DNA from: Aneurinibacillus terranovensis DSM 18919
Lineage (GTDB): Bacteria; Bacillota; Bacilli; Aneurinibacillales; Aneurinibacillaceae
Assembly (NCBI RefSeq): GCF_000430625.1
Contig: NZ_KE387178.1
Coordinates: 9,616-72,029, forward strand
Length of the DNA: 62,414 nucleotides
Direction: 5' to 3'
Below, piece after piece: positions 1 through 62,414 of the stretch. The notes under the pieces are model-generated. The model saw only the letters and a program-made list of their open reading frames with translations. It made no database searches and was not told where the DNA came from. Both the position numbers and the translations under genes were made by a program. How positions within the stretch are numbered: position 1 is the first letter of the stretch; each line of letters begins with the position of its first letter.

Positions 1-1
1 C

Positions 2-61
2 CCTGCAGAAAAAGGACGAGCGGCAACGCCCGCGAGTTTTTCTCATGATGTTTTTTGCAGG
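2..61 (+). other. Structured leader upstream of pheS
   Basis: The arms CCTGC...AGAAAAA (from position 2) and TTTTTTGCAGG (51-61) pair into a stem of about 12 bp. An inner GCGG/CCGC hairpin sits within it. It precedes pheS by about 110 bases and may be part of a leader or the 3' end of an upstream transcript. I looked for the T-box consensus expected ahead of many Bacillota tRNA-synthetase genes and did not find it, so the function is unassigned. Confidence 0.35.
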
Positions 62-158
62 ATAAGAAACGATAATTTTCTCATCTGCATAAGTGCCACT
101 AAGGCTATGGCAGGCGCCTGTAGCTTTGAGATAGCCAAGGTTTCTACATAAACAGAAG
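61..158 (+). repeat. Dispersed two-hairpin repeat, copy 1
   Basis: It begins with a GATAAGAAA...TTTCTCATC hairpin (61-85), continues with CATAAGTGCCACTAAGGCTAT, and closes with an imperfect hairpin bounded by GGCTAT and ATAGCC. The same order of elements recurs at 12574-12672, and its second half at 34659-34700. It lies directly upstream of the pheS ribosome-binding site. The family is unknown to me; it resembles REP/MITE-type intergenic palindromes. Confidence 0.55.
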
Positions 159-171
159 GAGGTTTTACTAA

Positions 172-1206
172 ATGCGCGAACGATTAGAAGCATTGAAAAA
201 GGATGTGCTGGCCGAACTGGAGTCGATTGAGCAAGTGAGTCAGGTTCAGGAACTGCGTGTCAAGTTTCTTGGAAAGAAGGGTCTGTTAACGGAAATTCTG
301 CGGGGAATGGGGAAATTGTCCGCTGAAGAGCGTCCGTTAATCGGACAACTGGCTAATGAAGTGCGGGAAGTCATCGAAAGTAAGCTTGACGAGACGAAGA
401 ACCTGCTGGATCAGGCAGAAATCGAAAAGAAACTGGCATGTGAAGCGATTGATGTAACGCTGCCGGGCCGGATGTTTCATATTGGAAATCGGCACCCGCT
501 CACCCTGGTGATTGAACAGATTGAAGACATTTTCCTGGGAATGGGCTTTACGGTAGCTGAAGGGCCTGAAGTTGAATCCGACTACTATAACTTTGAGACG
601 TTAAACTTGCCGAAAGATCATCCGGCGCGTGATATGCAGGATTCTTTCTATATTACAGAAGAAATCCTGCTGCGTACCCATACCTCTCCGGTCCAGGTTC
701 GCACCATGGAAAAAATGAAAGGTGAGGTTCCGGTTAAAATTATTTGCCCGGGTCGTGTATACCGCCGTGATAATGATGATGCGACCCACTCGCACGTATT
801 TACACAGGTAGAAGGGCTAATGGTCGGAGAAAATGTTCGAATGAGCGATTTGAAAGGGGTTTTGCTTGCGTTTGCCCGTCAGATGTTCAGTGAGGATGCG
901 CGCATTCGCCTGCGCCCCAGTTTTTTTCCATTTACTGAGCCCAGCGCGGAAGTTGATGTCTCCTGTATGTTCTGTGGCGGACACGGCTGCCGTGTGTGCA
1001 AGCATACGGGATGGATTGAAATCCTGGGATCCGGAATGGTTCACCCGCGTGTTCTGGAAATGGCGGGATATGACCCCGAGAAACACACAGGCTTTGCGTT
1101 CGGGATGGGGGTAGAACGAATTGCCATGCTGAAATACAACATTGATGACATTCGTCATTTTTATACGAACGATTTGCGTTTCTTAAAGCAATTCAATCGG
1201 GTGTAA
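172..1206 (+). CDS. pheS: Phenylalanine--tRNA ligase alpha subunit
   Basis: Cytoplasmic class II aminoacyl-tRNA synthetase subunit; with PheT it forms the alpha2-beta2 enzyme that charges tRNA-Phe using ATP. The 344-residue length is normal for the family. An N-terminal coiled-coil arm (about 1-85) is followed by the catalytic domain, which has the motif 2 region around the [13 protein letters not shown] stretch and a motif 3 [13 protein letters not shown] near the C-terminus. The ATG at 172 has an AGAAGGAGG ribosome-binding site at 154-162. pheT starts 17 bases after the stop, so the two are cotranscribed. Identity is clear from sequence. Confidence 0.97.
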
Positions 1207-1223
1207 GGAGGAAAGGGTAAATC

Positions 1224-3650
1224 ATGAAAGTTTCTTATAATTGGTTATCACAATATGTTGACTTATCCGGTGTGACGCCGGAGGAACTTGCGGAAAAATT
1301 AACGCGTTCAGGCGTGGAAGTAGAGTCGGTTGAACATCTGAATAAAGGAATATCGGATGTCGTTGTCGGTTATGTTGCGGCAAAAGAAAAGCATCCGAAT
1401 GCGGATAAGCTTAATGTATGCCAGGTGGATGTAGGCACCGGGGAAAATCTGCAAATTGTCTGCGGGGCACCGAACGTAGACGTGGGGCAAAAGGTTCCGG
1501 TCGCTATAGTGGGCGCAAAGCTGCCAAATGACGTAAAAATCAAGCGTGCGAAGCTGCGGAACGTGGAATCCCAGGGGATGATTTGCTCAGCAAAAGAACT
1601 TGGGATGAACGACAAGCTGCTGCCAAAAGAAATACAGGAAGGAATCCTCGTTCTACCTGAGAGCCTGCACCTCGGCCAGCCGATTGAACAGGTCCTTGGA
1701 CTCAACGATGTTGTCCTGGAACTCGGTCTTACGCCGAACCGCTCGGACTGCCTGAGCATGATAGGCGCCGCTTATGAAGTTGCCGCTATTTTAAATCGCG
1801 AAGTTAAGCTTCCTGAGTTCAATGTCAAAGAAGAATCCGATATCATTGAAGATAGAGTACACATTAAAATTGACGCGCCGGATCACTGCCGACGTTATAT
1901 GGCCCGCCTTATTTCCGGCGTGACACTCGCCCCGTCCCCGCTCTGGATGCAGAACTATCTGATGGCTGCGGGAATCCGCCCAATCAACAATGTGGTGGAT
2001 ATTACTAATTACTGTATGATGGAGGCGGGCCAACCGCTGCACGCGTTTGATTACAAAGCGGTGAGCGGGGGCAATATTGTCGTGCGCCTTGCCAAAGACG
2101 GCGAAAAGATTGTGACACTGGACGACGTGGAGCGCACGCTTGATTCCGAAATGCTTCTGATCACCGATGGCACGAAGCCGATAGGCATTGCCGGAGTGAT
2201 GGGCGGGGCGAATTCAGAGGTCACCGAGGGCACGTGCAATATTTTGCTTGAATCGGCTAACTTTGTCGGTTCGTCCATTCGCAAAACATCGCGCAAGCTC
2301 GGGCTCCGCTCGGAAGCAAGTCTCCGCTTTGAAAAGGAAGTGGATCCGAAAGCCGTGGAATTCGCTCTTGACCGTGCGGCCAGCCTGATGGCTGAACTTG
2401 CCGGCGGAAAAGTGGCAAGGGGAATTGCACAATCCGTTGTGGAGATTCCTGACGATAAATCCGTAACCCTTGGAATGGGCCGGTTAAATAAGTTTCTCGG
2501 AACCTCTCTTTCAATAGAAGAAGTAACCGGCATTTTTGATCGTCTTTCCTTTCCTTATCAAGTGGAAGTGAACAATATCCATGTAACGGTGCCGACCCGT
2601 CGGCAGGATATTGAGCGTGAGGAAGATTTATTTGAAGAAGTGGCTCGCTTATATGGCTATGACCATATTCCAACGACGATGCCATTTGGAGATAACACCC
2701 TGGGAATGCTGACCCGCAGTCAGATGCTGCGCCGGACGATTCGTCAAACGCTGACGAGTGTAGGATTAGATGAAGTTATCACGTACTCGTTAACAACCCC
2801 CGGAAATTTAAACGACTTTATGAATATTTACGGTGAGACGCATTCTATTTCCCTGGCAATGCCGATGAGTGAAGAAAGAAGCGTGCTCAGAACGAACATG
2901 CTGCCGCACCTGTTAGAGACGGCTGCTTACAATATAAATCGCAAGCAGCGTGACATTGCGATTTTTGAACTTGGCAATGTATTTATGGCGGAAGAAGAAA
3001 CGTTGACAAAACTTCCCCGGGAGAAACTGACACTGGGCGGATTGCTTTGTGGGCACCGTGTCGCTGAGCATTGGACTGAAAAGACAGCGCCTGTTGATTT
3101 CTACCTGGTAAAAGGGATGCTTGATGCGCTGTTTGACCGGTTGGGTATCGCCGGTGTAGAATACCACCCTGTCAAAAATCTGGCGGGCATGCATCCGGGC
3201 CGAACCGCTCAGATTCTGCTGCAGGGCAAACCAGCAGGATATATAGGCCAGGTTCATCCGATAATGCAGCAAAAGTACGAAGTGGAAGAATCGTATGTAT
3301 TCCAGCTTAGCGTAGAATCCCTCCTGGAGCTTGCGACCATTCATCCGGGCATGGTTTCACTGCCGAGATATCCGGCTATTTCCCGTGACATAGCGGTCCT
3401 GGTAGACAGGGAAGTAACGGCAGGGAAGCTGCAGGAAACCGTTGAACAGTCGGCGGGACATTTACTTGAATCCGTACGGATCTTTGATGTGTATGTAGAT
3501 GACAGGCTTGGCGTAAATAAGAAAAGTGTGGCGCTGGCATGTACCTACCGGGATCCGGAAAAAACATTAACGGATGAAGAAGTGCAGGAAGTTCATGAGC
3601 GAGTCGTGGGCGCACTGGCAGCCCAGTGTGGTGCGGAACTTAGAAAATAG
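1224..3650 (+). CDS. pheT: Phenylalanine--tRNA ligase beta subunit
   Basis: Beta subunit of the heterotetrameric PheRS; it carries tRNA-binding and editing functions. The 808 residues show the expected domain order: an N-terminal EMAP/OB-type tRNA-binding domain (about 40-150, with HPNADKLNVCQVDVG), a central B3/B4 editing module, a B5 domain (about 400-475), and a C-terminal ferredoxin-fold anticodon-binding domain (SLPRYPAISRDIAVLV onward). A GGAGGAAAGG ribosome-binding site precedes the ATG. It is the second gene of pheST and ends just before a hairpin terminator. Confidence 0.97.
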   Translation: MKVSYNWLSQYVDLSGVTPEELAEKLTRSGVEVESVEHLNKGISDVVVGYVAAKEKHPNADKLNVCQVDVGTGENLQIVCGAPNVDVGQKVPVAIVGAKLPNDVKIKRAKLRNVESQGMICSAKELGMNDKLLPKEIQEGILVLPESLHLGQPIEQVLGLNDVVLELGLTPNRSDCLSMIGAAYEVAAILNREVKLPEFNVKEESDIIEDRVHIKIDAPDHCRRYMARLISGVTLAPSPLWMQNYLMAAGIRPINNVVDITNYCMMEAGQPLHAFDYKAVSGGNIVVRLAKDGEKIVTLDDVERTLDSEMLLITDGTKPIGIAGVMGGANSEVTEGTCNILLESANFVGSSIRKTSRKLGLRSEASLRFEKEVDPKAVEFALDRAASLMAELAGGKVARGIAQSVVEIPDDKSVTLGMGRLNKFLGTSLSIEEVTGIFDRLSFPYQVEVNNIHVTVPTRRQDIEREEDLFEEVARLYGYDHIPTTMPFGDNTLGMLTRSQMLRRTIRQTLTSVGLDEVITYSLTTPGNLNDFMNIYGETHSISLAMPMSEERSVLRTNMLPHLLETAAYNINRKQRDIAIFELGNVFMAEEETLTKLPREKLTLGGLLCGHRVAEHWTEKTAPVDFYLVKGMLDALFDRLGIAGVEYHPVKNLAGMHPGRTAQILLQGKPAGYIGQVHPIMQQKYEVEESYVFQLSVESLLELATIHPGMVSLPRYPAISRDIAVLVDREVTAGKLQETVEQSAGHLLESVRIFDVYVDDRLGVNKKSVALACTYRDPEKTLTDEEVQEVHERVVGALAAQCGAELRK

Positions 3651-3666
3651 CAGGTTAAACGAAATG

Positions 3667-3702
3667 AAAGGTTTCCATCCTATTAGGGCTGGAAACCTTT
3701 TA
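3667..3702 (+). terminator. Rho-independent terminator of pheST
   Basis: AAAGGTTTCCA (3667-3677) pairs perfectly with TGGAAACCTTT (3690-3700), followed by T residues. It ends the pheST transcript 16 bases after the pheT stop. Confidence 0.85.
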
Positions 3703-3815
3703 ATTATGAGGGACTACAGCCAAGTTTTCCTTATTGACGTGGGGCTTTTCTTTCCTTACTTTTAATGAAATAGTATATTATGAGAAGAAGATATATGTTG
3801 AGGAGGATTTCCGCC

Positions 3816-4133
3816 GTGCATGAAAATAACAAGGAACGCGTTGTAGTTGAGATATATGGACAATACTATACCATGAAAGGTGAAAGCAGTTCTTCTCATA
3901 TGCGGATGGTAGCAGGATATGTTGATGACAAAATGAGGAAGATTGCTTCCGCCAACCCAAGACTCGACACGAACAAACTCGCGGTTTTGTCCGCCCTTAA
4001 TATGGCGGATGAATATTTTAAGCTCCGACAGGAATATGAGGAGCTGCTAAAACTTCTGGAACAAACTGCGTTTGACGACGTGGATGAAAAAAATGAAAAC
4101 GCACAGCTGGAAAGTAAGACAGATAAGGAGTAA
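3816..4133 (+). CDS. zapA: Cell division protein ZapA
   Basis: Cytoplasmic FtsZ-associated protein that promotes Z-ring bundling. I place the start at GTG 3816 because AGGAGG lies at 3801-3806 with ideal spacing; the more upstream in-frame ATG at 3780 lacks one. That gives 105 residues, as expected for ZapA. The N-terminal beta strands (RVVVEIYGQYYTMKG) are followed by the conserved region ending in NKLAVLSALNMADEYF and a C-terminal coiled coil. The cvpA-like gene starts 5 bases after the stop, and the zapA-cvpA pair is standard in Bacillus. Confidence 0.93.
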   Translation: MHENNKERVVVEIYGQYYTMKGESSSSHMRMVAGYVDDKMRKIASANPRLDTNKLAVLSALNMADEYFKLRQEYEELLKLLEQTAFDDVDEKNENAQLESKTDKE

Positions 4134-4138
4134 GCACC

Positions 4139-4690
4139 ATGAGTATTTTAGATATTGTTCTACTGATTTTACTTGTTAGCGGATTGTGGAGCGGATACAG
4201 GCAGGGGCTTATCAAACAGCTCATAAAGCTCGTCGCTTTTGTTTTTTCCTTTGCTATAGCTTTTCTTTATCATAAATCTTTTGGGGTTAAACTAATGGAG
4301 TGGTTTCCCCTGTCCAAATTTACCGGAAGCGGAACGTTATCAACGGTAGGGGGAATGTTGCCGGTTGAAAACGCGCTGTATAATTTTTTGGCTTTTTTTA
4401 TCCTGCTGGTAGCAACAAGTTTTCTAATTAGATGGCTTGGCGGATTTTTAAACGGCATTGCGAATCTGCCTGTCCTCTCCACTATTAATCGCTGGCTGGG
4501 TGGAGCGGTAGGATTAATAAAGAACGGGGTTATTCTCTTGCTCTTGCTCGTTATTGCCTATGCCCTACCAATTACGGCCCTGCACCAGACGATGGAAAAT
4601 TCGTTTATAGCTTCCTACGCCGTAAAGAGCTCTCCTGGAATCGTGCAAATGTTTAAAGACATGGTGAAAAAGCCCGAACCTAAACTCTAA
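4139..4690 (+). CDS. CvpA family membrane protein
   Basis: Integral membrane protein of 183 residues with about four hydrophobic segments (roughly 5-23, 27-45, 80-100, 120-145) and the CvpA-family start SILDIVLLILLVSGLWSGYRQG. The B. subtilis counterpart is yshB; the family is named after colicin V production, but its function in Bacillus is not established. AAGGAG sits at the end of zapA, so the two genes are probably translationally linked. Confidence 0.88.
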   Translation: MSILDIVLLILLVSGLWSGYRQGLIKQLIKLVAFVFSFAIAFLYHKSFGVKLMEWFPLSKFTGSGTLSTVGGMLPVENALYNFLAFFILLVATSFLIRWLGGFLNGIANLPVLSTINRWLGGAVGLIKNGVILLLLLVIAYALPITALHQTMENSFIASYAVKSSPGIVQMFKDMVKKPEPKL

Positions 4691-4735
4691 TCCAACGGAT
4701 TAATGCATCCCCCGGCACACTTCCTATTTTCCGCT

Positions 4736-5629
4736 TTAGCCCCACTCTGCCGCATGCTGCTTCACAAGCGACAGGAATTCCTGCAGGGCCGGTGACAGCC
4801 ACTTTTTCCTGTGGTAGACAAGCTGGGTGGCCACGCGGTGAGGGCGGTCATCCCATGCCAGGGAAACAAGTTTTTCTTCCTGCAGTTCCTTTCGGACCGC
4901 AATTAGCGGGAGAAAAGAAAGTCCAAGCCCTGACATGACACAATTCTTAATCGCTTCAATGCTCCAGAATTCAAGGTCAGGACTTGGAAAGATGCCTTGG
5001 CTGTTGAGGTGTTTTTCGATTAACAGCCGATAGCTGCAGCCTGGTTCGGTGTGAAGGATCGTTTCATTTTTTAAATCGTTCGGGGTGACGGTTGTGTAAG
5101 AAGCCAGCGGGTGATCCCGCGGTGCTATCAACGCGATTTTTTCCTCTACCAGAGTTTCAATGGATAAATCAGTTTCTTGTGTCTCGGGTTCAATCAGGAA
5201 AGCAAGGTCGAGTTCGCCGCGGCGGACAAACTCTCTCATTTCCCAGCACATACCTGGTTTTAAAATCATTTTTACCTCGGGGTAACGTTTTTTGTAGTCG
5301 CGGATAATTTCCGGAAGGCGGAACGAGGCAAGTGATTCGGGCGCGCCGATGGTTAACGTGCCGGATAGTGTCGCAGACGACTGGATGGCATCTTTCGCCG
5401 ATGCATGCATCTTAATAATCTCCAGGGCATAAGGAAGAAGGCGCTGCCCGGCATCCGTCGGAACTACTTTTTTCCCTAACCGGTCAAACAGCGGGGTTCC
5501 GAGCTCCTCTTCCAGAGATTGAATTTGCGCCGTCACACTCGATTGCGCATAGCCTAGTATCTCAGCGGCGCGGGTAAAGCCGCGGACTTCCGTTACGACT
5601 TTAAAGGTATATAAATGACGAAGCTCCAC
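4736..5629 (-). CDS. LysR family transcriptional regulator
   Basis: Typical 297-residue LysR regulator starting at GTG. The N-terminal winged helix-turn-helix (about 1-60, with FTRAAEILGYAQSSVTAQI) is followed by a periplasmic-binding-like effector domain (about 90-290). It is divergent from the permease at 5750 with 120 bases between them, the usual arrangement in which a LysR protein controls both itself and its neighbour. A near-perfect palindrome lies in that gap. The effector is not predictable from sequence. In B. subtilis polX occupies this place next to mutS2. Confidence 0.9.
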   Translation of the reverse strand: MELRHLYTFKVVTEVRGFTRAAEILGYAQSSVTAQIQSLEEELGTPLFDRLGKKVVPTDAGQRLLPYALEIIKMHASAKDAIQSSATLSGTLTIGAPESLASFRLPEIIRDYKKRYPEVKMILKPGMCWEMREFVRRGELDLAFLIEPETQETDLSIETLVEEKIALIAPRDHPLASYTTVTPNDLKNETILHTEPGCSYRLLIEKHLNSQGIFPSPDLEFWSIEAIKNCVMSGLGLSFLPLIAVRKELQEEKLVSLAWDDRPHRVATQLVYHRKKWLSPALQEFLSLVKQHAAEWG

Positions 5630-5647
5630 TGTCTATCTCTCCTTTCT

Positions 5648-5662
5648 ATCGGATTATCCGAT
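5648..5662. promoter_or_regulatory. Candidate LysR operator
   Basis: ATCGGAT-T-ATCCGAT is a 7+1+7 palindrome lying 19 bases before the LysR start codon, in the divergent intergenic region. LysR proteins usually bind interrupted T-N11-A dyads, and this dyad fits (T at 5649, A at 5661). A related ATCATCGGAATCATTCG follows at about 5668. Binding itself is inferred. Confidence 0.5.
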
Positions 5663-5749
5663 TCATATCATCGGAATCATTCGTTTTTCTGATACAACTA
5701 TTATCTGTTACGATAGAATAAACAGCAAGAGTAAAAAGGAGAGATTTTA

Positions 5750-7054
5750 GTGGGGAGTCATAAAAGTCTTAAAAGTACGATCGGTCTGCCGCAGGCAATC
5801 GCGCTTTATATAGGAGCAGTGCTTGGTTCAGGGGTGCTGCTTGTTCCCGGGCTGGCCGCACAAATGGCTGGGCCCGCTTCACTTCTGGCATGGGGGATAA
5901 TGACTTTGCTCGTTCTGCCGCTGGCACTGTCGATGGGGTTGCTGTCGGCTAAGTTTCCAAATGCAGGCGGGGTTTCACATTTTGCAACGATGGCGTTCGG
6001 ACCGCGTGCAGGGACTCTAATCGGCTGGTTCTTCTTAATGTCGGTGCCGATTGGTGCTCCGGTTGCCGCATTGACTGGCGCCGGTTATATGACGGCCGCC
6101 ATGGGGTGGGATAACACCGCCCGTATTGTCATTGCTGCCGCGATGCTCGTCTTTGGCCTGCTGACAAATGTAGTCGGCATGAAGATTGCCGCACAGGTTC
6201 AAATTGCAGTTGTATTCGCAATTATCGCCGTGCTTGTTCTTGCTATTATCGGAGCCGCGCCGAATATAGAGACCAGAAATTTTACACCCTTCATGCCGCA
6301 CGGCTGGGTAAGTGTAGGACAATCGGCTGCGATTTTGTTCTGGTGTTTTATCGGGTGGGAAGCCGTATCCCATTTATCGGAGGAGTTCGTCGATCCGCAG
6401 CGTGAAGCGGTAAAAGGGGTCACGATTGCGGCAATTATTGTGGGGGTGCTTTATTTTCTGACGGCGCTTGCTACTGTAGGAACGCACAGTTACCACGCAG
6501 CCGGATCCGACGCTTCGCTTGTGCTGGTCATCGAAAAAATACTTGGTTCCGGCGGAGCGATAGTAGCAGGATTAACAGGTGTTTTCATCTGTACGGCGAC
6601 GATTATTGCATATGCCAGCGCTGCTTCCCGTCTGGCATATGCCCTCGCGCGGGAGGGAGAAGCACCGCGATGGATGGGGAAGGTATCCAAACAGTTTGGA
6701 ACACCGATCGGCGGGATTGGCTTCCTCACGTTTTGCTTTGTCGTCGTGCTGGCTTTATACGGGAGCGGGGCGGTTTCACTTACGACGCTTATCCAGTTCC
6801 CGAATGCGACCTTTATTCTTACGTACCTGGGAGGATGTGCAGCCGGAATTCGTCTGCTCAAAGGAAATGCATGGGGTGTTGGAATCAGCTGGCTGTCTTT
6901 TCTGTTGACCGCTGTCATTTTCCCGTTCGTTGGCTGGGCAATTCTCTACCCGCTTGTTATAATCGGAGCCGTTTGGATTTTAAAAAGGGCAAGAAAAACA
7001 ACGGGTGAATCAAGGGCTGAGCAGGAACGTGAATTCCGGAAAATAAGCGGCTAG
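5750..7054 (+). CDS. APC-superfamily amino-acid permease (YjeH-like)
   Basis: Integral membrane transporter, 434 residues, about 12 transmembrane helices. The first helix carries the GAVLGSGVLLVPG signature of the amino acid-polyamine-organocation superfamily. Overall similarity, including FPNAGGVSHFATMAFGPRAG and a short C-terminal tail, is to YjeH, a neutral amino-acid exporter in E. coli. Export rather than import is therefore plausible but inferred. The GTG start at 5750 has AAAAAGGAGAG at 5734-5743. It is divergently paired with the LysR gene, its likely regulator. Confidence 0.85.
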   Translation: MGSHKSLKSTIGLPQAIALYIGAVLGSGVLLVPGLAAQMAGPASLLAWGIMTLLVLPLALSMGLLSAKFPNAGGVSHFATMAFGPRAGTLIGWFFLMSVPIGAPVAALTGAGYMTAAMGWDNTARIVIAAAMLVFGLLTNVVGMKIAAQVQIAVVFAIIAVLVLAIIGAAPNIETRNFTPFMPHGWVSVGQSAAILFWCFIGWEAVSHLSEEFVDPQREAVKGVTIAAIIVGVLYFLTALATVGTHSYHAAGSDASLVLVIEKILGSGGAIVAGLTGVFICTATIIAYASAASRLAYALAREGEAPRWMGKVSKQFGTPIGGIGFLTFCFVVVLALYGSGAVSLTTLIQFPNATFILTYLGGCAAGIRLLKGNAWGVGISWLSFLLTAVIFPFVGWAILYPLVIIGAVWILKRARKTTGESRAEQEREFRKISG

Positions 7055-7087
7055 TTGTGCCGAAATAATTCCCTTGAACGAGACACA

Positions 7088-7096
7088 TGATATAAT
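7088..7096 (+). promoter_or_regulatory. Extended -10 promoter for mutS2
   Basis: TGATATAAT is a perfect extended -10 element about 52 bases before the TTG start of mutS2. A TTGAAC upstream is too close (11 bases) to serve as its -35. The position supports the TTG start over the upstream ATG-like starts, which would precede the transcript. Confidence 0.55.
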
Positions 7097-7148
7097 GAAA
7101 GGAGACGTCTTTTGGGCGCTGTCTTTCTATACGGAAAGGGGATTATTT

Positions 7149-9506
7149 TTGGAAGCACGTACGTTTACTACACTGGAATTTAACAAAGTAATTGAACAGT
7201 TATCAGCTAAAGCTACTTCTTCTTTAGGAAGAGAAAAAATAGAACAATTAACGCCTTCCACAGACATTGCCGAGGTCAAGCGCCGGCAGCAGGCGACGCA
7301 GGAAGGATGCACGGTATATCGGCTGAAAGGAACTGTCCCTCTCGGAGGGATTCGGGATATTCGCCCGGCCTGTGCACGCGCCCGGCTTGGCGGTACGCTG
7401 AATACCGCCGAGCTGTTAGACGTAGCTTCTACCTTATATGCAGGCGGGCGTTTGAAAGGATTTATCGCGGGCATTGCAGAGAATGAACCGCTGCCTCTGC
7501 TGGAGGAATTAATGAACCAGGTGGAGAGGCTGCGCGATTTGGAGGACCAGATCACCCGCGCGATCGATGAAAATGGGGTCGTCGTGGATTCAGCAAGCTC
7601 TGCGCTCTCTCAGGTTCGTTCGCAGATTCGCGGAGCCGAGCGCCGGGTGCGCGAACGGCTGGAACAAATCATCCGCAATTCCAATTCGCAAAAAATGCTG
7701 CAGGACGCGATCATCACGATTCGCAACGACCGTTTTGTTATTCCGGTCAAGCAGGAATACCGCCATGCGTTTGGCGGGATTGTGCACGACCAGTCCGCTT
7801 CGGGCGCAACGTTATTTATTGAACCGGGCGTTGTGGTTACGATCAACAATGAACTGCGTGAACTGAAAATGAAGGAAGAGCGGGAAATTGAAAAGATTCT
7901 CCTCGCTTTAACGTCTTCTGTAGCCGAAGTTGCGGATGCCCTGCTCCACAACGTTGAATGTCTGGCGGAAGCGGACTTTATCTTTGCGAAAGCGGTCTAC
8001 GCTCACGATGTAAAAGCAAGTGAGCCGATCATTAACGATGAAGGCCGGCTCAACATAAAAAAGGGCAGACATCCACTGATTCCCGCGGGAAAAGTGGTTC
8101 CTCTTGACGTGGAACTTGGGAGCAGTTATACGGCAATTGTCATCACAGGGCCAAATACTGGCGGGAAAACCGTGACGCTAAAAACGGTTGGTTTGCTGTC
8201 GATGATGGCGATGTCAGGGCTGCAGGTACCCGCCGAACATGGATCGGAGTTTACGATTTTTGAAGGGATTTACGCGGATATTGGGGACGAGCAAAGCATT
8301 GAGCAAAGCCTCAGTACGTTTTCCAGCCATATGACCAACATCTCGCACATTTTGCGAAAAATTACGCATAAAAGCCTTGTGCTGTTTGACGAACTTGGAG
8401 CAGGAACCGATCCTACAGAAGGGGCAGCGCTTGCCATGGCGATCATCGATTATGTTCACCAGCGCGGGGCCCGCATCGTAGCGACCACCCACTACAGTGA
8501 GCTGAAAGCCTACGCCTATGAACGGCCCGAGGTGATTAACGCGAGCGTAGAATTTGACGAGCAAACCCTGCGTCCGACATACCGCCTGCTTGTTGGGATA
8601 CCCGGCCGCTCCAACGCTTTCAGCATTGCTTCCCGGCTGGGCCTGCCCGGGCAAATTCTGACTCAGGCCCGCCAGATGGTCAGTAAGGAAGAAACGAAAA
8701 TCGATACGATGATTGCTTCGCTGGAAGAAAACCAGCGTCAGGCAGAAGCCGACCGCCAGGAAGCCGAACGTCTCCGCCGGGAAATGGAAGAGGCAAAGCG
8801 GCAGGTGGAGCAGCAATTAACGGAATTCGACGAGAATAAGGACAGGCTCTATCAGCAGGCAGAGGAAGAAGCGAGACGTGCGGTTGAGAAAGCGCGCAAA
8901 GAAGCGAATACGATTATCGCAGACCTCCGCCGTACGGCACAGGAAGAACGGGCAGGGATTAAAGAACACAAATTGATCGAAGCGCAAAAGCGGCTGGAAG
9001 AGGCCAATCCAAAGCTGCGCAAGAAAAAGGCGAAGCAGGTGAATGTGCCGGTGAGCCAGCAGCCGCTTGAAGTCGGGGATGAAGTTCGTGTGCTTTCCCT
9101 CAACCAAAAAGGAGAAATTGTCGATAAGGTTGGCAGTAAAGAATTTCAAGTCCAGATTGGCATTTTGAAAATCAATGTGAAATCGTCCGATCTGGAGAAG
9201 TTGAAGCCGTCCAAACCGCAGGTCACCCACCAGATAACTAAATTCCGGTCGACACGGGATCCGGTGAGAATGGAACTGGATGTTCGGGGAAACACCGTCG
9301 AAGACGCCATCCTACTAATTGATAAATATCTAGATGAGGCCCTCATCGGTGGTTTAAATCAGGTGTCCATCATCCATGGCAAGGGAACCGGGGCCTTAGG
9401 CATTGGGGTTCAGAAATATTTAAAAAAACACCGGCTGGTTAAAGCGCTGCGCTATGGCGGCCAGGGTGAAGGCGGCCTCGGCGCCACCGTTGTGGAACTC
9501 AAATAA
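7149..9506 (+). CDS. mutS2: Endonuclease MutS2
   Basis: MutS-family ATPase with a C-terminal Smr nuclease domain; in Bacillota it suppresses homologous recombination or acts in ribosome-collision rescue. I start it at TTG 7149: GGAAAGGGGA lies just upstream, the protein then begins EARTFTTLEFNKVIEQL like other MutS2 proteins, and the extended -10 promoter is at 7088. That gives 785 residues. Walker A GPNTGGKT is at 334-341 and the Walker B region is LVLFDELGAGTDP. A long charged coiled coil follows (about 515-630), then the Smr domain (about 710-785) with LDVRG and HGKGTGALG motifs. Confidence 0.95.
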   Translation: MEARTFTTLEFNKVIEQLSAKATSSLGREKIEQLTPSTDIAEVKRRQQATQEGCTVYRLKGTVPLGGIRDIRPACARARLGGTLNTAELLDVASTLYAGGRLKGFIAGIAENEPLPLLEELMNQVERLRDLEDQITRAIDENGVVVDSASSALSQVRSQIRGAERRVRERLEQIIRNSNSQKMLQDAIITIRNDRFVIPVKQEYRHAFGGIVHDQSASGATLFIEPGVVVTINNELRELKMKEEREIEKILLALTSSVAEVADALLHNVECLAEADFIFAKAVYAHDVKASEPIINDEGRLNIKKGRHPLIPAGKVVPLDVELGSSYTAIVITGPNTGGKTVTLKTVGLLSMMAMSGLQVPAEHGSEFTIFEGIYADIGDEQSIEQSLSTFSSHMTNISHILRKITHKSLVLFDELGAGTDPTEGAALAMAIIDYVHQRGARIVATTHYSELKAYAYERPEVINASVEFDEQTLRPTYRLLVGIPGRSNAFSIASRLGLPGQILTQARQMVSKEETKIDTMIASLEENQRQAEADRQEAERLRREMEEAKRQVEQQLTEFDENKDRLYQQAEEEARRAVEKARKEANTIIADLRRTAQEERAGIKEHKLIEAQKRLEEANPKLRKKKAKQVNVPVSQQPLEVGDEVRVLSLNQKGEIVDKVGSKEFQVQIGILKINVKSSDLEKLKPSKPQVTHQITKFRSTRDPVRMELDVRGNTVEDAILLIDKYLDEALIGGLNQVSIIHGKGTGALGIGVQKYLKKHRLVKALRYGGQGEGGLGATVVELK

Positions 9507-9521
9507 TCATATACAAAGCCT

Positions 9522-9550
9522 TTGATGAAAAGCGGGGAGTACGGTATAAT
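9522..9550 (+). promoter_or_regulatory. Strong SigA promoter after mutS2
   Basis: TTGATG (9522-9527) and TATAAT (9545-9550) are separated by exactly 17 bases. The promoter faces a 29-codon ORF and the UDP-sugar dehydrogenase, so it probably starts the polysaccharide transcript. Confidence 0.75.
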
Positions 9551-9602
9551 GGCAAAGGGTTCCCCGAACAGCTTGCCCCTATGGGAGTAGGAGGTTACAC
9601 GT

Positions 9603-9692
9603 ATGCTTGATCGGCTGGCAAAAATTCTCGCCGCTGTATCTGCCTTTTTCATTCTTGCCGGTATTTTATATTTTACGGTTTTTCATAGATAG
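9603..9692 (+). CDS. 29-residue membrane micropeptide (unrecognised)
   Basis: The ATG at 9603 has a TAGGAGG ribosome-binding site at 9588-9594 and lies 52 bases downstream of the TATAAT box at 9545. The peptide begins MLDRLAKILAAVSAFFILAG and ends in a histidine and an arginine: a short basic N-terminus, one hydrophobic helix, then a basic end. I do not recognise the family. In B. subtilis the gene after mutS2 is a DUF350 membrane protein, which this is too short to be. It could be a real micropeptide or a translated leader for the next gene, whose start is 94 bases on. Confidence 0.55.
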   Translation: MLDRLAKILAAVSAFFILAGILYFTVFHR

Positions 9693-9786
9693 AAGCGGAA
9701 GTAAGAGCGTGGAACATCGCTCTTTTCTTTCATTTATGATAAAATATACTACGTTTAAGTTGCCGAGAGGTCGGAGGAGATTTTTC

Positions 9787-11082
9787 ATGAAGAAGTCGCT
9801 GAATGTTGCAGTAATCGGATTAGGATTTATTGGTCTTCCTTTATCATTGAGCTATGCCCGTAACGGGGCTCATGTTGTGGGGATTGATGTAAATGAAGCG
9901 CTCATTAACGAAATTAACCAGGGGATATCCTATCATTTAGAATATTATGAAGGCAAATCGCTTGCCGATATTTTAAAGGTACAGCTCGAAGCCGGACGCT
10001 TTAAAGCGACGACCAGTTATGCGGACGCCGCCAGGCAGGTCGATCATTATATCATTACGGTCGGGATACCGGTTAAAGACGGCGACCCGAATCTTCATTA
10101 CTTAACGGCTGCCTGCGAATCCCTCGCACCCGTTCTGAAAAAGGGAGATACCGTTATTTTACGCAGCACGGTCGTTCCTGGAACAACTGAAGAATTGGTT
10201 AAGCCGCTCCTTGAAAAAAGCGGTCTTGTCGCAGGGGAAGATTTCTACCTTGCGTATGCTTCGGAACGGATTGCAGAAGGTCGTGCTTTTGAAGAATTTA
10301 TCCATATGCCACTTGCCATGGGTGGCATTAACGAACAGAGCGCAAAGCGGGCACACGACGTACTCAAGTTTGTTACAGAAGCTGAGGTTACCATCTCTGA
10401 TATAAAAGTTGTGGAAACATCCAAAGTTATCGAAAATGTGCAGCGTGATGTTAATATTGCCATGGTTCAGCAATTTGCCCGTTTTGCAGAGAAAGCTGGC
10501 ATCGATACATTCGAACTGATCCGTGTGGCCAACACGCATACGCGCGTGAACTTACTGACACCCGGGCCGGGTGTAGGCGGATATTGTTTGCCGAACGCCC
10601 TGTATTATTTGCTGCCCAAAGCGAAAGAGATTGGTGTGGAACTGCCCCTTCTGGAAACCGCGCGGCAGATTAATGATCACATACCGCAAATGTTAGTAAA
10701 TATGGTGCAAGAAGAGTTAAGAAAAAGAGGCAAACTGCTTGCGACGAGTAAAGTCGCGGTCCTCGGGCTCGCAATGAAGGATTTTTCCAATGATGACCGG
10801 ATCAGCCCGCCGCATTATGTAGTAGATTTGCTGCAGGAAGCAGGGGCAACCGTAGCCGCTTACGACCCCGCCGTTCCTTCACGCTACGGCTATAAAGCAG
10901 ATCGCCTGGAAGATGCTCTCAACGGGGCGGACGCGCTGTTGTATCTGACCGTACAGGAGGAATTTCTTGAAATCAACTGGGATGAATCCCTCAGCAAAAT
11001 GAATGAGAATCCGGTGATTCTGGATGCAAAAAACCGGATTCCGCTTCGAATCGCGGAAAAAGCTGCGCTGCTCCGCATCTAA
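9787..11082 (+). CDS. UDP-glucose/UDP-ManNAc dehydrogenase family protein
   Basis: Cytoplasmic NAD-dependent oxidation of a UDP-sugar to a UDP-uronic acid for surface polysaccharide. 431 residues. The N-terminal Rossmann motif is VIGLGFIGLPLS; the central domain holds the conserved lysine in ETSKVIEN and the catalytic cysteine in GPGVGGYCLPN. The C-terminal UDP-binding domain starts at about 310. The overall fit is to the WecC/WbpA/TuaD superfamily; the substrate cannot be told. After the catalytic Cys the sequence is CLPNA, where CLPKD or CIPxDP is usual. GGAGGA precedes the ATG at 9787. A glycosyltransferase follows. Confidence 0.88.
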   Translation: MKKSLNVAVIGLGFIGLPLSLSYARNGAHVVGIDVNEALINEINQGISYHLEYYEGKSLADILKVQLEAGRFKATTSYADAARQVDHYIITVGIPVKDGDPNLHYLTAACESLAPVLKKGDTVILRSTVVPGTTEELVKPLLEKSGLVAGEDFYLAYASERIAEGRAFEEFIHMPLAMGGINEQSAKRAHDVLKFVTEAEVTISDIKVVETSKVIENVQRDVNIAMVQQFARFAEKAGIDTFELIRVANTHTRVNLLTPGPGVGGYCLPNALYYLLPKAKEIGVELPLLETARQINDHIPQMLVNMVQEELRKRGKLLATSKVAVLGLAMKDFSNDDRISPPHYVVDLLQEAGATVAAYDPAVPSRYGYKADRLEDALNGADALLYLTVQEEFLEINWDESLSKMNENPVILDAKNRIPLRIAEKAALLRI

Positions 11083-11119
11083 TGAGAACAACGAAAATGG
11101 TAAAGGACGTTTCTTACTG

Positions 11120-12502
11120 ATGAACGCTCGAAAAAAAATGCTTCTCGTCTCTTATTTGTTTCCCCCGATTGGCGGAGGAGGTGTCACCCGTGCTGTGAAA
11201 ATGGCCAAATACCTCGCTGAATCAGGTTGGGAAGTGCATGTATTGACGGTAGAAGAGGCGTATTATGCAACAAAAGACGAATCTCTCTTAAAAGAGCTGC
11301 CCCCCAACGTCATCATTCACAGGGCGAAAGAATGGAATCCGCTTGCCGGTGTCCGTGCCGCAAAAGCTACGGGGAACACGCAGACGCAGGGAGCAGCGGA
11401 TAAAAAATCGACAGGATCGGTTCGGGATCCCGGTATCAGGCAAAAGGTGAAACAGGCCGTCGTATCCATGCTAAAAAAAGCAAAAAACACGCTGATGATT
11501 CCTGATGATATGATCGGCTGGCTGCCGGATGCGGTAAAGGTTGGAGAGCAGGTCATCCGGCAGCATCAAATTCCGGTTATATTCTCGACTTCTGGACCGT
11601 ACACGTGTCATCTGGTAGCAAGGAATCTCAAGCGTAAAACCGGAGTTTCTTGGATTGCCGATTTCCGTGACCCGTGGACGCAGAATATGCACCGTCCAGG
11701 TATCGCCTGGCGGGAAGAATGGGAAGAAAAAATGGAGCGCAGCGTCATGCGAGAATCCGATGCGATTACGACGGTAACCAGTGGATTTGCGGACAATTTT
11801 CAACGGAAATTCGGCCGGGAAGCTTCGCGCATTGAAGTGATATACAACGGATTTGATCCAAATGACTATCAAAACATAGAGACGTTCCCGGATGACGGGA
11901 AATTTACGCTTATCTATACGGGGATTCTGTACAAAGAACGAAATCCCCGATTGTTTCTTGAAGCCGTGGCTGAACTTGTTGACGAAGGAAAAATTGATCG
12001 TTCGATGATTCGACTCCGGTTTGCTGGAGTCTTCGATTACCCGGGCTATACGGAAAACATCGATTGTGTCCACCGGTTTAAACTCGAAGATGTTGTTGAA
12101 ATCATGGGCAACCTTCCGCATAAAAAAGCGCTCGCTGCGATGAAAGCCTCAGATGTGCTGCTGCTCATCGGTGATACCGCTCCAGGTTCCGGAGTGTACA
12201 TCCCAGGAAAGTTATATGAATATATGGCGATTAACCACCCGATTCTCGCTCTTTCCGTAGAAGGAGAATCAACTAAAATTATTCGTAAGTTTGGACTGGG
12301 TGAAGTAGTGGAGCCGCTTAATAAGGAAGAGATGAAAACCGCTTTTCTAAAGCTGTATGAGAATTGGAAAGAGCAGCGAAATGAAGAGAAAACAAAGCCC
12401 AATGATATTCTCCGGCGTGCGTTTGAAGGGGATCTGGCGATTTACAACCGGCAGATTCAGGCTAAACAGCTTGGACAGCTTATGGAGGAGTATATTCGAT
12501 AA
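11120..12502 (+). CDS. Glycosyltransferase family 4 protein
   Basis: Cytoplasmic sugar-nucleotide-dependent glycosyltransferase, probably for extracellular or cell-wall polysaccharide. 460 residues from the ATG at 11120; the frame is open further upstream only because it overlaps the previous gene. The GT-B fold is recognisable from the start MLLVSYLFPPIGGGGVTRAV, a middle acceptor-domain region (STSGPYTCHLV, WIADFRDPW) and the donor domain, with FTLIYTGILYKERNP and a late PGKLYEYMAINHPILAL region. It lies 37 bases after the UDP-sugar dehydrogenase and is followed by a strong terminator, so the two form a short operon. Confidence 0.88.
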   Translation: MNARKKMLLVSYLFPPIGGGGVTRAVKMAKYLAESGWEVHVLTVEEAYYATKDESLLKELPPNVIIHRAKEWNPLAGVRAAKATGNTQTQGAADKKSTGSVRDPGIRQKVKQAVVSMLKKAKNTLMIPDDMIGWLPDAVKVGEQVIRQHQIPVIFSTSGPYTCHLVARNLKRKTGVSWIADFRDPWTQNMHRPGIAWREEWEEKMERSVMRESDAITTVTSGFADNFQRKFGREASRIEVIYNGFDPNDYQNIETFPDDGKFTLIYTGILYKERNPRLFLEAVAELVDEGKIDRSMIRLRFAGVFDYPGYTENIDCVHRFKLEDVVEIMGNLPHKKALAAMKASDVLLLIGDTAPGSGVYIPGKLYEYMAINHPILALSVEGESTKIIRKFGLGEVVEPLNKEEMKTAFLKLYENWKEQRNEEKTKPNDILRRAFEGDLAIYNRQIQAKQLGQLMEEYIR

Positions 12503-12533
12503 CGAATTCATTTCGGACAGTAACCGATACGCA

Positions 12534-12571
12534 TCAAAGAAACCCCCTCTGACCAGAGGGGGTTTCTTTGA
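12534..12571. terminator. Strong bidirectional terminator
   Basis: A perfect 17-bp stem, TCAAAGAAACCCCCTCT (12534-12550) with its complement (12555-12571) around the loop GACC. It closes the dehydrogenase-glycosyltransferase transcript. Confidence 0.9.
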
Positions 12572-12573
12572 TA

Positions 12574-12672
12574 GATAAGAAAGCGTAACTTTCTTATCTA
12601 CATAAGTGCAACTAAGGCCATCGCCAGCGCCTTCGGCTTGGCGCAACATAAAATTTTAGGCTCAACATAAAC
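12574..12672 (+). repeat. Dispersed two-hairpin repeat, copy 2
   Basis: A perfect 10-bp hairpin GATAAGAAAG/CTTTCTTATC (12574-12598) is followed by ACATAAGTGCAACTAAGGC and a second GC-rich hairpin around GCCAGCGCCTTCGGCTTGGC, ending CAACATAAAC. Element order matches copy 1 at 61-158. It sits between a terminator and the start of a spore-coat-like gene. Confidence 0.6.
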
Positions 12673-12729
12673 CTATTCTGCATAAGTTGTATGGTAATTT
12701 AAAAAAACAGTTAAAAGGAGTGTCACCCT

Positions 12730-13146
12730 GTGTACCAAAATCCTTATCATGTATATCCCGTATCATACCCTTATGCAAACTATCCCTCAGAGCCCTTATA
12801 TACCCCATATCATTCCACAAATAAAATGCCGGCGTTTATTCAGAAATCTACTGTTAAACATGAGTTAAAAAAAGCAGTGTCATCTCCGACAGTACAGGAA
12901 ATTGAAGACAAGGCTGAAGAAGTTCAAGCCATCGAGACAGAGGAGCCCTCTTTGAAAGAAGTTAATACCTCTACCGAACATTTCCTGAATTACCTAGGGA
13001 AAAGAAGAGGAAAAACAATATCAGTGGCTACTCAAAATGCAGTCATTAACGGCACCTTAGAGGAAATTTTCCCCGATTGCATTTTAGTGAAAGCACAGGA
13101 GGAAAGTTACCATATCAAACCTGAAGGAATTGTGTATTTCAAATAA
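12730..13146 (+). CDS. DUF2642 domain protein, spore-coat-like
   Basis: 138 residues from GTG 12730, with AAAAGGAG just upstream. The N-terminus is rich in Tyr, Pro and Asn (residues 1-30), typical of spore-coat proteins. The middle is acidic and low in complexity (50-85). The C-terminus (about 92-138; GKTISVATQNAVINGTLEEIF then a YHIKPEGIVYF ending) matches the small beta domain called DUF2642, found in Bacillus YuzF and coat-associated proteins. CATAAGTT at 12681-12688 resembles a SigE/SigK -10 (CATAnnnT), which would fit sporulation expression; I see no convincing -35. No enzymatic role is evident. Confidence 0.65.
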   Translation: MYQNPYHVYPVSYPYANYPSEPLYTPYHSTNKMPAFIQKSTVKHELKKAVSSPTVQEIEDKAEEVQAIETEEPSLKEVNTSTEHFLNYLGKRRGKTISVATQNAVINGTLEEIFPDCILVKAQEESYHIKPEGIVYFK

Positions 13147-13159
13147 AAACTTCAAAGGA

Positions 13160-13420
13160 TTAATAACGAGCATTATTTTCCTTTAGCATGGATTCCAATA
13201 TCCTTATCTTATCAATGGCGTTTGATATCTGATTTATAAGAGTTTTATATTCAGCTTCCGTTTTTACGTTTACCGTATCTACTTCCAACTCTCTGAGATG
13301 CTGTTTATAACGATGTAACATGCCTGTAAGCACAGCTGTTTTTTCAGCTTCTTTACGGGGTGTTTCTTCCTCCAAAGCAGGAATATGAGGTTCTTTTAAT
13401 TCATCATGATTCGCTTCCAT
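13160..13420 (-). CDS. Hypothetical coiled-coil protein, 86 aa
   Basis: Soluble, highly charged, predicted all-helical protein with no recognised motif. Residues about 30-82 look like a coiled coil (HRYKQHLRELEVDTV ... IDKIRILESMLKENN). AAGGAGG lies before the ATG (CTCCTT at 13429-13434 on the given strand). It is convergent with the DUF2642 gene with 13 bases between the stops. A sporulation link through its neighbour is possible but not shown. Confidence 0.6.
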   Translation of the reverse strand: MEANHDELKEPHIPALEEETPRKEAEKTAVLTGMLHRYKQHLRELEVDTVNVKTEAEYKTLINQISNAIDKIRILESMLKENNARY

Positions 13421-13520
13421 TCCTCGTCCTCCTTAATTAAATGGTAATGAGCGTTGCGCACAGTCGTCCTGTTTTTCCAATCAACTTTGAGATAGTAACA
13501 GTTAGTTTTTATGTATTTAA

Positions 13521-13550
13521 TCTACGCCATTTTTTACAAAATGGCGTAGA
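13521..13550. terminator. Hairpin, possible terminator
   Basis: A perfect 13-bp stem TCTACGCCATTTT/AAAATGGCGTAGA around the loop TTAC. It lies in the gene-poor stretch 13421-14588 and can act in either direction. No intact gene is nearby to which it clearly belongs. Confidence 0.55.
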
Positions 13551-13649
13551 CATTTCCCTTGGTTTTTAGATTCCAAGTAAGCCTATTTTCTGGTCGATTT
13601 TGCGTTTATAATCCGCAATATGGTTTCCCTTCTTTATATCGTGATGTAC

Positions 13650-13823
13650 TTATTTGGAAGCAAATACAAACTGCTTGATTAGATTGTTTAATTCAATATG
13701 CGCCTTTGTTGGAATCTGATGTTTAACATTGGGTATCCATTTGAATTCATTATTCGGTAAGTTTGTTTGGAGAAGCCTGCCATAGGAATGAAACTCTTTA
13801 TCTTCTACCCCGTATTATGCCAT
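13650..13823 (-). pseudogene. Remnant of an alpha/beta-hydrolase-like gene
   Basis: On the minus strand GAGGTGAT precedes an ATG at 13823, but the third codon is TAA. The same frame then stays open for 55 codons and reads like the C-terminal end of an alpha/beta hydrolase (SYGRLLQTNLPNNEFKWIPN, then KHQIPTKAHIELNNLI), including the position where the catalytic histidine of that fold normally lies. The rest of such a gene is absent. I read it as a decayed 3' fragment; the family call is tentative. Confidence 0.4.
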
Positions 13824-13849
13824 AAACGATATCACCTCAGTTATACGTG

Positions 13850-13871
13850 AAGCCACCCGGCAAGGTGGCTT
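13850..13871. terminator. Hairpin terminator in decayed region
   Basis: AAGCCACC (13850-13857) pairs with GGTGGCTT (13864-13871), followed by a T-rich run on the + strand. A second, less perfect hairpin (AAAAGCAGC...GTTGCTTTT, about 13929-13959) follows. Both look like leftovers of lost genes. Confidence 0.5.
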
Positions 13872-14017
13872 GTTTGCATTTATTTTTATTGCTACATTTA
13901 TGTATTACTAAAGATTACTATATAAATCAAAAGCAGCCTGTCTATATGACAAGTTGCTTTTTGTAATCTTTGCACGTCTATTCGTTCCACTAGGCACAGA
14001 CAAATGGATTCATCAAA

Positions 14018-14173
14018 TTATCCTTCGTTTTTTGCCGGATCAGGCAGACAAAACACAACCACGGCTAAAAGGCAAAAAAATATACTCTCGATAAAATAAC
14101 CTGTACTGCATGTAAAACCAATAAGAATACCAAAAAAGAGACTAATGATAACCTTTTCAATTAATCGTTTCAT
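14018..14173 (-). CDS. 51-residue hydrophobic protein (unrecognised)
   Basis: The ATG at 14173 is preceded by AAAGGAAAGTGG on the minus strand. The peptide starts MKRLIEKVIISLFFGILIGF, contains a second hydrophobic stretch (about 30-43) and ends in a short charged tail (LPDPAKNEG). Two membrane segments are likely. No family is recognised. The surrounding 1.1 kb holds pseudogene remnants, so it may itself be a fragment. Confidence 0.4.
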   Translation of the reverse strand: MKRLIEKVIISLFFGILIGFTCSTGYFIESIFFCLLAVVVFCLPDPAKNEG

Positions 14174-14588
14174 ATGCACCACTTTCCTTTGCTAAAGTAA
14201 AAGGAGGCAGACAAATTGTGCTTATGAATTGAATTATAGTTCTATATCGTAAAACGGTTATAAAGCCTCTGTTAATTTTTCATAAATTTTGGAACTTGTG
14301 AATCATTTTTTATAAGGGACTGAAATTTTTGTTTTTGCTGATTTGATTTGCCAATAAATAAATCACAAAATAAATCGGCACCCCATAAATAAATCTCCAA
14401 TATAAAGGTTTGTATATTTCCATCCATGCAAAGATGGTTCTGCTAAAAGGGCACTCCCAACAGAAAAAATCAAAGCAAAAAGAATTTAACCTTGGCTTCG
14501 CAGTTCTTATGATTATCATTCGCTTTTTTCTGATGTATATCAGATGGCGATGGCTGCGCAAAGACGATGTAAGAGATATAATAGCCGG
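14174..14588. other. Gene-poor, AT-rich stretch
   Basis: No supported gene. A minus-strand frame (14310-14561) could encode a 37-residue peptide with one hydrophobic segment from an internal ATG, and an overlapping plus frame (14410-14592) is also open. Neither has a good ribosome-binding site, and they oppose each other. AAGGAGG at about 14200 is not followed by a usable frame. Confidence 0.4.
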
Positions 14589-15209
14589 TTAGAAACTGTT
14601 GTAAAGTAACTGTACCGCCATATACACGGCGACCCCCCAGATGAGAAGAGCAGACAGCCGATTCATCGTTTTCATCCACCGGCCGCTGTGATCAAGGCTC
14701 CGCATCATTTTTCCCATAATCGCCAGAGCGAAAAACCAGATAAACGAAACGAGAATACAGGCAAGCGTGAACGTCCATTTTTCTTTCCCGGCATACGCGA
14801 GTGAATTCGTGCCGATGACGCCAATGGTATCCACGATCGCATGCGGATTTAACAGGGATACAGAAGCGGCGAAGATTACCTGTTTTTTGCCTGAGAGCGA
14901 AACAGGTTCTTCTTTCTTTTCCCCCGGTTTACTATTCCATGTAGCCCAGCCCATATACAGCAAGAAAAAAAATCCTATGATAAAAACGGATATCTTCAGC
15001 CAGGCAAAGCTGAACATAAGCAGCGAAACACCGAGTACGGCAAGGGTGATCAGCAGCATATCGCAGAAACCGGCCATTAAAATTGCGGGAAGAGCCCGGC
15101 GTAAGGTACGCTGTGTCGCTCCCTGATTAAATACAAAAATATTTTGCACGCCAAGCGGCAGGATAAGACCAAACGCCAGAATGATGCCATGGGCAAATGC
15201 TCTAATCAT
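14589..15209 (-). CDS. LysE/ArgO family amino-acid exporter
   Basis: Integral membrane protein of 206 residues with about six hydrophobic helices. It starts with the LysE-family pattern in which a first helix is followed by LPLGVQNIFVFNQG. Members export basic or other amino acids out of the cell. A GAGGAAAAG ribosome-binding site precedes the ATG. It is divergent from the MocR regulator at 15352, with an inverted repeat between them, so it is probably the regulator's target. Substrate is unknown. Confidence 0.85.
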   Translation of the reverse strand: MIRAFAHGIILAFGLILPLGVQNIFVFNQGATQRTLRRALPAILMAGFCDMLLITLAVLGVSLLMFSFAWLKISVFIIGFFFLLYMGWATWNSKPGEKKEEPVSLSGKKQVIFAASVSLLNPHAIVDTIGVIGTNSLAYAGKEKWTFTLACILVSFIWFFALAIMGKMMRSLDHSGRWMKTMNRLSALLIWGVAVYMAVQLLYNSF

Positions 15210-15304
15210 ACGTCTTTTCCTCTTTCTTTGTTTTAGTTGTTTCCCGTTTATTTCCGAAAGTTATTTTTATTTTAGAAAATGTATTGTAAAATGTCTTCAT
15301 CCAA

Positions 15305-15328
15305 TTGGTTGGATAAGAGCCCAACCAA
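15305..15328. promoter_or_regulatory. Candidate MocR operator
   Basis: TTGGTTGG (15305-15312), eight bases, then CCAACCAA (15321-15328): a perfect 8-bp inverted repeat, 24 bases before the regulator's start codon and between the two divergent genes. MocR regulators typically bind paired sites in such a gap; binding here is inferred. Confidence 0.5.
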
Positions 15329-15351
15329 GTTTACTGGGGAGGAATTGATAA

Positions 15352-16806
15352 GTGTTTACATTGCATTGGAAGCCGGTGCGCACATCTGCTCTGCCGATTT
15401 ACAAACAAATCGCCGACTTGATTAAGGGAAAGATTGAGACGGGGGAGTGGCCGGTAGGAAGCAAACTACCGACGGAACGTGCTCTCGCACAAGAGCTCGG
15501 CGTGAATCGCAGTACCGTGGTTGCCGCCTATGCCGAATTGTCTGCCGAGGGACTCATTGAAGGAAAGAGCGGGAGAGGCACCGTTATCACGAATAATACA
15601 TGGACACTGCTTGCCGCAGCACCTCCGCCCGATTGGAATGCGTACGTCCATGCGGGCGCTCATCAACCGAATCTGCCTGCGATTCGGGAAATTAATCAAG
15701 CAGAGTTTATCCCCGGAATCATTCGCCTTGGAACGGGTGAACTCTCACCGGAATTATTTCCAAAAGAGAAAATGCAATCCGTTCTTAGACGCCTGATCGC
15801 ACAAATCGATGCACTCGGATATGAAGAGCCAAAAGGGCTTCTCCGGCTGCGCGAACAGGTGAGCAGATATTTGCTTGGAAAAGGGATCGAAGCTTCGCCT
15901 GATTCTATTCTGATTGTCTCCGGGTCCCTTCAGGCACTTCAGCTTATTTCTGTCGGACTTCTCCACCGTGGTTCGACCATTCTGTTGGAAAAACCGTCCT
16001 ACCTTTATTCAATCCATGTTTTTCAGTCAGCCGGAATGGAACTGTATGGTCTGCCGATCGAGCAAGATTATCAGGATTTTCTCCGCCGGTTAACGGACGT
16101 CAAGAAGCTGAAAAATGCTGCGCTTCTTTATACGATTCCGTCTTTCCATAACCCAACCGGAAGGGTTATGTCGGAAGAAAATCGCCGCAAACTGCTGTCT
16201 GTTTGTGAACGGGAAAGGCTGCCGGTGATTGAGGATGATGTGTACGGGGATCTGTGGATAGATACGTCTCCACCGCCGCCTTTAAAAGCGTATGATAAAA
16301 CCGGAAGCGTGCTGTATACCGGAAGCCTCTCAAAAACAGTAAGCGCCGGCCTGAGAATCGGCTGGATAGTGGGACCCGTCCCCGTCATCGATCGCCTGGC
16401 CGACATTAAAATGCAGACCGATTATGGTTCCAGTTCCCTGTCGCAGTGGGTTGCAGCCGAGTGGCTGGAAAGCGGAGTGTATGAGGAACACGTGCAGGAG
16501 GTAAGAAAACAGCTCCGCAAAAGACGTGAATTGGCGTTAATCGTGCTGCATAAGTATTTTAACGATATCGCATGCTGGGAAAAGTCCGGGGGCGGCTTTT
16601 ATATCTGGCTGAAAATAAAGGCAGATATTTCACCGGAAAAATTGTTTGCGAAGGCGCTGGAGGAGGGGATCCTGCTGAACCCGGGAAACATCTATGATCG
16701 AAACGACCGGCAGCACATGCGCATCTCTTACGCCTATGCAAAGCCGGCCGAATTGGAGGAAGGGTTGTATCGTCTTTCAAAGATTATCAGGGAAATAAAA
16801 TCGTAA
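15352..16806 (+). CDS. MocR-type PLP-dependent transcriptional regulator
   Basis: Fusion of an N-terminal GntR winged helix (about 10-80; ALPIYKQIADLIKGKIETG, TERALAQELGVNRSTVVAAY) to a fold-type I aminotransferase domain (about 110-480). The PLP-binding lysine is K328 in the SLSK motif. It senses an amino acid or PLP adduct, as known MocR proteins such as GabR and PdxR do. 484 residues is normal. The start is GTG 15352 with GGGGAGGAA upstream. It is divergent from a LysE-type exporter, suggesting control of amino-acid efflux. Its 3' end overlaps the convergent glycosyltransferase gene by 20 bases. Confidence 0.9.
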   Translation: MFTLHWKPVRTSALPIYKQIADLIKGKIETGEWPVGSKLPTERALAQELGVNRSTVVAAYAELSAEGLIEGKSGRGTVITNNTWTLLAAAPPPDWNAYVHAGAHQPNLPAIREINQAEFIPGIIRLGTGELSPELFPKEKMQSVLRRLIAQIDALGYEEPKGLLRLREQVSRYLLGKGIEASPDSILIVSGSLQALQLISVGLLHRGSTILLEKPSYLYSIHVFQSAGMELYGLPIEQDYQDFLRRLTDVKKLKNAALLYTIPSFHNPTGRVMSEENRRKLLSVCERERLPVIEDDVYGDLWIDTSPPPPLKAYDKTGSVLYTGSLSKTVSAGLRIGWIVGPVPVIDRLADIKMQTDYGSSSLSQWVAAEWLESGVYEEHVQEVRKQLRKRRELALIVLHKYFNDIACWEKSGGGFYIWLKIKADISPEKLFAKALEEGILLNPGNIYDRNDRQHMRISYAYAKPAELEEGLYRLSKIIREIKS

Positions 16807-17857
16807 GCAATTGATTCAAATATTGTTCCTGCTGTTCTTTATAGCCGGAAAGGTCAGTGGGCGGATCCACCAGCACATTTCGGCATTTTGCTGTAAAATC
16901 CCGAACGTTGCGGTTCTCAAACGAAATCACGCCTGCAGGCCGTTTGACCACATCGCTTGCTATACACGGCGTCCCCAGGTAAAGCGCCTCCCGGACGGAA
17001 ATGGCGTCTCCGTCACTCGCCGTAGGGCGGACAAATAAAGCCGCTTTTTCGATCAGTGGATAGAAAGGTATTTTCTCTTGCACAAGCATGAACCGATGCT
17101 GCAATCCATGCTCACTTAGCTTTTGTTTACACGTTTCGATCACGGACTTGTCGACTACATGGGTAATACAGTAAATGTACCCAAGATCGTTATTTTCCTG
17201 CGCCAGTTCAATAAACGAATCGACGCATAAATCCAAGCCATACAGCTCATGGCCGTTGTATAGGTTTCCTGCGCCTCCGTTCGCTACAACAACCTGACGG
17301 TAACGAACGAAAAAGTCCCAAATCGAAGAAGGAACGGCCTGCTGTGCGATCGCAAGGGAACTTTCCGACAAATCCGGTGGAATAAAGCCTGGTATCACGC
17401 TGATTTTACGGGCCGGAATGCGCAGTTCAAGCAGCTTTTCCTTAATTTCTTCACTTACCGCCACGAAATGATCGGACAGCATTCCTGTCAGGTACACCAT
17501 CATTTTATGGATGGCTGAAAGCTGTTCCCCATCATTGCGCAGGCTGTGGATCGTGTGAATCACTTTTTTGCCTTTGAGCTTTAATAAAGATAGCGTAAAG
17601 CGCATTTGCCACCTTAGAAAATGGTTGTGAATTATATCTTCATTTTTTCGAAAGAGATAGGTCCACGACCATTTTTCAATCGAAGGCAGGGGAACCACCG
17701 GCCGGTTTTTCCCTGCCTGATTTCCGTTCCCATCATAAATCGTAAACGGTATGCCGCTTTGCTCCAAATGGTCGCACAAACGCTCAATGTGTATAGAAAT
17801 CCCCCCAACAGGTGGGGGGTATACGCCAATTTCTGCGATTGATTTTTTAGTTTTCAT
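16787..17857 (-). CDS. Glycosyltransferase family 4 protein
   Basis: 356 residues from the ATG at 17857, which lies inside the last codons of the upstream polymerase gene (11-base overlap) with AAGGAG in that gene's tail. GT-B architecture: an N-terminal GVYPPPVGGISIHIERL glycine-rich loop, a central HTIHSLRNDGEQL region with VAVSEEIKEKLLEL, and a donor domain ending in PTASDGDAISVREALYLGTP, where the acidic pair and the EAL motif are typical. It is the last gene of the minus-strand polysaccharide operon and probably adds a sugar to the repeat unit on the cytoplasmic side. Confidence 0.87.
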   Translation of the reverse strand: MKTKKSIAEIGVYPPPVGGISIHIERLCDHLEQSGIPFTIYDGNGNQAGKNRPVVPLPSIEKWSWTYLFRKNEDIIHNHFLRWQMRFTLSLLKLKGKKVIHTIHSLRNDGEQLSAIHKMMVYLTGMLSDHFVAVSEEIKEKLLELRIPARKISVIPGFIPPDLSESSLAIAQQAVPSSIWDFFVRYRQVVVANGGAGNLYNGHELYGLDLCVDSFIELAQENNDLGYIYCITHVVDKSVIETCKQKLSEHGLQHRFMLVQEKIPFYPLIEKAALFVRPTASDGDAISVREALYLGTPCIASDVVKRPAGVISFENRNVRDFTAKCRNVLVDPPTDLSGYKEQQEQYLNQLLTILFP

Positions 17858-19229
17858 CGGCCGCGTTCTCCTTCTGATTGCGCACCAGATTATAAACAAC
17901 AGCAATAATGCCGAGAAGAATCCAGAACATAAAGTCGACGCGATACTGGTGCCATACGTCTTCGGTCAACCCTGCAATGGCGATGGCAATGACGGAACAA
18001 ATGCCGGCTTTCGCTGTGTATGCGAGAAGTTTATCTTTACCATCGTTCATAAACAGGCTTATAACCGGAGTCTTAATGCTATGATAAAACATGTAGAGCA
18101 GGGTAACAATCGCCATAATCCCGCCGGTAACAAAATTCATTATAAAGATATTATGGAAGTGATTGACCCGGACGTCCGGCATCATGTAATCCGTATATAC
18201 TTTCTTGAACGTGGTAAGGTCCGAACCGATTCCGGTCAGCCAGTAATCGCGAATCATCGCTCCCGCAGAAGTCCACATCTTAAACCTGTATTCGCTCGAA
18301 GAATCGGCTGTCGGGTTGCTGATGGTGGCAATGCGGTTCATGATAACGTCTGGAACAAGATTCAAGCCAACCGCTGCGGCAGCTGCGATAAGGCCGAGCG
18401 CGACCAGGCGGCGGCTAATCATAATCGCAAGCAGCCCGATGGAAACGAGTACTGCAAGCCACCCTCCACGTGAATAGGTGAGGATGATTGCCACGAATAT
18501 AATCATAAATTGACCGGCAAATAAAATTCGATTACCCCATGTTTTCGCATAGAACAGGAGGGCAAAATTCAGCGGCAAAATCATGATTAAATACTGGACA
18601 AACAAGTTGGGATTTTCAAATGTAGCAAAAATACGCTTCGTTAAGCCGGGATTATCGGTGACATCGACCCAGCTTGCCGACGTAAAATGCAGCGTGAAAT
18701 ACTGGTAAATCCCATATACAGACACCAGGGTTGCCGACAAAACAAGGGTGACGATAAAACGGTAGAGAACTTCTTTACGCGTTATCGCAGCTACAAGAAG
18801 CAAATACAGGAAAAAGCTAATAAGAAAGTAAAGTCCGAAATTGACCAGACTTTCCTTGATATTGACCGAAGTGAGCCCGGTAATAAATAATATCACAACA
18901 AAAAGAAATACGGAAAAGTTTAACGGATTCTTTATATTCTTTTTGATGCTTGTATAATCCTGCCGTGTAACAAACAGAGCCAGAATAAAAATCAATATAA
19001 GCGCAAGCAGAGGCCTGTAAGTAAGAATCGGAAGTGAAAGGGCAAACAGGTAAAGACCGTGCTCTTTACGGTAGAGCGTAATGGCTAAAAAAGAGGCCGA
19101 TAACACCAATTCAGCTGTTAGCTCTCCGACGAAACCAAGCGACATTCCTGCGCTATATCTATACTGTAAAAGGCCCGTGATGATCGAGATGATCGACACG
19201 AGCAACATGAAAAGACGTGTCTTCGTCAT
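17847..19229 (-). CDS. O-antigen ligase/polymerase-like membrane protein (Wzy/WaaL superfamily)
   Basis: 460 residues with about 12 hydrophobic helices. The signature ILTYSRGGWLAVLVSIGLL and a long outside loop before the last helices, including DSSSEYRFKMWTSAG and HFHNIFIMNFVTGGI, are typical of the Wzy_C (O-antigen ligase) superfamily. It would join or polymerise lipid-linked polysaccharide units on the outer face of the membrane. Its stop overlaps the start of the next glycosyltransferase, so the two are translationally coupled. Confidence 0.85.
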   Translation of the reverse strand: MTKTRLFMLLVSIISIITGLLQYRYSAGMSLGFVGELTAELVLSASFLAITLYRKEHGLYLFALSLPILTYRPLLALILIFILALFVTRQDYTSIKKNIKNPLNFSVFLFVVILFITGLTSVNIKESLVNFGLYFLISFFLYLLLVAAITRKEVLYRFIVTLVLSATLVSVYGIYQYFTLHFTSASWVDVTDNPGLTKRIFATFENPNLFVQYLIMILPLNFALLFYAKTWGNRILFAGQFMIIFVAIILTYSRGGWLAVLVSIGLLAIMISRRLVALGLIAAAAAVGLNLVPDVIMNRIATISNPTADSSSEYRFKMWTSAGAMIRDYWLTGIGSDLTTFKKVYTDYMMPDVRVNHFHNIFIMNFVTGGIMAIVTLLYMFYHSIKTPVISLFMNDGKDKLLAYTAKAGICSVIAIAIAGLTEDVWHQYRVDFMFWILLGIIAVVYNLVRNQKENAADEN

Positions 19230-19247
19230 TGTATCGTACTCCCGGTA

Positions 19248-19619
19248 CTACTTATTTGGATCAAACATATGAATAAACATTCTGCCTATAAGGCTTGTCC
19301 GTGCCATTCGCGCCAAACCCGCGGGCGTAACAATGACAAGAAGCGCGGCAGCCAGGACATCCATCCCGACAGCGAGCAGCGTGATTCTCTTAATCGTATG
19401 AAGATCCATATTTTTAGCAAACAAAAAAATAAACACGTTCGCAAGCACAAGAATAAACAATACCCATGCGCTCTGCTGCAGGCTGCTTTTATCGGTAACA
19501 GATTTCAACCGGCTAAAGACAGAATACTTTCCAATCTTTTCAGTCAACCATTGCATTCCATTGACGAGCCAATCGACAAAGCTGTGGATGAGCCACGTAT
19601 AAAAGGAGGTTTTCTTCAC
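19248..19619 (-). CDS. Hypothetical membrane protein, 123 aa
   Basis: Two clear hydrophobic helices (about 49-68 and 79-98), preceded by an amphipathic N-terminus with WLIHSFVDWLVNGMQWLTEK and followed by a short basic tail. No known family recognised. It sits between the DUF4330 genes and the Wzy-like polymerase with gaps of 7 and 18 bases, so it almost certainly belongs to the same operon and may be a partner of the polymerase or flippase. Confidence 0.75.
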   Translation of the reverse strand: MKKTSFYTWLIHSFVDWLVNGMQWLTEKIGKYSVFSRLKSVTDKSSLQQSAWVLFILVLANVFIFLFAKNMDLHTIKRITLLAVGMDVLAAALLVIVTPAGLARMARTSLIGRMFIHMFDPNK

Positions 19620-19626
19620 GTTCCAA

Positions 19627-20100
19627 TCACCTTCCTATTTCAACATCAACAATCCGCGAGCCGAACACCGCCCGGTTCGTTTTGGCAGGAAGATATTGAT
19701 TGACATAGAAGAACGTATCGTCAATGATCGGGCTGCCATGGAGTGAAACGAATCCGGATGACTTAATTTTTACATATACATCTTCTTCTCCAGTGAAGCT
19801 AATCTTGCTTAGCTGTCCGTTGTCCATCGGGATGGTTACCTGCGTTGGTTTCGCGTCTACGGAGACGACCGTACCGAATGGCGCCAGAGAGCCCTTCTGG
19901 AAAATCCTGTCCCCCGGTTGAATCGACGTATGGTAACCGAGAGGCTGTCCTTCAATTACGAGTGAAACCGTCATATTTCTTGCGGGCATCTTTAAATGGT
20001 TCGCGGTATTGACCTTAAACCCGATAATGCAAAGAGAGATAAGGATAAGAATGGTAATCAGCACATCTCTTAGCGTAAAAGAGAAGGGGCGCGTATCCAT
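19627..20100 (-). CDS. DUF4330 domain protein (second of two)
   Basis: 157 residues: a short cytoplasmic N-terminus, one membrane anchor (about 12-30; DVLITILILISLCIIGFKV), then an extracytoplasmic beta-rich domain resembling DUF4330. Features in common with its upstream neighbour are a duplicated GD(T/R)I...G(T/Q)VV motif near the middle and an ending on internal strands. Start ATG 20098-20100 shares its A with the stop TAA of the preceding gene, so translation is coupled. DUF4330 proteins accompany polysaccharide export clusters; no biochemical role is known to me. Confidence 0.78.
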   Translation of the reverse strand: MDTRPFSFTLRDVLITILILISLCIIGFKVNTANHLKMPARNMTVSLVIEGQPLGYHTSIQPGDRIFQKGSLAPFGTVVSVDAKPTQVTIPMDNGQLSKISFTGEEDVYVKIKSSGFVSLHGSPIIDDTFFYVNQYLPAKTNRAVFGSRIVDVEIGR

Positions 20101-20600
20101 TATTTATCACCCAGATTAACGGAGGAAATCACGGTATCAATCATATATTTTGGTCCTTTAATGGTCACTTTGTTACCGGCAAGAAGGGCTGTATCCTGTA
20201 CAACTCCACTCTGCCCTGAAACGGTTGCCTGTGCTTTTACCGTAATGTAGATGCTGGATTTGCCGGGCACCGTGCTCATGACCATATGGCCGTCAGCGGT
20301 AGGAACCGCCTGCTGACCGGGACCCTTGTCCACTTTAACAACTTGCCCGAGATTGGTGTTGCTGTCTTTATTTCTAATCGTATCACCGACAGTAATGGCA
20401 TTGACGACAAACGGGTGTTCAGCACTGTTATAGAGAACGTACGTGACTTCTTTCGTTTTGGCCGGTCCGGGACCCAATTCCTTATTGTGTGTGTACTTAA
20501 CCCCTGCGTAAGCGAGAGCTGCAATGAGCAAAACAATAAGAAATAAATCAAGGATGTTGATAAGACCAAAGAACTTTCCTTTTTGATCAATGACTTTCAT
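20100..20600 (-). CDS. DUF4330 domain protein (first of two)
   Basis: 166 residues starting MKVIDQKGKFFGLINILDLF, the standard start of DUF4330, which runs into a single membrane helix (about 14-35) and then an outside beta domain (about 45-166). A conserved VGDTIRNKDSNTNLGQVV stretch is present. The two tandem copies are diverged paralogues and probably form a membrane-anchored pair. The upstream glycosyltransferase ends at its own terminator (20704-20727), so these genes likely start from a separate promoter within 20601-20703. Confidence 0.85.
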   Translation of the reverse strand: MKVIDQKGKFFGLINILDLFLIVLLIAALAYAGVKYTHNKELGPGPAKTKEVTYVLYNSAEHPFVVNAITVGDTIRNKDSNTNLGQVVKVDKGPGQQAVPTADGHMVMSTVPGKSSIYITVKAQATVSGQSGVVQDTALLAGNKVTIKGPKYMIDTVISSVNLGDK

Positions 20601-20703
20601 GAGAACCTGTTCCTCCTATTTGATATAACCACGTTATTGCACAATCTTCATAAGAATATCATATAAACAATAATGCCGACAACTTCCGGAAAACAGACCA
20701 TGT

Positions 20704-20727
20704 AAAAAACCCGCTTTCAGCGGGTTT
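20704..20727 (-). terminator. Terminator of the minus-strand glycosyltransferase gene
   Basis: The stem AAACCCGCT/AGCGGGTTT (20707-20715, 20719-20727) is followed on the minus strand by a run of T. The stem overlaps the last bases of the stop codon of the gene at 20726-21853. Confidence 0.8.
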
Positions 20728-21853
20728 ATCTGTGGTTGAGAAGTTCAAGATATACTTTTTTTGTCCGGTCAGCCATATGATCGAGCGTATATTCACCCAG
20801 TACGGTCTGGTAAGCGGCCTCAGAGAGACTGGTTCGTAATGACTTATTTTCCATCAAGATCATAATATTTTGTTTAATTTCCTCCGGTTCATGTACCGGA
20901 ATGACAATGCCTGTCTGATAGTCTCGTAAGAAGTCCTGAATCCCGCCTACGAGTGTGGAGATAACAGGCCTTTTCGCCGCCATAGCTTCAAGCAAAGACA
21001 AACCAAGTCCCTCGGAATAAGACGGGCTGACGAATACGTCCATCGCTTTTAGAAGGCGGGGAATATCCTGGCGAAATCCAACAAAATGGATATGGTTGTG
21101 AATTCCTTTTTCTGTGGCCGTTCTCTCAAGTGATTCCTTCTCAGGCCCGTCACCGACCGCCAGCCAGTGAATGTGAGGGTGATCCTTCACCAGAGAATCA
21201 ATGGCGCCCAGCAAATCATGCAGCCCTTTAACAGGAACCATTCTCGATACGGTTCCGACAACAAAGGCATCCTCCGGAATGCCGATGGACTTTCGAATAT
21301 CGGACGCATGCTCATGCAGAGATTCAAACTGATCCACGGCAATGCCGTGATGAATTAATGAAATCCGGCTGGAATCCACTCCATCTGCTTCAAGAGATTC
21401 CATAATGGCCCGGGAGATGGCTATGTAATGTTTATTCCATTTGCGCGTCCACAGTTCCATTCTTGAAGCAAGGAAGTACGCCAATGGATTGGGATAATCA
21501 TAGCGAAGAATACTGTGAATCGTTGTAATCAGAGGAGCACTTGGCAGCGCCCTGGACGCCAGCCTGCAAAAAAAATTGGCTTTCACACCGTGTGAATGGA
21601 TTAAAGCCGGTTTTTCTTCCTGAAATACGCGGGCAAGGCCTTTAACCAGGCGAAAATCAAATCTTTTATAAGAATCGAGGATAATAACCCGTATTTTCCT
21701 TTTGCGCAGTTCAGTCGCAAACGTTGAGTTGTAAAAGCATACAACTACCGGGTCTATTCCTCGAGTCGAAAGGAAGGTGAGCAGCTCAAGGATATGCTGT
21801 TCAGCACCACCAAATTCGCCACCGCCTATCGCATGCAGTATTTTTATTTTCAT
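20726..21853 (-). CDS. Glycosyltransferase family 4 protein
   Basis: 375 residues from the ATG at 21853; 27 further upstream codons are open but lack a ribosome-binding site, while AGAGGA precedes this ATG. It is a canonical GT4 enzyme: KILHAIGGGEFGGAEQHILEL at the start, LIHSHGVKANFF, SRMVPVKGLHDLLGA, and the EX7E region SPSYSEGLGLSLLEAMAAKRP in the donor domain. Likely transfers a hexose or HexNAc from a UDP/GDP donor in surface polysaccharide synthesis. Divergent from the flippase gene at 22025. Confidence 0.92.
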   Translation of the reverse strand: MKIKILHAIGGGEFGGAEQHILELLTFLSTRGIDPVVVCFYNSTFATELRKRKIRVIILDSYKRFDFRLVKGLARVFQEEKPALIHSHGVKANFFCRLASRALPSAPLITTIHSILRYDYPNPLAYFLASRMELWTRKWNKHYIAISRAIMESLEADGVDSSRISLIHHGIAVDQFESLHEHASDIRKSIGIPEDAFVVGTVSRMVPVKGLHDLLGAIDSLVKDHPHIHWLAVGDGPEKESLERTATEKGIHNHIHFVGFRQDIPRLLKAMDVFVSPSYSEGLGLSLLEAMAAKRPVISTLVGGIQDFLRDYQTGIVIPVHEPEEIKQNIMILMENKSLRTSLSEAAYQTVLGEYTLDHMADRTKKVYLELLNHR

Positions 21854-22024
21854 CGTCCTCTGTTCACTTCCTGACTTCACAGCAGCTATCTTTATATCAT
21901 GACAATTATATCTTATTTGGTTCATTTTATTCAATGTAAACTGCTTGATTTTTATTCCCTACTGTGTCGTAATTAATAGATGGATATTGCCTGCGGGCAA
22001 CGTTATACGTAGGGAGATTACGAT

Positions 22025-23590
22025 ATGGCACAAACTATTGCACGTTCCGCGGCTATTATTATGGTCGTTACATTAGTAGGGAGAGTGGTCGGTCTTTTTC
22101 GGGAAATGCTGCTGGCAAACCAGTTCGGCGCCAATTATCTTGCCGACGCCTATACGCTGGGTTTTACGATTCCAAGCACCATATTTTTGTTTATTCCCGG
22201 CGCTTTAAACGCTATTTTTGTTCCTTCCATAAAAAGTATGCTCGTCAGAAACCGCAAAGAGGAAGCGGAGTCTCTCTTTAAAAAGGTGCTCAGCCTAACG
22301 GTGATTCTCTATTTAATCATAACGATAATCGGCATGTTTTTTTCAAAAGAGCTTGTGATCGCACTATCTAAAGGCGAATTTAAAGGAATTGAACTTCAAA
22401 CAGCGACCCTTATCATGCAAATCATGTGGCCATCCGCTGTTTTTATCGCGTTAATCGGCGTGTTTCAGAGTACGTTGAACGCGCACCAGATGTTTTTTAT
22501 TCCCACGCTCAGCACGGTGGTGAATTCTATTGTCGTGTGTGCTGCCTACCCGCTGCTTGTCCCTTTCTACGGCATTTATGGAGTGGCGGCAGGGACGACA
22601 ATTGGCTTCGCTTTTGCCGCGTTCACGATGCTTCCGGCAGTCCGGAGGGAAAAGTACCCGTTACAAATTGATTTCAAATGGAATACGCCGGAGATGAAAA
22701 AAATAGGCGAACGCTTTCTGCCGATCATGCTCGGCTCATTTGTCACACAAATCTATAGCTTTATTTACCCGTTTCTTGCGTCAGGTCTCGGTGAAGGAAA
22801 GCTGGCTTCGCTCCGGTACGCCAACAATCTTTACCAGCTTCCCATGGCGATATTCGTTGCCGCGTTTACCCTGCCCATTTTTCCTTACCTCGTTGAATAT
22901 TTTACAAACGGACAGCTGGCAAAAATGAAGGCATCGATTACCGAAGGCATGCAGTATTTATTTATTTTAATGGTTCCTACGATTACCGCCATGGTTGTGA
23001 TGCCGGATCAGCTTGTCTCGCTAATTTATCATTTCGGCAAACACAGTGAATTTACGTCAGCGAGTGTGAAGTTAACGAGCACGGCGCTGATTTACATGAG
23101 TGCAGGACTATTTTTTCTTGCAGCCCGCGACTTATTAACCAGGGCTTTTTACGCAATGGAAAAAACAAAAATTACAGTGATAGCCGCTATCGCAGGCATC
23201 ATTTCGAATATTTTAGCGAGCGTCGTGCTTATTCCTTTTCTTGGGCATGGGGGAATTGCCCTTGGTACGTCTGTCGGTTCGCTTGTCAATATGCTTTGGC
23301 TTGCCTATTATCTGCGTAAAGATATCGGAGCTTTTATCGGTCAGCCTTTCTGGATTACCGCAGGAAAAACAATAGCCGCCTCGTGTATAATGGGAGTGGT
23401 TCTTTATTTGGGTACAGTGTTTACATTCCAGTCGCTTTTCATACAGAAGGTATATACGCTTGCCGTCATCGCGGCGGGCGCAGCCGCGTTTTTTGCAGCA
23501 ATGGTCATGCTCCGTGAGCAGTTAGCTGTTCGGATTATTGAGCGTTTTACAGGTAAATTAACACGCAAACGATTAAAAGAAGAAGGGTGA
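22025..23590 (+). CDS. MurJ/MviN family lipid flippase
   Basis: Integral membrane protein of 521 residues with about 14 helices, from the MOP superfamily. The MurJ signature is clear near the start (GRVVGLFREMLLANQFG, then AYTLGFTIPSTIFLFIPGAL). Known members flip lipid II. Here the location between glycosyltransferases, a polymerase-like protein and an epimerase suggests it could instead flip lipid-linked polysaccharide units; sequence alone cannot separate these. AGGGAGA precedes the ATG. The epimerase gene follows within a few bases. Confidence 0.87.
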   Translation: MAQTIARSAAIIMVVTLVGRVVGLFREMLLANQFGANYLADAYTLGFTIPSTIFLFIPGALNAIFVPSIKSMLVRNRKEEAESLFKKVLSLTVILYLIITIIGMFFSKELVIALSKGEFKGIELQTATLIMQIMWPSAVFIALIGVFQSTLNAHQMFFIPTLSTVVNSIVVCAAYPLLVPFYGIYGVAAGTTIGFAFAAFTMLPAVRREKYPLQIDFKWNTPEMKKIGERFLPIMLGSFVTQIYSFIYPFLASGLGEGKLASLRYANNLYQLPMAIFVAAFTLPIFPYLVEYFTNGQLAKMKASITEGMQYLFILMVPTITAMVVMPDQLVSLIYHFGKHSEFTSASVKLTSTALIYMSAGLFFLAARDLLTRAFYAMEKTKITVIAAIAGIISNILASVVLIPFLGHGGIALGTSVGSLVNMLWLAYYLRKDIGAFIGQPFWITAGKTIAASCIMGVVLYLGTVFTFQSLFIQKVYTLAVIAAGAAAFFAAMVMLREQLAVRIIERFTGKLTRKRLKEEG

Positions 23591-23595
23591 GAATT

Positions 23596-24513
23596 ATGAA
23601 GGTAGCAGTAACAGGCGGAGCCGGATTTATCGGTTCACACATTGTCGACCAGTGCCTTGCTGCTGGGTATGATGTGTTTGTCATCGATAGCCTGGCAACA
23701 GGTAAAAGAGAGAACCTCAATCATAAGGCGGTTTTCTATGAAGTTGATATCACATCTTCAGATATTCAGACGATTTTTGAAAAAGAAAAACCTGATTTCC
23801 TCATCCACGAAGCGGCACAGGCATCGGTTCCCGGATCACTGAAAGATGCGGTTGGCGATGCGACAACGAATGTGGTCGGCACCGTTAACCTGTTGGAAGC
23901 AAGCCGGTTAACAGGGGTTCGCAAGGTGGTTTACGCCTCTTCGGCTGCGGTTTATGGAAACCCGGAGTATACGGGAATCGACGAGCTGCATCATAAACAG
24001 CCGCTTTCCCCTTATGGCGTCTCAAAATATGTTCCCGAGTTCTACCTTTATGTCTATCAGCATTTATATGGATTAAAGTACACGGCTTTCCGTTATGCCA
24101 ACGTATATGGAGAGCGCCAGGACCCGAATGGAGAAGGGGGCGTGGTATCGATTTTCGTCGACAGAGTTAACGCCGGGCAAGAACTGAGTGTGTTCGGCGA
24201 CGGAGAACAAACCCGTGACTTCATCTATGTAGAAGATGTGGCCAGAGCAAACCTGATGGCTCTGACCGCAGGGGATAACCAGATTTTCAATATTAGTACC
24301 AACCGGAAGACGAGTGTCAATGAATTAATCGAGCTGCTGCGTCCGTATGCAAAACAACCGCTCACCGTTCACTATGAAAAACCGCGTGAAGGAGATATCC
24401 TCCACAGCTATCTCGATAATACAAAAGCTAAGAAAGGACTAGGGTGGGAGCCTCATTATTCTCTGGCGCAGGGACTTGAGAAAACGATGGGTTATTACCA
24501 AAAGAAATCGTGA
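23596..24513 (+). CDS. NAD-dependent sugar epimerase/dehydratase (GalE-like)
   Basis: Cytoplasmic extended SDR enzyme acting on a nucleotide sugar, most like UDP-glucose 4-epimerase. 305 residues from ATG 23596; a GTG at 23587 is an alternative start that overlaps the flippase stop. The NAD-binding TGGAGFIG motif is at 6-13, the SSAAVYG strand holds the catalytic serine, and Y140xxxK144 (YGVSK) is intact. The C-terminal region SVFGDGEQTRDFIYVEDVA is standard. It would supply a UDP-sugar to the neighbouring glycosyltransferases. Its last 86 bases are overlapped by an opposing small gene. Confidence 0.9.
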   Translation: MKVAVTGGAGFIGSHIVDQCLAAGYDVFVIDSLATGKRENLNHKAVFYEVDITSSDIQTIFEKEKPDFLIHEAAQASVPGSLKDAVGDATTNVVGTVNLLEASRLTGVRKVVYASSAAVYGNPEYTGIDELHHKQPLSPYGVSKYVPEFYLYVYQHLYGLKYTAFRYANVYGERQDPNGEGGVVSIFVDRVNAGQELSVFGDGEQTRDFIYVEDVARANLMALTAGDNQIFNISTNRKTSVNELIELLRPYAKQPLTVHYEKPREGDILHSYLDNTKAKKGLGWEPHYSLAQGLEKTMGYYQKKS

Positions 24514-24739
24514 AATCGGTTAGAATGGTCAAGCACCAGCCGTGGAGGTCTTCATGCGTATCGCCGAGAAAGCTTGCGAAGATATGCTGGTAATCTGTGA
24601 GCGGGTCGGTTGAAACAAAAGAAACCACCCACCCGGTGGAACGTTCTGTAATCTCAAAACGAATGATTTCACCAGCCTGCTTTTTCCAGCGAAATAAATC
24701 AAAAAGGATTTCCATATTTGCTTGGTCATATCGTTTCAT
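24428..24739 (-). CDS. Hypothetical protein, 103 aa
   Basis: Minus-strand ORF with a strong AAGGGGGAA ribosome-binding site before the ATG at 24739. It is soluble with mixed alpha/beta content (MEILFDLFRWKKQAGEIIRF, STGWVVSFVSTDPLTDY). No family recognised. Its 3' quarter overlaps the end of the epimerase gene by 86 bases. An inverted repeat AATTCCCCC...GGGGGAATT (about 24745-24788) lies just upstream and may be an operator. The call rests on the ribosome-binding site and protein-like composition. Confidence 0.55.
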   Translation of the reverse strand: MKRYDQANMEILFDLFRWKKQAGEIIRFEITERSTGWVVSFVSTDPLTDYQHIFASFLGDTHEDLHGWCLTILTDFTISFGNNPSFSQVPAPENNEAPTLVLS

Positions 24740-24875
24740 AAAAAATTCCCCCTTCCGGTCGAGTAGAAACTCTATGGTAGGGGGAATTCTTCATTTATGT
24801 TTACTTTCCTTTGCGATCTACAAAACTAGTGTGAAACAGGCAAAAGAAGTGGTTTTTCGCGGGAAATTCGACAGA

Positions 24876-25985
24876 TTACAGCGTCCCGTTTTTTCGTAAC
24901 AATTCAACGGCAAGGCGGCTGCTTTTCTCCGCTTCGCTCACCAGTTTGCCAATGTGCGCGTGGATGCGCTGTTTTGTACCTTCCAAATCGTCCATAAGCC
25001 GTTCAACATTCGAAAGCAGCGATTCATACTGCAGCCCTTTGATATGGCCGGCGGATTTCATTCCCAACCGCTGAACAAAACGGTCCATTTTCGGATCATA
25101 GGAGATGCCGGCAAACGGAATGTTCATGACCGCAGCGAGAATAACAGAATGGAGCCGCATGCCAAGCACAAACTGGCAGGCTCCAAGGAAACTGAAAATT
25201 TGTTTGAAATTCAACGGTTCGTCAACCACGAAGGCACCTTTTTCTTTCATCAAATTTACAATATCGATCGAGGGCGCGAGATCGGCCGAACGCTGCATGG
25301 GGAGAAAGAAAATATCCCAGCCCCGGTGAATTGCTTCATCTGCAAACTTCGCAATTTCCACTTTATACTGCTGCTCATTTTTCCAGGGACGAACGGAAAT
25401 AGCCATTACCGGCCGCGTGCTGTCAGGGCGGTAGCGGGAAATTAATTGTTTTCCAAAGGTTGTATCAATTTGATCCGGGGAAATGGTAACAGCCGGATCG
25501 GCCGTAACGTGAATCGGAACTTTTTTAACCCCGAATGATTTCAAGTCCTGCCCCGATTGTTCGTCGCGTACGGTAATAACGTCAACCCGGTTAACTACCA
25601 TTCGAATAAACTGTTTGCTGATCTGCCTCGTGATGGGGCCAACTCCCTGCGCGTAAAAGATAACAGGCTTGCCCAACATTTTCGCCAGCATAACAATGCC
25701 CAGATAATACATCACACTCCGGGGACTTGTTGCGTCCTGCAGGAGGCTTCCTCCGCCCATGACAAGAAGATCCGATTTTTTTAATTGAGCGATAATCGGT
25801 TTTATTTTCCAGCGGTTAAAAGCACGGATTCCAAATAATGCTTCTGTTTCAGCTGGGGTATTGGATAATACCGTCAATTCAACCTCGGGCATATACCGGG
25901 TGAGTGAACTTATAATTCCATATAAAACTGTATCATCACCGGCATTATCAAAACCGTAGTACCCAGAGATTATGATTCTTGCCAT
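24876..25985 (-). CDS. csaB: Polysaccharide pyruvyl transferase CsaB
   Basis: Adds a phosphoenolpyruvate-derived ketal to secondary cell-wall polysaccharide, the modification recognised by SLH domains of S-layer proteins. 369 residues. The CsaB pattern is clear: start IIISGYYGFDNAGDDTVLYG, then LLVMGGGSLLQDATSPRSVMYY, PVIFYAQGVGP, and a C-terminal FVLGMRLHSVILAAVMNIP motif. It is monocistronic on the minus strand beside the polysaccharide genes. Its presence implies an SLH-anchored S-layer. Confidence 0.93.
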   Translation of the reverse strand: MARIIISGYYGFDNAGDDTVLYGIISSLTRYMPEVELTVLSNTPAETEALFGIRAFNRWKIKPIIAQLKKSDLLVMGGGSLLQDATSPRSVMYYLGIVMLAKMLGKPVIFYAQGVGPITRQISKQFIRMVVNRVDVITVRDEQSGQDLKSFGVKKVPIHVTADPAVTISPDQIDTTFGKQLISRYRPDSTRPVMAISVRPWKNEQQYKVEIAKFADEAIHRGWDIFFLPMQRSADLAPSIDIVNLMKEKGAFVVDEPLNFKQIFSFLGACQFVLGMRLHSVILAAVMNIPFAGISYDPKMDRFVQRLGMKSAGHIKGLQYESLLSNVERLMDDLEGTKQRIHAHIGKLVSEAEKSSRLAVELLRKNGTL

Positions 25986-26333
25986 GAAAGCGACCTTCTT
26001 TCAAACCGGACTAAACATGCACACTTTAGTATAACAGGTTGCCAGAGGTAAGGGAAGTTTAACATGGTACGCGAAAAGTCTCCTTCCTAAATGTCGGCGG
26101 CGTGGGTGGGAGATAACAGCATGTGTGTTCGCACTTGTGGTCCCACACACATATGCTAAAGGTATCATCATCCAACGGAAAGGAGGCGAATTAGATAGAA
26201 CAGTCTTCAGAAAATAGGCAAATGAGAGAAAAAAGAAGGGGGATAGGAGGAAAAATGTGATGAATGTCGAATAACCATATCAAGTGTAAAGCGGCAGGAA
26301 AAATGTAAAATATTTCTCTTAGCCGCATTCCTA
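25986..26333. other. Intergenic region between csaB and fadR
   Basis: No gene seen. It must contain the csaB promoter on the minus strand; a TATACT box read on that strand near 26025-26032 is a candidate. A TGTGTG...CACACA inverted arrangement lies at about 26121-26153, and two purine-rich AGGAGG-like stretches (26177-26190, 26240-26255) are not followed by open frames. Confidence 0.4.
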
Positions 26334-26362
26334 TTGACAGGCACAAGTTTTTAGAATAAACT
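26334..26362 (+). promoter_or_regulatory. SigA promoter of fadR
   Basis: TTGACA (26334-26339), 17 bases, TAAACT (26357-26362). The expected transcription start, about 26369, abuts the palindrome at 26371. Confidence 0.75.
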
Positions 26363-26370
26363 GTTTTCGA

Positions 26371-26386
26371 GTGAATGCTCATTCAC
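26371..26386. promoter_or_regulatory. FadR-type operator at the fadR transcription start
   Basis: GTGAATG-CT-CATTCAC, 7-bp arms. It shares the TGAATG/CATTCA half-sites of the B. subtilis FadR operator but with closer spacing. Its place over the start of transcription suggests autorepression relieved by long-chain acyl-CoA. Confidence 0.6.
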
Positions 26387-26409
26387 TATCGGAAAGAGTT
26401 GAGGATATA

Positions 26410-26997
26410 ATGGCGAAAAAAAACGGAGAAAAATATCAGGCGATCATCGATGCGGCAGTTAAGGTTATTGCAAGCTATGGTTACCATAATGCACAGGTTT
26501 CCAAAATTGCCAGGGAAGCCGGGGTTGCTGATGGTACAATTTATCTTTATTTTGAGAATAAAGATGATGTATTGATTTCTCTTTTTAAAGAGAAGATGGG
26601 TGCCTTTATCAAGGCTACACGCGCCTGCCTCGATCAACAGTTTCATGCGGAAGAAAAGCTAAGAGGCTTAATTCACATGCATCTCCGACAATCTTCACAG
26701 GACAGAAATCTGGCTATTGTTACCCAGATAGAGTTGAGGCAGTCCAACCCGGCGGTGCGAGAAGGAATCAATAAAGTATTGAAGGAATATCTTGATGTTA
26801 TCGACGAAGTCATTATCCTGGGAAAAGAGCAGAAAATATTTCGCCATGATGTGGAGCAACGCATTGCGCGGAAGATGATTTTCGGCACGCTGGATGAGGC
26901 CGTTACATCATGGATTATGAACGATAGAAAATACGACCTCGTTTCACTTGTTGACCCGATCCATGACTTGTTTCTTAACGGATTAAAAAGTGTTTAA
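26410..26997 (+). CDS. fadR: TetR family fatty-acid degradation regulator FadR
   Basis: 195-residue TetR-type repressor. I start at ATG 26410, which has GTTGAGGAT upstream; the open frame from 26371 would translate the operator. The helix-turn-helix spans about 10-55 (AQVSKIAREAGVADGTIYLYFENKDDVL), followed by a helical ligand domain resembling FadR of Bacillus, where long-chain acyl-CoA releases the repressor from beta-oxidation genes. etfB and etfA follow as in B. subtilis, but lcfA and fadB, which flank fadR there, are missing. Confidence 0.88.
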   Translation: MAKKNGEKYQAIIDAAVKVIASYGYHNAQVSKIAREAGVADGTIYLYFENKDDVLISLFKEKMGAFIKATRACLDQQFHAEEKLRGLIHMHLRQSSQDRNLAIVTQIELRQSNPAVREGINKVLKEYLDVIDEVIILGKEQKIFRHDVEQRIARKMIFGTLDEAVTSWIMNDRKYDLVSLVDPIHDLFLNGLKSV

Positions 26998-27180
26998 ATT
27001 GTGAATCGATTGTCTATTGTTCACAAATGGCTAAAAAAACAATCGTCAAAAACGCAAAAAAATTATTATAATTAAAAGTGGTAAAACAAAGGGAGCTACC
27101 GCCTGACCTGGCAAAATCCTGAAGGTAAAACTTTTCTGTAATCGCTATCAAAAACCTGTCGAAGATAAAGGAGGATTCAC

Positions 27181-27948
27181 ATGAATATTATCGTATGCTT
27201 AAAACAAACGTTTGACACGGAAGAAAAAATCGTCATTCAAGGCGGGGCTATCAGTGAAGATGGCGTAGAATTTATCGTCAACCCATATGACGAGTATGCG
27301 GTAGAGGAAGCGATTAAATTGCGTGATGAACACGGCGGGGAAGTTACCGTCCTAACGGTTGGTCCTGAACGTGCCGAAAGCGCCCTTCGCACCGCATTGG
27401 CTATGGGTGCGGATAAAGCGGTGATCGTGGACCCGGAAGACCTTCCATGCGATGAATTTAGTGTGGCCAAAATTATAGCGGCTGTTTTAAAGGACCGTGA
27501 ATACGACCTTATTATTGGCGGGAACATGGCTGTTGATAATGGCTCGGGTCAAGTAGGCCCCCGCCTTGCGGAAGAGCTTGGCATTCCGCAAGTGACAACC
27601 ATTACAAAAATTGAAGTGGATAGTGGAAAAGCAACGATTGAACGCGATGTGGAGGGCGATTTGGAGGTCATTGAAGTTTCCCTTCCCGTGCTGGTAACAG
27701 CCCAGCAAGGTCTGAATGAACCGCGTTATCCCTCTCTTCCGGGAATTATGAAAGCTAAGAAAAAACCGATGGAACGATTAACGATCGATGATCTTGGTTT
27801 AGGCGAAGATGATGTGAAAGCAAAAACGACGGCAACCGAACTTTATCTTCCGCCTAAAAAAGAAGCCGGCCGCATTCTTAGCGGAGAGATTGCCGACCAG
27901 GTAAAAGAATTGGTTCAACTTCTTCGTACTGAAGCGAAAGTGATATAA
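27181..27948 (+). CDS. etfB: Electron transfer flavoprotein beta subunit
   Basis: 255-residue soluble protein that binds AMP and forms the ETF heterodimer with EtfA. ETF carries electrons from acyl-CoA dehydrogenases to the membrane quinone pool. Family features are MNIIVCLKQTFDTEEKI at the start, NPYDEYAVEEAIKL, the GGNMAVDNGSGQVGP segment and the conserved ARYPSLPGIMKAKKKP-like stretch (here EPRYPSLPGIMKAKKKP). An AAAGGAGG ribosome-binding site precedes the ATG. It is separated from etfA by 13 bases. TATAAT at 27067-27072 may be part of its own promoter, though no good -35 is seen. Confidence 0.96.
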   Translation: MNIIVCLKQTFDTEEKIVIQGGAISEDGVEFIVNPYDEYAVEEAIKLRDEHGGEVTVLTVGPERAESALRTALAMGADKAVIVDPEDLPCDEFSVAKIIAAVLKDREYDLIIGGNMAVDNGSGQVGPRLAEELGIPQVTTITKIEVDSGKATIERDVEGDLEVIEVSLPVLVTAQQGLNEPRYPSLPGIMKAKKKPMERLTIDDLGLGEDDVKAKTTATELYLPPKKEAGRILSGEIADQVKELVQLLRTEAKVI

Positions 27949-27961
27949 AGGGGGAAGCCAC

Positions 27962-28930
27962 ATGAGTAAAAAAGTTCTCGTAGTAGCTGAAGCAAGAGAT
28001 GGTCATTTGCGCAATGTTTCTTTTGAAGCGCTTGCCGCTGCCAAACGTGTGGCAGACGGCGGAGAAATCAATGCGGTCGTATTTGGCAGCCAGGCGGCAA
28101 ACTATGTTGATACGCTTGGCCATTACGGGGCAAATAAGGTATACGTCGCAGCGAACGCGGAGCTTGATGTGTATACAACGGATGCGTATTTTCAGGCACT
28201 TCGCCAGGTTGTGGATGCTGTCAAACCCGATACCTTATTCATTCCGCATACAGCGATAGGAAAAGATCTGGCACCGCGGCTGGCTGCCCGGCTTAACACT
28301 GGTCTTATCTCCGACATCATCGATGTGGAAGCAAACGGGGATGACATCGTATTCACGCGGCCGATTTATGCGGGCAAAGCGTTCGAGAAGAAAAAAGCAA
28401 CCGATGGTTTGGTATTCGCAACCATTCGTCCGAACAACATTCCTGCGGGTGAACCGACTGATTCTTCTGCCGAAAAGGTCGACTTTACTGTAGAAATTAA
28501 AGACCTTCGTACCATTGTGAAAGATGTCGTTCGTAAAACAGCCGGCGGCGTCGATTTGTCTGAAGCGAAAGTTGTTGTTTCTGGTGGCCGTGGGGTAAAA
28601 TCCGCTGATGGATTTAAACCGCTGCAGGAACTGGCCGAAGTGCTTGGTGGTGCTGTCGGTGCTTCCCGCGGCGCGTGCGACGCGGAATACTGCGATTATT
28701 CGCTGCAAATCGGCCAAACCGGGAAGGTAGTTACCCCTGATCTGTACATTGCGGCCGGGATTTCAGGCGCTATCCAGCATCTCGCCGGAATGTCTTCCTC
28801 CAAGGTGATTGTGGCGATCAATAAAGACCCGGAAGCACCGATTTTCCAAATTGCCGATTACGGCATTGTCGGAGATTTATTTGAAGTGATACCGCTTCTT
28901 ACGGAAGAGTTCAAAAAGGTTCTTGTATAA
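27962..28930 (+). CDS. etfA: Electron transfer flavoprotein alpha subunit
   Basis: 322-residue FAD-binding partner of EtfB. The N-terminal domain (1-190) resembles EtfB's fold; the C-terminal FAD domain has [21 protein letters not shown], the [12 protein letters not shown] stretch, [22 protein letters not shown] and [23 protein letters not shown]. All these are diagnostic. Ends before a 12-bp terminator. In the cell it supports fatty-acid beta-oxidation. Confidence 0.97.
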
Positions 28931-28975
28931 AAATGTTCTCCTATACATGAGAGTTTAGGAAATAGTAGTGAGTGG

Positions 28976-29006
28976 AAAAGAACAGGGTACGCCTCCCTGT
29001 TCTTTT
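28976..29006. terminator. Terminator of etfBA
   Basis: The 12-bp stem AAAAGAACAGGG/CCCTGTTCTTTT around the loop TACGCCT, then T residues. Confidence 0.88.
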
Positions 29007-29082
29007 TGGTAATGCCACCAGCCGAAAGTTTTCTTTACTGACACTAAATCGAATTTTTTGGATGGATATTGGTAGTATATAG

Positions 29083-29091
29083 TGGTATACT
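29083..29091 (+). promoter_or_regulatory. Extended -10 promoter of trxA
   Basis: TGGTATACT is an extended -10 about 97 bases before the trxA ATG; no clear -35 lies at the right distance. Confidence 0.45.
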
Positions 29092-29187
29092 GTTAATGAT
29101 GTCTGAGCCGTAAGAGTGGAGGCGGCGGCATCGGGATTAACTATGTGCTGTTAGGAAAGGATTATATAAATAAAGGAGGATTTTTCG

Positions 29188-29505
29188 ATGGCAATTGTTC
29201 AAGTTTCGGATAATAATTTTCAAACGGAAGTAGAGAGCGGAGGTACTGTTCTCGTTGATTTCTGGGCCCCCTGGTGCGGACCTTGCAAAATGATCGCCCC
29301 TGTTCTGGAAGAAATCAGCAGCGACCTTGGCGATAAATTAAAAATCGCGAAAGTGAATGTGGATGAAAACCCAGGCTCCGCTCAACGCTTTGGGATTATG
29401 AGTATTCCTACCTTAATGTTGGTCAAAGACGGTCAGGTTGTTGATAAAGTCATCGGTTTCCAACCGAAAGAAAACCTGATGAACGCGATTAATAAGCACC
29501 TGTAA
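29188..29505 (+). CDS. trxA: Thioredoxin
   Basis: 105-residue cytoplasmic disulfide reductase, the main electron donor for ribonucleotide reductase and methionine sulfoxide reductase. The active site WCGPC is at 29-33 within DFWAPWCGPC, and the cis-proline is in MSIPTLMLV. A TAAAGGAGG ribosome-binding site precedes the ATG. Position between etfA and uvrC matches B. subtilis. Monocistronic, with a terminator right after it. Confidence 0.98.
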   Translation: MAIVQVSDNNFQTEVESGGTVLVDFWAPWCGPCKMIAPVLEEISSDLGDKLKIAKVNVDENPGSAQRFGIMSIPTLMLVKDGQVVDKVIGFQPKENLMNAINKHL

Positions 29506-29522
29506 GCGATAAAATTTTTTCG

Positions 29523-29555
29523 AGCCTTCCGGATTAAAACCGGGAGGCTTTTTTC
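29523..29555 (+). terminator. Terminator of trxA
   Basis: AGCCTTCCGG/CCGGGAGGCT with one G-U pair (29523-29532, 29540-29549) followed by TTTTTT. Confidence 0.85.
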
Positions 29556-29706
29556 CTTATTCCATTCTACTACCCTCCGGCTGCTTCGCGGCGCTCCAAA
29601 CGAAAGGAGAGTACAGGCAGATGATGGTTAGCGGCGGAAAACTCGCAAAAAATCAGGATTCCATCCTGCATATATGTTAACATAAGGGGGGAGGGACGCT
29701 TGAAAC

Positions 29707-31491
29707 ATGGACGCATTAAAAGAAAAGTTGAGCCTTTTGCCTGACAAACCCGGCTGTTATTTGATGAAGAATGCCGAGGGAACGATTATTTACGTCGGCA
29801 AGGCGAAAATATTGAAGAATAGAGTGAGGTCGTATTTTACCGGAAGTCATGACGGAAAAACACAGCGGTTGGTAAGTGAAATTGCCGACTTTGAATATAT
29901 TGTTACCTCTTCCGCGATGGAAGCCCTTCTTTTAGAATGCAACTTAATTAAGCAGCATGACCCGCGTTATAACGTCATGCTAAAAGATGATAAGACGTAT
30001 CCGTATATCAAAATTACGAACGAGAAGCACCCCAGGCTGGAGGTTACACGGAAAGTGCTGAAAGACGGTGGGAAATACTTTGGCCCGTATGCGAATGCCG
30101 GGGCTGCCCAGCAGACGAAGAAACTGCTTGACCGCATGTATTCGCTGCGCAAGTGCAAGCATTTGCCAAAAAACGTATGCCTGTATTACCATATGAACCA
30201 GTGTCTTGCCCCGTGTGAACTGGAAGTAGACCCGGCTAACTACAGTGAAATCGTGGAGCAAATTACCCGCTTTCTCAACGGCAGCCAGAGTGAAATCAAA
30301 GAACAGCTAACAAAACAAATGCTGGAGGCGGCTGAAAACCTTGAGTTTGAACGGGCAAAAGAACTACGCGACCAAATTAATGATATTGAAGCGGTGATTG
30401 AAAAGCAGAAGGTTACCTTTTCAGATAACATTGACCGCGACGCGTGGGGCTTTTATACGGACAAAGGCTGGATGAGCATCCAGGTATTTCACCTGCGGCA
30501 GGGAAAAATGATTGAGCGCAATGTCGCCTCTTTTCCATACTACGGGGAAGCGGATGAAGATTTTATTTCTTATGTTACACAGTTTTATTTTCGTGAACAT
30601 GTGCGCCCGAGGGAAATTTTGCTTCCGAAGGTGGCGTCTGTGGAGGGACTTGAAGAATGGTTGGGTTCCAGAGTCATTTTCCCCCAGCGGGGACCAAAAA
30701 AGCAGCTGGTAGATATGGCAAATGAAAATTCGCAGATTGCCCTGCAGGAGAAGTTTGCCTTGATGGCGCGTGATGAGGCGCGCACCATTCAAGCGGTGCA
30801 AAATATTGGTGACATTCTTGGCATCGGGTACCCGGGAAGAATTGAAGCGTTTGACAACTCTAACATTTATGGGGCGGATGCCGTATCCGCGATGATCGTA
30901 TTTCGCGATGGAAAACCTGATAAGAAAGAGTACCGGAAGTATAAGGTGAAGACGGTGGAAGGCCCGGACGATTACGGCACAATGAAAGAAGTCATTCGCC
31001 GCCGCTATACACGGGTTCTTAAAGAAAATCTGGAGATGCCTGACCTCGTCGTTATCGATGGAGGTAAAGGGCAAATTGCAGCAACCGTGGATGTGCTGGA
31101 AAATGAACTTGGACTTTATATCCCTGTTTGCGGCCTAGCGAAGGACGATAAGCACCGTACCGCTCATCTTCTGGTAGGGGACCCGCCTGTCCCTGTACCG
31201 TTAAAACGGGATAGCAATGAATTTTACCTGCTGCAGCGCATCCAGGATGAGGTGCACCGCTTTGCGATTACGTTTCACCGCAATACGCGCAGCAAGAGCG
31301 CATTTCAATCCCAACTTGATGACATTCCCGGAATCGGTGAGAAACGCAAAAAACTGCTGTTAAAGCATTTTGGTTCGATTAAGAAGATGCGGGAAGCCAC
31401 TGTGGATGAATACCGCAACATCGGAATTGGGGACAAACTGGCCCGGGAAATTCTTGCCCACTTGCGAAAAGAAAAGGAAGCGGCGGAGTAA
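29707..31491 (+). CDS. uvrC: UvrABC system protein C
   Basis: 594-residue excinuclease subunit making both incisions in nucleotide excision repair. Order of domains: N-terminal GIY-YIG nuclease (about 12-90; [19 protein letters not shown]), UVR motif (about 205-235; [17 protein letters not shown]), RNase H-like C-terminal nuclease (about 380-540; [29 protein letters not shown]) and two helix-hairpin-helix motifs at the end ([19 protein letters not shown]). GGGGGAGGGA lies before the ATG. Confidence 0.97.
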
Positions 31492-31510
31492 CAAACGGCT
31501 GGGCATACAC

Positions 31511-31540
31511 TTGCCTGCTGCATAAGTTGTATGTTATTAT
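31511..31540 (+). promoter_or_regulatory. Putative SigA promoter of the lysC leader
   Basis: TTGCCT (31511-31516), 18 bases, TATTAT (31535-31540), placed about 40 bases before the lysine riboswitch. The spacer holds the 15-mer TGCATAAGTTGTATG, which also occurs at 12679. Confidence 0.45.
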
Positions 31541-31583
31541 GAATATCAACTTAATATGAAATATGAACACCTCACTTTTTCGG

Positions 31584-31806
31584 TGAGGTAGAGGCGCGAA
31601 AACCATGAGTATCCTGCCGGAGGACAGAGAATCCGCAGAAGGCAGAGGAAAGGGGAATTCGCCGAAATGGCAGGTTTTTCTCACCGCCTGCTGTTGGGCT
31701 TACATTGAACAAGTGTAAGACTGTCACCGGCTTTACATCCCGACTGCCGGTGGAGGACTATCTCACATGGGAAAACGAGAGGTGGGCATTAGCTGACGCT
31801 ATCTGA
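31584..31806 (+). ncRNA. Lysine riboswitch (L box)
   Basis: Recognised by the conserved AGGTAGAGGCGC start, the AGTATCCTGCCGGAGGACAG segment, GGGGAATTCGCCGAAATGGC, the CTGTTGGGCTTACATTGAAC stretch and GACTGTCACCGG. P1 closes AGGTAG (31586-31591) with CTATCT (31799-31804). Binding of lysine stabilises P1 and frees the terminator that follows, shutting off lysC. The aptamer is about 220 bases, somewhat longer than usual. Confidence 0.93.
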
Positions 31807-31808
31807 AG

Positions 31809-31849
31809 GACAACAGCTAAGGTTCCTTACCTTATTGTTGTCTTTTTTA
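31809..31849 (+). terminator. Regulated terminator of the lysine riboswitch
   Basis: GACAACA (31809-31815) pairs with TGTTGTC (31836-31842), with inner pairing of GCTAAGG to CCTTA, then TTTTTT. It forms when lysine is bound. Confidence 0.8.
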
Positions 31850-31904
31850 TTTTTACTTAAGTTTAAAAATTCAGAGGTGTCAGTGAATGAGGAGGGAAGA
31901 AACT

Positions 31905-33146
31905 ATGGGAATTATTGTTCAAAAATTTGGCGGGACTTCCGTAGGGACCGTCGAGAGAATAAAAAAGGTAGCCGAGCGTATTGTCGTTACACAAAAAAGA
32001 GGCTACCATCCGGTGGTTGTTGTATCCGCGATGGGTAAATCCACGGATGTGCTGGTCGATATGGCTAAACAAATTACCGGATCGCCGGCTGAACGAGAAA
32101 TGGATATGCTTCTGACCACCGGCGAACAAGTCTCGATTGCCCTTTTAACGATGGCCTTGCAAAGCCTCGGGTGTGACGCTGTTTCCATGACAGGATGGCA
32201 AGCCGGAATCATGACAGAAGCGGTTCATACGAAAGCGCGTATAACGTATATCGACAGAAAGCCAATTGAGCGTGCGGTACAGGCCGGAAAAATTGTCATT
32301 GTCGCCGGATTCCAGGGAATTACGGAAGACGGTGAGATAACGACGCTTGGCAGAGGCGGCTCGGATACAACCGCGGTTGCTCTTGCGGCTGCGACAGGCG
32401 CTGATCTCTGCGAAATCTATACCGATGTGGACGGAGTGTATACCGCAGACCCACGTATCGTGCCAAGCGCGCGTAAGCTGAATCGTATTTCGTACGATGA
32501 AATGCTTGAACTCGCGAATTTAGGGGCTGGTGTCCTGCATCCGCGCGCCGTTGAATGCGCCAAGAAATATAAGGTACCGTTAACCGTACGCTCAAGCTTT
32601 GGGGTGGAAGAAGGAACCATTGTAGAGGAGGAAGCTAACATGGAGCAAGGTTTACTAATTAGCGGCATCGCTCATGATAAAAATGTTGCGAAAATTACGG
32701 TGGCAGGCTTGCCAGCGAAAGTCGGAACGCTCTCGAAACTGTTCTCGATTCTTGCCGGTCAAAATGTTAATGTAGATATTATTATCCAGAGTTTAAATGG
32801 AACGGAAAAAACGGATGTCTCGTTTTCGATTGATGGAGAGCAGGTGAGGAGATCGTTACAAGTACTTGCAAACGCGAAGGAAACGCTCCAGTATACGAGC
32901 GTGACGTCAGAAGAAGGTCTTGCCAAAGTTTCCATCGTGGGGGCCGGTATGATTACCAATCCCGGTGTCGCCGCAGATATGTTTACGTATCTTGCGGAAG
33001 CGAATGTTCCGATCAAAATGGTATCTACTTCGGAGATTAAAGTTTCGTGTGTGGTTCCGTTAGAAAATGTGGAAAAAGCAGTGCAGCACCTGCACCGGTC
33101 ATTCGGATTAGATGTGGCGGAAAAGGCGGTTGTACATAGCGTATAG
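31905..33146 (+). CDS. lysC: Lysine-sensitive aspartokinase, alpha/beta type
   Basis: Phosphorylates aspartate in the first step of the lysine/threonine/methionine pathway. 413 residues from ATG 31905 (GAGGAGGGA upstream); the open frame starts 18 bases earlier but that ATG has no ribosome-binding site. N-terminal kinase domain (KFGGTS at 7-12; GRGGSDTTAVALAAATGAD) and two ACT domains from about 265. An internal ATG at 32640 with its own GAGGAGG should make a separate 168-residue beta subunit, as known for B. subtilis lysC. Control is by the lysine riboswitch. Confidence 0.95.
   Translation: MGIIVQKFGGTSVGTVERIKKVAERIVVTQKRGYHPVVVVSAMGKSTDVLVDMAKQITGSPAEREMDMLLTTGEQVSIALLTMALQSLGCDAVSMTGWQAGIMTEAVHTKARITYIDRKPIERAVQAGKIVIVAGFQGITEDGEITTLGRGGSDTTAVALAAATGADLCEIYTDVDGVYTADPRIVPSARKLNRISYDEMLELANLGAGVLHPRAVECAKKYKVPLTVRSSFGVEEGTIVEEEANMEQGLLISGIAHDKNVAKITVAGLPAKVGTLSKLFSILAGQNVNVDIIIQSLNGTEKTDVSFSIDGEQVRRSLQVLANAKETLQYTSVTSEEGLAKVSIVGAGMITNPGVAADMFTYLAEANVPIKMVSTSEIKVSCVVPLENVEKAVQHLHRSFGLDVAEKAVVHSV
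32625..32642 (+). promoter_or_regulatory. Internal ribosome-binding site and start for the LysC beta subunit
   Basis: GAGGAGG (32625-32631), 8 bases, ATG (32640-32642), in frame with lysC. The product, beginning MEQGLLISGIAHDKNVAKIT, holds just the ACT regulatory domains. Confidence 0.8.
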
Positions 33147-33205
33147 AAAGCGGACATTGCCGCTTTATTCAGATGCGTGCCATAAAAACGAAAAAACAGC
33201 ACAAA

Positions 33206-33237
33206 AGGCCGATATTGATGCTCAATCGGCCTCTTTT
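33206..33237 (+). terminator. Terminator of lysC
   Basis: AGGCCGAT and ATCGGCCT pair (33206-33213, 33225-33232), with further TTGA/TCAA pairing inside, followed by CTTTTT. Confidence 0.8.
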
Positions 33238-33262
33238 TGCTGCCCTTTTGTCTTTCTGTTTA

Positions 33263-33291
33263 TTGACATTACGTTGTAAACCCCTTAGTAT
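33263..33291 (+). promoter_or_regulatory. SigA promoter of metX
   Basis: TTGACA (33263-33268), 17 bases, TAGTAT (33286-33291). It starts the SAM-riboswitch leader. Confidence 0.75.
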
Positions 33292-33319
33292 TAGAATAAC
33301 ATTCAAAACGGAATACTTG

Positions 33320-33430
33320 CTTATCTAGAGAGGTGGAGGGACTGGCCCGATGAAACCCGGCAACCCCGCAGCATTATGGCGGATCAGGTGCCAATTCCAG
33401 CAGAACTTTCAGGTTCTGAAAGATAAGAGG
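33320..33430 (+). ncRNA. SAM riboswitch (S box)
   Basis: Textbook SAM-I aptamer: CTTATCTAGAGAGGTGGAGG, GACTGGCCCGATGAAACCCG, GCAACC, GGTGCCAATTCC, closing with GATAAGAG, whose complement starts the element. S-adenosylmethionine binding leads to termination upstream of metX. Confidence 0.96.
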
Positions 33431-33446
33431 CAATGAGCGACTTTGG

Positions 33447-33481
33447 GCGCCTCTTCTATATCGAAGGGGCGCTTCTTTGTT
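33447..33481 (+). terminator. Regulated terminator of the SAM riboswitch
   Basis: GCGCCTCTTC (33447-33456) pairs with GAAGGGGCGC (33463-33472) with one G-U pair, followed by TTCTTTGTT. The 5' arm can instead pair with AAGAGGC at the end of the aptamer, giving an antiterminator. Confidence 0.75.
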
Positions 33482-33538
33482 AGCGTGTAAAAAGGCGGTT
33501 TTTTCTTTAAAGGCGTATGGGAAGGAGTGATATGCTGC

Positions 33539-34657
33539 ATGTACGGCAAACATATTATCGGGGAAATAACACTCGAATCTGGATATAGATTGAAAAACGT
33601 TGAAGTCGCGTATGAAACATACGGTTCGCTCAATAAAGCAAAAGACAATGCCATTCTCGTTTGCCATGCTCTGACTGGCAGTGCACATGCGGTTGGGGAT
33701 GATGAAACGCCCGGCTGGTGGGAGGGCCTCATCGGACCAGGGCGTTATGTTGACACACAAAAATATTTTGTCATCTCTTCCAATGTGCTTGGTGGATGTT
33801 CTGGTACAACCGGCCCTGCCTCGATTAACCCCGATACCGGGGTGCCATATGGTTCTGATTTCCCGGTTGTTACGATTCGTGATATGGTGCGGGTTCAGCA
33901 CGACCTCGTTAAGAGCCTCGGTATTTCTCAATTATTTGCCGTTGTCGGCGGTTCGATGGGGGGAATGCAGGTATATGAATGGGCTGTCATGTACCCCGAT
34001 ATGGTCCGCACGATTATACCGATTGCTACTTGTGCACGCCTTTCCGCTATTGCTATTGCCTATAACGATGTAGGCAGACAGGCAATTTTGTCGGACGCTG
34101 ACTGGTTAAACGGACATTACTATCCTGGGCCCGGCCCCAAGAATGGACTGTCCATTGCAAGAATGCTGGGGATGATTACATATCGAACCCAGGAACTATT
34201 CGAACTTCGCTTTGGCAGGCGTTTGAAAGACGATGGAAGTGTCACAAATTTCGATTCCACATTTCAAATCGAGAGTTATTTGCGGTATCAGGGAGAAAAG
34301 CTCGTGGAACGCTTTGATGCGAACAGTTATCTTTATTTGCTCAAAGCGATGGATTCGCATGATATCGGCAGAGGGCGCGGCGGGATAAAATCCGCCCTGG
34401 AAAAGATTGAGGCAAAAGTGCTGGCCATTGCGGTAGCGCGCGATCTACTTTACCCGGATGAACACCAGCAGGAAGTTGCAATGATGCTCAACAACGCGGG
34501 AAAAACGGTGGATTATCACTATATTGATTCCATCTACGGCCATGACGGATTCCTCGTAGAATTTGTGAAAATAGGCCCGCTCGTAGAGGAATTTCTCAAT
34601 AGGGAGTTTAACAGTGTAAAGCAAGTAGCCGCTTCCGGACAAAATGTATCCTATTGA
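33539..34657 (+). CDS. metX: Homoserine O-acetyltransferase
   Basis: Transfers acetyl from acetyl-CoA to homoserine in methionine synthesis. 372 residues from ATG 33539 (GGAAGGAG 11 bases upstream); GTG 33527 overlaps that site. The alpha/beta-hydrolase fold has the nucleophile S139 in GGSMGG, the conserved LTGSAHAVGDDETPGWWEGLI-like region, an acid near residue 302, and the catalytic His near 335 in YGHDGFLVE. Succinyl specificity cannot be fully excluded, but MetX-type enzymes in Bacillota are usually acetyltransferases. It is expressed under SAM riboswitch control. Confidence 0.93.
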   Translation: MYGKHIIGEITLESGYRLKNVEVAYETYGSLNKAKDNAILVCHALTGSAHAVGDDETPGWWEGLIGPGRYVDTQKYFVISSNVLGGCSGTTGPASINPDTGVPYGSDFPVVTIRDMVRVQHDLVKSLGISQLFAVVGGSMGGMQVYEWAVMYPDMVRTIIPIATCARLSAIAIAYNDVGRQAILSDADWLNGHYYPGPGPKNGLSIARMLGMITYRTQELFELRFGRRLKDDGSVTNFDSTFQIESYLRYQGEKLVERFDANSYLYLLKAMDSHDIGRGRGGIKSALEKIEAKVLAIAVARDLLYPDEHQQEVAMMLNNAGKTVDYHYIDSIYGHDGFLVEFVKIGPLVEEFLNREFNSVKQVAASGQNVSY

Positions 34658-34658
34658 A

Positions 34659-34700
34659 GCAACTAAGGCTATCGCCTGCGCCTTTGGCTTGGCGTTAGCC
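34659..34700 (+). repeat. Dispersed two-hairpin repeat, partial copy 3
   Basis: AGCAACTAAGGCTATCGCC followed by TGCGCCTTTGGCTTGGCG and TTAGCC. The outer GGCTA/TAGCC and the inner CGCC...GGCG pair. It corresponds to the second half of the copies at 61 and 12574, and lies right after the metX stop, where it might also act as a terminator. Confidence 0.5.
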
Positions 34701-34726
34701 AAACAATCCTTTATGCCCGGGCTTGA

Positions 34727-36001
34727 TTAAAATCCGTCCAGCACCCATTGATGTGCTTTCGGATGGTAAAGCAGTTCCAAATGATTAAGTGGCAGGATCT
34801 CTTTTCGCTTGACCTGATTGGGGGAAGGAGCGATCCCATCGGTAAAAAGGACACTTTCCACAAATACAAGCCCATCGCTTTTCGCATCCTGCTCCCCGGG
34901 TATGCCGTTGAAATAAGGTTGATTACCCGCCAGTACATGGACGTTGATCTCGCTGTCAATCGGCGAGGACAGCAGTTTTTCTATTAAATGACCGCCTTCC
35001 CGAATGGCAGCATCTATCCCCCTGGAATGAAGAAAAATATTTTGACCACCATAGTATAAGGTTTTAGACTGCATCTGAACCGGGTATTTATCGTCCCAGC
35101 GATACAAGAGCTGACAGGAACCCGGAAACGCTCCGCCATCGTGGTAAATACTTTGCTCCGTCGTATCCTTGTAAAGGCCATAGTACATGATAGAATCACA
35201 AGCAACCGGAGCACTGATCCCCATTGCGATGACAGACCAATTAGGGGAAACATGACGAAAGGGAAAGTCTAATCCCCGGTTAGGTGTCCCCAACATGATA
35301 TACCGCTGGACTTCCCCTTGATACGGTGCATCCCACATGCCACAGAGACCTGCGAGATAAATCCATACAGGAACTCCTCCTTTACTGTGGGCAATCAAAT
35401 CGATTTTATCTGTTTGGCTGACTTCTTGGATCCGCCGGATGATATTCGATAGTTGAATGGCTTGTTGCCAATTATCCCCATGAGGATGAGCAAAAGTAAC
35501 CGCAAATATATCTCTTCCTGAGGATGATAGCGGATAGACAAGTCCTTTTTCCTGATGTAAAGATTCACACCAGGCCAGATTGGCATGATGTCCCGCACCA
35601 TGGACAAGCAAAACCGGATGTTGGTGTGATTTTGTTGAGGCAGGCAAATAGTGAAGAAGCACATCATAGGAAGCCGGTTGCAAGGACCCAAAATGTCGAA
35701 TGATTTCTTCATCCTTACATTCAATTTCCGGAATGAATTTTTCTTGTGTTAATCGGTTCTGACAGCCTCTAATTCGCTCTGTCCATTTCCAGTATCTACT
35801 GTCATCGTATCTTTCGATCACCTGATAAGGAAAATCGGTTTGCGTCAGCTGTATAAATGGGGAGGGAGGTACCGCTTTCTTGTCAGTTATATCAGGAAGA
35901 TTATGAGACTCCGGTTGTTCAAATGTCATGTCCTCTTGCTCCTCCTGTCTTGCGGGCAGCCACTTTTTTATTCTTTCTTTGATTTTTTGCCAAAAGGACA
36001 C
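34727..36001 (-). CDS. Alpha/beta-hydrolase lipase/esterase
   Basis: 424 residues from GTG 36001 (GGGGTGGA upstream). No signal peptide: the N-terminus is charged and Glu/Lys-rich, so the enzyme is likely intracellular. HGAGHH (134-139) forms the oxyanion-hole region; S206 in AHSKGG (204-209) is the nucleophile, a variant of the usual GxSxG. A C-terminal HLELLYHPKAHQWVLDGF stretch probably holds the catalytic His. It resembles Bacillus-type triacylglycerol lipases/esterases. The substrate is unknown. It interrupts the metX-sdh interval on the opposite strand. Confidence 0.8.
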   Translation of the reverse strand: MSFWQKIKERIKKWLPARQEEQEDMTFEQPESHNLPDITDKKAVPPSPFIQLTQTDFPYQVIERYDDSRYWKWTERIRGCQNRLTQEKFIPEIECKDEEIIRHFGSLQPASYDVLLHYLPASTKSHQHPVLLVHGAGHHANLAWCESLHQEKGLVYPLSSSGRDIFAVTFAHPHGDNWQQAIQLSNIIRRIQEVSQTDKIDLIAHSKGGVPVWIYLAGLCGMWDAPYQGEVQRYIMLGTPNRGLDFPFRHVSPNWSVIAMGISAPVACDSIMYYGLYKDTTEQSIYHDGGAFPGSCQLLYRWDDKYPVQMQSKTLYYGGQNIFLHSRGIDAAIREGGHLIEKLLSSPIDSEINVHVLAGNQPYFNGIPGEQDAKSDGLVFVESVLFTDGIAPSPNQVKRKEILPLNHLELLYHPKAHQWVLDGF

Positions 36002-36215
36002 TCATTCCACCCCATTGTTGGAAGTTGAAAATACTGCTCAAAGGAGTGCCACCATACAAGCAGTATTCACAGATTCCATGAATTTTCAGACGCGATTTTA
36101 AAAATCGTATCCTCACCTACCATCATATCAAATTCTGATTTTTTAGAGTTACAAGAAAAGGCGCTAGATTATAAGATAGCCTGTATGGATGATAGGATGC
36201 AGGCAGTCCTATTTC

Positions 36216-36244
36216 TTGACGCTATTCTCGTCTAGGAGTACAAT
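36216..36244 (+). promoter_or_regulatory. SigA promoter of sdhCAB
   Basis: TTGACG (36216-36221), 17 bases, TACAAT (36239-36244). It lies about 210 bases before sdhC, leaving a long leader. Confidence 0.7.
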
Positions 36245-36382
36245 GAATTTGTCACAAACTGTTCAATTTCATGAGCAGCGGTAAAAGATATGTGGAGAGA
36301 ACTTATTGCATTACATAAAAGGGGGAATACCAGAAATAAAAACGAGTGGTAGGGGTTTCAAGATTAATGCCAGAGAGAGAGT

Positions 36383-36406
36383 TTTACAAATGATTACGTT
36401 TGTGAA
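36383..36406. promoter_or_regulatory. Inverted repeat in the sdh leader
   Basis: TTTACAAA, eight bases, TTTGTGAA, within the transcribed leader of sdhCAB. It resembles the A/T-rich dyads bound by Rex/Fnr-type regulators but is not an exact match to either. The function is open. Confidence 0.35.
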
Positions 36407-36457
36407 AAAAGTGTCAAACCTGTTTGCCGCAAACTAAAAAAGGGGGGATCAGAAAAA

Positions 36458-37108
36458 ATGGCAAATCACCGTCATTTTTTTAATCGAAAACTTCACTCCT
36501 TACTGGGAGTCGTACCAATTGGAGCTTTTCTGTTTATCCACTTGTTAACCAACTATTATGCAACCCGTGGAGAAGCAGCATTTCTTGACCGGGTCAAAAT
36601 TATGGAAGGGCTTCCTTTCCTGGCTCTGGTGGAGCTTGTCTTTATTTTTTTACCGCTTCTTTATCATGCGATCTTTGGACTGTATATTGCCTTCCAGGCG
36701 AAAAATAACGTGGGGAATTATGGCTATTTCCGTAATGTAATGTTTATGCTGCAGCGCGTGACCGGCGTTATTACGCTTATTTTTGTAGCGTGGCACGTAT
36801 GGGAAACTAAAATTCAGTTGGTAATGGGCACGACCCAGGCAACTGGACTATTTAAGCTAATGAATGAAATTTTGGCGAGTCCGTTTATGTTAGCCTTCTA
36901 TATTGTAGGATTGCTTTCTGCGGTCTTTCACTTCTCGAACGGGTTGTGGAGCTTTGCCGTTAGCTGGGGAATTACCATCGGCCCACGTTCGCAGCGCATT
37001 TCTACGTATGTAACCATGGTTATTTTTGTACTAATGTCTGTTATGGGATTGATGGCCCTTTTCGCATTCGCGCATCCAGTTGATGTGGCCCAGGCAATCC
37101 AACCATAA
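36458..37108 (+). CDS. sdhC: Succinate dehydrogenase cytochrome b558 subunit
   Basis: 216-residue membrane anchor of complex II with five hydrophobic helices and several conserved histidines that coordinate haem b (for example in RKLHSLLGVVPIGAFLFIHL, LLYHAIFGLYIAF and FVAWHVWETK). Passes electrons from SdhB to menaquinone. GGGGGGA lies ahead of the ATG. First gene of sdhCAB, with SdhA 12 bases downstream; order and length match Bacillus. Confidence 0.95.
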   Translation: MANHRHFFNRKLHSLLGVVPIGAFLFIHLLTNYYATRGEAAFLDRVKIMEGLPFLALVELVFIFLPLLYHAIFGLYIAFQAKNNVGNYGYFRNVMFMLQRVTGVITLIFVAWHVWETKIQLVMGTTQATGLFKLMNEILASPFMLAFYIVGLLSAVFHFSNGLWSFAVSWGITIGPRSQRISTYVTMVIFVLMSVMGLMALFAFAHPVDVAQAIQP

Positions 37109-37120
37109 GGAGGGACTAGC

Positions 37121-38896
37121 ATGAGTAAAGGTAAAGTTATCGTAGTCGGCGGCGGCCTGGCAGGTTTGATGGCTACCATCAAAGCTGCGGAAGCCGGCGT
37201 TTCTGTAGATTTGTTTTCACTTGTTCCTGTTAAACGTTCTCACTCGGTGTGCGCACAGGGTGGGATTAACGGTGCGGTTAATACGAAAGGGGAAGGGGAT
37301 TCTCCCTGGATTCACTTTGATGATACAGTATATGGCGGAGACTTCCTGGCCAATCAGCCTCCTGTAAAAGCAATGTGTGATGCGGCACCTGGTATTATTT
37401 ATATGTTTGACCGGATGGGTGTTATGTTTAACCGCACGCCGGAAGGTCTCATCGATTTCCGCCGTTTCGGGGGCACCCAACACCACCGCACGGCTTTTTC
37501 CGGTGCGACGACAGGCCAGCAGCTGCTCTATGCGTTGGATGAACAAGTTCGCCGCTGGGAAGTAAACGGGCTTGTAACAAAGTATGAGAATTGGGAATTC
37601 CTGTCCTCTATCATCGATGATGAGGGAGTTTGCCGCGGGATTACGGTTCAAAATCTGCGGACAATGGAAATTCAGGCGTTCAAAGCTGATGCTGTTATTC
37701 TGGCAACAGGCGGCCCTGGTATCGTTTTCGGTAAATCTACCAACTCTATGATCAATACAGGTACAGCTGCATCGGCTGTGTACCAGCAGGGTGTCAAGTA
37801 TGCGAACGGCGAGTTCATTCAGATCCACCCAACAGCAATTCCGGGGGATGACAAGCTTCGCCTGATGTCCGAATCGGCACGTGGAGAAGGCGGACGTATC
37901 TGGACGTATAAAGATGGGAAACCGTGGTACTTCCTGGAGGAAAAATATCCGGCTTATGGTAACCTGGTTCCACGTGACATTGCAACACGTGAAATTTTCC
38001 ATGTCTGCGTTGACTTAAAGTTGGGCATCAACGGCGAAAACATGGTTTATCTTGACCTTTCCCATAAAGATCCGCACGAACTGGACGTTAAACTCGGCGG
38101 TATCATTGAAATCTATGAAAAATTCGTAGGGGATGACCCGCGCAAAGTTCCGATGAAAATCTACCCGGCTGTACACTATTCAATGGGCGGCCTGTGGGTT
38201 GACTACAACCAAATGACAAATATTCCAGGATTATTCGCCGCGGGTGAATGTGATTTCACGCAACACGGAGCGAACCGTCTCGGTGCGAACTCACTCCTTT
38301 CTTCCGTGTTTGGAGGCATGGTTGCCGGTCCAAAAGCCATCGAGTACATTAATGGCCTTAAAAAATCGGCCGAAGATGTATCAGATTCCGTATTTAATAC
38401 AGAAGTTCGAAAACAGCAAAGCAAATATGATTCTATTTTGAACATGAACGGTACGGAAAATGCGTACGTCATTCACCGTGAGCTTGGCGAATGGATGACG
38501 GACAACGTAACGGTTGTTCGTTATAATGACCGCCTGCAGAAAACGGATGAGAAAATCCAGGAGCTTATGGAACGCTATAAACAAATAAACATTAATGACA
38601 CATCCAAATGGAGCAATGCGGGTGCGGCCTTTACACGCCAGCTCTGGAATATGCTTCAACTTGCCCGCGTCATTACGCTAGGAGCGCTCAACCGTAATGA
38701 AAGCCGCGGTGCCCACTACAAGCCTGATTTCCCGGAACGTGATGATGAGAACTTCTTGAAGACGACCATTGCTTCGTTTAATGCAAGCAACAACGGTCCG
38801 GACCTTTCCTATGAAGATGTTGATGTATCTTTAATTAAGCCTCGTAAACGTGACTATTCGAGTAAGCATGAAGTTGCTGAGAAGAAAGAGGTGTAA
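37121..38896 (+). CDS. sdhA: Succinate dehydrogenase flavoprotein subunit
   Basis: 591 residues. The FAD-binding GGGLAGLMATIKAAEAG motif is near the N-terminus, the covalently flavinylated His is H41 in RSHSVCAQGGINGA, and QHHRTAFSGATTGQQ, HPTAIPG and the GLWVDYNQMTNIPGLFAAGE region line the active site. It oxidises succinate to fumarate on the cytoplasmic side. AAGGAGG precedes the ATG. SdhB starts 5 bases after the stop. Confidence 0.97.
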   Translation: MSKGKVIVVGGGLAGLMATIKAAEAGVSVDLFSLVPVKRSHSVCAQGGINGAVNTKGEGDSPWIHFDDTVYGGDFLANQPPVKAMCDAAPGIIYMFDRMGVMFNRTPEGLIDFRRFGGTQHHRTAFSGATTGQQLLYALDEQVRRWEVNGLVTKYENWEFLSSIIDDEGVCRGITVQNLRTMEIQAFKADAVILATGGPGIVFGKSTNSMINTGTAASAVYQQGVKYANGEFIQIHPTAIPGDDKLRLMSESARGEGGRIWTYKDGKPWYFLEEKYPAYGNLVPRDIATREIFHVCVDLKLGINGENMVYLDLSHKDPHELDVKLGGIIEIYEKFVGDDPRKVPMKIYPAVHYSMGGLWVDYNQMTNIPGLFAAGECDFTQHGANRLGANSLLSSVFGGMVAGPKAIEYINGLKKSAEDVSDSVFNTEVRKQQSKYDSILNMNGTENAYVIHRELGEWMTDNVTVVRYNDRLQKTDEKIQELMERYKQININDTSKWSNAGAAFTRQLWNMLQLARVITLGALNRNESRGAHYKPDFPERDDENFLKTTIASFNASNNGPDLSYEDVDVSLIKPRKRDYSSKHEVAEKKEV

Positions 38897-38901
38897 TATT
38901 C

Positions 38902-39651
38902 ATGGCTGAAAAAACCATTCATTTAATTATTACGCGTCAGGATGGACCTGATACGACACCATATAAGGAAGAATTCAAAATCCCATACCGCCCGAACATG
39001 AATGTCATCGGATGTCTGATGGAAATTCGCCGCAATCCGGTAAATGCCAGCGGTAAAAAGGTGGCACCGGTTGTATGGGAAATGAACTGCCTCGAAGAAG
39101 TGTGCGGCGCATGTTCCATGGTGATTAATGGTAAACCTCGCCAGTCCTGTACGGCACTTGTTGACAAATTGGAGCAACCGATTCGGCTCGAACCAATGAG
39201 CACCTTCCCGGTTATGCGTGACCTTGCTATTAACCGGAATCGTATGTTTGATGCGTTAAAACGCGTAAAAGCATGGATCCCAATCGATGGAACACATGAC
39301 CTCGGTCCGGGTCCACGCATGCCGGAAGTAGACCGCCAGTGGGCGTACGAACTTTCAAAATGCATGACCTGCGGAGTATGCCTGGAAGCATGCCCGAACG
39401 TAAATGATAAGTCAGCGTTTATGGGTGCGTTCGCAATTTCTCAGGTTCGCTTATTCAATGAACACCCTACAGGAAAAATGAACAAAGAAGAGCGTCTGGA
39501 GGCCCTGATGGGAGAAGGCGGAATCGAGGGATGCGGTAACTCGCAAAACTGTGTTCAATCCTGTCCGAAAGGTATTCCACTCACGACTTCCATCGCAGCT
39601 ATGAATCGTGCGACTACCGTTCAATCGATTAAAAATTTCTTCCGCAGTTAA
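38902..39651 (+). CDS. sdhB: Succinate dehydrogenase iron-sulfur subunit
   Basis: 249 residues with three Fe-S centres: [2Fe-2S] by CLEEVCGACSM and the following Cys, [4Fe-4S] by CMTCGVCLEACP, and [3Fe-4S] by CGNSQNCVQSCPKGI. Relays electrons from FAD to cytochrome b558. Last gene of the operon, ended by a strong terminator 16 bases on. Confidence 0.97.
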   Translation: MAEKTIHLIITRQDGPDTTPYKEEFKIPYRPNMNVIGCLMEIRRNPVNASGKKVAPVVWEMNCLEEVCGACSMVINGKPRQSCTALVDKLEQPIRLEPMSTFPVMRDLAINRNRMFDALKRVKAWIPIDGTHDLGPGPRMPEVDRQWAYELSKCMTCGVCLEACPNVNDKSAFMGAFAISQVRLFNEHPTGKMNKEERLEALMGEGGIEGCGNSQNCVQSCPKGIPLTTSIAAMNRATTVQSIKNFFRS

Positions 39652-39842
39652 ATATTTTTTATAATCAAAAAGCCCGTTCTTTTTAGAACGGGCTTTTTAT
39701 ATGGGATATTAGCAGTAGAGGGGTGTTCTAACGGCAGGCCCTTCTCGTACAATTCATCGTCGAACGTATGTTGGCCATTAAACATAGGCCGGTAGTAAAC
39801 CACTAAATCACCAGGGAACTCTAATTTCTTTAGTTTAACCAT
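39648..39842 (-). CDS. Small ORF downstream of acxR (unrecognised)
   Basis: 64 residues. The ATG at 39842 overlaps the acxR stop by 8 bases (CATGGTTAA), so it could be translated by coupling. Residues 1-48 look protein-like (LEFPGDLVVYYRPMFNG, TFDDELYEKGLPLEHPS). The last 15 codons run through the sdhB terminator hairpin, so most minus-strand transcripts would end before the stop codon. No family recognised. Either an expressed small protein or an accidental frame. Confidence 0.4.
   Translation of the reverse strand: MVKLKKLEFPGDLVVYYRPMFNGQHTFDDELYEKGLPLEHPSTANIPYKKPVLKRTGFLIIKNI
39667..39698. terminator. Bidirectional terminator after sdhB
   Basis: Perfect 14-bp stem AAAAAGCCCGTTCT/AGAACGGGCTTTTT around the loop TTTT. 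It has T-runs on both strands and lies inside the small minus-strand ORF at 39648-39842. Confidence 0.92.
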
Positions 39843-41820
39843 GTTTTATCTCATGTTTTTTAAGCTTCCGATAAAGGGTGGTGCGGGCAATATTCATTCG
39901 TTTGGCGACCGCGGACAGGTTCCAGTCGGTCTCGTCTAATAGTTTAAGCAGCATTTTTTTCTCTTCTTGTTCGATTAATGAAAATCCGTCACTTTGTTCG
40001 GATAGGGCAAGCCTCATGCGGTTTTCCAATAAGTAAGAGGGTAAATTTATTAGTTTTATAATAGAAGAATCACTAAAAATCACGGCGTGCTCTAGAGCAT
40101 TTTGTAGCTCCCTTATATTACCCGGCCACCTATAGTTATAGAGAAAATCCAGTGTATCTGGTGCAAGAGATAGTGACTGCTTTTCGTACTTTTCGGCAAA
40201 CTGCCTTAAAAAATAATCAGCGAGCAGCGGAATGTCTTCCTTTCGTTCACGGAGCGGTGGAACGTTAACCGTTACAACATTTAATCTGAAGAATAGATCA
40301 TCACGGAACTGTCCGTTTTGAATCAGCGTGTGTAAATCCTTATTCGTCGCCGCAACGATTCGAACATTGACCGGGATTGGTTTTGACGATCCGAGCCTTG
40401 TGATTTCTTTTTCCTGAAGCACCCTCAATAAGTGAACCTGCAATTCCAAAGGCATTTCCCCAATTTCATCTAAAAACAAAGTTCCTCCGTTTGCTTCTTC
40501 AAATTTCCCCTTTTTTCCTTCATTCCTGGCTCCTGTAAACGTTCCTCTTTCATAGCCGAATAGTTCACTTCCGATTAGTTCCTTTTGAATGGCGCCGCAG
40601 TTAATGGCCAGAAAAGGTTGATCTTTTCGTTGACTTGCTTCATGTATCGATTGCGCAATTTTCTCTTTGCCTGTTCCGCTTTCACCCATCAAGAGGATAG
40701 GAACATTGGTCGGTGCTGCTTTACGGCATTTATATAATGAATTGATAAAGATATCCGACTTTCCTATGATGTTGTTCCATGGATTTTGATCAATCCATGC
40801 AGATGGAAAGGGGGTTGCTTTTTTGTTTTCTTTAAAAACGACCATATATCCGCCAATTTCCCCCTTAAAGAGGATCGGTTCTAGATGAATCACTTTGAAA
40901 TCTTGAACAAATATTTGGTTGTCATCGTAGATTTGCGTTGGGAAATTTGCCAGCATTGTAAGTTCATTTACTAAGGAGTGGAAACGAGGTTCATGTTTTA
41001 ACTTGGTCAGCGGTGAAAGTTTGAGAGAATCGGCCAGTGTTCCATCACTTTTGAAGACCTGCAAGGTATGAGTCAAAACAAGAACGTGATGGTTTTTCCA
41101 TTTTTTAACCGACTGGTAAAAATATTCTGTTAAATAGTTGTTCACTTGCATGTAAACATATTCAAGTTGCTTTTCGATCATTTGGGCAATCGACACGGCA
41201 AAACCGAGCGTGTGCGGTTGGGCAGTATACCATTGACCGGTAAAATCAATCGCACCGATCACTTTCTTTGTCAGGGGGTGGAAAATCGGAGCTGATGAGC
41301 ATGTCCATGGATGACATCCCTGACAAAAATGTTCCGCTGAAAAAATTTGAATGGGACTCTTCGTTACAATGCTTGTTCCAATCGCGTTTGTTCCGGCGGT
41401 TTGTTCACTCCAGTCCATTCCGGGGGCAAAATTCATTTTTTCAGCACGCCTTATAATTTCGGATTCACCCTTTAAATAAATTATGCGCCCATTTTGATCG
41501 TTCAACGTAATGAGATAGCCGGTGCCAGCCATTTTGTGAAATAAATCATCAATGATTGGCTTAGCGACTTGGTAGAGTTCGGATTCTTCTAACAAATTGT
41601 TAAGTTCAAGATTGGATAGTGCGGGCTTTGTTTGCAATTGTCTTGGATTTACACCCGTAACTTGACAGCGCTTCCATGAATCTAAAACGTTTTTCCGAAC
41701 ATTATTCACAACTACCTCCTCTTTCGATTTAGTTACAAACCATTCCCATAAAAAGCCTAACTCTTTTTTCTTGTCGGGCAGGTTATGCATAGAGAAGATC
41801 GATATGTAAGGATTTCTCAT
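39835..41820 (-). CDS. acxR: Sigma-54-dependent activator, AcoR/AcxR type
   Basis: 661 residues: N-terminal GAF-like sensor domain with the EQTAGTNAIGTSIV motif (139-152) typical of AcoR/DhaR, a middle region to about 340, AAA+ domain with Walker A GESGTGKE (379-386), and a C-terminal Fis-type helix-turn-helix (NLSAVAKRMNIARTTLYRKL). The sigma-54 contact loop reads GTFTGA (426-431) instead of the canonical GAFTGA. It is divergent from acxABC, whose promoter is a perfect sigma-54 type, so it is almost surely its activator, probably responding to acetone or a metabolite. AAAGGGGGAAGG precedes the ATG. Confidence 0.92.
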   Translation of the reverse strand: MRNPYISIFSMHNLPDKKKELGFLWEWFVTKSKEEVVVNNVRKNVLDSWKRCQVTGVNPRQLQTKPALSNLELNNLLEESELYQVAKPIIDDLFHKMAGTGYLITLNDQNGRIIYLKGESEIIRRAEKMNFAPGMDWSEQTAGTNAIGTSIVTKSPIQIFSAEHFCQGCHPWTCSSAPIFHPLTKKVIGAIDFTGQWYTAQPHTLGFAVSIAQMIEKQLEYVYMQVNNYLTEYFYQSVKKWKNHHVLVLTHTLQVFKSDGTLADSLKLSPLTKLKHEPRFHSLVNELTMLANFPTQIYDDNQIFVQDFKVIHLEPILFKGEIGGYMVVFKENKKATPFPSAWIDQNPWNNIIGKSDIFINSLYKCRKAAPTNVPILLMGESGTGKEKIAQSIHEASQRKDQPFLAINCGAIQKELIGSELFGYERGTFTGARNEGKKGKFEEANGGTLFLDEIGEMPLELQVHLLRVLQEKEITRLGSSKPIPVNVRIVAATNKDLHTLIQNGQFRDDLFFRLNVVTVNVPPLRERKEDIPLLADYFLRQFAEKYEKQSLSLAPDTLDFLYNYRWPGNIRELQNALEHAVIFSDSSIIKLINLPSYLLENRMRLALSEQSDGFSLIEQEEKKMLLKLLDETDWNLSAVAKRMNIARTTLYRKLKKHEIKHG

Positions 41821-41913
41821 TGCCTTCCCCCTTTAAAAATAAACTATTCATAATATTTTAACATATTTTTCTCAAAAAGAAATTGGCTATCTTCCTATTT
41901 TTTTAGTAAGACA

Positions 41914-41959
41914 CTGTTTCACGATTGTAGCGTAACAGGTGTAGTATATTGCTACAATC
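41914..41959. promoter_or_regulatory. Upstream activator sites for AcxR
   Basis: Two overlapping dyads: CTGTTTC (41914-41920) with GTAACAG (41932-41938), one mismatch, and GATTGTAGC (41923-41931) with GCTACAATC (41951-41959), perfect. They sit about 60-105 bases before the -24 element, the usual distance for an enhancer-binding protein. Which dyad is used cannot be told. Confidence 0.6.
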
Positions 41960-42019
41960 TGAGACAGAGGTTATTGAGAAACGAACAATAATAACAACGT
42001 ATTATGAATATTTTAAAAA

Positions 42020-42036
42020 TGGCACGGTGATTGCAA
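42020..42036 (+). promoter_or_regulatory. Sigma-54 promoter of acxABC
   Basis: TGGCAC, five bases, TTGCAA: an exact match to the consensus TGGCACN5TTGCW. It lies 54 bases before acxA. Confidence 0.92.
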
Positions 42037-42090
42037 TATAAGTAAGTGATAATCAAATACCATTTCTGAGCTGAGAAAGGGGAGGAAGTA

Positions 42091-44238
42091 ATGAAAACAG
42101 TGACAACAAAAAATGCGCAAATTCTCGCCATTGATGCGGGAGGAACCATGACAGACACGTTCATCATTGATGATAACGGTGATTTTGTCGTTGGAAAGGC
42201 ACAATCCACTCCGGAAGACGAATCTGTAGGTCTTCTTAACTCTGCAAAAGATGCGCTTACGTATTGGAATACGACCGTCGATGAGGAATTTCCAAAATTA
42301 CTTGCCGGCGTTTATTCCGGAACAGCGATGTTAAACAGACTTGTGTCAAGAAAAGGGCGGCGGGTTGGCTTAATTGTCAACAAAGGGATGGAAGATTTTC
42401 ACCGAATGGGAAGAGCGATCCAGGCCTATCTCGGCTATTCTTACTCCGACCGACTACATTTAAATACACATCGCTATGATCCGCCACTGGTTCCGCGTGA
42501 ATTGACAAAGGGAGTGACAGAGCGGGTTGATTTATTCGGAAATGTTGTCATTCCGCTGTATGAACATGAGGTAGAGCCAGCCGTACAGGATCTATTAGAA
42601 CGGGATGTGGAAGCTATTGTTATCAGCTTACTCCATTCTTATAAATATCCGGCACATGAGAAGAAGGTGCGTGACATTGTAAAAAATACGATGAAAAAGA
42701 TTGGCAAGGAAGTTCCTGTATTTGCGTCTGTTGATTACTATCCGGTTAGAAAAGAATCCCATCGTACCAACACAACAATTATTGAAGCATACGCTGCCGA
42801 TCCTTCGCGTGAAACGCTGCAAAAAATCGACACCCGATTAAAAGATCACGGAGCGAATTTCGATTTACGAGTGATGGCAAGCCACGGCGGTACGATTAGC
42901 ACGCAAGCAAATGAGCTTGCGCGAACGCTTGTGTCCGGTCCAATAGGTGGGGTAATCGGTGCAAAATACCTTGGCGAAAATCTAGGTATTCCGAATATTG
43001 CCTGTTCTGATATCGGTGGTACAAGTTTTGACATGGCGCTCATTACCCAGGGGGATCTAAGCATTAATACCAGCCCTGACATGGCTCGACTCGTTCTTTC
43101 TCTCCCGCTTGTTGCGATGGATACTGTTGGAGCGGGTGCCGGAAGCTATGTAAGAATTGATCCGAACTTTAAGTCACTCACACTTGGACCGGATAGCGCA
43201 GGTTCAAGAGTAGGAGTTTGTTATCCAGAAGGCGGAGTCGAGACGGTAACGGTTTCAGATTGCCACGTGGTCCTTGGATTGATTAATCCTGATAACTTTC
43301 TTGGCGGCGAAGTGAAGCTGTATCCGGAACGTGCTTATGAAGCGGTAAAAAAACAAATTGCCGAACCGCTCGGGTTGTCTGTTGAAGATGCAGCTTACGG
43401 TGTCATTGACCTTTTGGAGTCACAACTGCGCAATTATCTTGAGTCGATGATCCTGGGAAAAGGGTATTCACCTTCGCAATATGTATGCTTCTCTTACGGG
43501 GGAGGAGGTCCGTTGCATACGGCCGGGTATACGAAGGGACTTGGTTTTGAAGATGTTCTTGTTCCGGCGTGGGCGGCAGGATTCTCTGCATTTGGCTGCG
43601 GCGCGGCGGACTTTGAGTATCGTTATGATAAAACGCTCGATATTAATGTCGACGACGGCGCCAAGGATGAAAAGAAGATCAAAGCAGGTAAAGAACTGCA
43701 GGAAGCCTGGGATGAGCTTATGGAAAAGGTGGCCGTCGAATTTGAGAAAAACCAGTTTAAGAGAAAGGATGTCGACTTCAGGCTCTATTTTCGCATGCAG
43801 TATCAGGGGCAGTTAAACGACCTGGAAATTGAAGCACCGATTGAAGCATTTATCGGGGTGGATGATTGGGATGCACTTGTCACAGCGTTTGAAGAAACAT
43901 ATACACGAGTGTACGCAAAAGCGGCACGATCTCCCGAATTAGGTTACAGTATAACCGGTGCAATCGTTCGCGGAATTGTGGAAGTGGCAAAACCGAGAAT
44001 CCCTGAAGAACCGATGTTTAGCGAGACACCGTCTGCAGACGCGTTTCTTGGCAAGCGTAATGTGTACTGGAAAGGCAAATACCTCAACGCGGATATTTGG
44101 GAGATGGAAAAACTCAAACCAGGCAACAAAATCAACTCATTTGCGATTATTGAATCTCCGGCAACAACGTTTGTCATTCCGCCTGGGTTTGAAACATACC
44201 TTGATGCACACCGCATCTTCCATTTGAAAGAAATCTAA
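42091..44238 (+). CDS. acxA: Acetone carboxylase beta subunit
   Basis: 715 residues, as for the Xanthobacter AcxA (beta) subunit. Hydantoinase A/oxoprolinase superfamily with an N-terminal phosphate-binding DAGGTMTD (15-22), a DIGGTSFDMALI second motif, and VSGPIGGVIGAKYLGE. The alpha2-beta2-gamma2 enzyme carboxylates acetone to acetoacetate with ATP hydrolysed to AMP. GGGGAGG lies ahead of the ATG. acxB follows after 23 bases. Confidence 0.92.
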   Translation: MKTVTTKNAQILAIDAGGTMTDTFIIDDNGDFVVGKAQSTPEDESVGLLNSAKDALTYWNTTVDEEFPKLLAGVYSGTAMLNRLVSRKGRRVGLIVNKGMEDFHRMGRAIQAYLGYSYSDRLHLNTHRYDPPLVPRELTKGVTERVDLFGNVVIPLYEHEVEPAVQDLLERDVEAIVISLLHSYKYPAHEKKVRDIVKNTMKKIGKEVPVFASVDYYPVRKESHRTNTTIIEAYAADPSRETLQKIDTRLKDHGANFDLRVMASHGGTISTQANELARTLVSGPIGGVIGAKYLGENLGIPNIACSDIGGTSFDMALITQGDLSINTSPDMARLVLSLPLVAMDTVGAGAGSYVRIDPNFKSLTLGPDSAGSRVGVCYPEGGVETVTVSDCHVVLGLINPDNFLGGEVKLYPERAYEAVKKQIAEPLGLSVEDAAYGVIDLLESQLRNYLESMILGKGYSPSQYVCFSYGGGGPLHTAGYTKGLGFEDVLVPAWAAGFSAFGCGAADFEYRYDKTLDINVDDGAKDEKKIKAGKELQEAWDELMEKVAVEFEKNQFKRKDVDFRLYFRMQYQGQLNDLEIEAPIEAFIGVDDWDALVTAFEETYTRVYAKAARSPELGYSITGAIVRGIVEVAKPRIPEEPMFSETPSADAFLGKRNVYWKGKYLNADIWEMEKLKPGNKINSFAIIESPATTFVIPPGFETYLDAHRIFHLKEI

Positions 44239-44261
44239 CTTAAAAAGGAGGGTACTACCGT

Positions 44262-46526
44262 ATGGAGACTATCTTAGAAAGGAAACAGCGAAAAACGATT
44301 GGGTGGGACGGAAAAACCGTTAAAGAAATGCGCCAGGAAATTGATGAAATCAGCCGTACCACAGGTCACTATGCCGGTCTGAAAACATTGCCCCTGAAGG
44401 AATCTGACCCGATCCGCTATGAGAAAATTTTTGCAAAACTTCGTGGGGGCGTCGTGCATGCAAGGGAAACAGCGAAAAAAGTAGCCGCCTCTCCAATTGT
44501 TGAGCAAGAAGGTGAATTATGCTTTACCCTATATACGCCTGAAGCCGATTCGGTTGTTACATCCACGGGGATTATCATACATGTGGGTACGATGGGTGCA
44601 GCGATCAAATATATGATCAAAAATGATTATGAGGTGAACCCGGGAATTGAGGACGGCGATATTTTCTGTAATAACGACTGTCAAATCGGAAATGTTCACC
44701 CGTGTGATGTCCATACGATTGTCCCGATTTTCCATGAAGGAGAGCTTATTGGCTGGGTAGGCGGTGTAACACACGTTATTGACGTAGGCGCAACTGCTCC
44801 GGGAAGTATGACGGTGGGTCCTGTGACGCGTTACGATGATGGCTACCAGGTCGCCTGCCGCAAAATCGGGAAAAACGATACATTATCGAAAGACTGGTTA
44901 ATTGAGAGCCAGCGGTCTGTCCGTACAACGAAGTATTGGCTGCTGGACGAGCGCACGCGTCTTGCTGGCTGCCATATGATTAGGGACCTTGTCCTTGATA
45001 TCGTAAAAGAAGAAGGTGTTGATGACTACAAACAATTTATTCGTGAAGTTATTGAAGACGGACGCCGCGGATTTTTAAATCAGGTCAAAACATTGCTAAT
45101 TCCGGGCAAGTATCGCCAGGTGTCGTTTGTTGATGTTCCATATGAAAATCTTGATGTTCCGCCGTATGCGCGAGTGAATACGATCATGCACGCACCGACT
45201 GAGCTTACCGTCCATAAAAACGGCCAATTCCAGATTGATTTTGAAGGAGTAAACCGCTGGGGATGGCACAGTTATAATGCCACACCAGTTTCGATTACAA
45301 GCGGAATCTGGGTAATGATGTCCCAAACATTGATTCCAAACGATAGGGTCAATGACGGTGCACTCTATGCTAGTAAGTTTGAATTGCCATATGGTTCATG
45401 GCTGAATCCCGACGATATCCGAACGGCACACAGCTATGCATGGCACTTCCTCGTTTCTGCGTGGAGCCCGTTATGGCGTGCGCTCAGCCGTAACTACTTT
45501 GCACGCGGGTATTTGGAAGAAGTTAATGCCGGCAACGCGAATACCTCGAACTGGTTGCAGGGTGGAGGATATAACCAGTTTAACGAAAATCACGCCGTCA
45601 ACAGCTTTGAATCTGCTGCTGAAGGTGTCGGGGCAAGTGCGGTAAAAGACGGTATTAGCCACGCGGCGGCCATCTGGAACCCTGAAGGTGATATGGGGGA
45701 TATGGAGATTTGGGAACTGGCTGAACCGCTTCTTTACCTTGGACGAAGCATTAAGCCAAACACGGCTGGTTATGGAAAATACCGCGGCGGAAGCGGGTAT
45801 GAAACACTAAGAATGGTGTACGGTGCAAAAGACTGGACGATGTTCTTCATGGGTAACGGCTATATGTCGAGCGACTGCGGCTTAATGGGTGGATATCCGG
45901 CAGCATCAGGCTATCGATTTGAAGCTCATGGCACGAACCTAAAGGAATTGATCGATAACAAACAGCCGATTCCAACAGGGGGGGATCCTGATCCTGACCA
46001 TCCTGAATACGACAAGCTAATGGAAGCGAAAGAAATTATCCGACACAAGCAATCGATTACGACGGAAACGATTTTTGACAATTACGATTTGTATTTAAAC
46101 TATCTTCGTGGGGGTCCTGGATTCGGTGATCCGCTGGAGCGCAAACCGAAAATGATTCAGGATGACCTGAACGACGGGCACATTTTGCCGCGTTATGCGG
46201 AAAAGGTGTACGGTGCGATTATCAGCCAGGATGAACATGGTAACTATATCGTTGATGAAAAAGAGACAGAAAAACGCCGCAAGGAAATTAGAAAAGAACG
46301 GCTCAAGCGTGGTATGAAAACGAAAGAGTGGATGAAGAAGGAAAGAGAGAAAATCGTCAACAAAGATGCGGCTGTTCAAGTTCGTCATATGTATGCTGGC
46401 AGCTTCGCACTGAGTGAATCGTTTGCGAATGAGTTTAAAGAATTTTGGGATTTACCTAAAAATTGGGAACTGACAGAGGACGAGTTAGAGATTCCGGTTT
46501 TCGGTGCGAAAATTAAACGCCAATAA
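44262..46526 (+). CDS. acxB: Acetone carboxylase alpha subunit
   Basis: 754 residues, hydantoinase B-like family; the Mn-containing catalytic subunit. Typical stretches are GTMGAAIKYMIKNDYEVNPG, EDGDIFCNNDCQIGNVHPCD, GGVTHVIDVGATAPGSMT and YGKYRGGSGYETLRMVYG. The C-terminal part (about 650-754) is charged. An AAAAAGGAGG site precedes the ATG. Middle gene of acxABC; the product works with AcxA and AcxC in assimilation of acetone. Confidence 0.92.
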   Translation: METILERKQRKTIGWDGKTVKEMRQEIDEISRTTGHYAGLKTLPLKESDPIRYEKIFAKLRGGVVHARETAKKVAASPIVEQEGELCFTLYTPEADSVVTSTGIIIHVGTMGAAIKYMIKNDYEVNPGIEDGDIFCNNDCQIGNVHPCDVHTIVPIFHEGELIGWVGGVTHVIDVGATAPGSMTVGPVTRYDDGYQVACRKIGKNDTLSKDWLIESQRSVRTTKYWLLDERTRLAGCHMIRDLVLDIVKEEGVDDYKQFIREVIEDGRRGFLNQVKTLLIPGKYRQVSFVDVPYENLDVPPYARVNTIMHAPTELTVHKNGQFQIDFEGVNRWGWHSYNATPVSITSGIWVMMSQTLIPNDRVNDGALYASKFELPYGSWLNPDDIRTAHSYAWHFLVSAWSPLWRALSRNYFARGYLEEVNAGNANTSNWLQGGGYNQFNENHAVNSFESAAEGVGASAVKDGISHAAAIWNPEGDMGDMEIWELAEPLLYLGRSIKPNTAGYGKYRGGSGYETLRMVYGAKDWTMFFMGNGYMSSDCGLMGGYPAASGYRFEAHGTNLKELIDNKQPIPTGGDPDPDHPEYDKLMEAKEIIRHKQSITTETIFDNYDLYLNYLRGGPGFGDPLERKPKMIQDDLNDGHILPRYAEKVYGAIISQDEHGNYIVDEKETEKRRKEIRKERLKRGMKTKEWMKKEREKIVNKDAAVQVRHMYAGSFALSESFANEFKEFWDLPKNWELTEDELEIPVFGAKIKRQ

Positions 46527-46549
46527 ATCGATATGATAGGGGTGAGAAC

Positions 46550-47050
46550 ATGACAACGTATGATCGAAAAACAATTGAAGAGTTAATCGATGGCACAATT
46601 GATTTTTATAAATTGAAAAGTATGCTTTCTAATTTTAAGGATACTGACCGCTTCGATAAGTATCTGAGCATTCTCCAGGAACGCGTCTCGTGGGAAGATC
46701 CCATTTTGCTTCCGGCTGGGCTGCACCTGTATATTGTACAGAAGAAAAATGGTGATCGAATCGTAAAATGTGATTGCGGACATGAATTTTGTGAAGCGAG
46801 CGACAATTGGAAGATGCATGCCCTTATCCATGTACGCGATACAGAGGAAAAGATGGCCGAACTTTACCCGAAGATGCTTGCGCCAGATCCGGAGTGGCAG
46901 GTGATACGCGAATACTACTGTCCTGAATGCGCGACCCAGCTAGAAGTAGAAGCGGTGACTCCATGGTATCCAATTTTAAAAGACTTTGAGCCGGATATTG
47001 ACGCGTTTTACAGTGAATGGTTACATCGCCCGCTTCCGCAGGCGAAATAA
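46550..47050 (+). CDS. acxC: Acetone carboxylase gamma subunit
   Basis: 166 residues, the expected size of AcxC. Zinc-binding cysteines C74, C76 and C81 (KCDCGHEFCEA) and C124, C127 (YYCPECATQ). C-terminal YPILKDFEPDIDAFYSEWL is characteristic. GGGGTGA lies before the ATG. Last gene of the operon, terminated by a strong hairpin. Confidence 0.92.
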   Translation: MTTYDRKTIEELIDGTIDFYKLKSMLSNFKDTDRFDKYLSILQERVSWEDPILLPAGLHLYIVQKKNGDRIVKCDCGHEFCEASDNWKMHALIHVRDTEEKMAELYPKMLAPDPEWQVIREYYCPECATQLEVEAVTPWYPILKDFEPDIDAFYSEWLHRPLPQAK

Positions 47051-47137
47051 TAGGCGAGTGGACGGCGGTCGTTACCGCTGTTCCAAGAGGCAGGTCGATT
47101 GTGGGATTAAAATTATAAAAAGTCAATCGTTGAAAAA

Positions 47138-47180
47138 GGGTGGTACTCATAGCGATAGCATGAGTACCACCCCTTTTTTT
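47138..47180 (+). terminator. Terminator of acxABC
   Basis: GGGTGGTACTCAT (47138-47150) pairs perfectly with ATGAGTACCACCC (47160-47172) and is followed by TTTTTTT. Confidence 0.92.
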
Positions 47181-47251
47181 CATATTGGGAGTCACGCTGC
47201 TCAATGTATGTTATGCTATCGCCTGTTCTAAAATCAAATGCAAACCACTTA

Positions 47252-47281
47252 TTGACAGTATATTCCCACTACATCTATAAT
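47252..47281 (+). promoter_or_regulatory. SigA promoter of bioB
   Basis: TTGACA (47252-47257), 18 bases, TATAAT (47276-47281). Confidence 0.85.
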
Positions 47282-47283
47282 TA

Positions 47284-47314
47284 ATGTTAACTTATTTTGT
47301 TTTACAGTTAACAT
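47284..47314. promoter_or_regulatory. BirA operator
   Basis: ATGTTAAC, 15 bases, GTTAACAT: the inverted repeat bound by the biotin-loaded repressor BirA in Bacillota. It lies immediately after the -10 box, over the transcription start, so biotin represses bioB. Confidence 0.9.
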
Positions 47315-47333
47315 ATTGAAAAGGAGAGGGACT

Positions 47334-48338
47334 ATGGAAACGAGAACGATAGACACGGCCAAGGATTGGTTAACACGCAGCGATGAGATCATTGCTGGAG
47401 GAACAATAACAAAAGAAGAGGCGCTTGCTCTGCTTCAGGCACCGGACAGCGAAATGCTGCTGATTCTGCAAGGAGCCTATAACATTCGGAAACATTACTA
47501 TGGCAATAAAGTGAAGCTGAATATGATTATTAACGCCAAGAGCGGCCTGTGTCCGGAGGATTGTGGATACTGTTCCCAGTCTATCGTATCCACTGCTCCG
47601 ATTGAGAAGTACCCCTTATTAGAGAAGGATACGCTTGTTAAAGGCGCGCAGAAAGCAAAGGATTTAAAAGCCGGTACATACTGCATCGTTATGAGCGGCA
47701 GACGCCCGACCGACTCGGAAGTCGATAACGTAGTGGAAGCTATCCGTGAAATTAAAGCAGAGAATCCCCTTAAAATTTGTGCCTGCCTTGGCTTGATTAC
47801 ACCTGAACAGGCGAAAAGGTTAAAAGAAGCAGGGGCCGACCGTTTTAATCATAACCTTAATACGGCGGAAAGCCACCATGCGCAGATTACAACCACTCAT
47901 TCGTATCAAGATCGGGTAAATACGGTGAATACCGTAAAGGAAGCGGGCATGTCGCCTTGTTCGGGTGTAATCATAGGCATGGGCGAATCCGATGAGGAGA
48001 TTGTCGATATGGCGTTGGCTTTACATGAACTGGATGCTGACTCCATACCGGTTAATTTCTTAAATGCAATTCCCGGAACTCCGCTGGAACACAGCAAACA
48101 ATTGGACCCAAGAAAGTGCCTGAAAGTGCTTGCTTTGTTCAGATATATTAACCCGACAAAAGAGATTCGCATTTCCGGCGGCCGTGAAGTCAATCTCCGT
48201 TCCCTTCAGCCAATGGGTTTATATGCGGCCAACTCGATTTTCATCGGCGATTATTTAACAACAGATGGGCAAAAAACATCACTCGACCATCAAATGATTG
48301 AGGATCTCGGGTTTGAAATTGAGGAGTGCGCGCTGTAA
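47334..48338 (+). CDS. bioB: Biotin synthase
   Basis: Radical-SAM enzyme inserting sulfur into dethiobiotin. 334 residues from ATG 47334 (AAAGGAGAGG upstream; the TTG at 47316 overlaps that site). The [4Fe-4S]-SAM cysteines C73, C77 and C80 are in CPEDCGYC; NHNLNTAESHHAQI and RISGGREVNLRS-like regions (here RISGGREVNL) are characteristic. It stands alone here: no other bio gene is in the window, so the rest of the pathway lies elsewhere or biotin precursors are imported. Confidence 0.96.
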   Translation: METRTIDTAKDWLTRSDEIIAGGTITKEEALALLQAPDSEMLLILQGAYNIRKHYYGNKVKLNMIINAKSGLCPEDCGYCSQSIVSTAPIEKYPLLEKDTLVKGAQKAKDLKAGTYCIVMSGRRPTDSEVDNVVEAIREIKAENPLKICACLGLITPEQAKRLKEAGADRFNHNLNTAESHHAQITTTHSYQDRVNTVNTVKEAGMSPCSGVIIGMGESDEEIVDMALALHELDADSIPVNFLNAIPGTPLEHSKQLDPRKCLKVLALFRYINPTKEIRISGGREVNLRSLQPMGLYAANSIFIGDYLTTDGQKTSLDHQMIEDLGFEIEECAL

Positions 48339-48416
48339 AAAATAGTTGAGGTGCACTGCCTCTGAGATCTTGCGTTGGCTTCGCGCATTTCACACGTTCT
48401 GAGGTGTTTTACTATC

Positions 48417-48446
48417 TTGGGAAAAAGAAATTGTGTATGGTATAAT
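48417..48446 (+). promoter_or_regulatory. SigA promoter of the Uma2-like gene
   Basis: TTGGGA (48417-48422), 18 bases, TATAAT (48441-48446), 38 bases before the GTG start. Confidence 0.6.
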
Positions 48447-48483
48447 TGTGATAAAGGTTGCCCAAATGGAAGGAGGATGCATC

Positions 48484-49065
48484 GTGAGTTCGTTTATGCA
48501 GCATCCAAAACAGAAGTATAGCTATCAGGATTACCTGAATTGGCCAAATAAAGAACGATGGGAACTCATTGATGGTGTTCCGTTTAATATGTCTCCTTCT
48601 CCATCCAGAAAACACCAGCAAATCTTAGGAGAATTGGCAACTGAGTTCACCTCTTACCTGCGGGGCAAACCATGTGAGGCATTTGTTGCACCATTTGATG
48701 TCAGACTTTTCGTTGAGGAAAAGACAGATGACGAAATCATGAATGTCGTTCAGCCTGACATCAGCGTGATCTGTGATCCGAATAAATTGGATGACAAAGG
48801 TTGTAAGGGAAGCCCTGACCTCGTTATCGAAATTCTTTCTCCATCAACAGGGAAATTGGACCGTTGGATTAAATATAAGTTGTATGAACGTGCAGGTGTC
48901 AAAGAATATTGGATTGTTGAGCCAACGAATAGTACAATCGAGGTTTTTATTTTGAATCAGACTGGACATTTTGAACTGAATTCGGTTTATGGACAAGAGG
49001 ACACCGTGCGAGTTGGAATTTTCGCTGACCTTCTCATCGATTTGAAAGTGATATTCAAGGAATAA
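48484..49065 (+). CDS. Uma2 family (DUF820) putative endonuclease
   Basis: 193 residues starting at GTG 48484, with AAGGAGG ideally placed; the upstream open codons include the ribosome-binding site. PD-(D/E)XK-fold residues are visible: VQPDISVICDP, then SPDLVIEILSPST with the acidic-x-acidic core, followed by KLYERAGVKEYWIVEP. Uma2 proteins are widespread, often in many copies, and of unknown function; nuclease activity is inferred from the fold. Monocistronic, between its own promoter and a terminator. Confidence 0.85.
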   Translation: MSSFMQHPKQKYSYQDYLNWPNKERWELIDGVPFNMSPSPSRKHQQILGELATEFTSYLRGKPCEAFVAPFDVRLFVEEKTDDEIMNVVQPDISVICDPNKLDDKGCKGSPDLVIEILSPSTGKLDRWIKYKLYERAGVKEYWIVEPTNSTIEVFILNQTGHFELNSVYGQEDTVRVGIFADLLIDLKVIFKE

Positions 49066-49100
49066 AAATGTTTAGTTGACTCCAATCAACTGTGTTAATG

Positions 49101-49138
49101 CGTCCCGGAAGGCTTAGAAGAGCTTTCTGGGACGTTTT
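49101..49138 (+). terminator. Terminator after the Uma2-like gene
   Basis: CGTCCCGGAAGGCT/AGCTTTCTGGGACG with two G-U pairs (49101-49114, 49121-49134), then TTTT. Confidence 0.8.
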
Positions 49139-49231
49139 GTCGTATACGGCAGTGAAAAAAATAATTTTTTTCTGCAAGGAAAGACCACGAAAAAAAGAAA
49201 AAGGGTTTATTCTATTGCCGACGCTTACTTA

Positions 49232-49699
49232 GTGTTTACGTTAGGCATATCCAAAAACGTAGCCGGAAAAAATATGGACAACTACTGTTGGAAAGTTGGA
49301 GATGATTTAGCCATGTTTTTTCACGGGATTGATTACAAGTACCTTACCCTGCATTATCCGGTTCTCTCACCGCGGCAGAGCAGGGGGAAAAATAAGGAGC
49401 AGTTGGCTGACAGGCGGCATCTGATTGAAAAATTCGGTGTGGAGCCGGTTCATTTACTGGAGTATATTCGCGGGGAGTATACGCTGCAAGATTGCCTTAC
49501 ATCCTGCTTCGAATTCGGTGATGTGGTGTTGGCGTTTCGCTCGCTCCCTTTGCCATTCTGGCAGTTAAGCCGTCATGAGATTGGGGTTGTGGTTCTTGAT
49601 ATGCGGCTCGCCCGCTGGATTTTTACCAAGAAACATGCACATATAGCTAAACTTAAAAAGTTATTTCCGCATATTGCATTAATTGAGGTTTCTGATTAA
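49232..49699 (+). CDS. Hypothetical protein, 155 aa
   Basis: Not recognised. The frame is open upstream to about 49140 without an ATG/GTG/TTG start, and neither the GTG at 49232 nor the ATG at 49274 has a clear ribosome-binding site, so the start is uncertain and the 5' end may be lost. The protein is soluble, with DNYCWKVGDDLAMFFHGIDY and a central RHLIEKFGVEPVHLLEYIRG that look like folded protein. No membrane segment. It lies between the Uma2-like gene and gerE. Confidence 0.45.
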   Translation: MFTLGISKNVAGKNMDNYCWKVGDDLAMFFHGIDYKYLTLHYPVLSPRQSRGKNKEQLADRRHLIEKFGVEPVHLLEYIRGEYTLQDCLTSCFEFGDVVLAFRSLPLPFWQLSRHEIGVVVLDMRLARWIFTKKHAHIAKLKKLFPHIALIEVSD

Positions 49700-49761
49700 G
49701 GAACGAGAATTATCCGGCTGGAATATAATGTGTCGCAGGCCCAAAATTCCCCCGTCACTGC

Positions 49762-49789
49762 ACCACCCTTCCTCCCTGGTCATAAACTA
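49762..49789 (+). promoter_or_regulatory. SigK-like promoter of gerE
   Basis: CATAAACTA (49781-49789) fits the SigK -10 consensus CATAnnnTA, with ACC at 49762-49764 and a 16-base spacer. gerE of B. subtilis is SigK-dependent, so the assignment agrees with the gene. Confidence 0.6.
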
Positions 49790-49848
49790 TGGTGACTGTA
49801 TCCCTTTGCCTTGTACTTGAGAGCCCGAGCAAGGAGGGGTAGCACATT

Positions 49849-50022
49849 TTGGGTAACGACCAGAAAGCGAAGCCGTTATTAACCAACCGAGAAAGAGAAG
49901 TTTTTGAATTATTAGTGCTTGATAAGACGACCAGGGACATTGCACAGCAGCTTTTCATCAGTGAGAAAACGGTGCGCAATCACATAAGCAATGTGGTGTG
50001 GTTTGAAATACACCCATTCTAA
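49849..50022 (+). pseudogene. gerE: Truncated gerE, late-sporulation regulator
   Basis: GerE is a 74-residue LuxR-type DNA-binding protein that controls coat genes in the mother cell. Here a TTG start (49849) with AAGGAGGGG upstream gives residues very like GerE (KPLLTNREREVFELLVLDKT, then IAQQLFISEKTVRNHISN). After about position 49995 the match ends abruptly, and the frame reads eight unrelated residues (VWFEIHPF) to a stop: 57 residues in all. The end of the recognition helix and the C-terminal dimerisation helix are lost. The missing 3' part is not found in the window. The break marks the left edge of the AT-rich island. Confidence 0.85.
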
Positions 50023-50216
50023 AACGTCTAAAAGCCTTGATTTCATTGGTTTTTGGTACTGAGGGAATTTGGGTAGGATTGAGCGTGGGAAGCACTCTGG
50101 AGGCGAGTCAAGCCTTGTAGGGTGCTTTTTCTGTCGGTGAAGAAGATCAGGTAGGGTAAAAAGGCTATTTAAAAACGCAATCGAATTTATTAGTTGGGAA
50201 CACGGGATTTTAGGAA

Positions 50217-50587
50217 ATGGACAACCATACAGATATCTTTATATATTAAACAGAAGATGGGAATACTAAGATTAATGTCAAGCGAGAGAAATGTACCGTC
50301 TGGATGACGCAAAAGGCAATTGCGGAGCTGTGTTAACCAGCGCAGGCATCGTTACAATGTACTTGGATTATGCAGAAGACCAAGCCGAGCGCCAGTCTAC
50401 TATGATGGAATGGATAAAGAAGCTGAACTCATTCCTAAAATTCAATGAACTCGAGATCTAGACTAATGCAGGAAGCAACTCACAGGAAGTAGCAGAGAAG
50501 TTTGCGAGAAGCGAGTGAGACGATCAGCACTGGATGTATAGCAATAATTTTGAGGATATTATTAAAATAAATGGACTGAACAAATAG
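50217..50587 (+). pseudogene. Decayed RhuM-like gene
   Basis: From ATG 50217 one frame reads MDNHTDIFIY, stop, TEDGNTKINVKREKCTVWMT, QKAIAELC, stop, which resembles the start of RhuM family proteins. Then another frame reads MYLDYAEDQAERQSTMMEW, IKKLNSFLKFNE, stop, TNAGSNSQEVAEKF, resembling the C-terminus. The middle (about 200 codons) is gone and several stops interrupt. RhuM proteins are typical of genomic islands. Between gerE and this (50023-50216) I see only a short hairpin-like stretch (AGCACTC...GGGTGCTT) and no gene. Confidence 0.65.
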
Positions 50588-50590
50588 ATT

Positions 50591-50626
50591 AAAAACCATG
50601 CCGCAGATATATTAGGCATGGTTTTT
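50591..50626. terminator. Terminator after the RhuM remnant
   Basis: AAAAACCATGCC (50591-50602) pairs with GGCATGGTTTTT (50615-50626), a perfect 12-bp stem. Confidence 0.8.
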
Positions 50627-50717
50627 AATTTTGATTTAAGTTATGGATAGTCTAAACATTATTACGATTGGACAAGAATATATATTAGTACTTAAAGAAA
50701 GAGGCAGGTGAATTGTT

Positions 50718-51065
50718 ATGAAATACTTTCTAGTTAAGTTTTCAATTGATGGTTACTCAACATTATTAGCTGATTCTTATATTTCAGCGAAAAATGAATT
50801 AATTGATTCGAGGTTAAATCAATTAGTTTTGAACACTTCGGAGAAAACGATAAGGACTTCAGTTAAGTACATTGCGGAAATGTATAAACGATGTCCGAGA
50901 TGCAATTCAAAACTGCTAACATTCGATGCCCAGAGACAGAAGGCATATTATCTACTTTTCGATAATACAATAGACTCTGATAATCCTATAGAAAGGGATA
51001 TATACGAAGAACAACATAATTCAATAAAATGTTCCAATTTGAAATGCGGATATAGTCCAAGCTAA
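50718..51065 (+). CDS. Small zinc-ribbon-like hypothetical protein
   Basis: 115 residues; AGGTGA precedes the ATG. The N-terminal half is alpha/beta (YFLVKFSIDGYSTLLADSYI); the C-terminal half holds two cysteine pairs, RCPRCNS near 60 and KCSNLKCGY near 108, which could bind one zinc ion. No known family recognised. It is convergent with the large PHP/ATPase gene, with two bases between the stops, and has its own AT-rich upstream region. Role in the island unknown. Confidence 0.7.
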   Translation: MKYFLVKFSIDGYSTLLADSYISAKNELIDSRLNQLVLNTSEKTIRTSVKYIAEMYKRCPRCNSKLLTFDAQRQKAYYLLFDNTIDSDNPIERDIYEEQHNSIKCSNLKCGYSPS

Positions 51066-51067
51066 AT

Positions 51068-53791
51068 TCAAATACCATACTTCAATTCTCGGTTTTTAAA
51101 CGCACGCTCTCCACCTTCTAAAATGTTACATACATATTCACGTATTCCTTCTTTCCCTTGGGCTTTTAGGGTATGTTCAAGGGAACCGCTGATATAAGAT
51201 AACTCCTCTGAATTATTGCTTGCAACAATAATTTGTTCAGCGTCAGCATTAACTACAATGTTGGCATTATGTGTTACGACAATAATTTGTCGGTATTTTT
51301 TAATTTTCTTAAAAAGTGGAACTAGTTGCTCCATAATAAAGTTATTATCAAGATCATCTTCAGGCTGGTCGAATACAAATGGAGTGAGGAAAGGGTCTGT
51401 CGCCAATTTTAAGCAAACATAAAATGTGCCACGTTGTCCAACTGATAATTCGCTTGGCTCTTTCCCTTTGTATTTTGTTTTTGCGATAACAAAAAGATAC
51501 TTACTTCTATGCAAAGCGCTGAAAAAGAATTGCAACAATTCTTTTTCGCCATTTCGAGTAAAAAAGTCCTCATACTCAAGAAACTCTTGAAGTGAAATAC
51601 TCTCTCCAGCCAGATTAATGATTTTCTCATTTTTAATTAATCGAAGAAAGTCATCAGGATTCTCCACATTTATCGTTTTTCTGATCTTTTGATCGGAAGT
51701 TTCCCCTCCTGTTGATCTGAATTTAGTTCTATTAATGAAATTACTTATTGTTGAATAGAAATAATTCAAATCAATATGAATATCCCCATAAATCTCGATG
51801 TCTGAAAGAAGCTCAGATACAATATTCTTTTGTTCATCTGACCAACCGTCTCGTCCACTTAGAAGTTTGATCCATTCCCCTTCTATTTCCTTAATCTCCG
51901 ATTGGAGTTCACTAAACAACTCGTTGCCAATGTTATGGCGTTTTTCGTATAACTCCGACAATTCCTTTTCTTTTAGTTCGATTTCATTAATGATTTCTTT
52001 AATTGAGTCAATCTCTTCTTGATAATTCTTTACTTTTTCAAGTAATGAGGTAATGTCTCCTTCAATCCCAGCTTGTTGGAATTGGGACTTGATTAAATTA
52101 TTTGTTTCAATAATCACCTTGAGCTGTGCATTCTTAATGCTAAGTGCTTTGTCGATGGCGTTTATTTGTGGCTCACAGTCTAGAAGAGGTATTTTATTCT
52201 CTTCAATATCAATTAACTCATTAGCTTTTTGGATTTCTGCTTGTAAGCTTGCAACTGATTCAATAACTCTCTTCTTTAATTGTGTTAGAGTCCCGACACT
52301 ATTTTCGACACTACCAAGAATAATATTATTATCACGATATTGTTTAATTAATGAAGCATTTTGTTCTGTTGTGACCGTTTTAATAAAGTCTTCATTTTTC
52401 TTCATTAATTTTTCGTTATATTCTTTGCTATGTATTAAATTTCCGTGTTGATCAGATGTGGTAAACCAGTCATTGATTTCTTGTATTTTGTTTAAAATGG
52501 CTCCCCTGGCATTCTCAACTTCATCGTCTGTTTTTCTGTCTTTTAAACCGAGTAAAGATTTAATTTCTTTATGGAGTTGTTCAGGGTTTTCAGCAATTCC
52601 TTTTACTTCCCCTTGATGTACATGTAGATAGTCCAAGTTATTTTCAGTTTCGATATTAAAAATATCGCTTGAGCCATCTTGTTTAGTAAATGTAATATCG
52701 AAGTTTTTTTGAATTTCAATATCATTTACGATACGAGATGTCTTATTAAACATTTTAGCTATGGAGCTAAGCAAGATGCTTTTTCCTGAACCTCTACCCC
52801 CAATAATTGCAACGAGATTTGGATTAAGTTCAAGCTTCGTATCCGAAAAACGCACTTTTTGTTTTGGGAAGATTGTTGTACTATTTATTGATATATGTGA
52901 AAAATATGGTTTTTTAAAGTCGTGTTGCGGATTATTCTCCTGAATTTTTATTCTATCAGGTTCGAAAATAAACTGTTTTAATCCTTCAAAAGTTGGGTCT
53001 CCTTTTATCCAAGTGTAACATTTGTAATCGGTAAGCTGATCAAACCCATGAATATCAGTTGAATGAAGGAGTTTTTTGTTACCAAAATGTGACAGTATGA
53101 TATCTTTCTTAGTAATATTATCATCTTGGGAAGCAGTGAAAAATGCACTGACCCGATCATATAATTGTTCTTTAAAGGGCTTGAGTTGATTTCCTTTGTC
53201 AAGATTGTTCCATTCTTTGTACCCAAGTAATAGGAAGACCTTATTTCTCCAAATTTCCGAGTTTAGTAAATCAAATACTTGCTCCGTTGAAGGAATTAGT
53301 TGCGCAAAACCTGATTTTAACGTGTTATCACTTGAGCATAGTTGTAAATTTTCTCTGCTTAACTTTTTTGTTGCATGTATTTTTAAGCTACTTACGTTAA
53401 TGCGTTCAATGAACTCTTCTTTAATTTGTTTGATGTCATTATCAAAGTCTTCTTCATTAACATTAAAAACAATGTGCAAATTTACTTTTTGGAGTTCACT
53501 AGGGTTCGCTGCTCCAAAAGTATCAATTCGAAACTCAAGTACTGGGAAGATTTTTAAAATATTTTTAAGTCGACCATTAAATCGGTATTCCTTCATTAAC
53601 TTTTCATATCCGTCTATAAAATAATAATCGTTGATCCCTATAACTCCAACGTCGCTAGGTAAAGATTCTAAATGTTCAACGAATTTATCCCATACTTCTG
53701 GAGTGTCCCCGTTATATCTTTGTTCGATTGATTTTGGTGTATGAATATGTAGATCCCATTTCCTCCATTCAGAACCTCTTATATAGCTCAT
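51068..53791 (-). CDS. PHP-nuclease/SMC-like ATPase (TrlF family)
   Basis: 907 residues. Residues 1-280 form a PHP-type metallohydrolase: H15-I-H17, H106, and the late D246-I-H248 motif are intact. Next comes an ABC/SMC-type ATPase: Walker A GGRGSGKS (331-338), a long helical coiled-coil region (about 410-680), ABC signature LSVGQRG (782-788), Walker B FVFDQPEDD (D808, E811) and an H-loop at H841. This layout matches proteins annotated as TrlF family, seen in defence islands near restriction systems; the mechanism is unknown to me. GGAGGAGAG precedes the ATG. It is divergent from the SNF2-Mod-Res operon with 163 bases between starts. Confidence 0.85.
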   Translation of the reverse strand: MSYIRGSEWRKWDLHIHTPKSIEQRYNGDTPEVWDKFVEHLESLPSDVGVIGINDYYFIDGYEKLMKEYRFNGRLKNILKIFPVLEFRIDTFGAANPSELQKVNLHIVFNVNEEDFDNDIKQIKEEFIERINVSSLKIHATKKLSRENLQLCSSDNTLKSGFAQLIPSTEQVFDLLNSEIWRNKVFLLLGYKEWNNLDKGNQLKPFKEQLYDRVSAFFTASQDDNITKKDIILSHFGNKKLLHSTDIHGFDQLTDYKCYTWIKGDPTFEGLKQFIFEPDRIKIQENNPQHDFKKPYFSHISINSTTIFPKQKVRFSDTKLELNPNLVAIIGGRGSGKSILLSSIAKMFNKTSRIVNDIEIQKNFDITFTKQDGSSDIFNIETENNLDYLHVHQGEVKGIAENPEQLHKEIKSLLGLKDRKTDDEVENARGAILNKIQEINDWFTTSDQHGNLIHSKEYNEKLMKKNEDFIKTVTTEQNASLIKQYRDNNIILGSVENSVGTLTQLKKRVIESVASLQAEIQKANELIDIEENKIPLLDCEPQINAIDKALSIKNAQLKVIIETNNLIKSQFQQAGIEGDITSLLEKVKNYQEEIDSIKEIINEIELKEKELSELYEKRHNIGNELFSELQSEIKEIEGEWIKLLSGRDGWSDEQKNIVSELLSDIEIYGDIHIDLNYFYSTISNFINRTKFRSTGGETSDQKIRKTINVENPDDFLRLIKNEKIINLAGESISLQEFLEYEDFFTRNGEKELLQFFFSALHRSKYLFVIAKTKYKGKEPSELSVGQRGTFYVCLKLATDPFLTPFVFDQPEDDLDNNFIMEQLVPLFKKIKKYRQIIVVTHNANIVVNADAEQIIVASNNSEELSYISGSLEHTLKAQGKEGIREYVCNILEGGERAFKNRELKYGI

Positions 53792-53954
53792 TAAAACTCT
53801 CCTCCGATAAACTAATTAAGAGATAGTTCTACAAGATGATTACATTTTCCTCCTAGTAACGACACTTGTCTGCCTTAAAACAAGGAAAACAGACCTATCC
53901 TGTCGAATAAATCTCTTAGGGCTATAAGAATAGAAAATCAGGGTGACGCTTGAA

Positions 53955-56840
53955 ATGAGTACAGCATATCACAGTCAATATTTTGCATACGAGCTAACCA
54001 AGCAGAGTGCTTCTAATACAGTAAGTCGTTTAAGCCAGTGTTTGATTAATGCAACAGTTGATCTTAATCCTCATCAAGTTGAAGCGGCATTGTTTGCCTT
54101 TCGGGCGCCACTAGAGCGAGGGGCAATTCTTGCAGATGAGGTCGGTCTCGGTAAAACGATTGAAGCAGGTTTGATCATTAGCCAACTTTGGGCGGAACGT
54201 AAGCGTAAAATTTTAATCATTGTCCCTCCGCCGCTGCGTAAGCAATGGAATCGGGAGCTTATTGAGAAGTTCTACATACCTTCAGTTATAATGGAGAGCA
54301 AGAACTATAATGAGTCTGTTCGAGAAGGGCAATCATTCCCATTTGAGCAAAGAGATAATGTCGTTATCACTTCTTTTCAATTTGCCCGCAATAAATCGGC
54401 TGATATAAAGCGAACACAATGGGATTTAATCATCATTGATGAGGCTCACCGTCTTCGCAATGTATATAAAAAGTCAAACAAAATCGCAAGGGTACTGCGT
54501 GAGGCAACGGAAGGTTATCCAAAAATATTGTTGACAGCCACTCCACTACAAAACTCGTTAATGGAATTGTACGGATTGGTGAGTTTTATTGATCCGAGAT
54601 TATTTGGAGATGAGACCACATTTCGTAAGCAATTTGGTCACGGAACAAAGGAAATGACGAAATACGATTTTCTGGATTTAAAAGACCGTTTGAGACCTGT
54701 CTGCCATCGAACACTGCGCAGGCAGGTAACGGAGTACGTTCCATATACAAAAAGAATACCACTAGTACAGGAGTTTACATCCAGCGCCTTAGAGTGGGAG
54801 TTATACGAAAAAGTATCCAATTACCTTCAACGTGAAGACATTTTTGCGTTGCCGAAAAGTCAGCGAAATTTGATGACATTGGTGGTGCGAAAAATATTAG
54901 CGTCTTCGTCATTCGCAATTTCGGATACATTATTATCGCTGGTCAAAAGACTAGATGCCTCATTGGAAGAATCGTGTTCAACAGATGAGATTGAGAACAT
55001 CTATAATGATATTGATGAATTGGATAGCACGGTAGAGGAATGGACAGAAGATAATGTCGATGAAGATCAATCAGAAATAGATGACGCTCGTGCTACTGAA
55101 AGAGAAGATTTACTCCGAGAACGTGAAGAGTTGCTTTCTTACTATGAACTCGCCAGTTCAATTACAGAGAACGAGAAGGGACAAGCATTGCTTATTGCCC
55201 TCTCCAATGGTTTTGAGAAACTGCGTGAACTTGGAGCGAATGATAAAGCGGTTATCTTCACAGAATCCAGAAGAACACAGACATATTTGAAGGAAATGCT
55301 TGAGCAGAACGGCTATCATGGTAAAATTGTAGTATTCAATGGTACAAACAATTCACCCGAAATTAAGGAAATTTATCAAAGATGGCTTGAGAAGCATCAA
55401 GACGATGATCAAATCACTGGCTCCAAAACGGCGGATACAAGGGCAGCATTAGTAGAATATTTTCGTAATGAAGCGTCTATTATGATTGCGACGGAGTCAG
55501 CGGCGGAAGGAATTAACCTTCAGTTTTGCAGTCTCGTTGTTAATTATGACTTGCCTTGGAACCCGCAACGAATTGAGCAACGGATTGGCAGATGTCATCG
55601 TTATGGTCAGAAGCATGATGTGGTCGTTATAAATTTTTTAAATCGTAAAAATGCCGCTGATCGAAGAGTTTATGAATTGCTGGATCAGAAATTCAGTTTG
55701 TTCGAAGGGGTATTCGGTTCTTCAGATGAAGTGCTTGGCTCTCTCGAATCAGGTGTTGACTTCGAAAAAAGAATCCAGCGAATTTATCAATCCTGTCGGT
55801 CTGCTGAAGAAATTCAAGAAGCATTCAATCAATTACAATTAGAACTGGACGAGCAGATCCAGTGCAGAATGAAGGAAACAAGGAAGAACCTACTCGAAAA
55901 CTTCGATGATGAAGTACGTGAGAAGTTAAGAAACCATTACGAGCAAACGACTCTTCAGTTAAATAAGATGGAGCGTTATTTATGGGCTATGTCTGTTTAC
56001 GAAGGCAGAGCGCAAGCACACTTTGATTCAGAGAATTTAAGCTTTAGGCTATTGAATAGTAATGATAATTACCAGTTGATTTCTCAAGTGAAGAAGAATA
56101 CAACAAACGATCATGTACATCACTATCGATTAGGTCATCCATTGGCAATAAATTGGATTGAGCAAGCAAAAGGTCGGCAATTGCTCAAGAAGAAAGTCCT
56201 ATTCCGTTATTCTGACTATGAAGGCAAAGTAAGCCTATTACAAAACTTAATTGGGAATAATGGCTGGTTGTCTCTTGACTTTTTGCAAGTAAAATCTGCT
56301 GAGGATGAAGAGCATTTGATTTTCTCAGCAATTGATTCTAATGGAAATCAGATTGATCAAGAAATATGTGAGAAATTATTCGATTTACCCGCAGATGAGT
56401 TGGAACTTGTTGACGGTGAGGAGAATAAAGATACGGATTTTGCTAATCAAATAAGAGAGATTAACAAGCAACAAGAGTCGGCAATCCTTTGGGGTATTCA
56501 AGAGAGAACGAATGAGTTTCTTGACCGTGAACTAGAAAGACTGGATAAGTGGTCGAAGGACTTGAAGGAGAAGCTAGAAATTGAATTAAAGGAATTAGAT
56601 GCAGAAATTACTCAACTCCAAAAAGACGCAAGAATGGTTCGGCAAATTGCAGAAAAGCTGGAATTAAACAAGACAATACGTGAACGAGAAAAGCATCGTA
56701 GTGAACTGCGACGCAATCTTTTTGATGCGCAAGATGAGATTGATCGTCAAAAGGAACAGCTTTTTGCCGAGGTTGAGAAAAAGCTAGAGCAGAAGATTAA
56801 TAGAAAGCATTTGTTCTTGATTAAATGGGAATTAGTATAA
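53955..56840 (+). CDS. SNF2-family helicase of the restriction operon
   Basis: 961 residues from ATG 53955, with GGGTGA 8 bases upstream; GTG 53943 is an alternative start. Superfamily 2 helicase/translocase: Walker A DEVGLGKT (61-68), DEAH (162-165), TATP (194-197) and the helicase C domain with ATESAAEGINL and IEQRIGRCHRYGQ (about 510-550). The C-terminus (about 860-950) is a long charged coiled coil. It lies 16 bases before the methyltransferase, so it is part of a three-gene operon. Similar SNF2 proteins (for example DrmD of DISARM) act with methyltransferases against phage. Here it is likely a DNA translocase partner. Confidence 0.88.
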   Translation: MSTAYHSQYFAYELTKQSASNTVSRLSQCLINATVDLNPHQVEAALFAFRAPLERGAILADEVGLGKTIEAGLIISQLWAERKRKILIIVPPPLRKQWNRELIEKFYIPSVIMESKNYNESVREGQSFPFEQRDNVVITSFQFARNKSADIKRTQWDLIIIDEAHRLRNVYKKSNKIARVLREATEGYPKILLTATPLQNSLMELYGLVSFIDPRLFGDETTFRKQFGHGTKEMTKYDFLDLKDRLRPVCHRTLRRQVTEYVPYTKRIPLVQEFTSSALEWELYEKVSNYLQREDIFALPKSQRNLMTLVVRKILASSSFAISDTLLSLVKRLDASLEESCSTDEIENIYNDIDELDSTVEEWTEDNVDEDQSEIDDARATEREDLLREREELLSYYELASSITENEKGQALLIALSNGFEKLRELGANDKAVIFTESRRTQTYLKEMLEQNGYHGKIVVFNGTNNSPEIKEIYQRWLEKHQDDDQITGSKTADTRAALVEYFRNEASIMIATESAAEGINLQFCSLVVNYDLPWNPQRIEQRIGRCHRYGQKHDVVVINFLNRKNAADRRVYELLDQKFSLFEGVFGSSDEVLGSLESGVDFEKRIQRIYQSCRSAEEIQEAFNQLQLELDEQIQCRMKETRKNLLENFDDEVREKLRNHYEQTTLQLNKMERYLWAMSVYEGRAQAHFDSENLSFRLLNSNDNYQLISQVKKNTTNDHVHHYRLGHPLAINWIEQAKGRQLLKKKVLFRYSDYEGKVSLLQNLIGNNGWLSLDFLQVKSAEDEEHLIFSAIDSNGNQIDQEICEKLFDLPADELELVDGEENKDTDFANQIREINKQQESAILWGIQERTNEFLDRELERLDKWSKDLKEKLEIELKELDAEITQLQKDARMVRQIAEKLELNKTIREREKHRSELRRNLFDAQDEIDRQKEQLFAEVEKKLEQKINRKHLFLIKWELV

Positions 56841-56856
56841 CAATTGAGGTGTAAAG

Positions 56857-58479
56857 ATGAGCAAGAAGACGAAGTTGGAATTGACTTGGATTGGTAAGGA
56901 TGAAGGAATTAAAGTAGAACCACGTATTTTACTTGAAGATCAATTACTATCATACCATTCGAGTAAGAGAGTTAATGAAAATGATATCTTTGATAATACA
57001 TTGATTTTTGGTGATAATCTATTAGCTCTTAAGGCAATAGAACAGAAATATACGGGGAAAGTTAAATGTATTTTTATTGACCCTCCTTATAATACTGGTA
57101 GTGCCTTTGAACATTATGATGACGGTCTAGAACATTCGATTTGGTTGAATTTGATAAAACCTCGGTTGGAGATACTGAGAAATCTATTATCCGAAGATGG
57201 TTCAATATGGATTGCAATTGATGATAATGAAGTTCATTATTTGAAAATATTATGTGATGAGATTTTTGGGAGGAACTGCTTTATATCCTCTGTAATTTGG
57301 CGAAACTCAGATAACAGCAATAATAATGTTACTACTTTTTCCCAGGATCATAATTATGTTCTGGTTTATTCTAAAAAGCCGAACTGGACACCTAAATTTC
57401 TTAATGATCCTGAAAAAAGAAAGCATTTTAAAAATCCTGACAACGATCCGAGAGGTCCATGGTTTGATGGTAACCCTGTAAATAATCCTGGTTTAAGACC
57501 AAATTTACAATTTAATCTTATAGGTCCTTATGGGGATATTATTAAGCATCCGCCAAATGGTTGGAGATGGTCAAAGGAAACAATCGATGAGAAATTGAAA
57601 ACAGGAGAACTGAGGTTTTCGGATGATGGCAAAAGGTTAATCCGTAGAACATATTTGAATGAGCAGAAAGGATTGCCACCTTCAACACTGTGGACTACTT
57701 TAGAGGAAACTGGACATACCAGACAGGCAAAGTATGAATTAAAAAATTTATTTCCAGATGTAAAAGTAACTGATTTATTTAGCACACCAAAACCTGAAAA
57801 GCTAATTCGCAAAATCCTTGAATTATCAACTGAACCGAATGATTTAGTTCTCGACTCCTTCGCAGGTTCTGGAACAACTGGGGCTGTAGCCCACAAAATG
57901 GGGCGCAGGTGGATTATGATTGAATTAGGAGAGCATTGCCATACCCATATCATTCCACGCATGAAGCAAGTGATAGACGGTACCGATCAGGGCGGTATCA
58001 GCAAGGAAGTAAATTGGCAAGGCGGAGGCGGGTTCCGATACTATCGCTTGGCGCCAAGCCTTCTAGAGAAGGACAAGTTCGGGAATTGGGTTATAAATAA
58101 AGAATATAATGCACCAATGCTAGCCGAAGCAATGTGCAAGCACCATGGATTTACCTATTCGCCAGACGATACGATTTACTGGAAGCAAGGAAAATCTACA
58201 GAAACGGACTTCATCTATACAACAACACAGCTAGTCACAAGGGAAATGGCTGACCAAATTCATGAACAACTGGGTGAAGATGAGACGTTGCTAATTTGTT
58301 GCAAAGCTTATAGTGTGAATGCTTCGGACTATCCCAATATTACCTTTCAAAAAATTCCTGCTTCCGTTCTTAAAAAATGCGAATTTGGAAGAGACGATTA
58401 TAGCTTAAATGTTGCACAGCTTCCTCAACTGGAAAAGACAGGACAATTGGAGCTGTTTGGTGAAGGGGAAGAGATATGA
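56857..58479 (+). CDS. Type III-like site-specific DNA methyltransferase (Mod)
   Basis: 540 residues. Adenine-N6 methyltransferase of the beta class: catalytic DPPY (75-78, in FIDPPYNTG) comes before the SAM-binding FAGSGTT (335-341). Residues about 110-320 are the probable target-recognition domain, and the last 150 may contact the helicase. Shorter than usual type III Mod subunits (about 600-700). The target site cannot be read from sequence. AGGTGTAAAG precedes the ATG. The stop overlaps the start of the restriction subunit by 4 bases (ATGA). Confidence 0.92.
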   Translation: MSKKTKLELTWIGKDEGIKVEPRILLEDQLLSYHSSKRVNENDIFDNTLIFGDNLLALKAIEQKYTGKVKCIFIDPPYNTGSAFEHYDDGLEHSIWLNLIKPRLEILRNLLSEDGSIWIAIDDNEVHYLKILCDEIFGRNCFISSVIWRNSDNSNNNVTTFSQDHNYVLVYSKKPNWTPKFLNDPEKRKHFKNPDNDPRGPWFDGNPVNNPGLRPNLQFNLIGPYGDIIKHPPNGWRWSKETIDEKLKTGELRFSDDGKRLIRRTYLNEQKGLPPSTLWTTLEETGHTRQAKYELKNLFPDVKVTDLFSTPKPEKLIRKILELSTEPNDLVLDSFAGSGTTGAVAHKMGRRWIMIELGEHCHTHIIPRMKQVIDGTDQGGISKEVNWQGGGGFRYYRLAPSLLEKDKFGNWVINKEYNAPMLAEAMCKHHGFTYSPDDTIYWKQGKSTETDFIYTTTQLVTREMADQIHEQLGEDETLLICCKAYSVNASDYPNITFQKIPASVLKKCEFGRDDYSLNVAQLPQLEKTGQLELFGEGEEI

Positions 58480-61163
58480 ATAAAATTGTAAATGCTATAT
58501 CGGCTAGGCTTAGCTTGAGAAAACCTCAAAAGGAATCGTTAGAAATTCTATCAGATGTTGTAGATGTGATTGAATTTAGGCGACACGACAGCCAAACTCT
58601 AGTCGCAGAGTTAGAAAAAATAAAGTCTTTATATCCATCTGTTACAGATTTTGAACGTGAATTTCCTTCGCTTTGTTTTGCTTTGGCAACAGGTGTGGGA
58701 AAGACACGATTGATGGGAGCGTTCATTTCCTATTTATTTTTAAGTAAGGGGATTAAAAACTTTTTTGTCCTTGCTCCCAATTTGACGATCTATAATAAAT
58801 TAATTCAAGACTTTACCCCTAATACTCCAAAGTATGTATTTAAAGGTATAGCTGAATTTGCATCTTTACCTCCTGTTATTATTACAGGAGAAAATTATGA
58901 AGATGGCATCGGTAACCGCAATCAGGGAAGCCTATTTAACGATGTTCACATTAATATATTTAACATTTCCAAAATCAACTCTGAAGTGCGTGGTGGAAAA
59001 GCACCGCGCATAAAGAGATTGAGTGAATACATCGGTGAGAGCTATTTTGAATATCTTGCTTCATTGCCTGATCTTGTTTTACTTATGGATGAATCCCATC
59101 GTTATCGTGCATCCGCAGGGGTTAAAGTATTAAATGAATTAAAGCCGATATTGGGGTTAGAATTGACGGCTACCCCTCAAGTAGAATCGGGAACTCGGAC
59201 GATTCCTTTCAAAAATGTGATCTATAGTTATCCTTTACATAAAGCAATGGAGGATGGCTACGTTAAAGAACCAGCCGTTGCTACACGTGAGAACTTTAAT
59301 TCAAGACAATATACGGAAGAGCAGTTAGAAAGATTAAAGCTTGAGGACGGTATTCTTGTACATGAAGAAACCAAAGTCGAACTGGAAGTCTACGCCAGGC
59401 AGAATCATCATCCGATAGTGAAGCCTTTTGTTCTGATTGTAGCGCAGGATACTACCCATGCAGGAAAATTAATGGATATCATCCAGTCGGAGGGCTTCTT
59501 TGATGGACGTTATCGGAACAAGGTCATAACCGTTCATTCTAACCAAAGCGGTCAAGAAAAAGACGAAACGATTCAAGAATTGACGCAATTGGAAAATCCT
59601 GCATCAGAAACAGAAATCGTTATTCACGTCAATATGCTTAAAGAAGGCTGGGATGTAACGAATCTCTATACGATTATTCCATTACGAGCTGCGAATTCGA
59701 AGACTCTCGTAGAACAGTCCATTGGCAGAGGTTTACGGTTACCTTATGGAAAAAGGACAGGAGTTAAAGCAGTTGACCGATTAACGATCATCGCTCATGA
59801 TCGTTTTCAAGAGATTGTTGATGAAGCGAACAACCCGAATTCTATCATCCGCAGTGGGGTATATATCGGAAAAGATGTAGCCACAGAACAGAAGCAAGCT
59901 ATAACCTCCGTTCCAAAACTGGAACAGAGTATAGTTCAGCAAATTCAGGCTCAAGTTTCAGCTATATCCACAAGTACTAGCGAACCGAAACAAGTTCAGA
60001 CGGAAGATGTGAAGAGTGTATATGAATTGGCACAAAGAAAACTCCAGGCTTATGAACATTTACCGAGTTCAAAGTATTTGGCAACTGGAGAAGTTAAACG
60101 TCAATTAGTTAAGGAAATACGCTCAGAATATCTTATTAACCAGTTAGATCTATTTCCAGAGCAGACTAACGCCTTAGTAGAACAGGTGGTAGAGGCGTTG
60201 GTTGAACAGACTATTCAGTACAGTATCGATATTCCGAGAATTGTCGTACAGCCAGTTGGTGAATTAACTTGGGGCTATCACCCGTTTGAATTGGAAGTAT
60301 CGAGTGTCAATTTGCAGCCAGTTGCTGAACATATTTTAATACAGCATTTAAGGACACATACTCGGGAAATATTGCAACGTAATAATAATCAAGCAAATGA
60401 AGAAAGATTAGAAGATTATCTGATTTCGGCACTCATAGATTATCCTGACATATCATATGATGACCATGCTGAGTTGTTATACGAGTTATGTAATCAGATG
60501 GTCAAGCATTTGCAAAGTTATCTGCCAGATGATAACGCTGTTCGCAATGTTCTTCAGTATAATCAGCGGCGGTTAGCCGAACTGATTCATACCCAGATGA
60601 AGAACCATTATTATGAGTCCGCCACTTCTTACGAAGTCCATGTTAGCAAAGGATTTACAACATTTAAACCAGTTAGTTATACCACATTGCTATCCGAAGG
60701 AGTACGACCGTTCCGTCAGCCTGTTGAAGATAAATCACGTATCCGTAGTATGGTGTTTGGCGGATTTATTAAATGCCTTTACCCAGAGCAGAAGTTTGAT
60801 TCGGATAGTGAACGTCAATTTGCAGTCATTTGTGAGAATGATCCGAACGTTGACAAATGGTTTAAACCATTAGCTGAACATTTTAAAATATACTACAATC
60901 AAAGCAATGCATATGAACCAGACTTTGTTGTCGAAACCAAGACAAGTAAATTCATCTGCGAAATCAAGAAAGAGAAAGAAATGGAGGACAGTATCGTTCA
61001 AGCAAAAGCACGTGCAGTTATGGAGTGGTGTACCCATGCATCCAAGCATGAGCTTGAGCATGGTGGTAAAGAGTGGAGTTATCTTCTCATTCCTCACTCT
61101 GATGTTCAAGAAAATATAACCATCGATGGCTTGAAATCACGATATATGTTCCAGTCTCAATAA
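58476..61163 (+). CDS. Type III-like restriction subunit (Res), DEAD/DEAH helicase-nuclease
   Basis: 895 residues. SF2 helicase: Walker A ATGVGKT (71-77), Walker B DESH (205-208), LTATPQ, and a motif VI region QSIGRGLRLPYGKRTG (about 420). The C-terminus carries a PD-(D/E)XK nuclease: P815-D816 in YEPDFVVET and E829-I-K831 in CEIKKEKEM. All catalytic residues seem intact. It starts inside the Mod stop (ATGA overlap) and ends before a terminator. As for type III systems, it should cut only as a complex with Mod after translocation; the added SNF2 gene is unusual for classical type III. Confidence 0.92.
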   Translation: MNKIVNAISARLSLRKPQKESLEILSDVVDVIEFRRHDSQTLVAELEKIKSLYPSVTDFEREFPSLCFALATGVGKTRLMGAFISYLFLSKGIKNFFVLAPNLTIYNKLIQDFTPNTPKYVFKGIAEFASLPPVIITGENYEDGIGNRNQGSLFNDVHINIFNISKINSEVRGGKAPRIKRLSEYIGESYFEYLASLPDLVLLMDESHRYRASAGVKVLNELKPILGLELTATPQVESGTRTIPFKNVIYSYPLHKAMEDGYVKEPAVATRENFNSRQYTEEQLERLKLEDGILVHEETKVELEVYARQNHHPIVKPFVLIVAQDTTHAGKLMDIIQSEGFFDGRYRNKVITVHSNQSGQEKDETIQELTQLENPASETEIVIHVNMLKEGWDVTNLYTIIPLRAANSKTLVEQSIGRGLRLPYGKRTGVKAVDRLTIIAHDRFQEIVDEANNPNSIIRSGVYIGKDVATEQKQAITSVPKLEQSIVQQIQAQVSAISTSTSEPKQVQTEDVKSVYELAQRKLQAYEHLPSSKYLATGEVKRQLVKEIRSEYLINQLDLFPEQTNALVEQVVEALVEQTIQYSIDIPRIVVQPVGELTWGYHPFELEVSSVNLQPVAEHILIQHLRTHTREILQRNNNQANEERLEDYLISALIDYPDISYDDHAELLYELCNQMVKHLQSYLPDDNAVRNVLQYNQRRLAELIHTQMKNHYYESATSYEVHVSKGFTTFKPVSYTTLLSEGVRPFRQPVEDKSRIRSMVFGGFIKCLYPEQKFDSDSERQFAVICENDPNVDKWFKPLAEHFKIYYNQSNAYEPDFVVETKTSKFICEIKKEKEMEDSIVQAKARAVMEWCTHASKHELEHGGKEWSYLLIPHSDVQENITIDGLKSRYMFQSQ

Positions 61164-61183
61164 GTTAACAAAACTAAACCCTT

Positions 61184-61207
61184 GCCCCGATTTCGGGGCT
61201 TTTTTTG
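61184..61207 (+). terminator. Terminator of the SNF2-mod-res operon
   Basis: GCCCCG/CGGGGC around ATTT (61184-61199) followed by TTTTTTT, 20 bases after the res stop. Confidence 0.85.
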
Positions 61208-61215
61208 ACTAGTTC

Positions 61216-61250
61216 TGCTTTCACGTCTAGCTGCATACCTTTTCGTAAAT
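61216..61250 (+). repeat. Direct repeat A upstream of the abiE promoter
   Basis: 35-bp element starting TGCTTTCACGTCTAGCTGC and ending TTTCGTAAAT; 27 of 35 positions match repeat B at 61301-61335 (start-to-start 85 bases). It ends 17 bases before the -35 box. Probably an operator for AbiEi. Confidence 0.6.
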
Positions 61251-61266
61251 AATGAAGAAGGGAATT

Positions 61267-61295
61267 TTAACAAGGACTCAGAATAAGTATATAAA
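61267..61295 (+). promoter_or_regulatory. SigA promoter of abiE
   Basis: TTAACA (61267-61272), 17 bases, TATAAA (61290-61295). It lies between the two direct repeats. Confidence 0.65.
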
Positions 61296-61300
61296 AGGTT

Positions 61301-61335
61301 TGCTTTTACTTCTAACTGCCGACCATTTTGTAAAG
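61301..61335 (+). repeat. Direct repeat B downstream of the abiE promoter
   Basis: 35-bp element starting TGCTTTTACTTCTAACTGC and ending TTTTGTAAAG, which overlaps the transcription start and runs into the abiEi ribosome-binding site. Paired with repeat A. Confidence 0.6.
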
Positions 61336-61347
61336 GGGTGAGACAAA

Positions 61348-61956
61348 ATGAATGGGCAAATACAAGAAAAAATTCAGAATATCTTTGAACGACAAAAAGG
61401 GTTTGCCAAAACAAAGGATTTTCTTAATGAAGGAATTAGCAATTATTATATTCGGAAACTGGAAGCTCAGGGAGAAATCATTCGGATTAAGCAAGGACTA
61501 TATCGGGACGCGAAATATGAAGGTAATCAGTACGATGAAATCGTTGAAATCTCAAAAATCATTCCCAAAGGGGTAATGTGCCTCCTCTCCGCGCTAGCTT
61601 ACTATGATTTAACTACATACAACCCGTGGGAATATCAGGTTGCCATACACAGAGGGGCTAAAAAGCCGAGTTTGCCAGACTATCCACCGATTAAGATTAT
61701 TTATTTTTCTGAAACACAGTATCAATATGGGATTGATGAGATCGACATAGATGGGAATAAAGTCAAAATATATGATCGAGAAAAAACGATCTGTGACATT
61801 ATCCGTTATCGGGAGAAAATCGGTATTGATGTCATGAAGGAAGGTCTACGAAATTATATACAAAGACCAGAAAAGAACATAACGAAACTTGTCGACTGTG
61901 CAGAAAAAATGCGAATCAAGACGGTTCTTCTAAAATATCTAGAGGTGCTTTTGTGA
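61348..61956 (+). CDS. AbiEi-type antitoxin/transcriptional repressor
   Basis: 202 residues. N-terminal winged helix (about 5-60; FAKTKDFLNEGISNYYIRKLE, GLYRD) followed by the AbiEi antitoxin domain (about 65-195; VMCLLSALAYYDLTTYNPWEYQVA, DREKTICDIIRYREKIG). In type IV AbiE systems this protein represses its own promoter and counters the AbiEii nucleotidyltransferase toxin. AAGGGGTGAG precedes the ATG. The toxin gene starts at the stop codon (TGATG overlap) but is truncated. Confidence 0.88.
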   Translation: MNGQIQEKIQNIFERQKGFAKTKDFLNEGISNYYIRKLEAQGEIIRIKQGLYRDAKYEGNQYDEIVEISKIIPKGVMCLLSALAYYDLTTYNPWEYQVAIHRGAKKPSLPDYPPIKIIYFSETQYQYGIDEIDIDGNKVKIYDREKTICDIIRYREKIGIDVMKEGLRNYIQRPEKNITKLVDCAEKMRIKTVLLKYLEVLL

Positions 61957-62108
61957 TGAGTGAGATAAAAAATATTCCTGCTTCTGTTGCTGAACGATTA
62001 AAAAATGTAGCCAAACAAAGTTGTAAGGCGTTTGATCTCGTATTGCTTCTATATTTTCAGGAGCGTTTTGTAACCGGTAAACTAGAATTAACAGATTTCG
62101 CTAAATAA
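61956..62108 (+). pseudogene. Truncated AbiEii-type toxin gene
   Basis: 50 residues: SEIKNIPASVAERLKNVAKQ, then AFDLVLLLYFQERF, which matches the start of AbiEii nucleotidyltransferases (normally about 250-300 residues). After QERF (about 62069) the sequence VTGKLELTDFAK is unrelated and stops. The nucleotidyltransferase core motif is absent, so the toxin is inactive. ATG overlaps the antitoxin stop. A TGTAACCGG at 62069 may be the left end of the IS21-type element. Confidence 0.75.
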
Positions 62109-62145
62109 GAATGAGCAAAATTTCCCATACCCTTCCTATTAATCT

Positions 62146-62170
62146 ATGATAGAACTGGAAATTCTATCAT
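62146..62170. other. Hairpin upstream of istA
   Basis: ATGATAGAA (62146-62154) pairs perfectly with TTCTATCAT (62162-62170) around CTGGAAA. It lies just before the transposase ribosome-binding site and may shield it from read-through transcription, as seen in other IS elements. Confidence 0.45.
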
Positions 62171-62184
62171 CAGGGGGAAGCGGT

Positions 62185-62414
62185 GTGAGGAACGAAGAAA
62201 GGTGGTCTATGTACTTCGCTATTCGGCAACAGAAGGAGATGGGATTAAAGAAATCCCAAGTGGCAAGGAATCTAAATATATCCCGGAATACGGTCATCAA
62301 GTTCTGGGACATGACAATCGAAGAATACAAAACGTTTATGGAGGGACTTGAGACACGAACAAAGAAGTTGGAGTCTTTTGAATCAGAGATTGTTGGGTGG
62401 TTGCGAGAGTACCC
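62185..62414 (+). mobile_element. IS21 family transposase IstA, 5' part (runs off the window)
   Basis: GTG 62185 with GGGGGAAG upstream opens a frame that continues past the window end (76 codons seen). After nine residues it reads MYFAIRQQKEMGLKKSQVAR, NLNISRNTVIKFWDM, then KTFMEGLETRTKKLESFESEI, the N-terminal helix-turn-helix of IS21-type IstA proteins. A partner ATPase gene (istB) would be expected beyond the edge. The element lies against the broken abiEii gene. Confidence 0.8.

Follow-up and report, generated by a model that had tools for sequence, protein, structure and literature searches.

The founding protein of the TrlF family comes from the temperature restriction locus of Photorhabdus, and PMC7554251 describes how this trl locus was found via a temperature-dependent growth arrest whose suppressors lay in trlG and not in trlF. 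The nearest characterised relative is Ppl of E. coli, reported to be a DNA exonuclease acting from 3' ends (2026 review). A third related system, PrrC, is encoded together with restriction genes, as far as the RloC abstract states. For TrlF proteins themselves, no biochemical function or measured activity was found in the open-licence PMC literature.

The stretch of DNA analysed here (62,414 nucleotides; the window) encodes a TrlF family member of 907 residues. Its product scored 503.7 bits against the TrlF model NF045780 (cut-off 350), with all of the profile covered (1-944 of 944), and the same cut-off was passed by 10 of 10 other proteins scanned. On the minus strand, a strand that the initial annotation leaves unstated, the reading frame begins with ATG and has 0 internal stops, and across the same interval the plus strand contains many stops; the coordinates and the residue numbering of the initial annotation (H15, H17, H106, D246, H248 and K337) were both correct (Table 1). 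The whole-protein AlphaFold2 model reached a pLDDT of 88.3 and a pTM of 0.75. Conservation is given over 85 aligned rows, comprising the window protein and 84 full-length homologues over the whole length, near-duplicates such as L031/L037 and L050/L051 included. A search of viral_contigs returned 0 matches with the single protein as query and 65 loci with the alignment.

Table 1. Features of the trlF locus, with window coordinates, strand and basis
Feature	Coordinates	Strand	Basis
trlF, TrlF-family PHP-ATPase gene, 907 aa	51068..53791	-	ORF; NF045780; AlphaFold2
PHP metallo-hydrolase domain, residues 1-295	52907..53791	-	domain model, fold matches, conservation
Candidate metal ligands H15, H17, E86, H106, D246, H248			conservation
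Conserved linker W261-x-K263-x-D-P-T-F-E-G..., residues 261-300, mosaic switch point	52892..53011	-	sliding identity
Walker A GGRGSGKS, residues 331-338	52778..52801	-	G331, G336, K337 in 85/85 rows
Coiled-coil helices, residues 456-645	51857..52426	-	model secondary structure; without CxxC zinc hook
ABC signature LSVGQRG, residues 782-788	51428..51448	-	S783 83/85, G785 85/85
Walker B / D-loop PFVFDQPEDDLD, residues 804-815	51347..51382	-	Gln in usual catalytic Glu position
H-loop His841	51269..51271	-	84/85 rows
Left flank common with G393	49997..50098	+	78% (102 bp) and 89% (57 bp); matches its own genome once
Swappable cassette, trlF + small Zn-ribbon-like ORF	50099..53877	.	both flanks match L197, same order and orientation
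115-aa ORF with CxxC pairs, zinc-ribbon-like	50718..51065	+	convergent with trlF, 2 bp apart
Restriction island, homologous to one in genome G393 (L197)	53878..61164	+	blastn, window vs L197
DrmD-like SNF2 helicase, divergent from trlF	53943..56840	+	NF038318 729.6 bits (cut-off 950); PADLOC DrmD 724.7 bits
Type III-like DNA methyltransferase	56857..58479	+	PADLOC MTase_III 694.9 bits; PF01555
Type III-like restriction subunit	58476..61163	+	PADLOC REase_III 764.1 bits

The model of the N-terminal domain (pLDDT 89.1, pTM 0.89) matched EndoQ best (Z 14.8), and RNase AM (Z 12.3) and the PHP domain of Pol III (about 11) were also among its matches. The best 28 rows of this comparison lay between Z 10.4 and 14.8, the next dropping to 6.7, and all 28 are chains which, partly by title, we take to be of the PHP type (EndoQ, RNase AM, Pol III, PolC and others). 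Since the full protein retrieved only ABC heads from the solved structures at usable E-values, and a PHP profile retrieved YcdX alone at E 0.26, the PHP assignment rests on the fold and on the alignment with canonical relatives. Pfam gave no match at E <= 0.01 over the PHP part of the window protein, and PF02811 matched 4 of 25 PHP pieces scanned. For the canonical-PHP relative L039, the single solved sequence match at E <= 0.1 was RNase AM, a 5'-3' exoribonuclease.

The HIH and late D-x-H motifs recognised initially are well conserved. H15, H17, E86 and D246 were invariant in all 85 rows, H248 was present in 83 and H106 in 77, and these candidate ligands fall on or just after strands predicted in the domain model (E9-17, E48-56, E80-96, E99-109 and E240-243). 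The initial annotation had also described every visible motif as intact, and this does not hold for the PHP site, nor for the Walker B motif discussed below. The canonical set, with motif-II D-H, a motif-III His and an A/V-H motif, is found in E. coli Ppl and in L039, L046 and L065, where the motif-III His sits two residues before the position of H106. At motif II the window protein has D55-Y56 and at motif III N104-x-H106, Y56 and N104 occupying positions of canonical His residues, and the motif-IV His is absent. Of the canonical trinuclear ligand set (HxH, D-H, E, H, H, D-x-H), it thus has HxH, E and D-x-H. In 77 of 85 rows motif II has Tyr in place of His and the His of motif III is shifted; as read from the alignment, the putative PHP site is a family-wide variant.

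In the structure comparison, residues 294-893 of the model matched SMC and Rad50 heads (Z 17-20). The Walker A, LSVGQRG and H-loop motifs reported earlier are all present, and the features expected of a hydrolytic ABC ATPase are conserved at K337 (Walker A), Q393 (Q-loop), S783/G785 (signature) and H841 (H-loop). The Walker B motif had been credited with the catalytic acid; the position directly after the Walker B Asp, where a hydrolytic ABC ATPase has Glu, is however Q809, with Gln in 79 of 85 rows, Glu in 4 and Ser in 2. The consensus of ABC ATPases for Walker B and the D-loop is D-E-P-T-S-A-L-D, against which the window protein reads D-Q-P-E-D-D-L-D, with D808 and D815 invariant (85/85) and E811 in 84 of 85 rows. 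The predicted coiled coil was borne out by the model, where helices span residues 456-525 (two), 540-573 and 580-645. No CxxC, such as would mark an RloC-type zinc hook at the coil tip, occurs anywhere in the protein.

The two halves of the window protein have different relatives. Its PHP domain is 54-59% identical to those of L045, L047, L048, L052 and L060, and the ATPase ends of these proteins are 38-43% identical (L052: no match). Conversely, its ATPase end is 65-67% identical to those of L036, L039, L031, L043 and L053, with PHP domains 27-36% identical. A rate effect was ruled out as the source of this discordance, which is reciprocal between the two ends. The sliding mean identity, lineage versus lineage, changed from 67 vs 43% (residues 241-280) to 52 vs 56% (residues 261-300) and was mostly reversed beyond. 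Judged from these comparisons the protein is a mosaic, its PHP and ATPase parts falling in different, well-supported clades (the groups for the AU test were picked after viewing the trees, so that its p-values are indicative and not pre-planned) with the switch at residues ~260-300.

The restriction island beside trlF is about 84% identical in DNA to its counterpart in G393, with a gap at 57225-57840, and the left edge of the homology falls in the TrlF/DrmD intergenic region. The G393 island carries the same DrmD-like/methylase/restriction operon, and its slot holds SIR2-HerA (SIR2 651 bits, HerA 752 bits) and a 244-aa ORF. The GC content of trlF is 0.32-0.33 and that of the operon 0.37-0.39. 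Among 179 loci, the 115-aa ORF had no homologue apart from the window's own copy, and the seven window proteins scanned gave no match to a trlG-like family. No regulatory motif was accepted for the DNA that separates trlF from the DrmD-like gene, which gave only weak inverted repeats and one promoter-like match, below the shuffle mean.

Across loci, TrlF genes recur within or adjoining type I, II and III restriction operons. A restriction or DrmD-like gene lay <=2.5 kb from trlF in 16 of 73 loci, and 10 of the 73 had one <=150 bp away on the strand of trlF itself, a count that is partly circular since the seeds came partly from the same loci; the other 57 had none within 2.5 kb. The linked loci include type I (L036, L055, L087), MmeI-like (L039) and type III-like (L047, L048, L066, L097) systems, and gaps of 3-21 bp separate TrlF genes from hsdS, MmeI-like and type III-like neighbours. 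In a seed-free Pfam tally of 66 adjacent upstream genes, Methylase_S appeared 5 times, MmeI_Mtase 4 times and N6_N4_Mtase twice, and all three were absent from the 25 families listed for 81 distant genes. ResIII was discarded as a marker of linkage, having no enrichment (4/127 near vs 4/81 far). On an IncC plasmid the order is hsdR-trlF-RNA-binding gene-hsdS-ATPase-hsdM, and at least 80% of this arrangement was found in 24 of 50 matching plasmid records. Many plasmid copies of TrlF stand alone or next to Abi genes, and the trlR-trlF-trlG operon is not general for the family, many members standing alone.

We propose, with slightly less than even confidence, that the window TrlF is a restriction-linked second-line nuclease defence working like E. 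coli Ppl; placed in a swappable slot beside restriction genes, it would serve as a second line against phage. Restriction enzymes or phage nucleases would generate DNA ends. Since Gln replaces the Walker B Glu, the ATPase would probably be held as a slow-hydrolysing nucleotide-bound dimer, sensing DNA ends and/or a drop in NTP. Sensing would release the PHP domain for attack on nucleic acid, the likeliest target being DNA degraded from 3' ends, as Ppl is reported to do, and either phage surviving the first cut would be destroyed or growth of the cell would halt. ATPase and PHP modules may be exchanged among lineages via the conserved linker, and therefore trigger and effector could be recombined. 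This proposal is supported by the TrlF scores, a PHP fold closest to nucleases, the Rad50/SMC head, the conserved candidate ligands, the restriction genes near or around trlF in part of the loci (neighbour counts, Pfam tally and the IncC plasmid order), the mechanism that the review gives for Ppl, and the SIR2-HerA defence pair in the same slot of the homologous island. Against it stand the majority of TrlF loci, which are not restriction-linked, the partly circular locus count, the behaviour of ResIII, and the Photorhabdus phenotype, which in PMC7554251 is growth arrest with suppressor mutations in trlG. Furthermore, since the PHP site is without three of the His residues of Ppl, the activity of Ppl may not carry over to the window protein. 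The initial annotation had suggested a nucleic-acid-sensing ATPase that switches on a PHP nuclease or phosphoesterase; the suggestion is supported in part, since such an ATPase in control of a nuclease fits both folds and the review of Ppl.

It is unlikely that TrlF is instead a guard resembling PrrC, in which the restriction complex, or its DNA-bound state, restrains TrlF until a phage anti-restriction protein releases the PHP domain to cut tRNA or rRNA and so halts translation. The position of trlF within hsd operons, like that of prrC in the linkage given by the RloC abstract, would suit such a guard, as would the RNase AM matches by sequence (L039) and by fold. RlaP, an RNA repair polymerase family, also adjoins trlF in 4 of 127 adjacent genes, in a set including the near-duplicate loci L109/L111. 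However, the reported activity of Ppl is on DNA, and the top fold match, EndoQ, is a DNA endonuclease. We consider it quite unlikely that TrlF is a stand-alone, Ppl-like single-gene anti-phage system whose restriction neighbours reflect ordinary clustering of defence genes. The 57 unlinked loci and the solitary or Abi-associated plasmid copies favour this explanation, and because the window trlF is divergent from the operon, not inside it, and lower in GC, it would have come separately; yet the short intergenic gaps and the hsdR-trlF-...-hsdS order exceed loose clustering. Finally, it is very improbable that TrlF serves not phage defence but growth arrest or stress, in line with the name temperature restriction given in Photorhabdus: deletion of the trl operon there abolished growth arrest at 36 C (PMC7554251), but the suppressors reported lay in trlG, of which the seven scanned proteins hold no counterpart, and a stress phenotype would also be expected from a defence gene with leaky toxicity.

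Returning to the restriction-linked second line that we prefer, a wider reading is possible but rather doubtful, namely that TrlF is a combinatorial defence family in which different PHP modules are swapped onto different Rad50-like sensors through recombination at one conserved linker. The chimeras would serve as built-in back-up killers within restriction operons of types I, II and III and of the DrmD type, a PHP counterpart of PrrC, with the window protein one such chimera in the slot that SIR2-HerA fills in the sister island. The PHP modules would include a large variant class whose metal site is rebuilt, Tyr standing where motif II has His and a His having shifted by two residues on its strand. 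If it is true, a nuclease effector has been recruited repeatedly by several restriction types, its sensor and effector halves recombining. It would then become testable which half fixes the trigger and which the target, whether the signal is restriction-made ends or the loss of restriction, and which reaction is carried out by a PHP site in which Tyr replaces one His and another is shifted. The TrlF identity, the variant PHP site, the Walker B Gln, the mosaic build and the restriction context all go beyond the initial annotation.

Compared with known systems, the window protein shares with PrrC and RloC an ABC/Rad50-like ATPase fused to a nuclease. Assignment to either was rejected: the predicted nuclease domain that fills the N-terminus is PHP and would not be ACNase, none of the seven Pfam families found at E <= 0.1 being of PrrC/RloC type, and the protein has no zinc hook. 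The neighbouring helicase recalls DISARM, but class 1 was rejected since its DrmD score is under the curated cut-off (Table 1) and the genes next to it encode a methylase and a restriction subunit, both type III-like. EndoQ and RNase AM resemble the N-terminal domain in fold, although comparison with Ppl and YcdX shows the ligand set of the window protein to be non-canonical, and neither enzyme is known to carry an SMC-like ATPase arm. Ppl (NF042955) has the same combination of PHP and Rad50-like ATPase, the DQPEDDLD Walker B and a similar C-terminal ATPase, but it was rejected as the identity of the window protein, which reached 119 bits where the cut-off is 1000 and does not have the canonical PHP His residues retained in Ppl. 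With TrlF (NF045780, founded on the Photorhabdus protein) the window protein shares the PHP and ATPase layout, and the HMM matches it over the whole length, although no trlR or trlG partner was found among the seven window proteins scanned. A full-length relative on pYR4 of Yersinia ruckeri is 34% identical; relative to the Yersinia type, the PHP half of the window protein belongs to another sub-lineage (28% identical), whereas its C-terminal ATPase is close (66%).

The reading frame given in the initial annotation, here called trlF, is uninterrupted, with a product of 907 aa encoded on the minus strand, and all residue numbers given there are correct on the translation. The product matches the NCBIfam TrlF model at 503.7 bits (cut-off 350 bits), covering profile positions 1-944 of 944, and of the 10 matches in its own genome it is the sole one above the cut-off among the matches listed. 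The TrlF family is already known and named, after a gene of the Photorhabdus temperature restriction locus (PMC7554251), and a distant relative was previously described as an anti-phage nuclease. Of the 398 genomes searched from its class, 5 hold a relative at E <= 1e-30, counting its own, which makes the gene sporadic.

The protein was cut into segments, and each was compared by identity with homologues. The PHP part is 54-59% identical to L045, L047, L048, L052 and L060 (from assemblies of Clostridium and Bacteroidota), but in the ATPase end identity to these homologues is 38-43%, with no match for L052. The ATPase end is 65-67% identical to L036, L039, L031, L043 and L053, whose PHP parts reach 27-36%. 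On the PHP tree the protein groups with the first five and L061 (SH-aLRT 100), and on the ATPase tree with L036, L039, L043 and 11 others (SH-aLRT 99). The ATPase data reject the PHP-tree grouping (p-AU 2.25e-62) and the PHP data reject the ATPase-tree grouping (p-AU 7.62e-06), these values being indicative only since the groups were chosen after the trees were seen. By sequence comparison, window TrlF is a mosaic of PHP and ATPase halves from different lineages; sliding identity shows one lineage giving way to the other around residues 260-300, within a conserved W-x-K-x-D-P-T-F-E-G segment. This build is not confined to the window protein, and exchange of halves looks common: four ATPase clades (71 aligned sequences) take 19 changes on the PHP tree, part of which may be tree error, versus 3 on the ATPase tree, and 100 shuffles of the clade labels gave 30-41 changes (mean 35.75).

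An AlphaFold2 model built on a 74-sequence alignment gave a mean pLDDT of 88.3 and a pTM of 0.75, and residues 1-295 modelled alone gave 89.1 and 0.89. The top 28 structure-match rows for this part are PHP-type (Z 10.4-14.8), including EndoQ (14.8), RNase AM (12.3) and the Pol III PHP domain (about 11), followed by amidohydrolases as Z falls to 6.7; this common fold is no proof of function. In an alignment of 85 rows (window TrlF and 84 full-length homologues, near-duplicates included), the candidate ligands H15, H17, E86 and D246 are kept in 85/85, H248 in 83/85 and H106 in 77/85. Two further His of the canonical set vary jointly: 77/85 rows combine Tyr at 56 and His at 106 with Asn, Asp or Gln at 104, seven have His at 56 and 104 with Ile or Leu at 106, and a single homologue (L139) is mixed. 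The D-H of YcdX aligns with D55-Y56. Canonical D/N-H, I/V-H and A-H motifs are present in E. coli Ppl and in the TrlF of the IncC plasmid; comparison with these two found no A-H or V-H motif in window TrlF. Its PHP site is a variant of the canonical one, and the claim that every visible motif was intact fails here, given Y56, the shifted His (H106) and the missing motif.

Residues 294-893 of the model match SMC and Rad50 heads (Z 17-20), with coiled-coil helices within residues 456-645; the whole protein lacks a CxxC zinc hook. Walker A, the Q-loop, signature, D-loop and H-loop are all conserved across the 85 rows. ABC ATPases have their catalytic Glu directly behind the Asp of Walker B; replacing this Glu by Gln slows hydrolysis and retains ATP-bound dimers. 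The catalytic acid earlier assigned to Walker B is not borne out, as Gln directly follows the Asp in 79/85 rows, and the head may therefore be a latch rather than a motor. E811, two residues past this Gln, might substitute for the Glu.

Neighbours were counted in 2.5-kb bands at 73 of 79 genome loci (six dropped), with seeds drawn partly from the same loci. This seeded count gives 24 restriction or DrmD-like genes for the band nearest trlF, falling to 3, 2 and 1 for the three bands beyond; 16/73 loci have such a gene within 2.5 kb, and 10/73 have one on the same strand within 150 bp. Since the seeds partly came from counted loci, the count was repeated without them. By Pfam, the nearest upstream genes (n=66) include Methylase_S 5, MmeI_Mtase 4, Eco57I 4 and N6_Mtase 3, tallies that overlap, and N6_N4_Mtase 2; the nearest downstream genes (n=61) include N6_N4_Mtase, MethyltransfD12, HSDR_N and T1RH-like_C once each. 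None of these is among the 25 families listed for 81 genes at least 6 kb from trlF, a list beyond which further families matched once may lie. ResIII shows no enrichment (4/127 adjoining versus 4/81 distant genes). On the PHP tree, where 10 of 67 rows have restriction genes adjacent, this trait changes 8 times. In open-licence PMC papers we found no report that TrlF is generally linked to restriction, that its halves are exchanged or that its PHP site is a variant.

An IncC plasmid of E. coli carries, behind a TnsD gene, the series hsdR-trlF-RNA-binding-domain gene-hsdS-AAA ATPase-hsdM, the third gene being probably trlG. Fifty plasmid records match this stretch, 24 of them over at least 80% of it; in the three Pseudomonas plasmids among the ten matches listed, the match is confined to the trlF pair. 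PMC7554251 describes one Yersinia plasmid with two small genes annotated type I methylase between trl genes. At L045, trlF looks like transposon cargo.

In the window, trlF is divergent from the DrmD-like operon. Helicase relatives at E <= 1e-60 occur in 10 of the class's 398 genomes, among them that of the window; in eight of the nine others a methylase and/or restriction gene of the same kind lies alongside, whereas at the ninth, L204, only two weaker matches to methylases are seen. The operon, retained in other class genomes (L197-L203), may be an under-described restriction type; DISARM was rejected because the helicase misses the DrmD cut-off. The helicase of genome G393 is 92% identical. 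In trlF's place G393 carries SIR2 (651 bits) and HerA (752 bits) genes, a PADLOC defence pair, past which the left flank, single-copy in the window's genome, matches again in the same order and orientation. With flanks matching around both, one slot seems to take either trlF or SIR2-HerA as its cassette, on the basis of one sister island. GC stands at 0.32-0.33 across 50.5-53.5 kb, compared with 0.37-0.39 for the restriction genes and 0.41-0.48 in the DNA further left, in keeping with separate arrival. In another relative, G170, a second protein of the TrlF family (466.7 bits) is encoded on the downstream side of the restriction gene.

Features of the window and of comparison loci
Feature	Record	Positions	Remark
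Uma2-family gene (PF05685)	window	48433-49065	immediately left of island; PADLOC candidate PDC-S03, 202.8 bits
Short frame interrupted by stops	window	about 49879-50000	resembles a LuxR-type HTH; likely gene remnant, cassette's left edge
Left flank	window	49997-50098	matches G393
trlF	window	51068-53791 (-)	
DNA match to G393	window	53878-61164	about 84% identity
DrmD-like SNF2 helicase, type III-like methylase, restriction subunit	window	53943-61163	operon
Gap in G393 match	window	57225-57840	inside methylase gene, flanks about 84% identical; probably swapped target-recognition part
202-aa ORF	window	61348-61956	right edge; resembles an AbiEi-type antitoxin
IncC hsd-trlF stretch	L214, NZ_CP099755.1	144521-156910	trlF within type I restriction operon
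Tn7-like genes (Mu-transpos_C protein, TnsD/TniQ), trlF, two genes matching PADLOC LeoBC/LeoA	L045	4408-17004	
Second, different TrlF-family gene	L210	1827-4607	downstream of diverged DrmD-like/methylase/restriction operon; canonical D-H motif II, D-A-R replaces D-x-H
TrlF, DrmD-like helicase, ATPase (PADLOC HEC-03B), type III methylase	L113 (Rheinheimera)	135-11269	another TrlF/DrmD pairing; both TrlF halves from other clades
HsdR-HsdS-TrlF	L036		
HsdM...HsdS-TrlF	L055, L087		
MmeI-like enzyme	L039		3 bp upstream of trlF
ResIII protein, N6_N4 methylase	L047		immediately upstream of trlF

The analysis shows the folds, conservation, mosaic build and neighbourhood; from these we infer trigger, substrate and outcome, and tentatively favour TrlF as a second-line nuclease that would sense ends and be tied to restriction. 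An RNA-cutting guard like PrrC is less likely. RlaP, an RNA repair polymerase family, makes up 4/127 adjacent genes of trlF and could hint at RNA damage. A stand-alone Ppl-like system, which would fit the majority of loci (57/73, seeded count) that have no restriction or DrmD-like gene within 2.5 kb, is somewhat less likely again. A stress module is very improbable. The end-sensing reading is favoured by Ppl, the nearest characterised relative, which a 2026 review (PMC12904381) describes as an ssDNA 3'-5' exonuclease with PHP exonuclease and NTPase domains; according to this review, depletion of nucleotides and 3'-OH ends release it.
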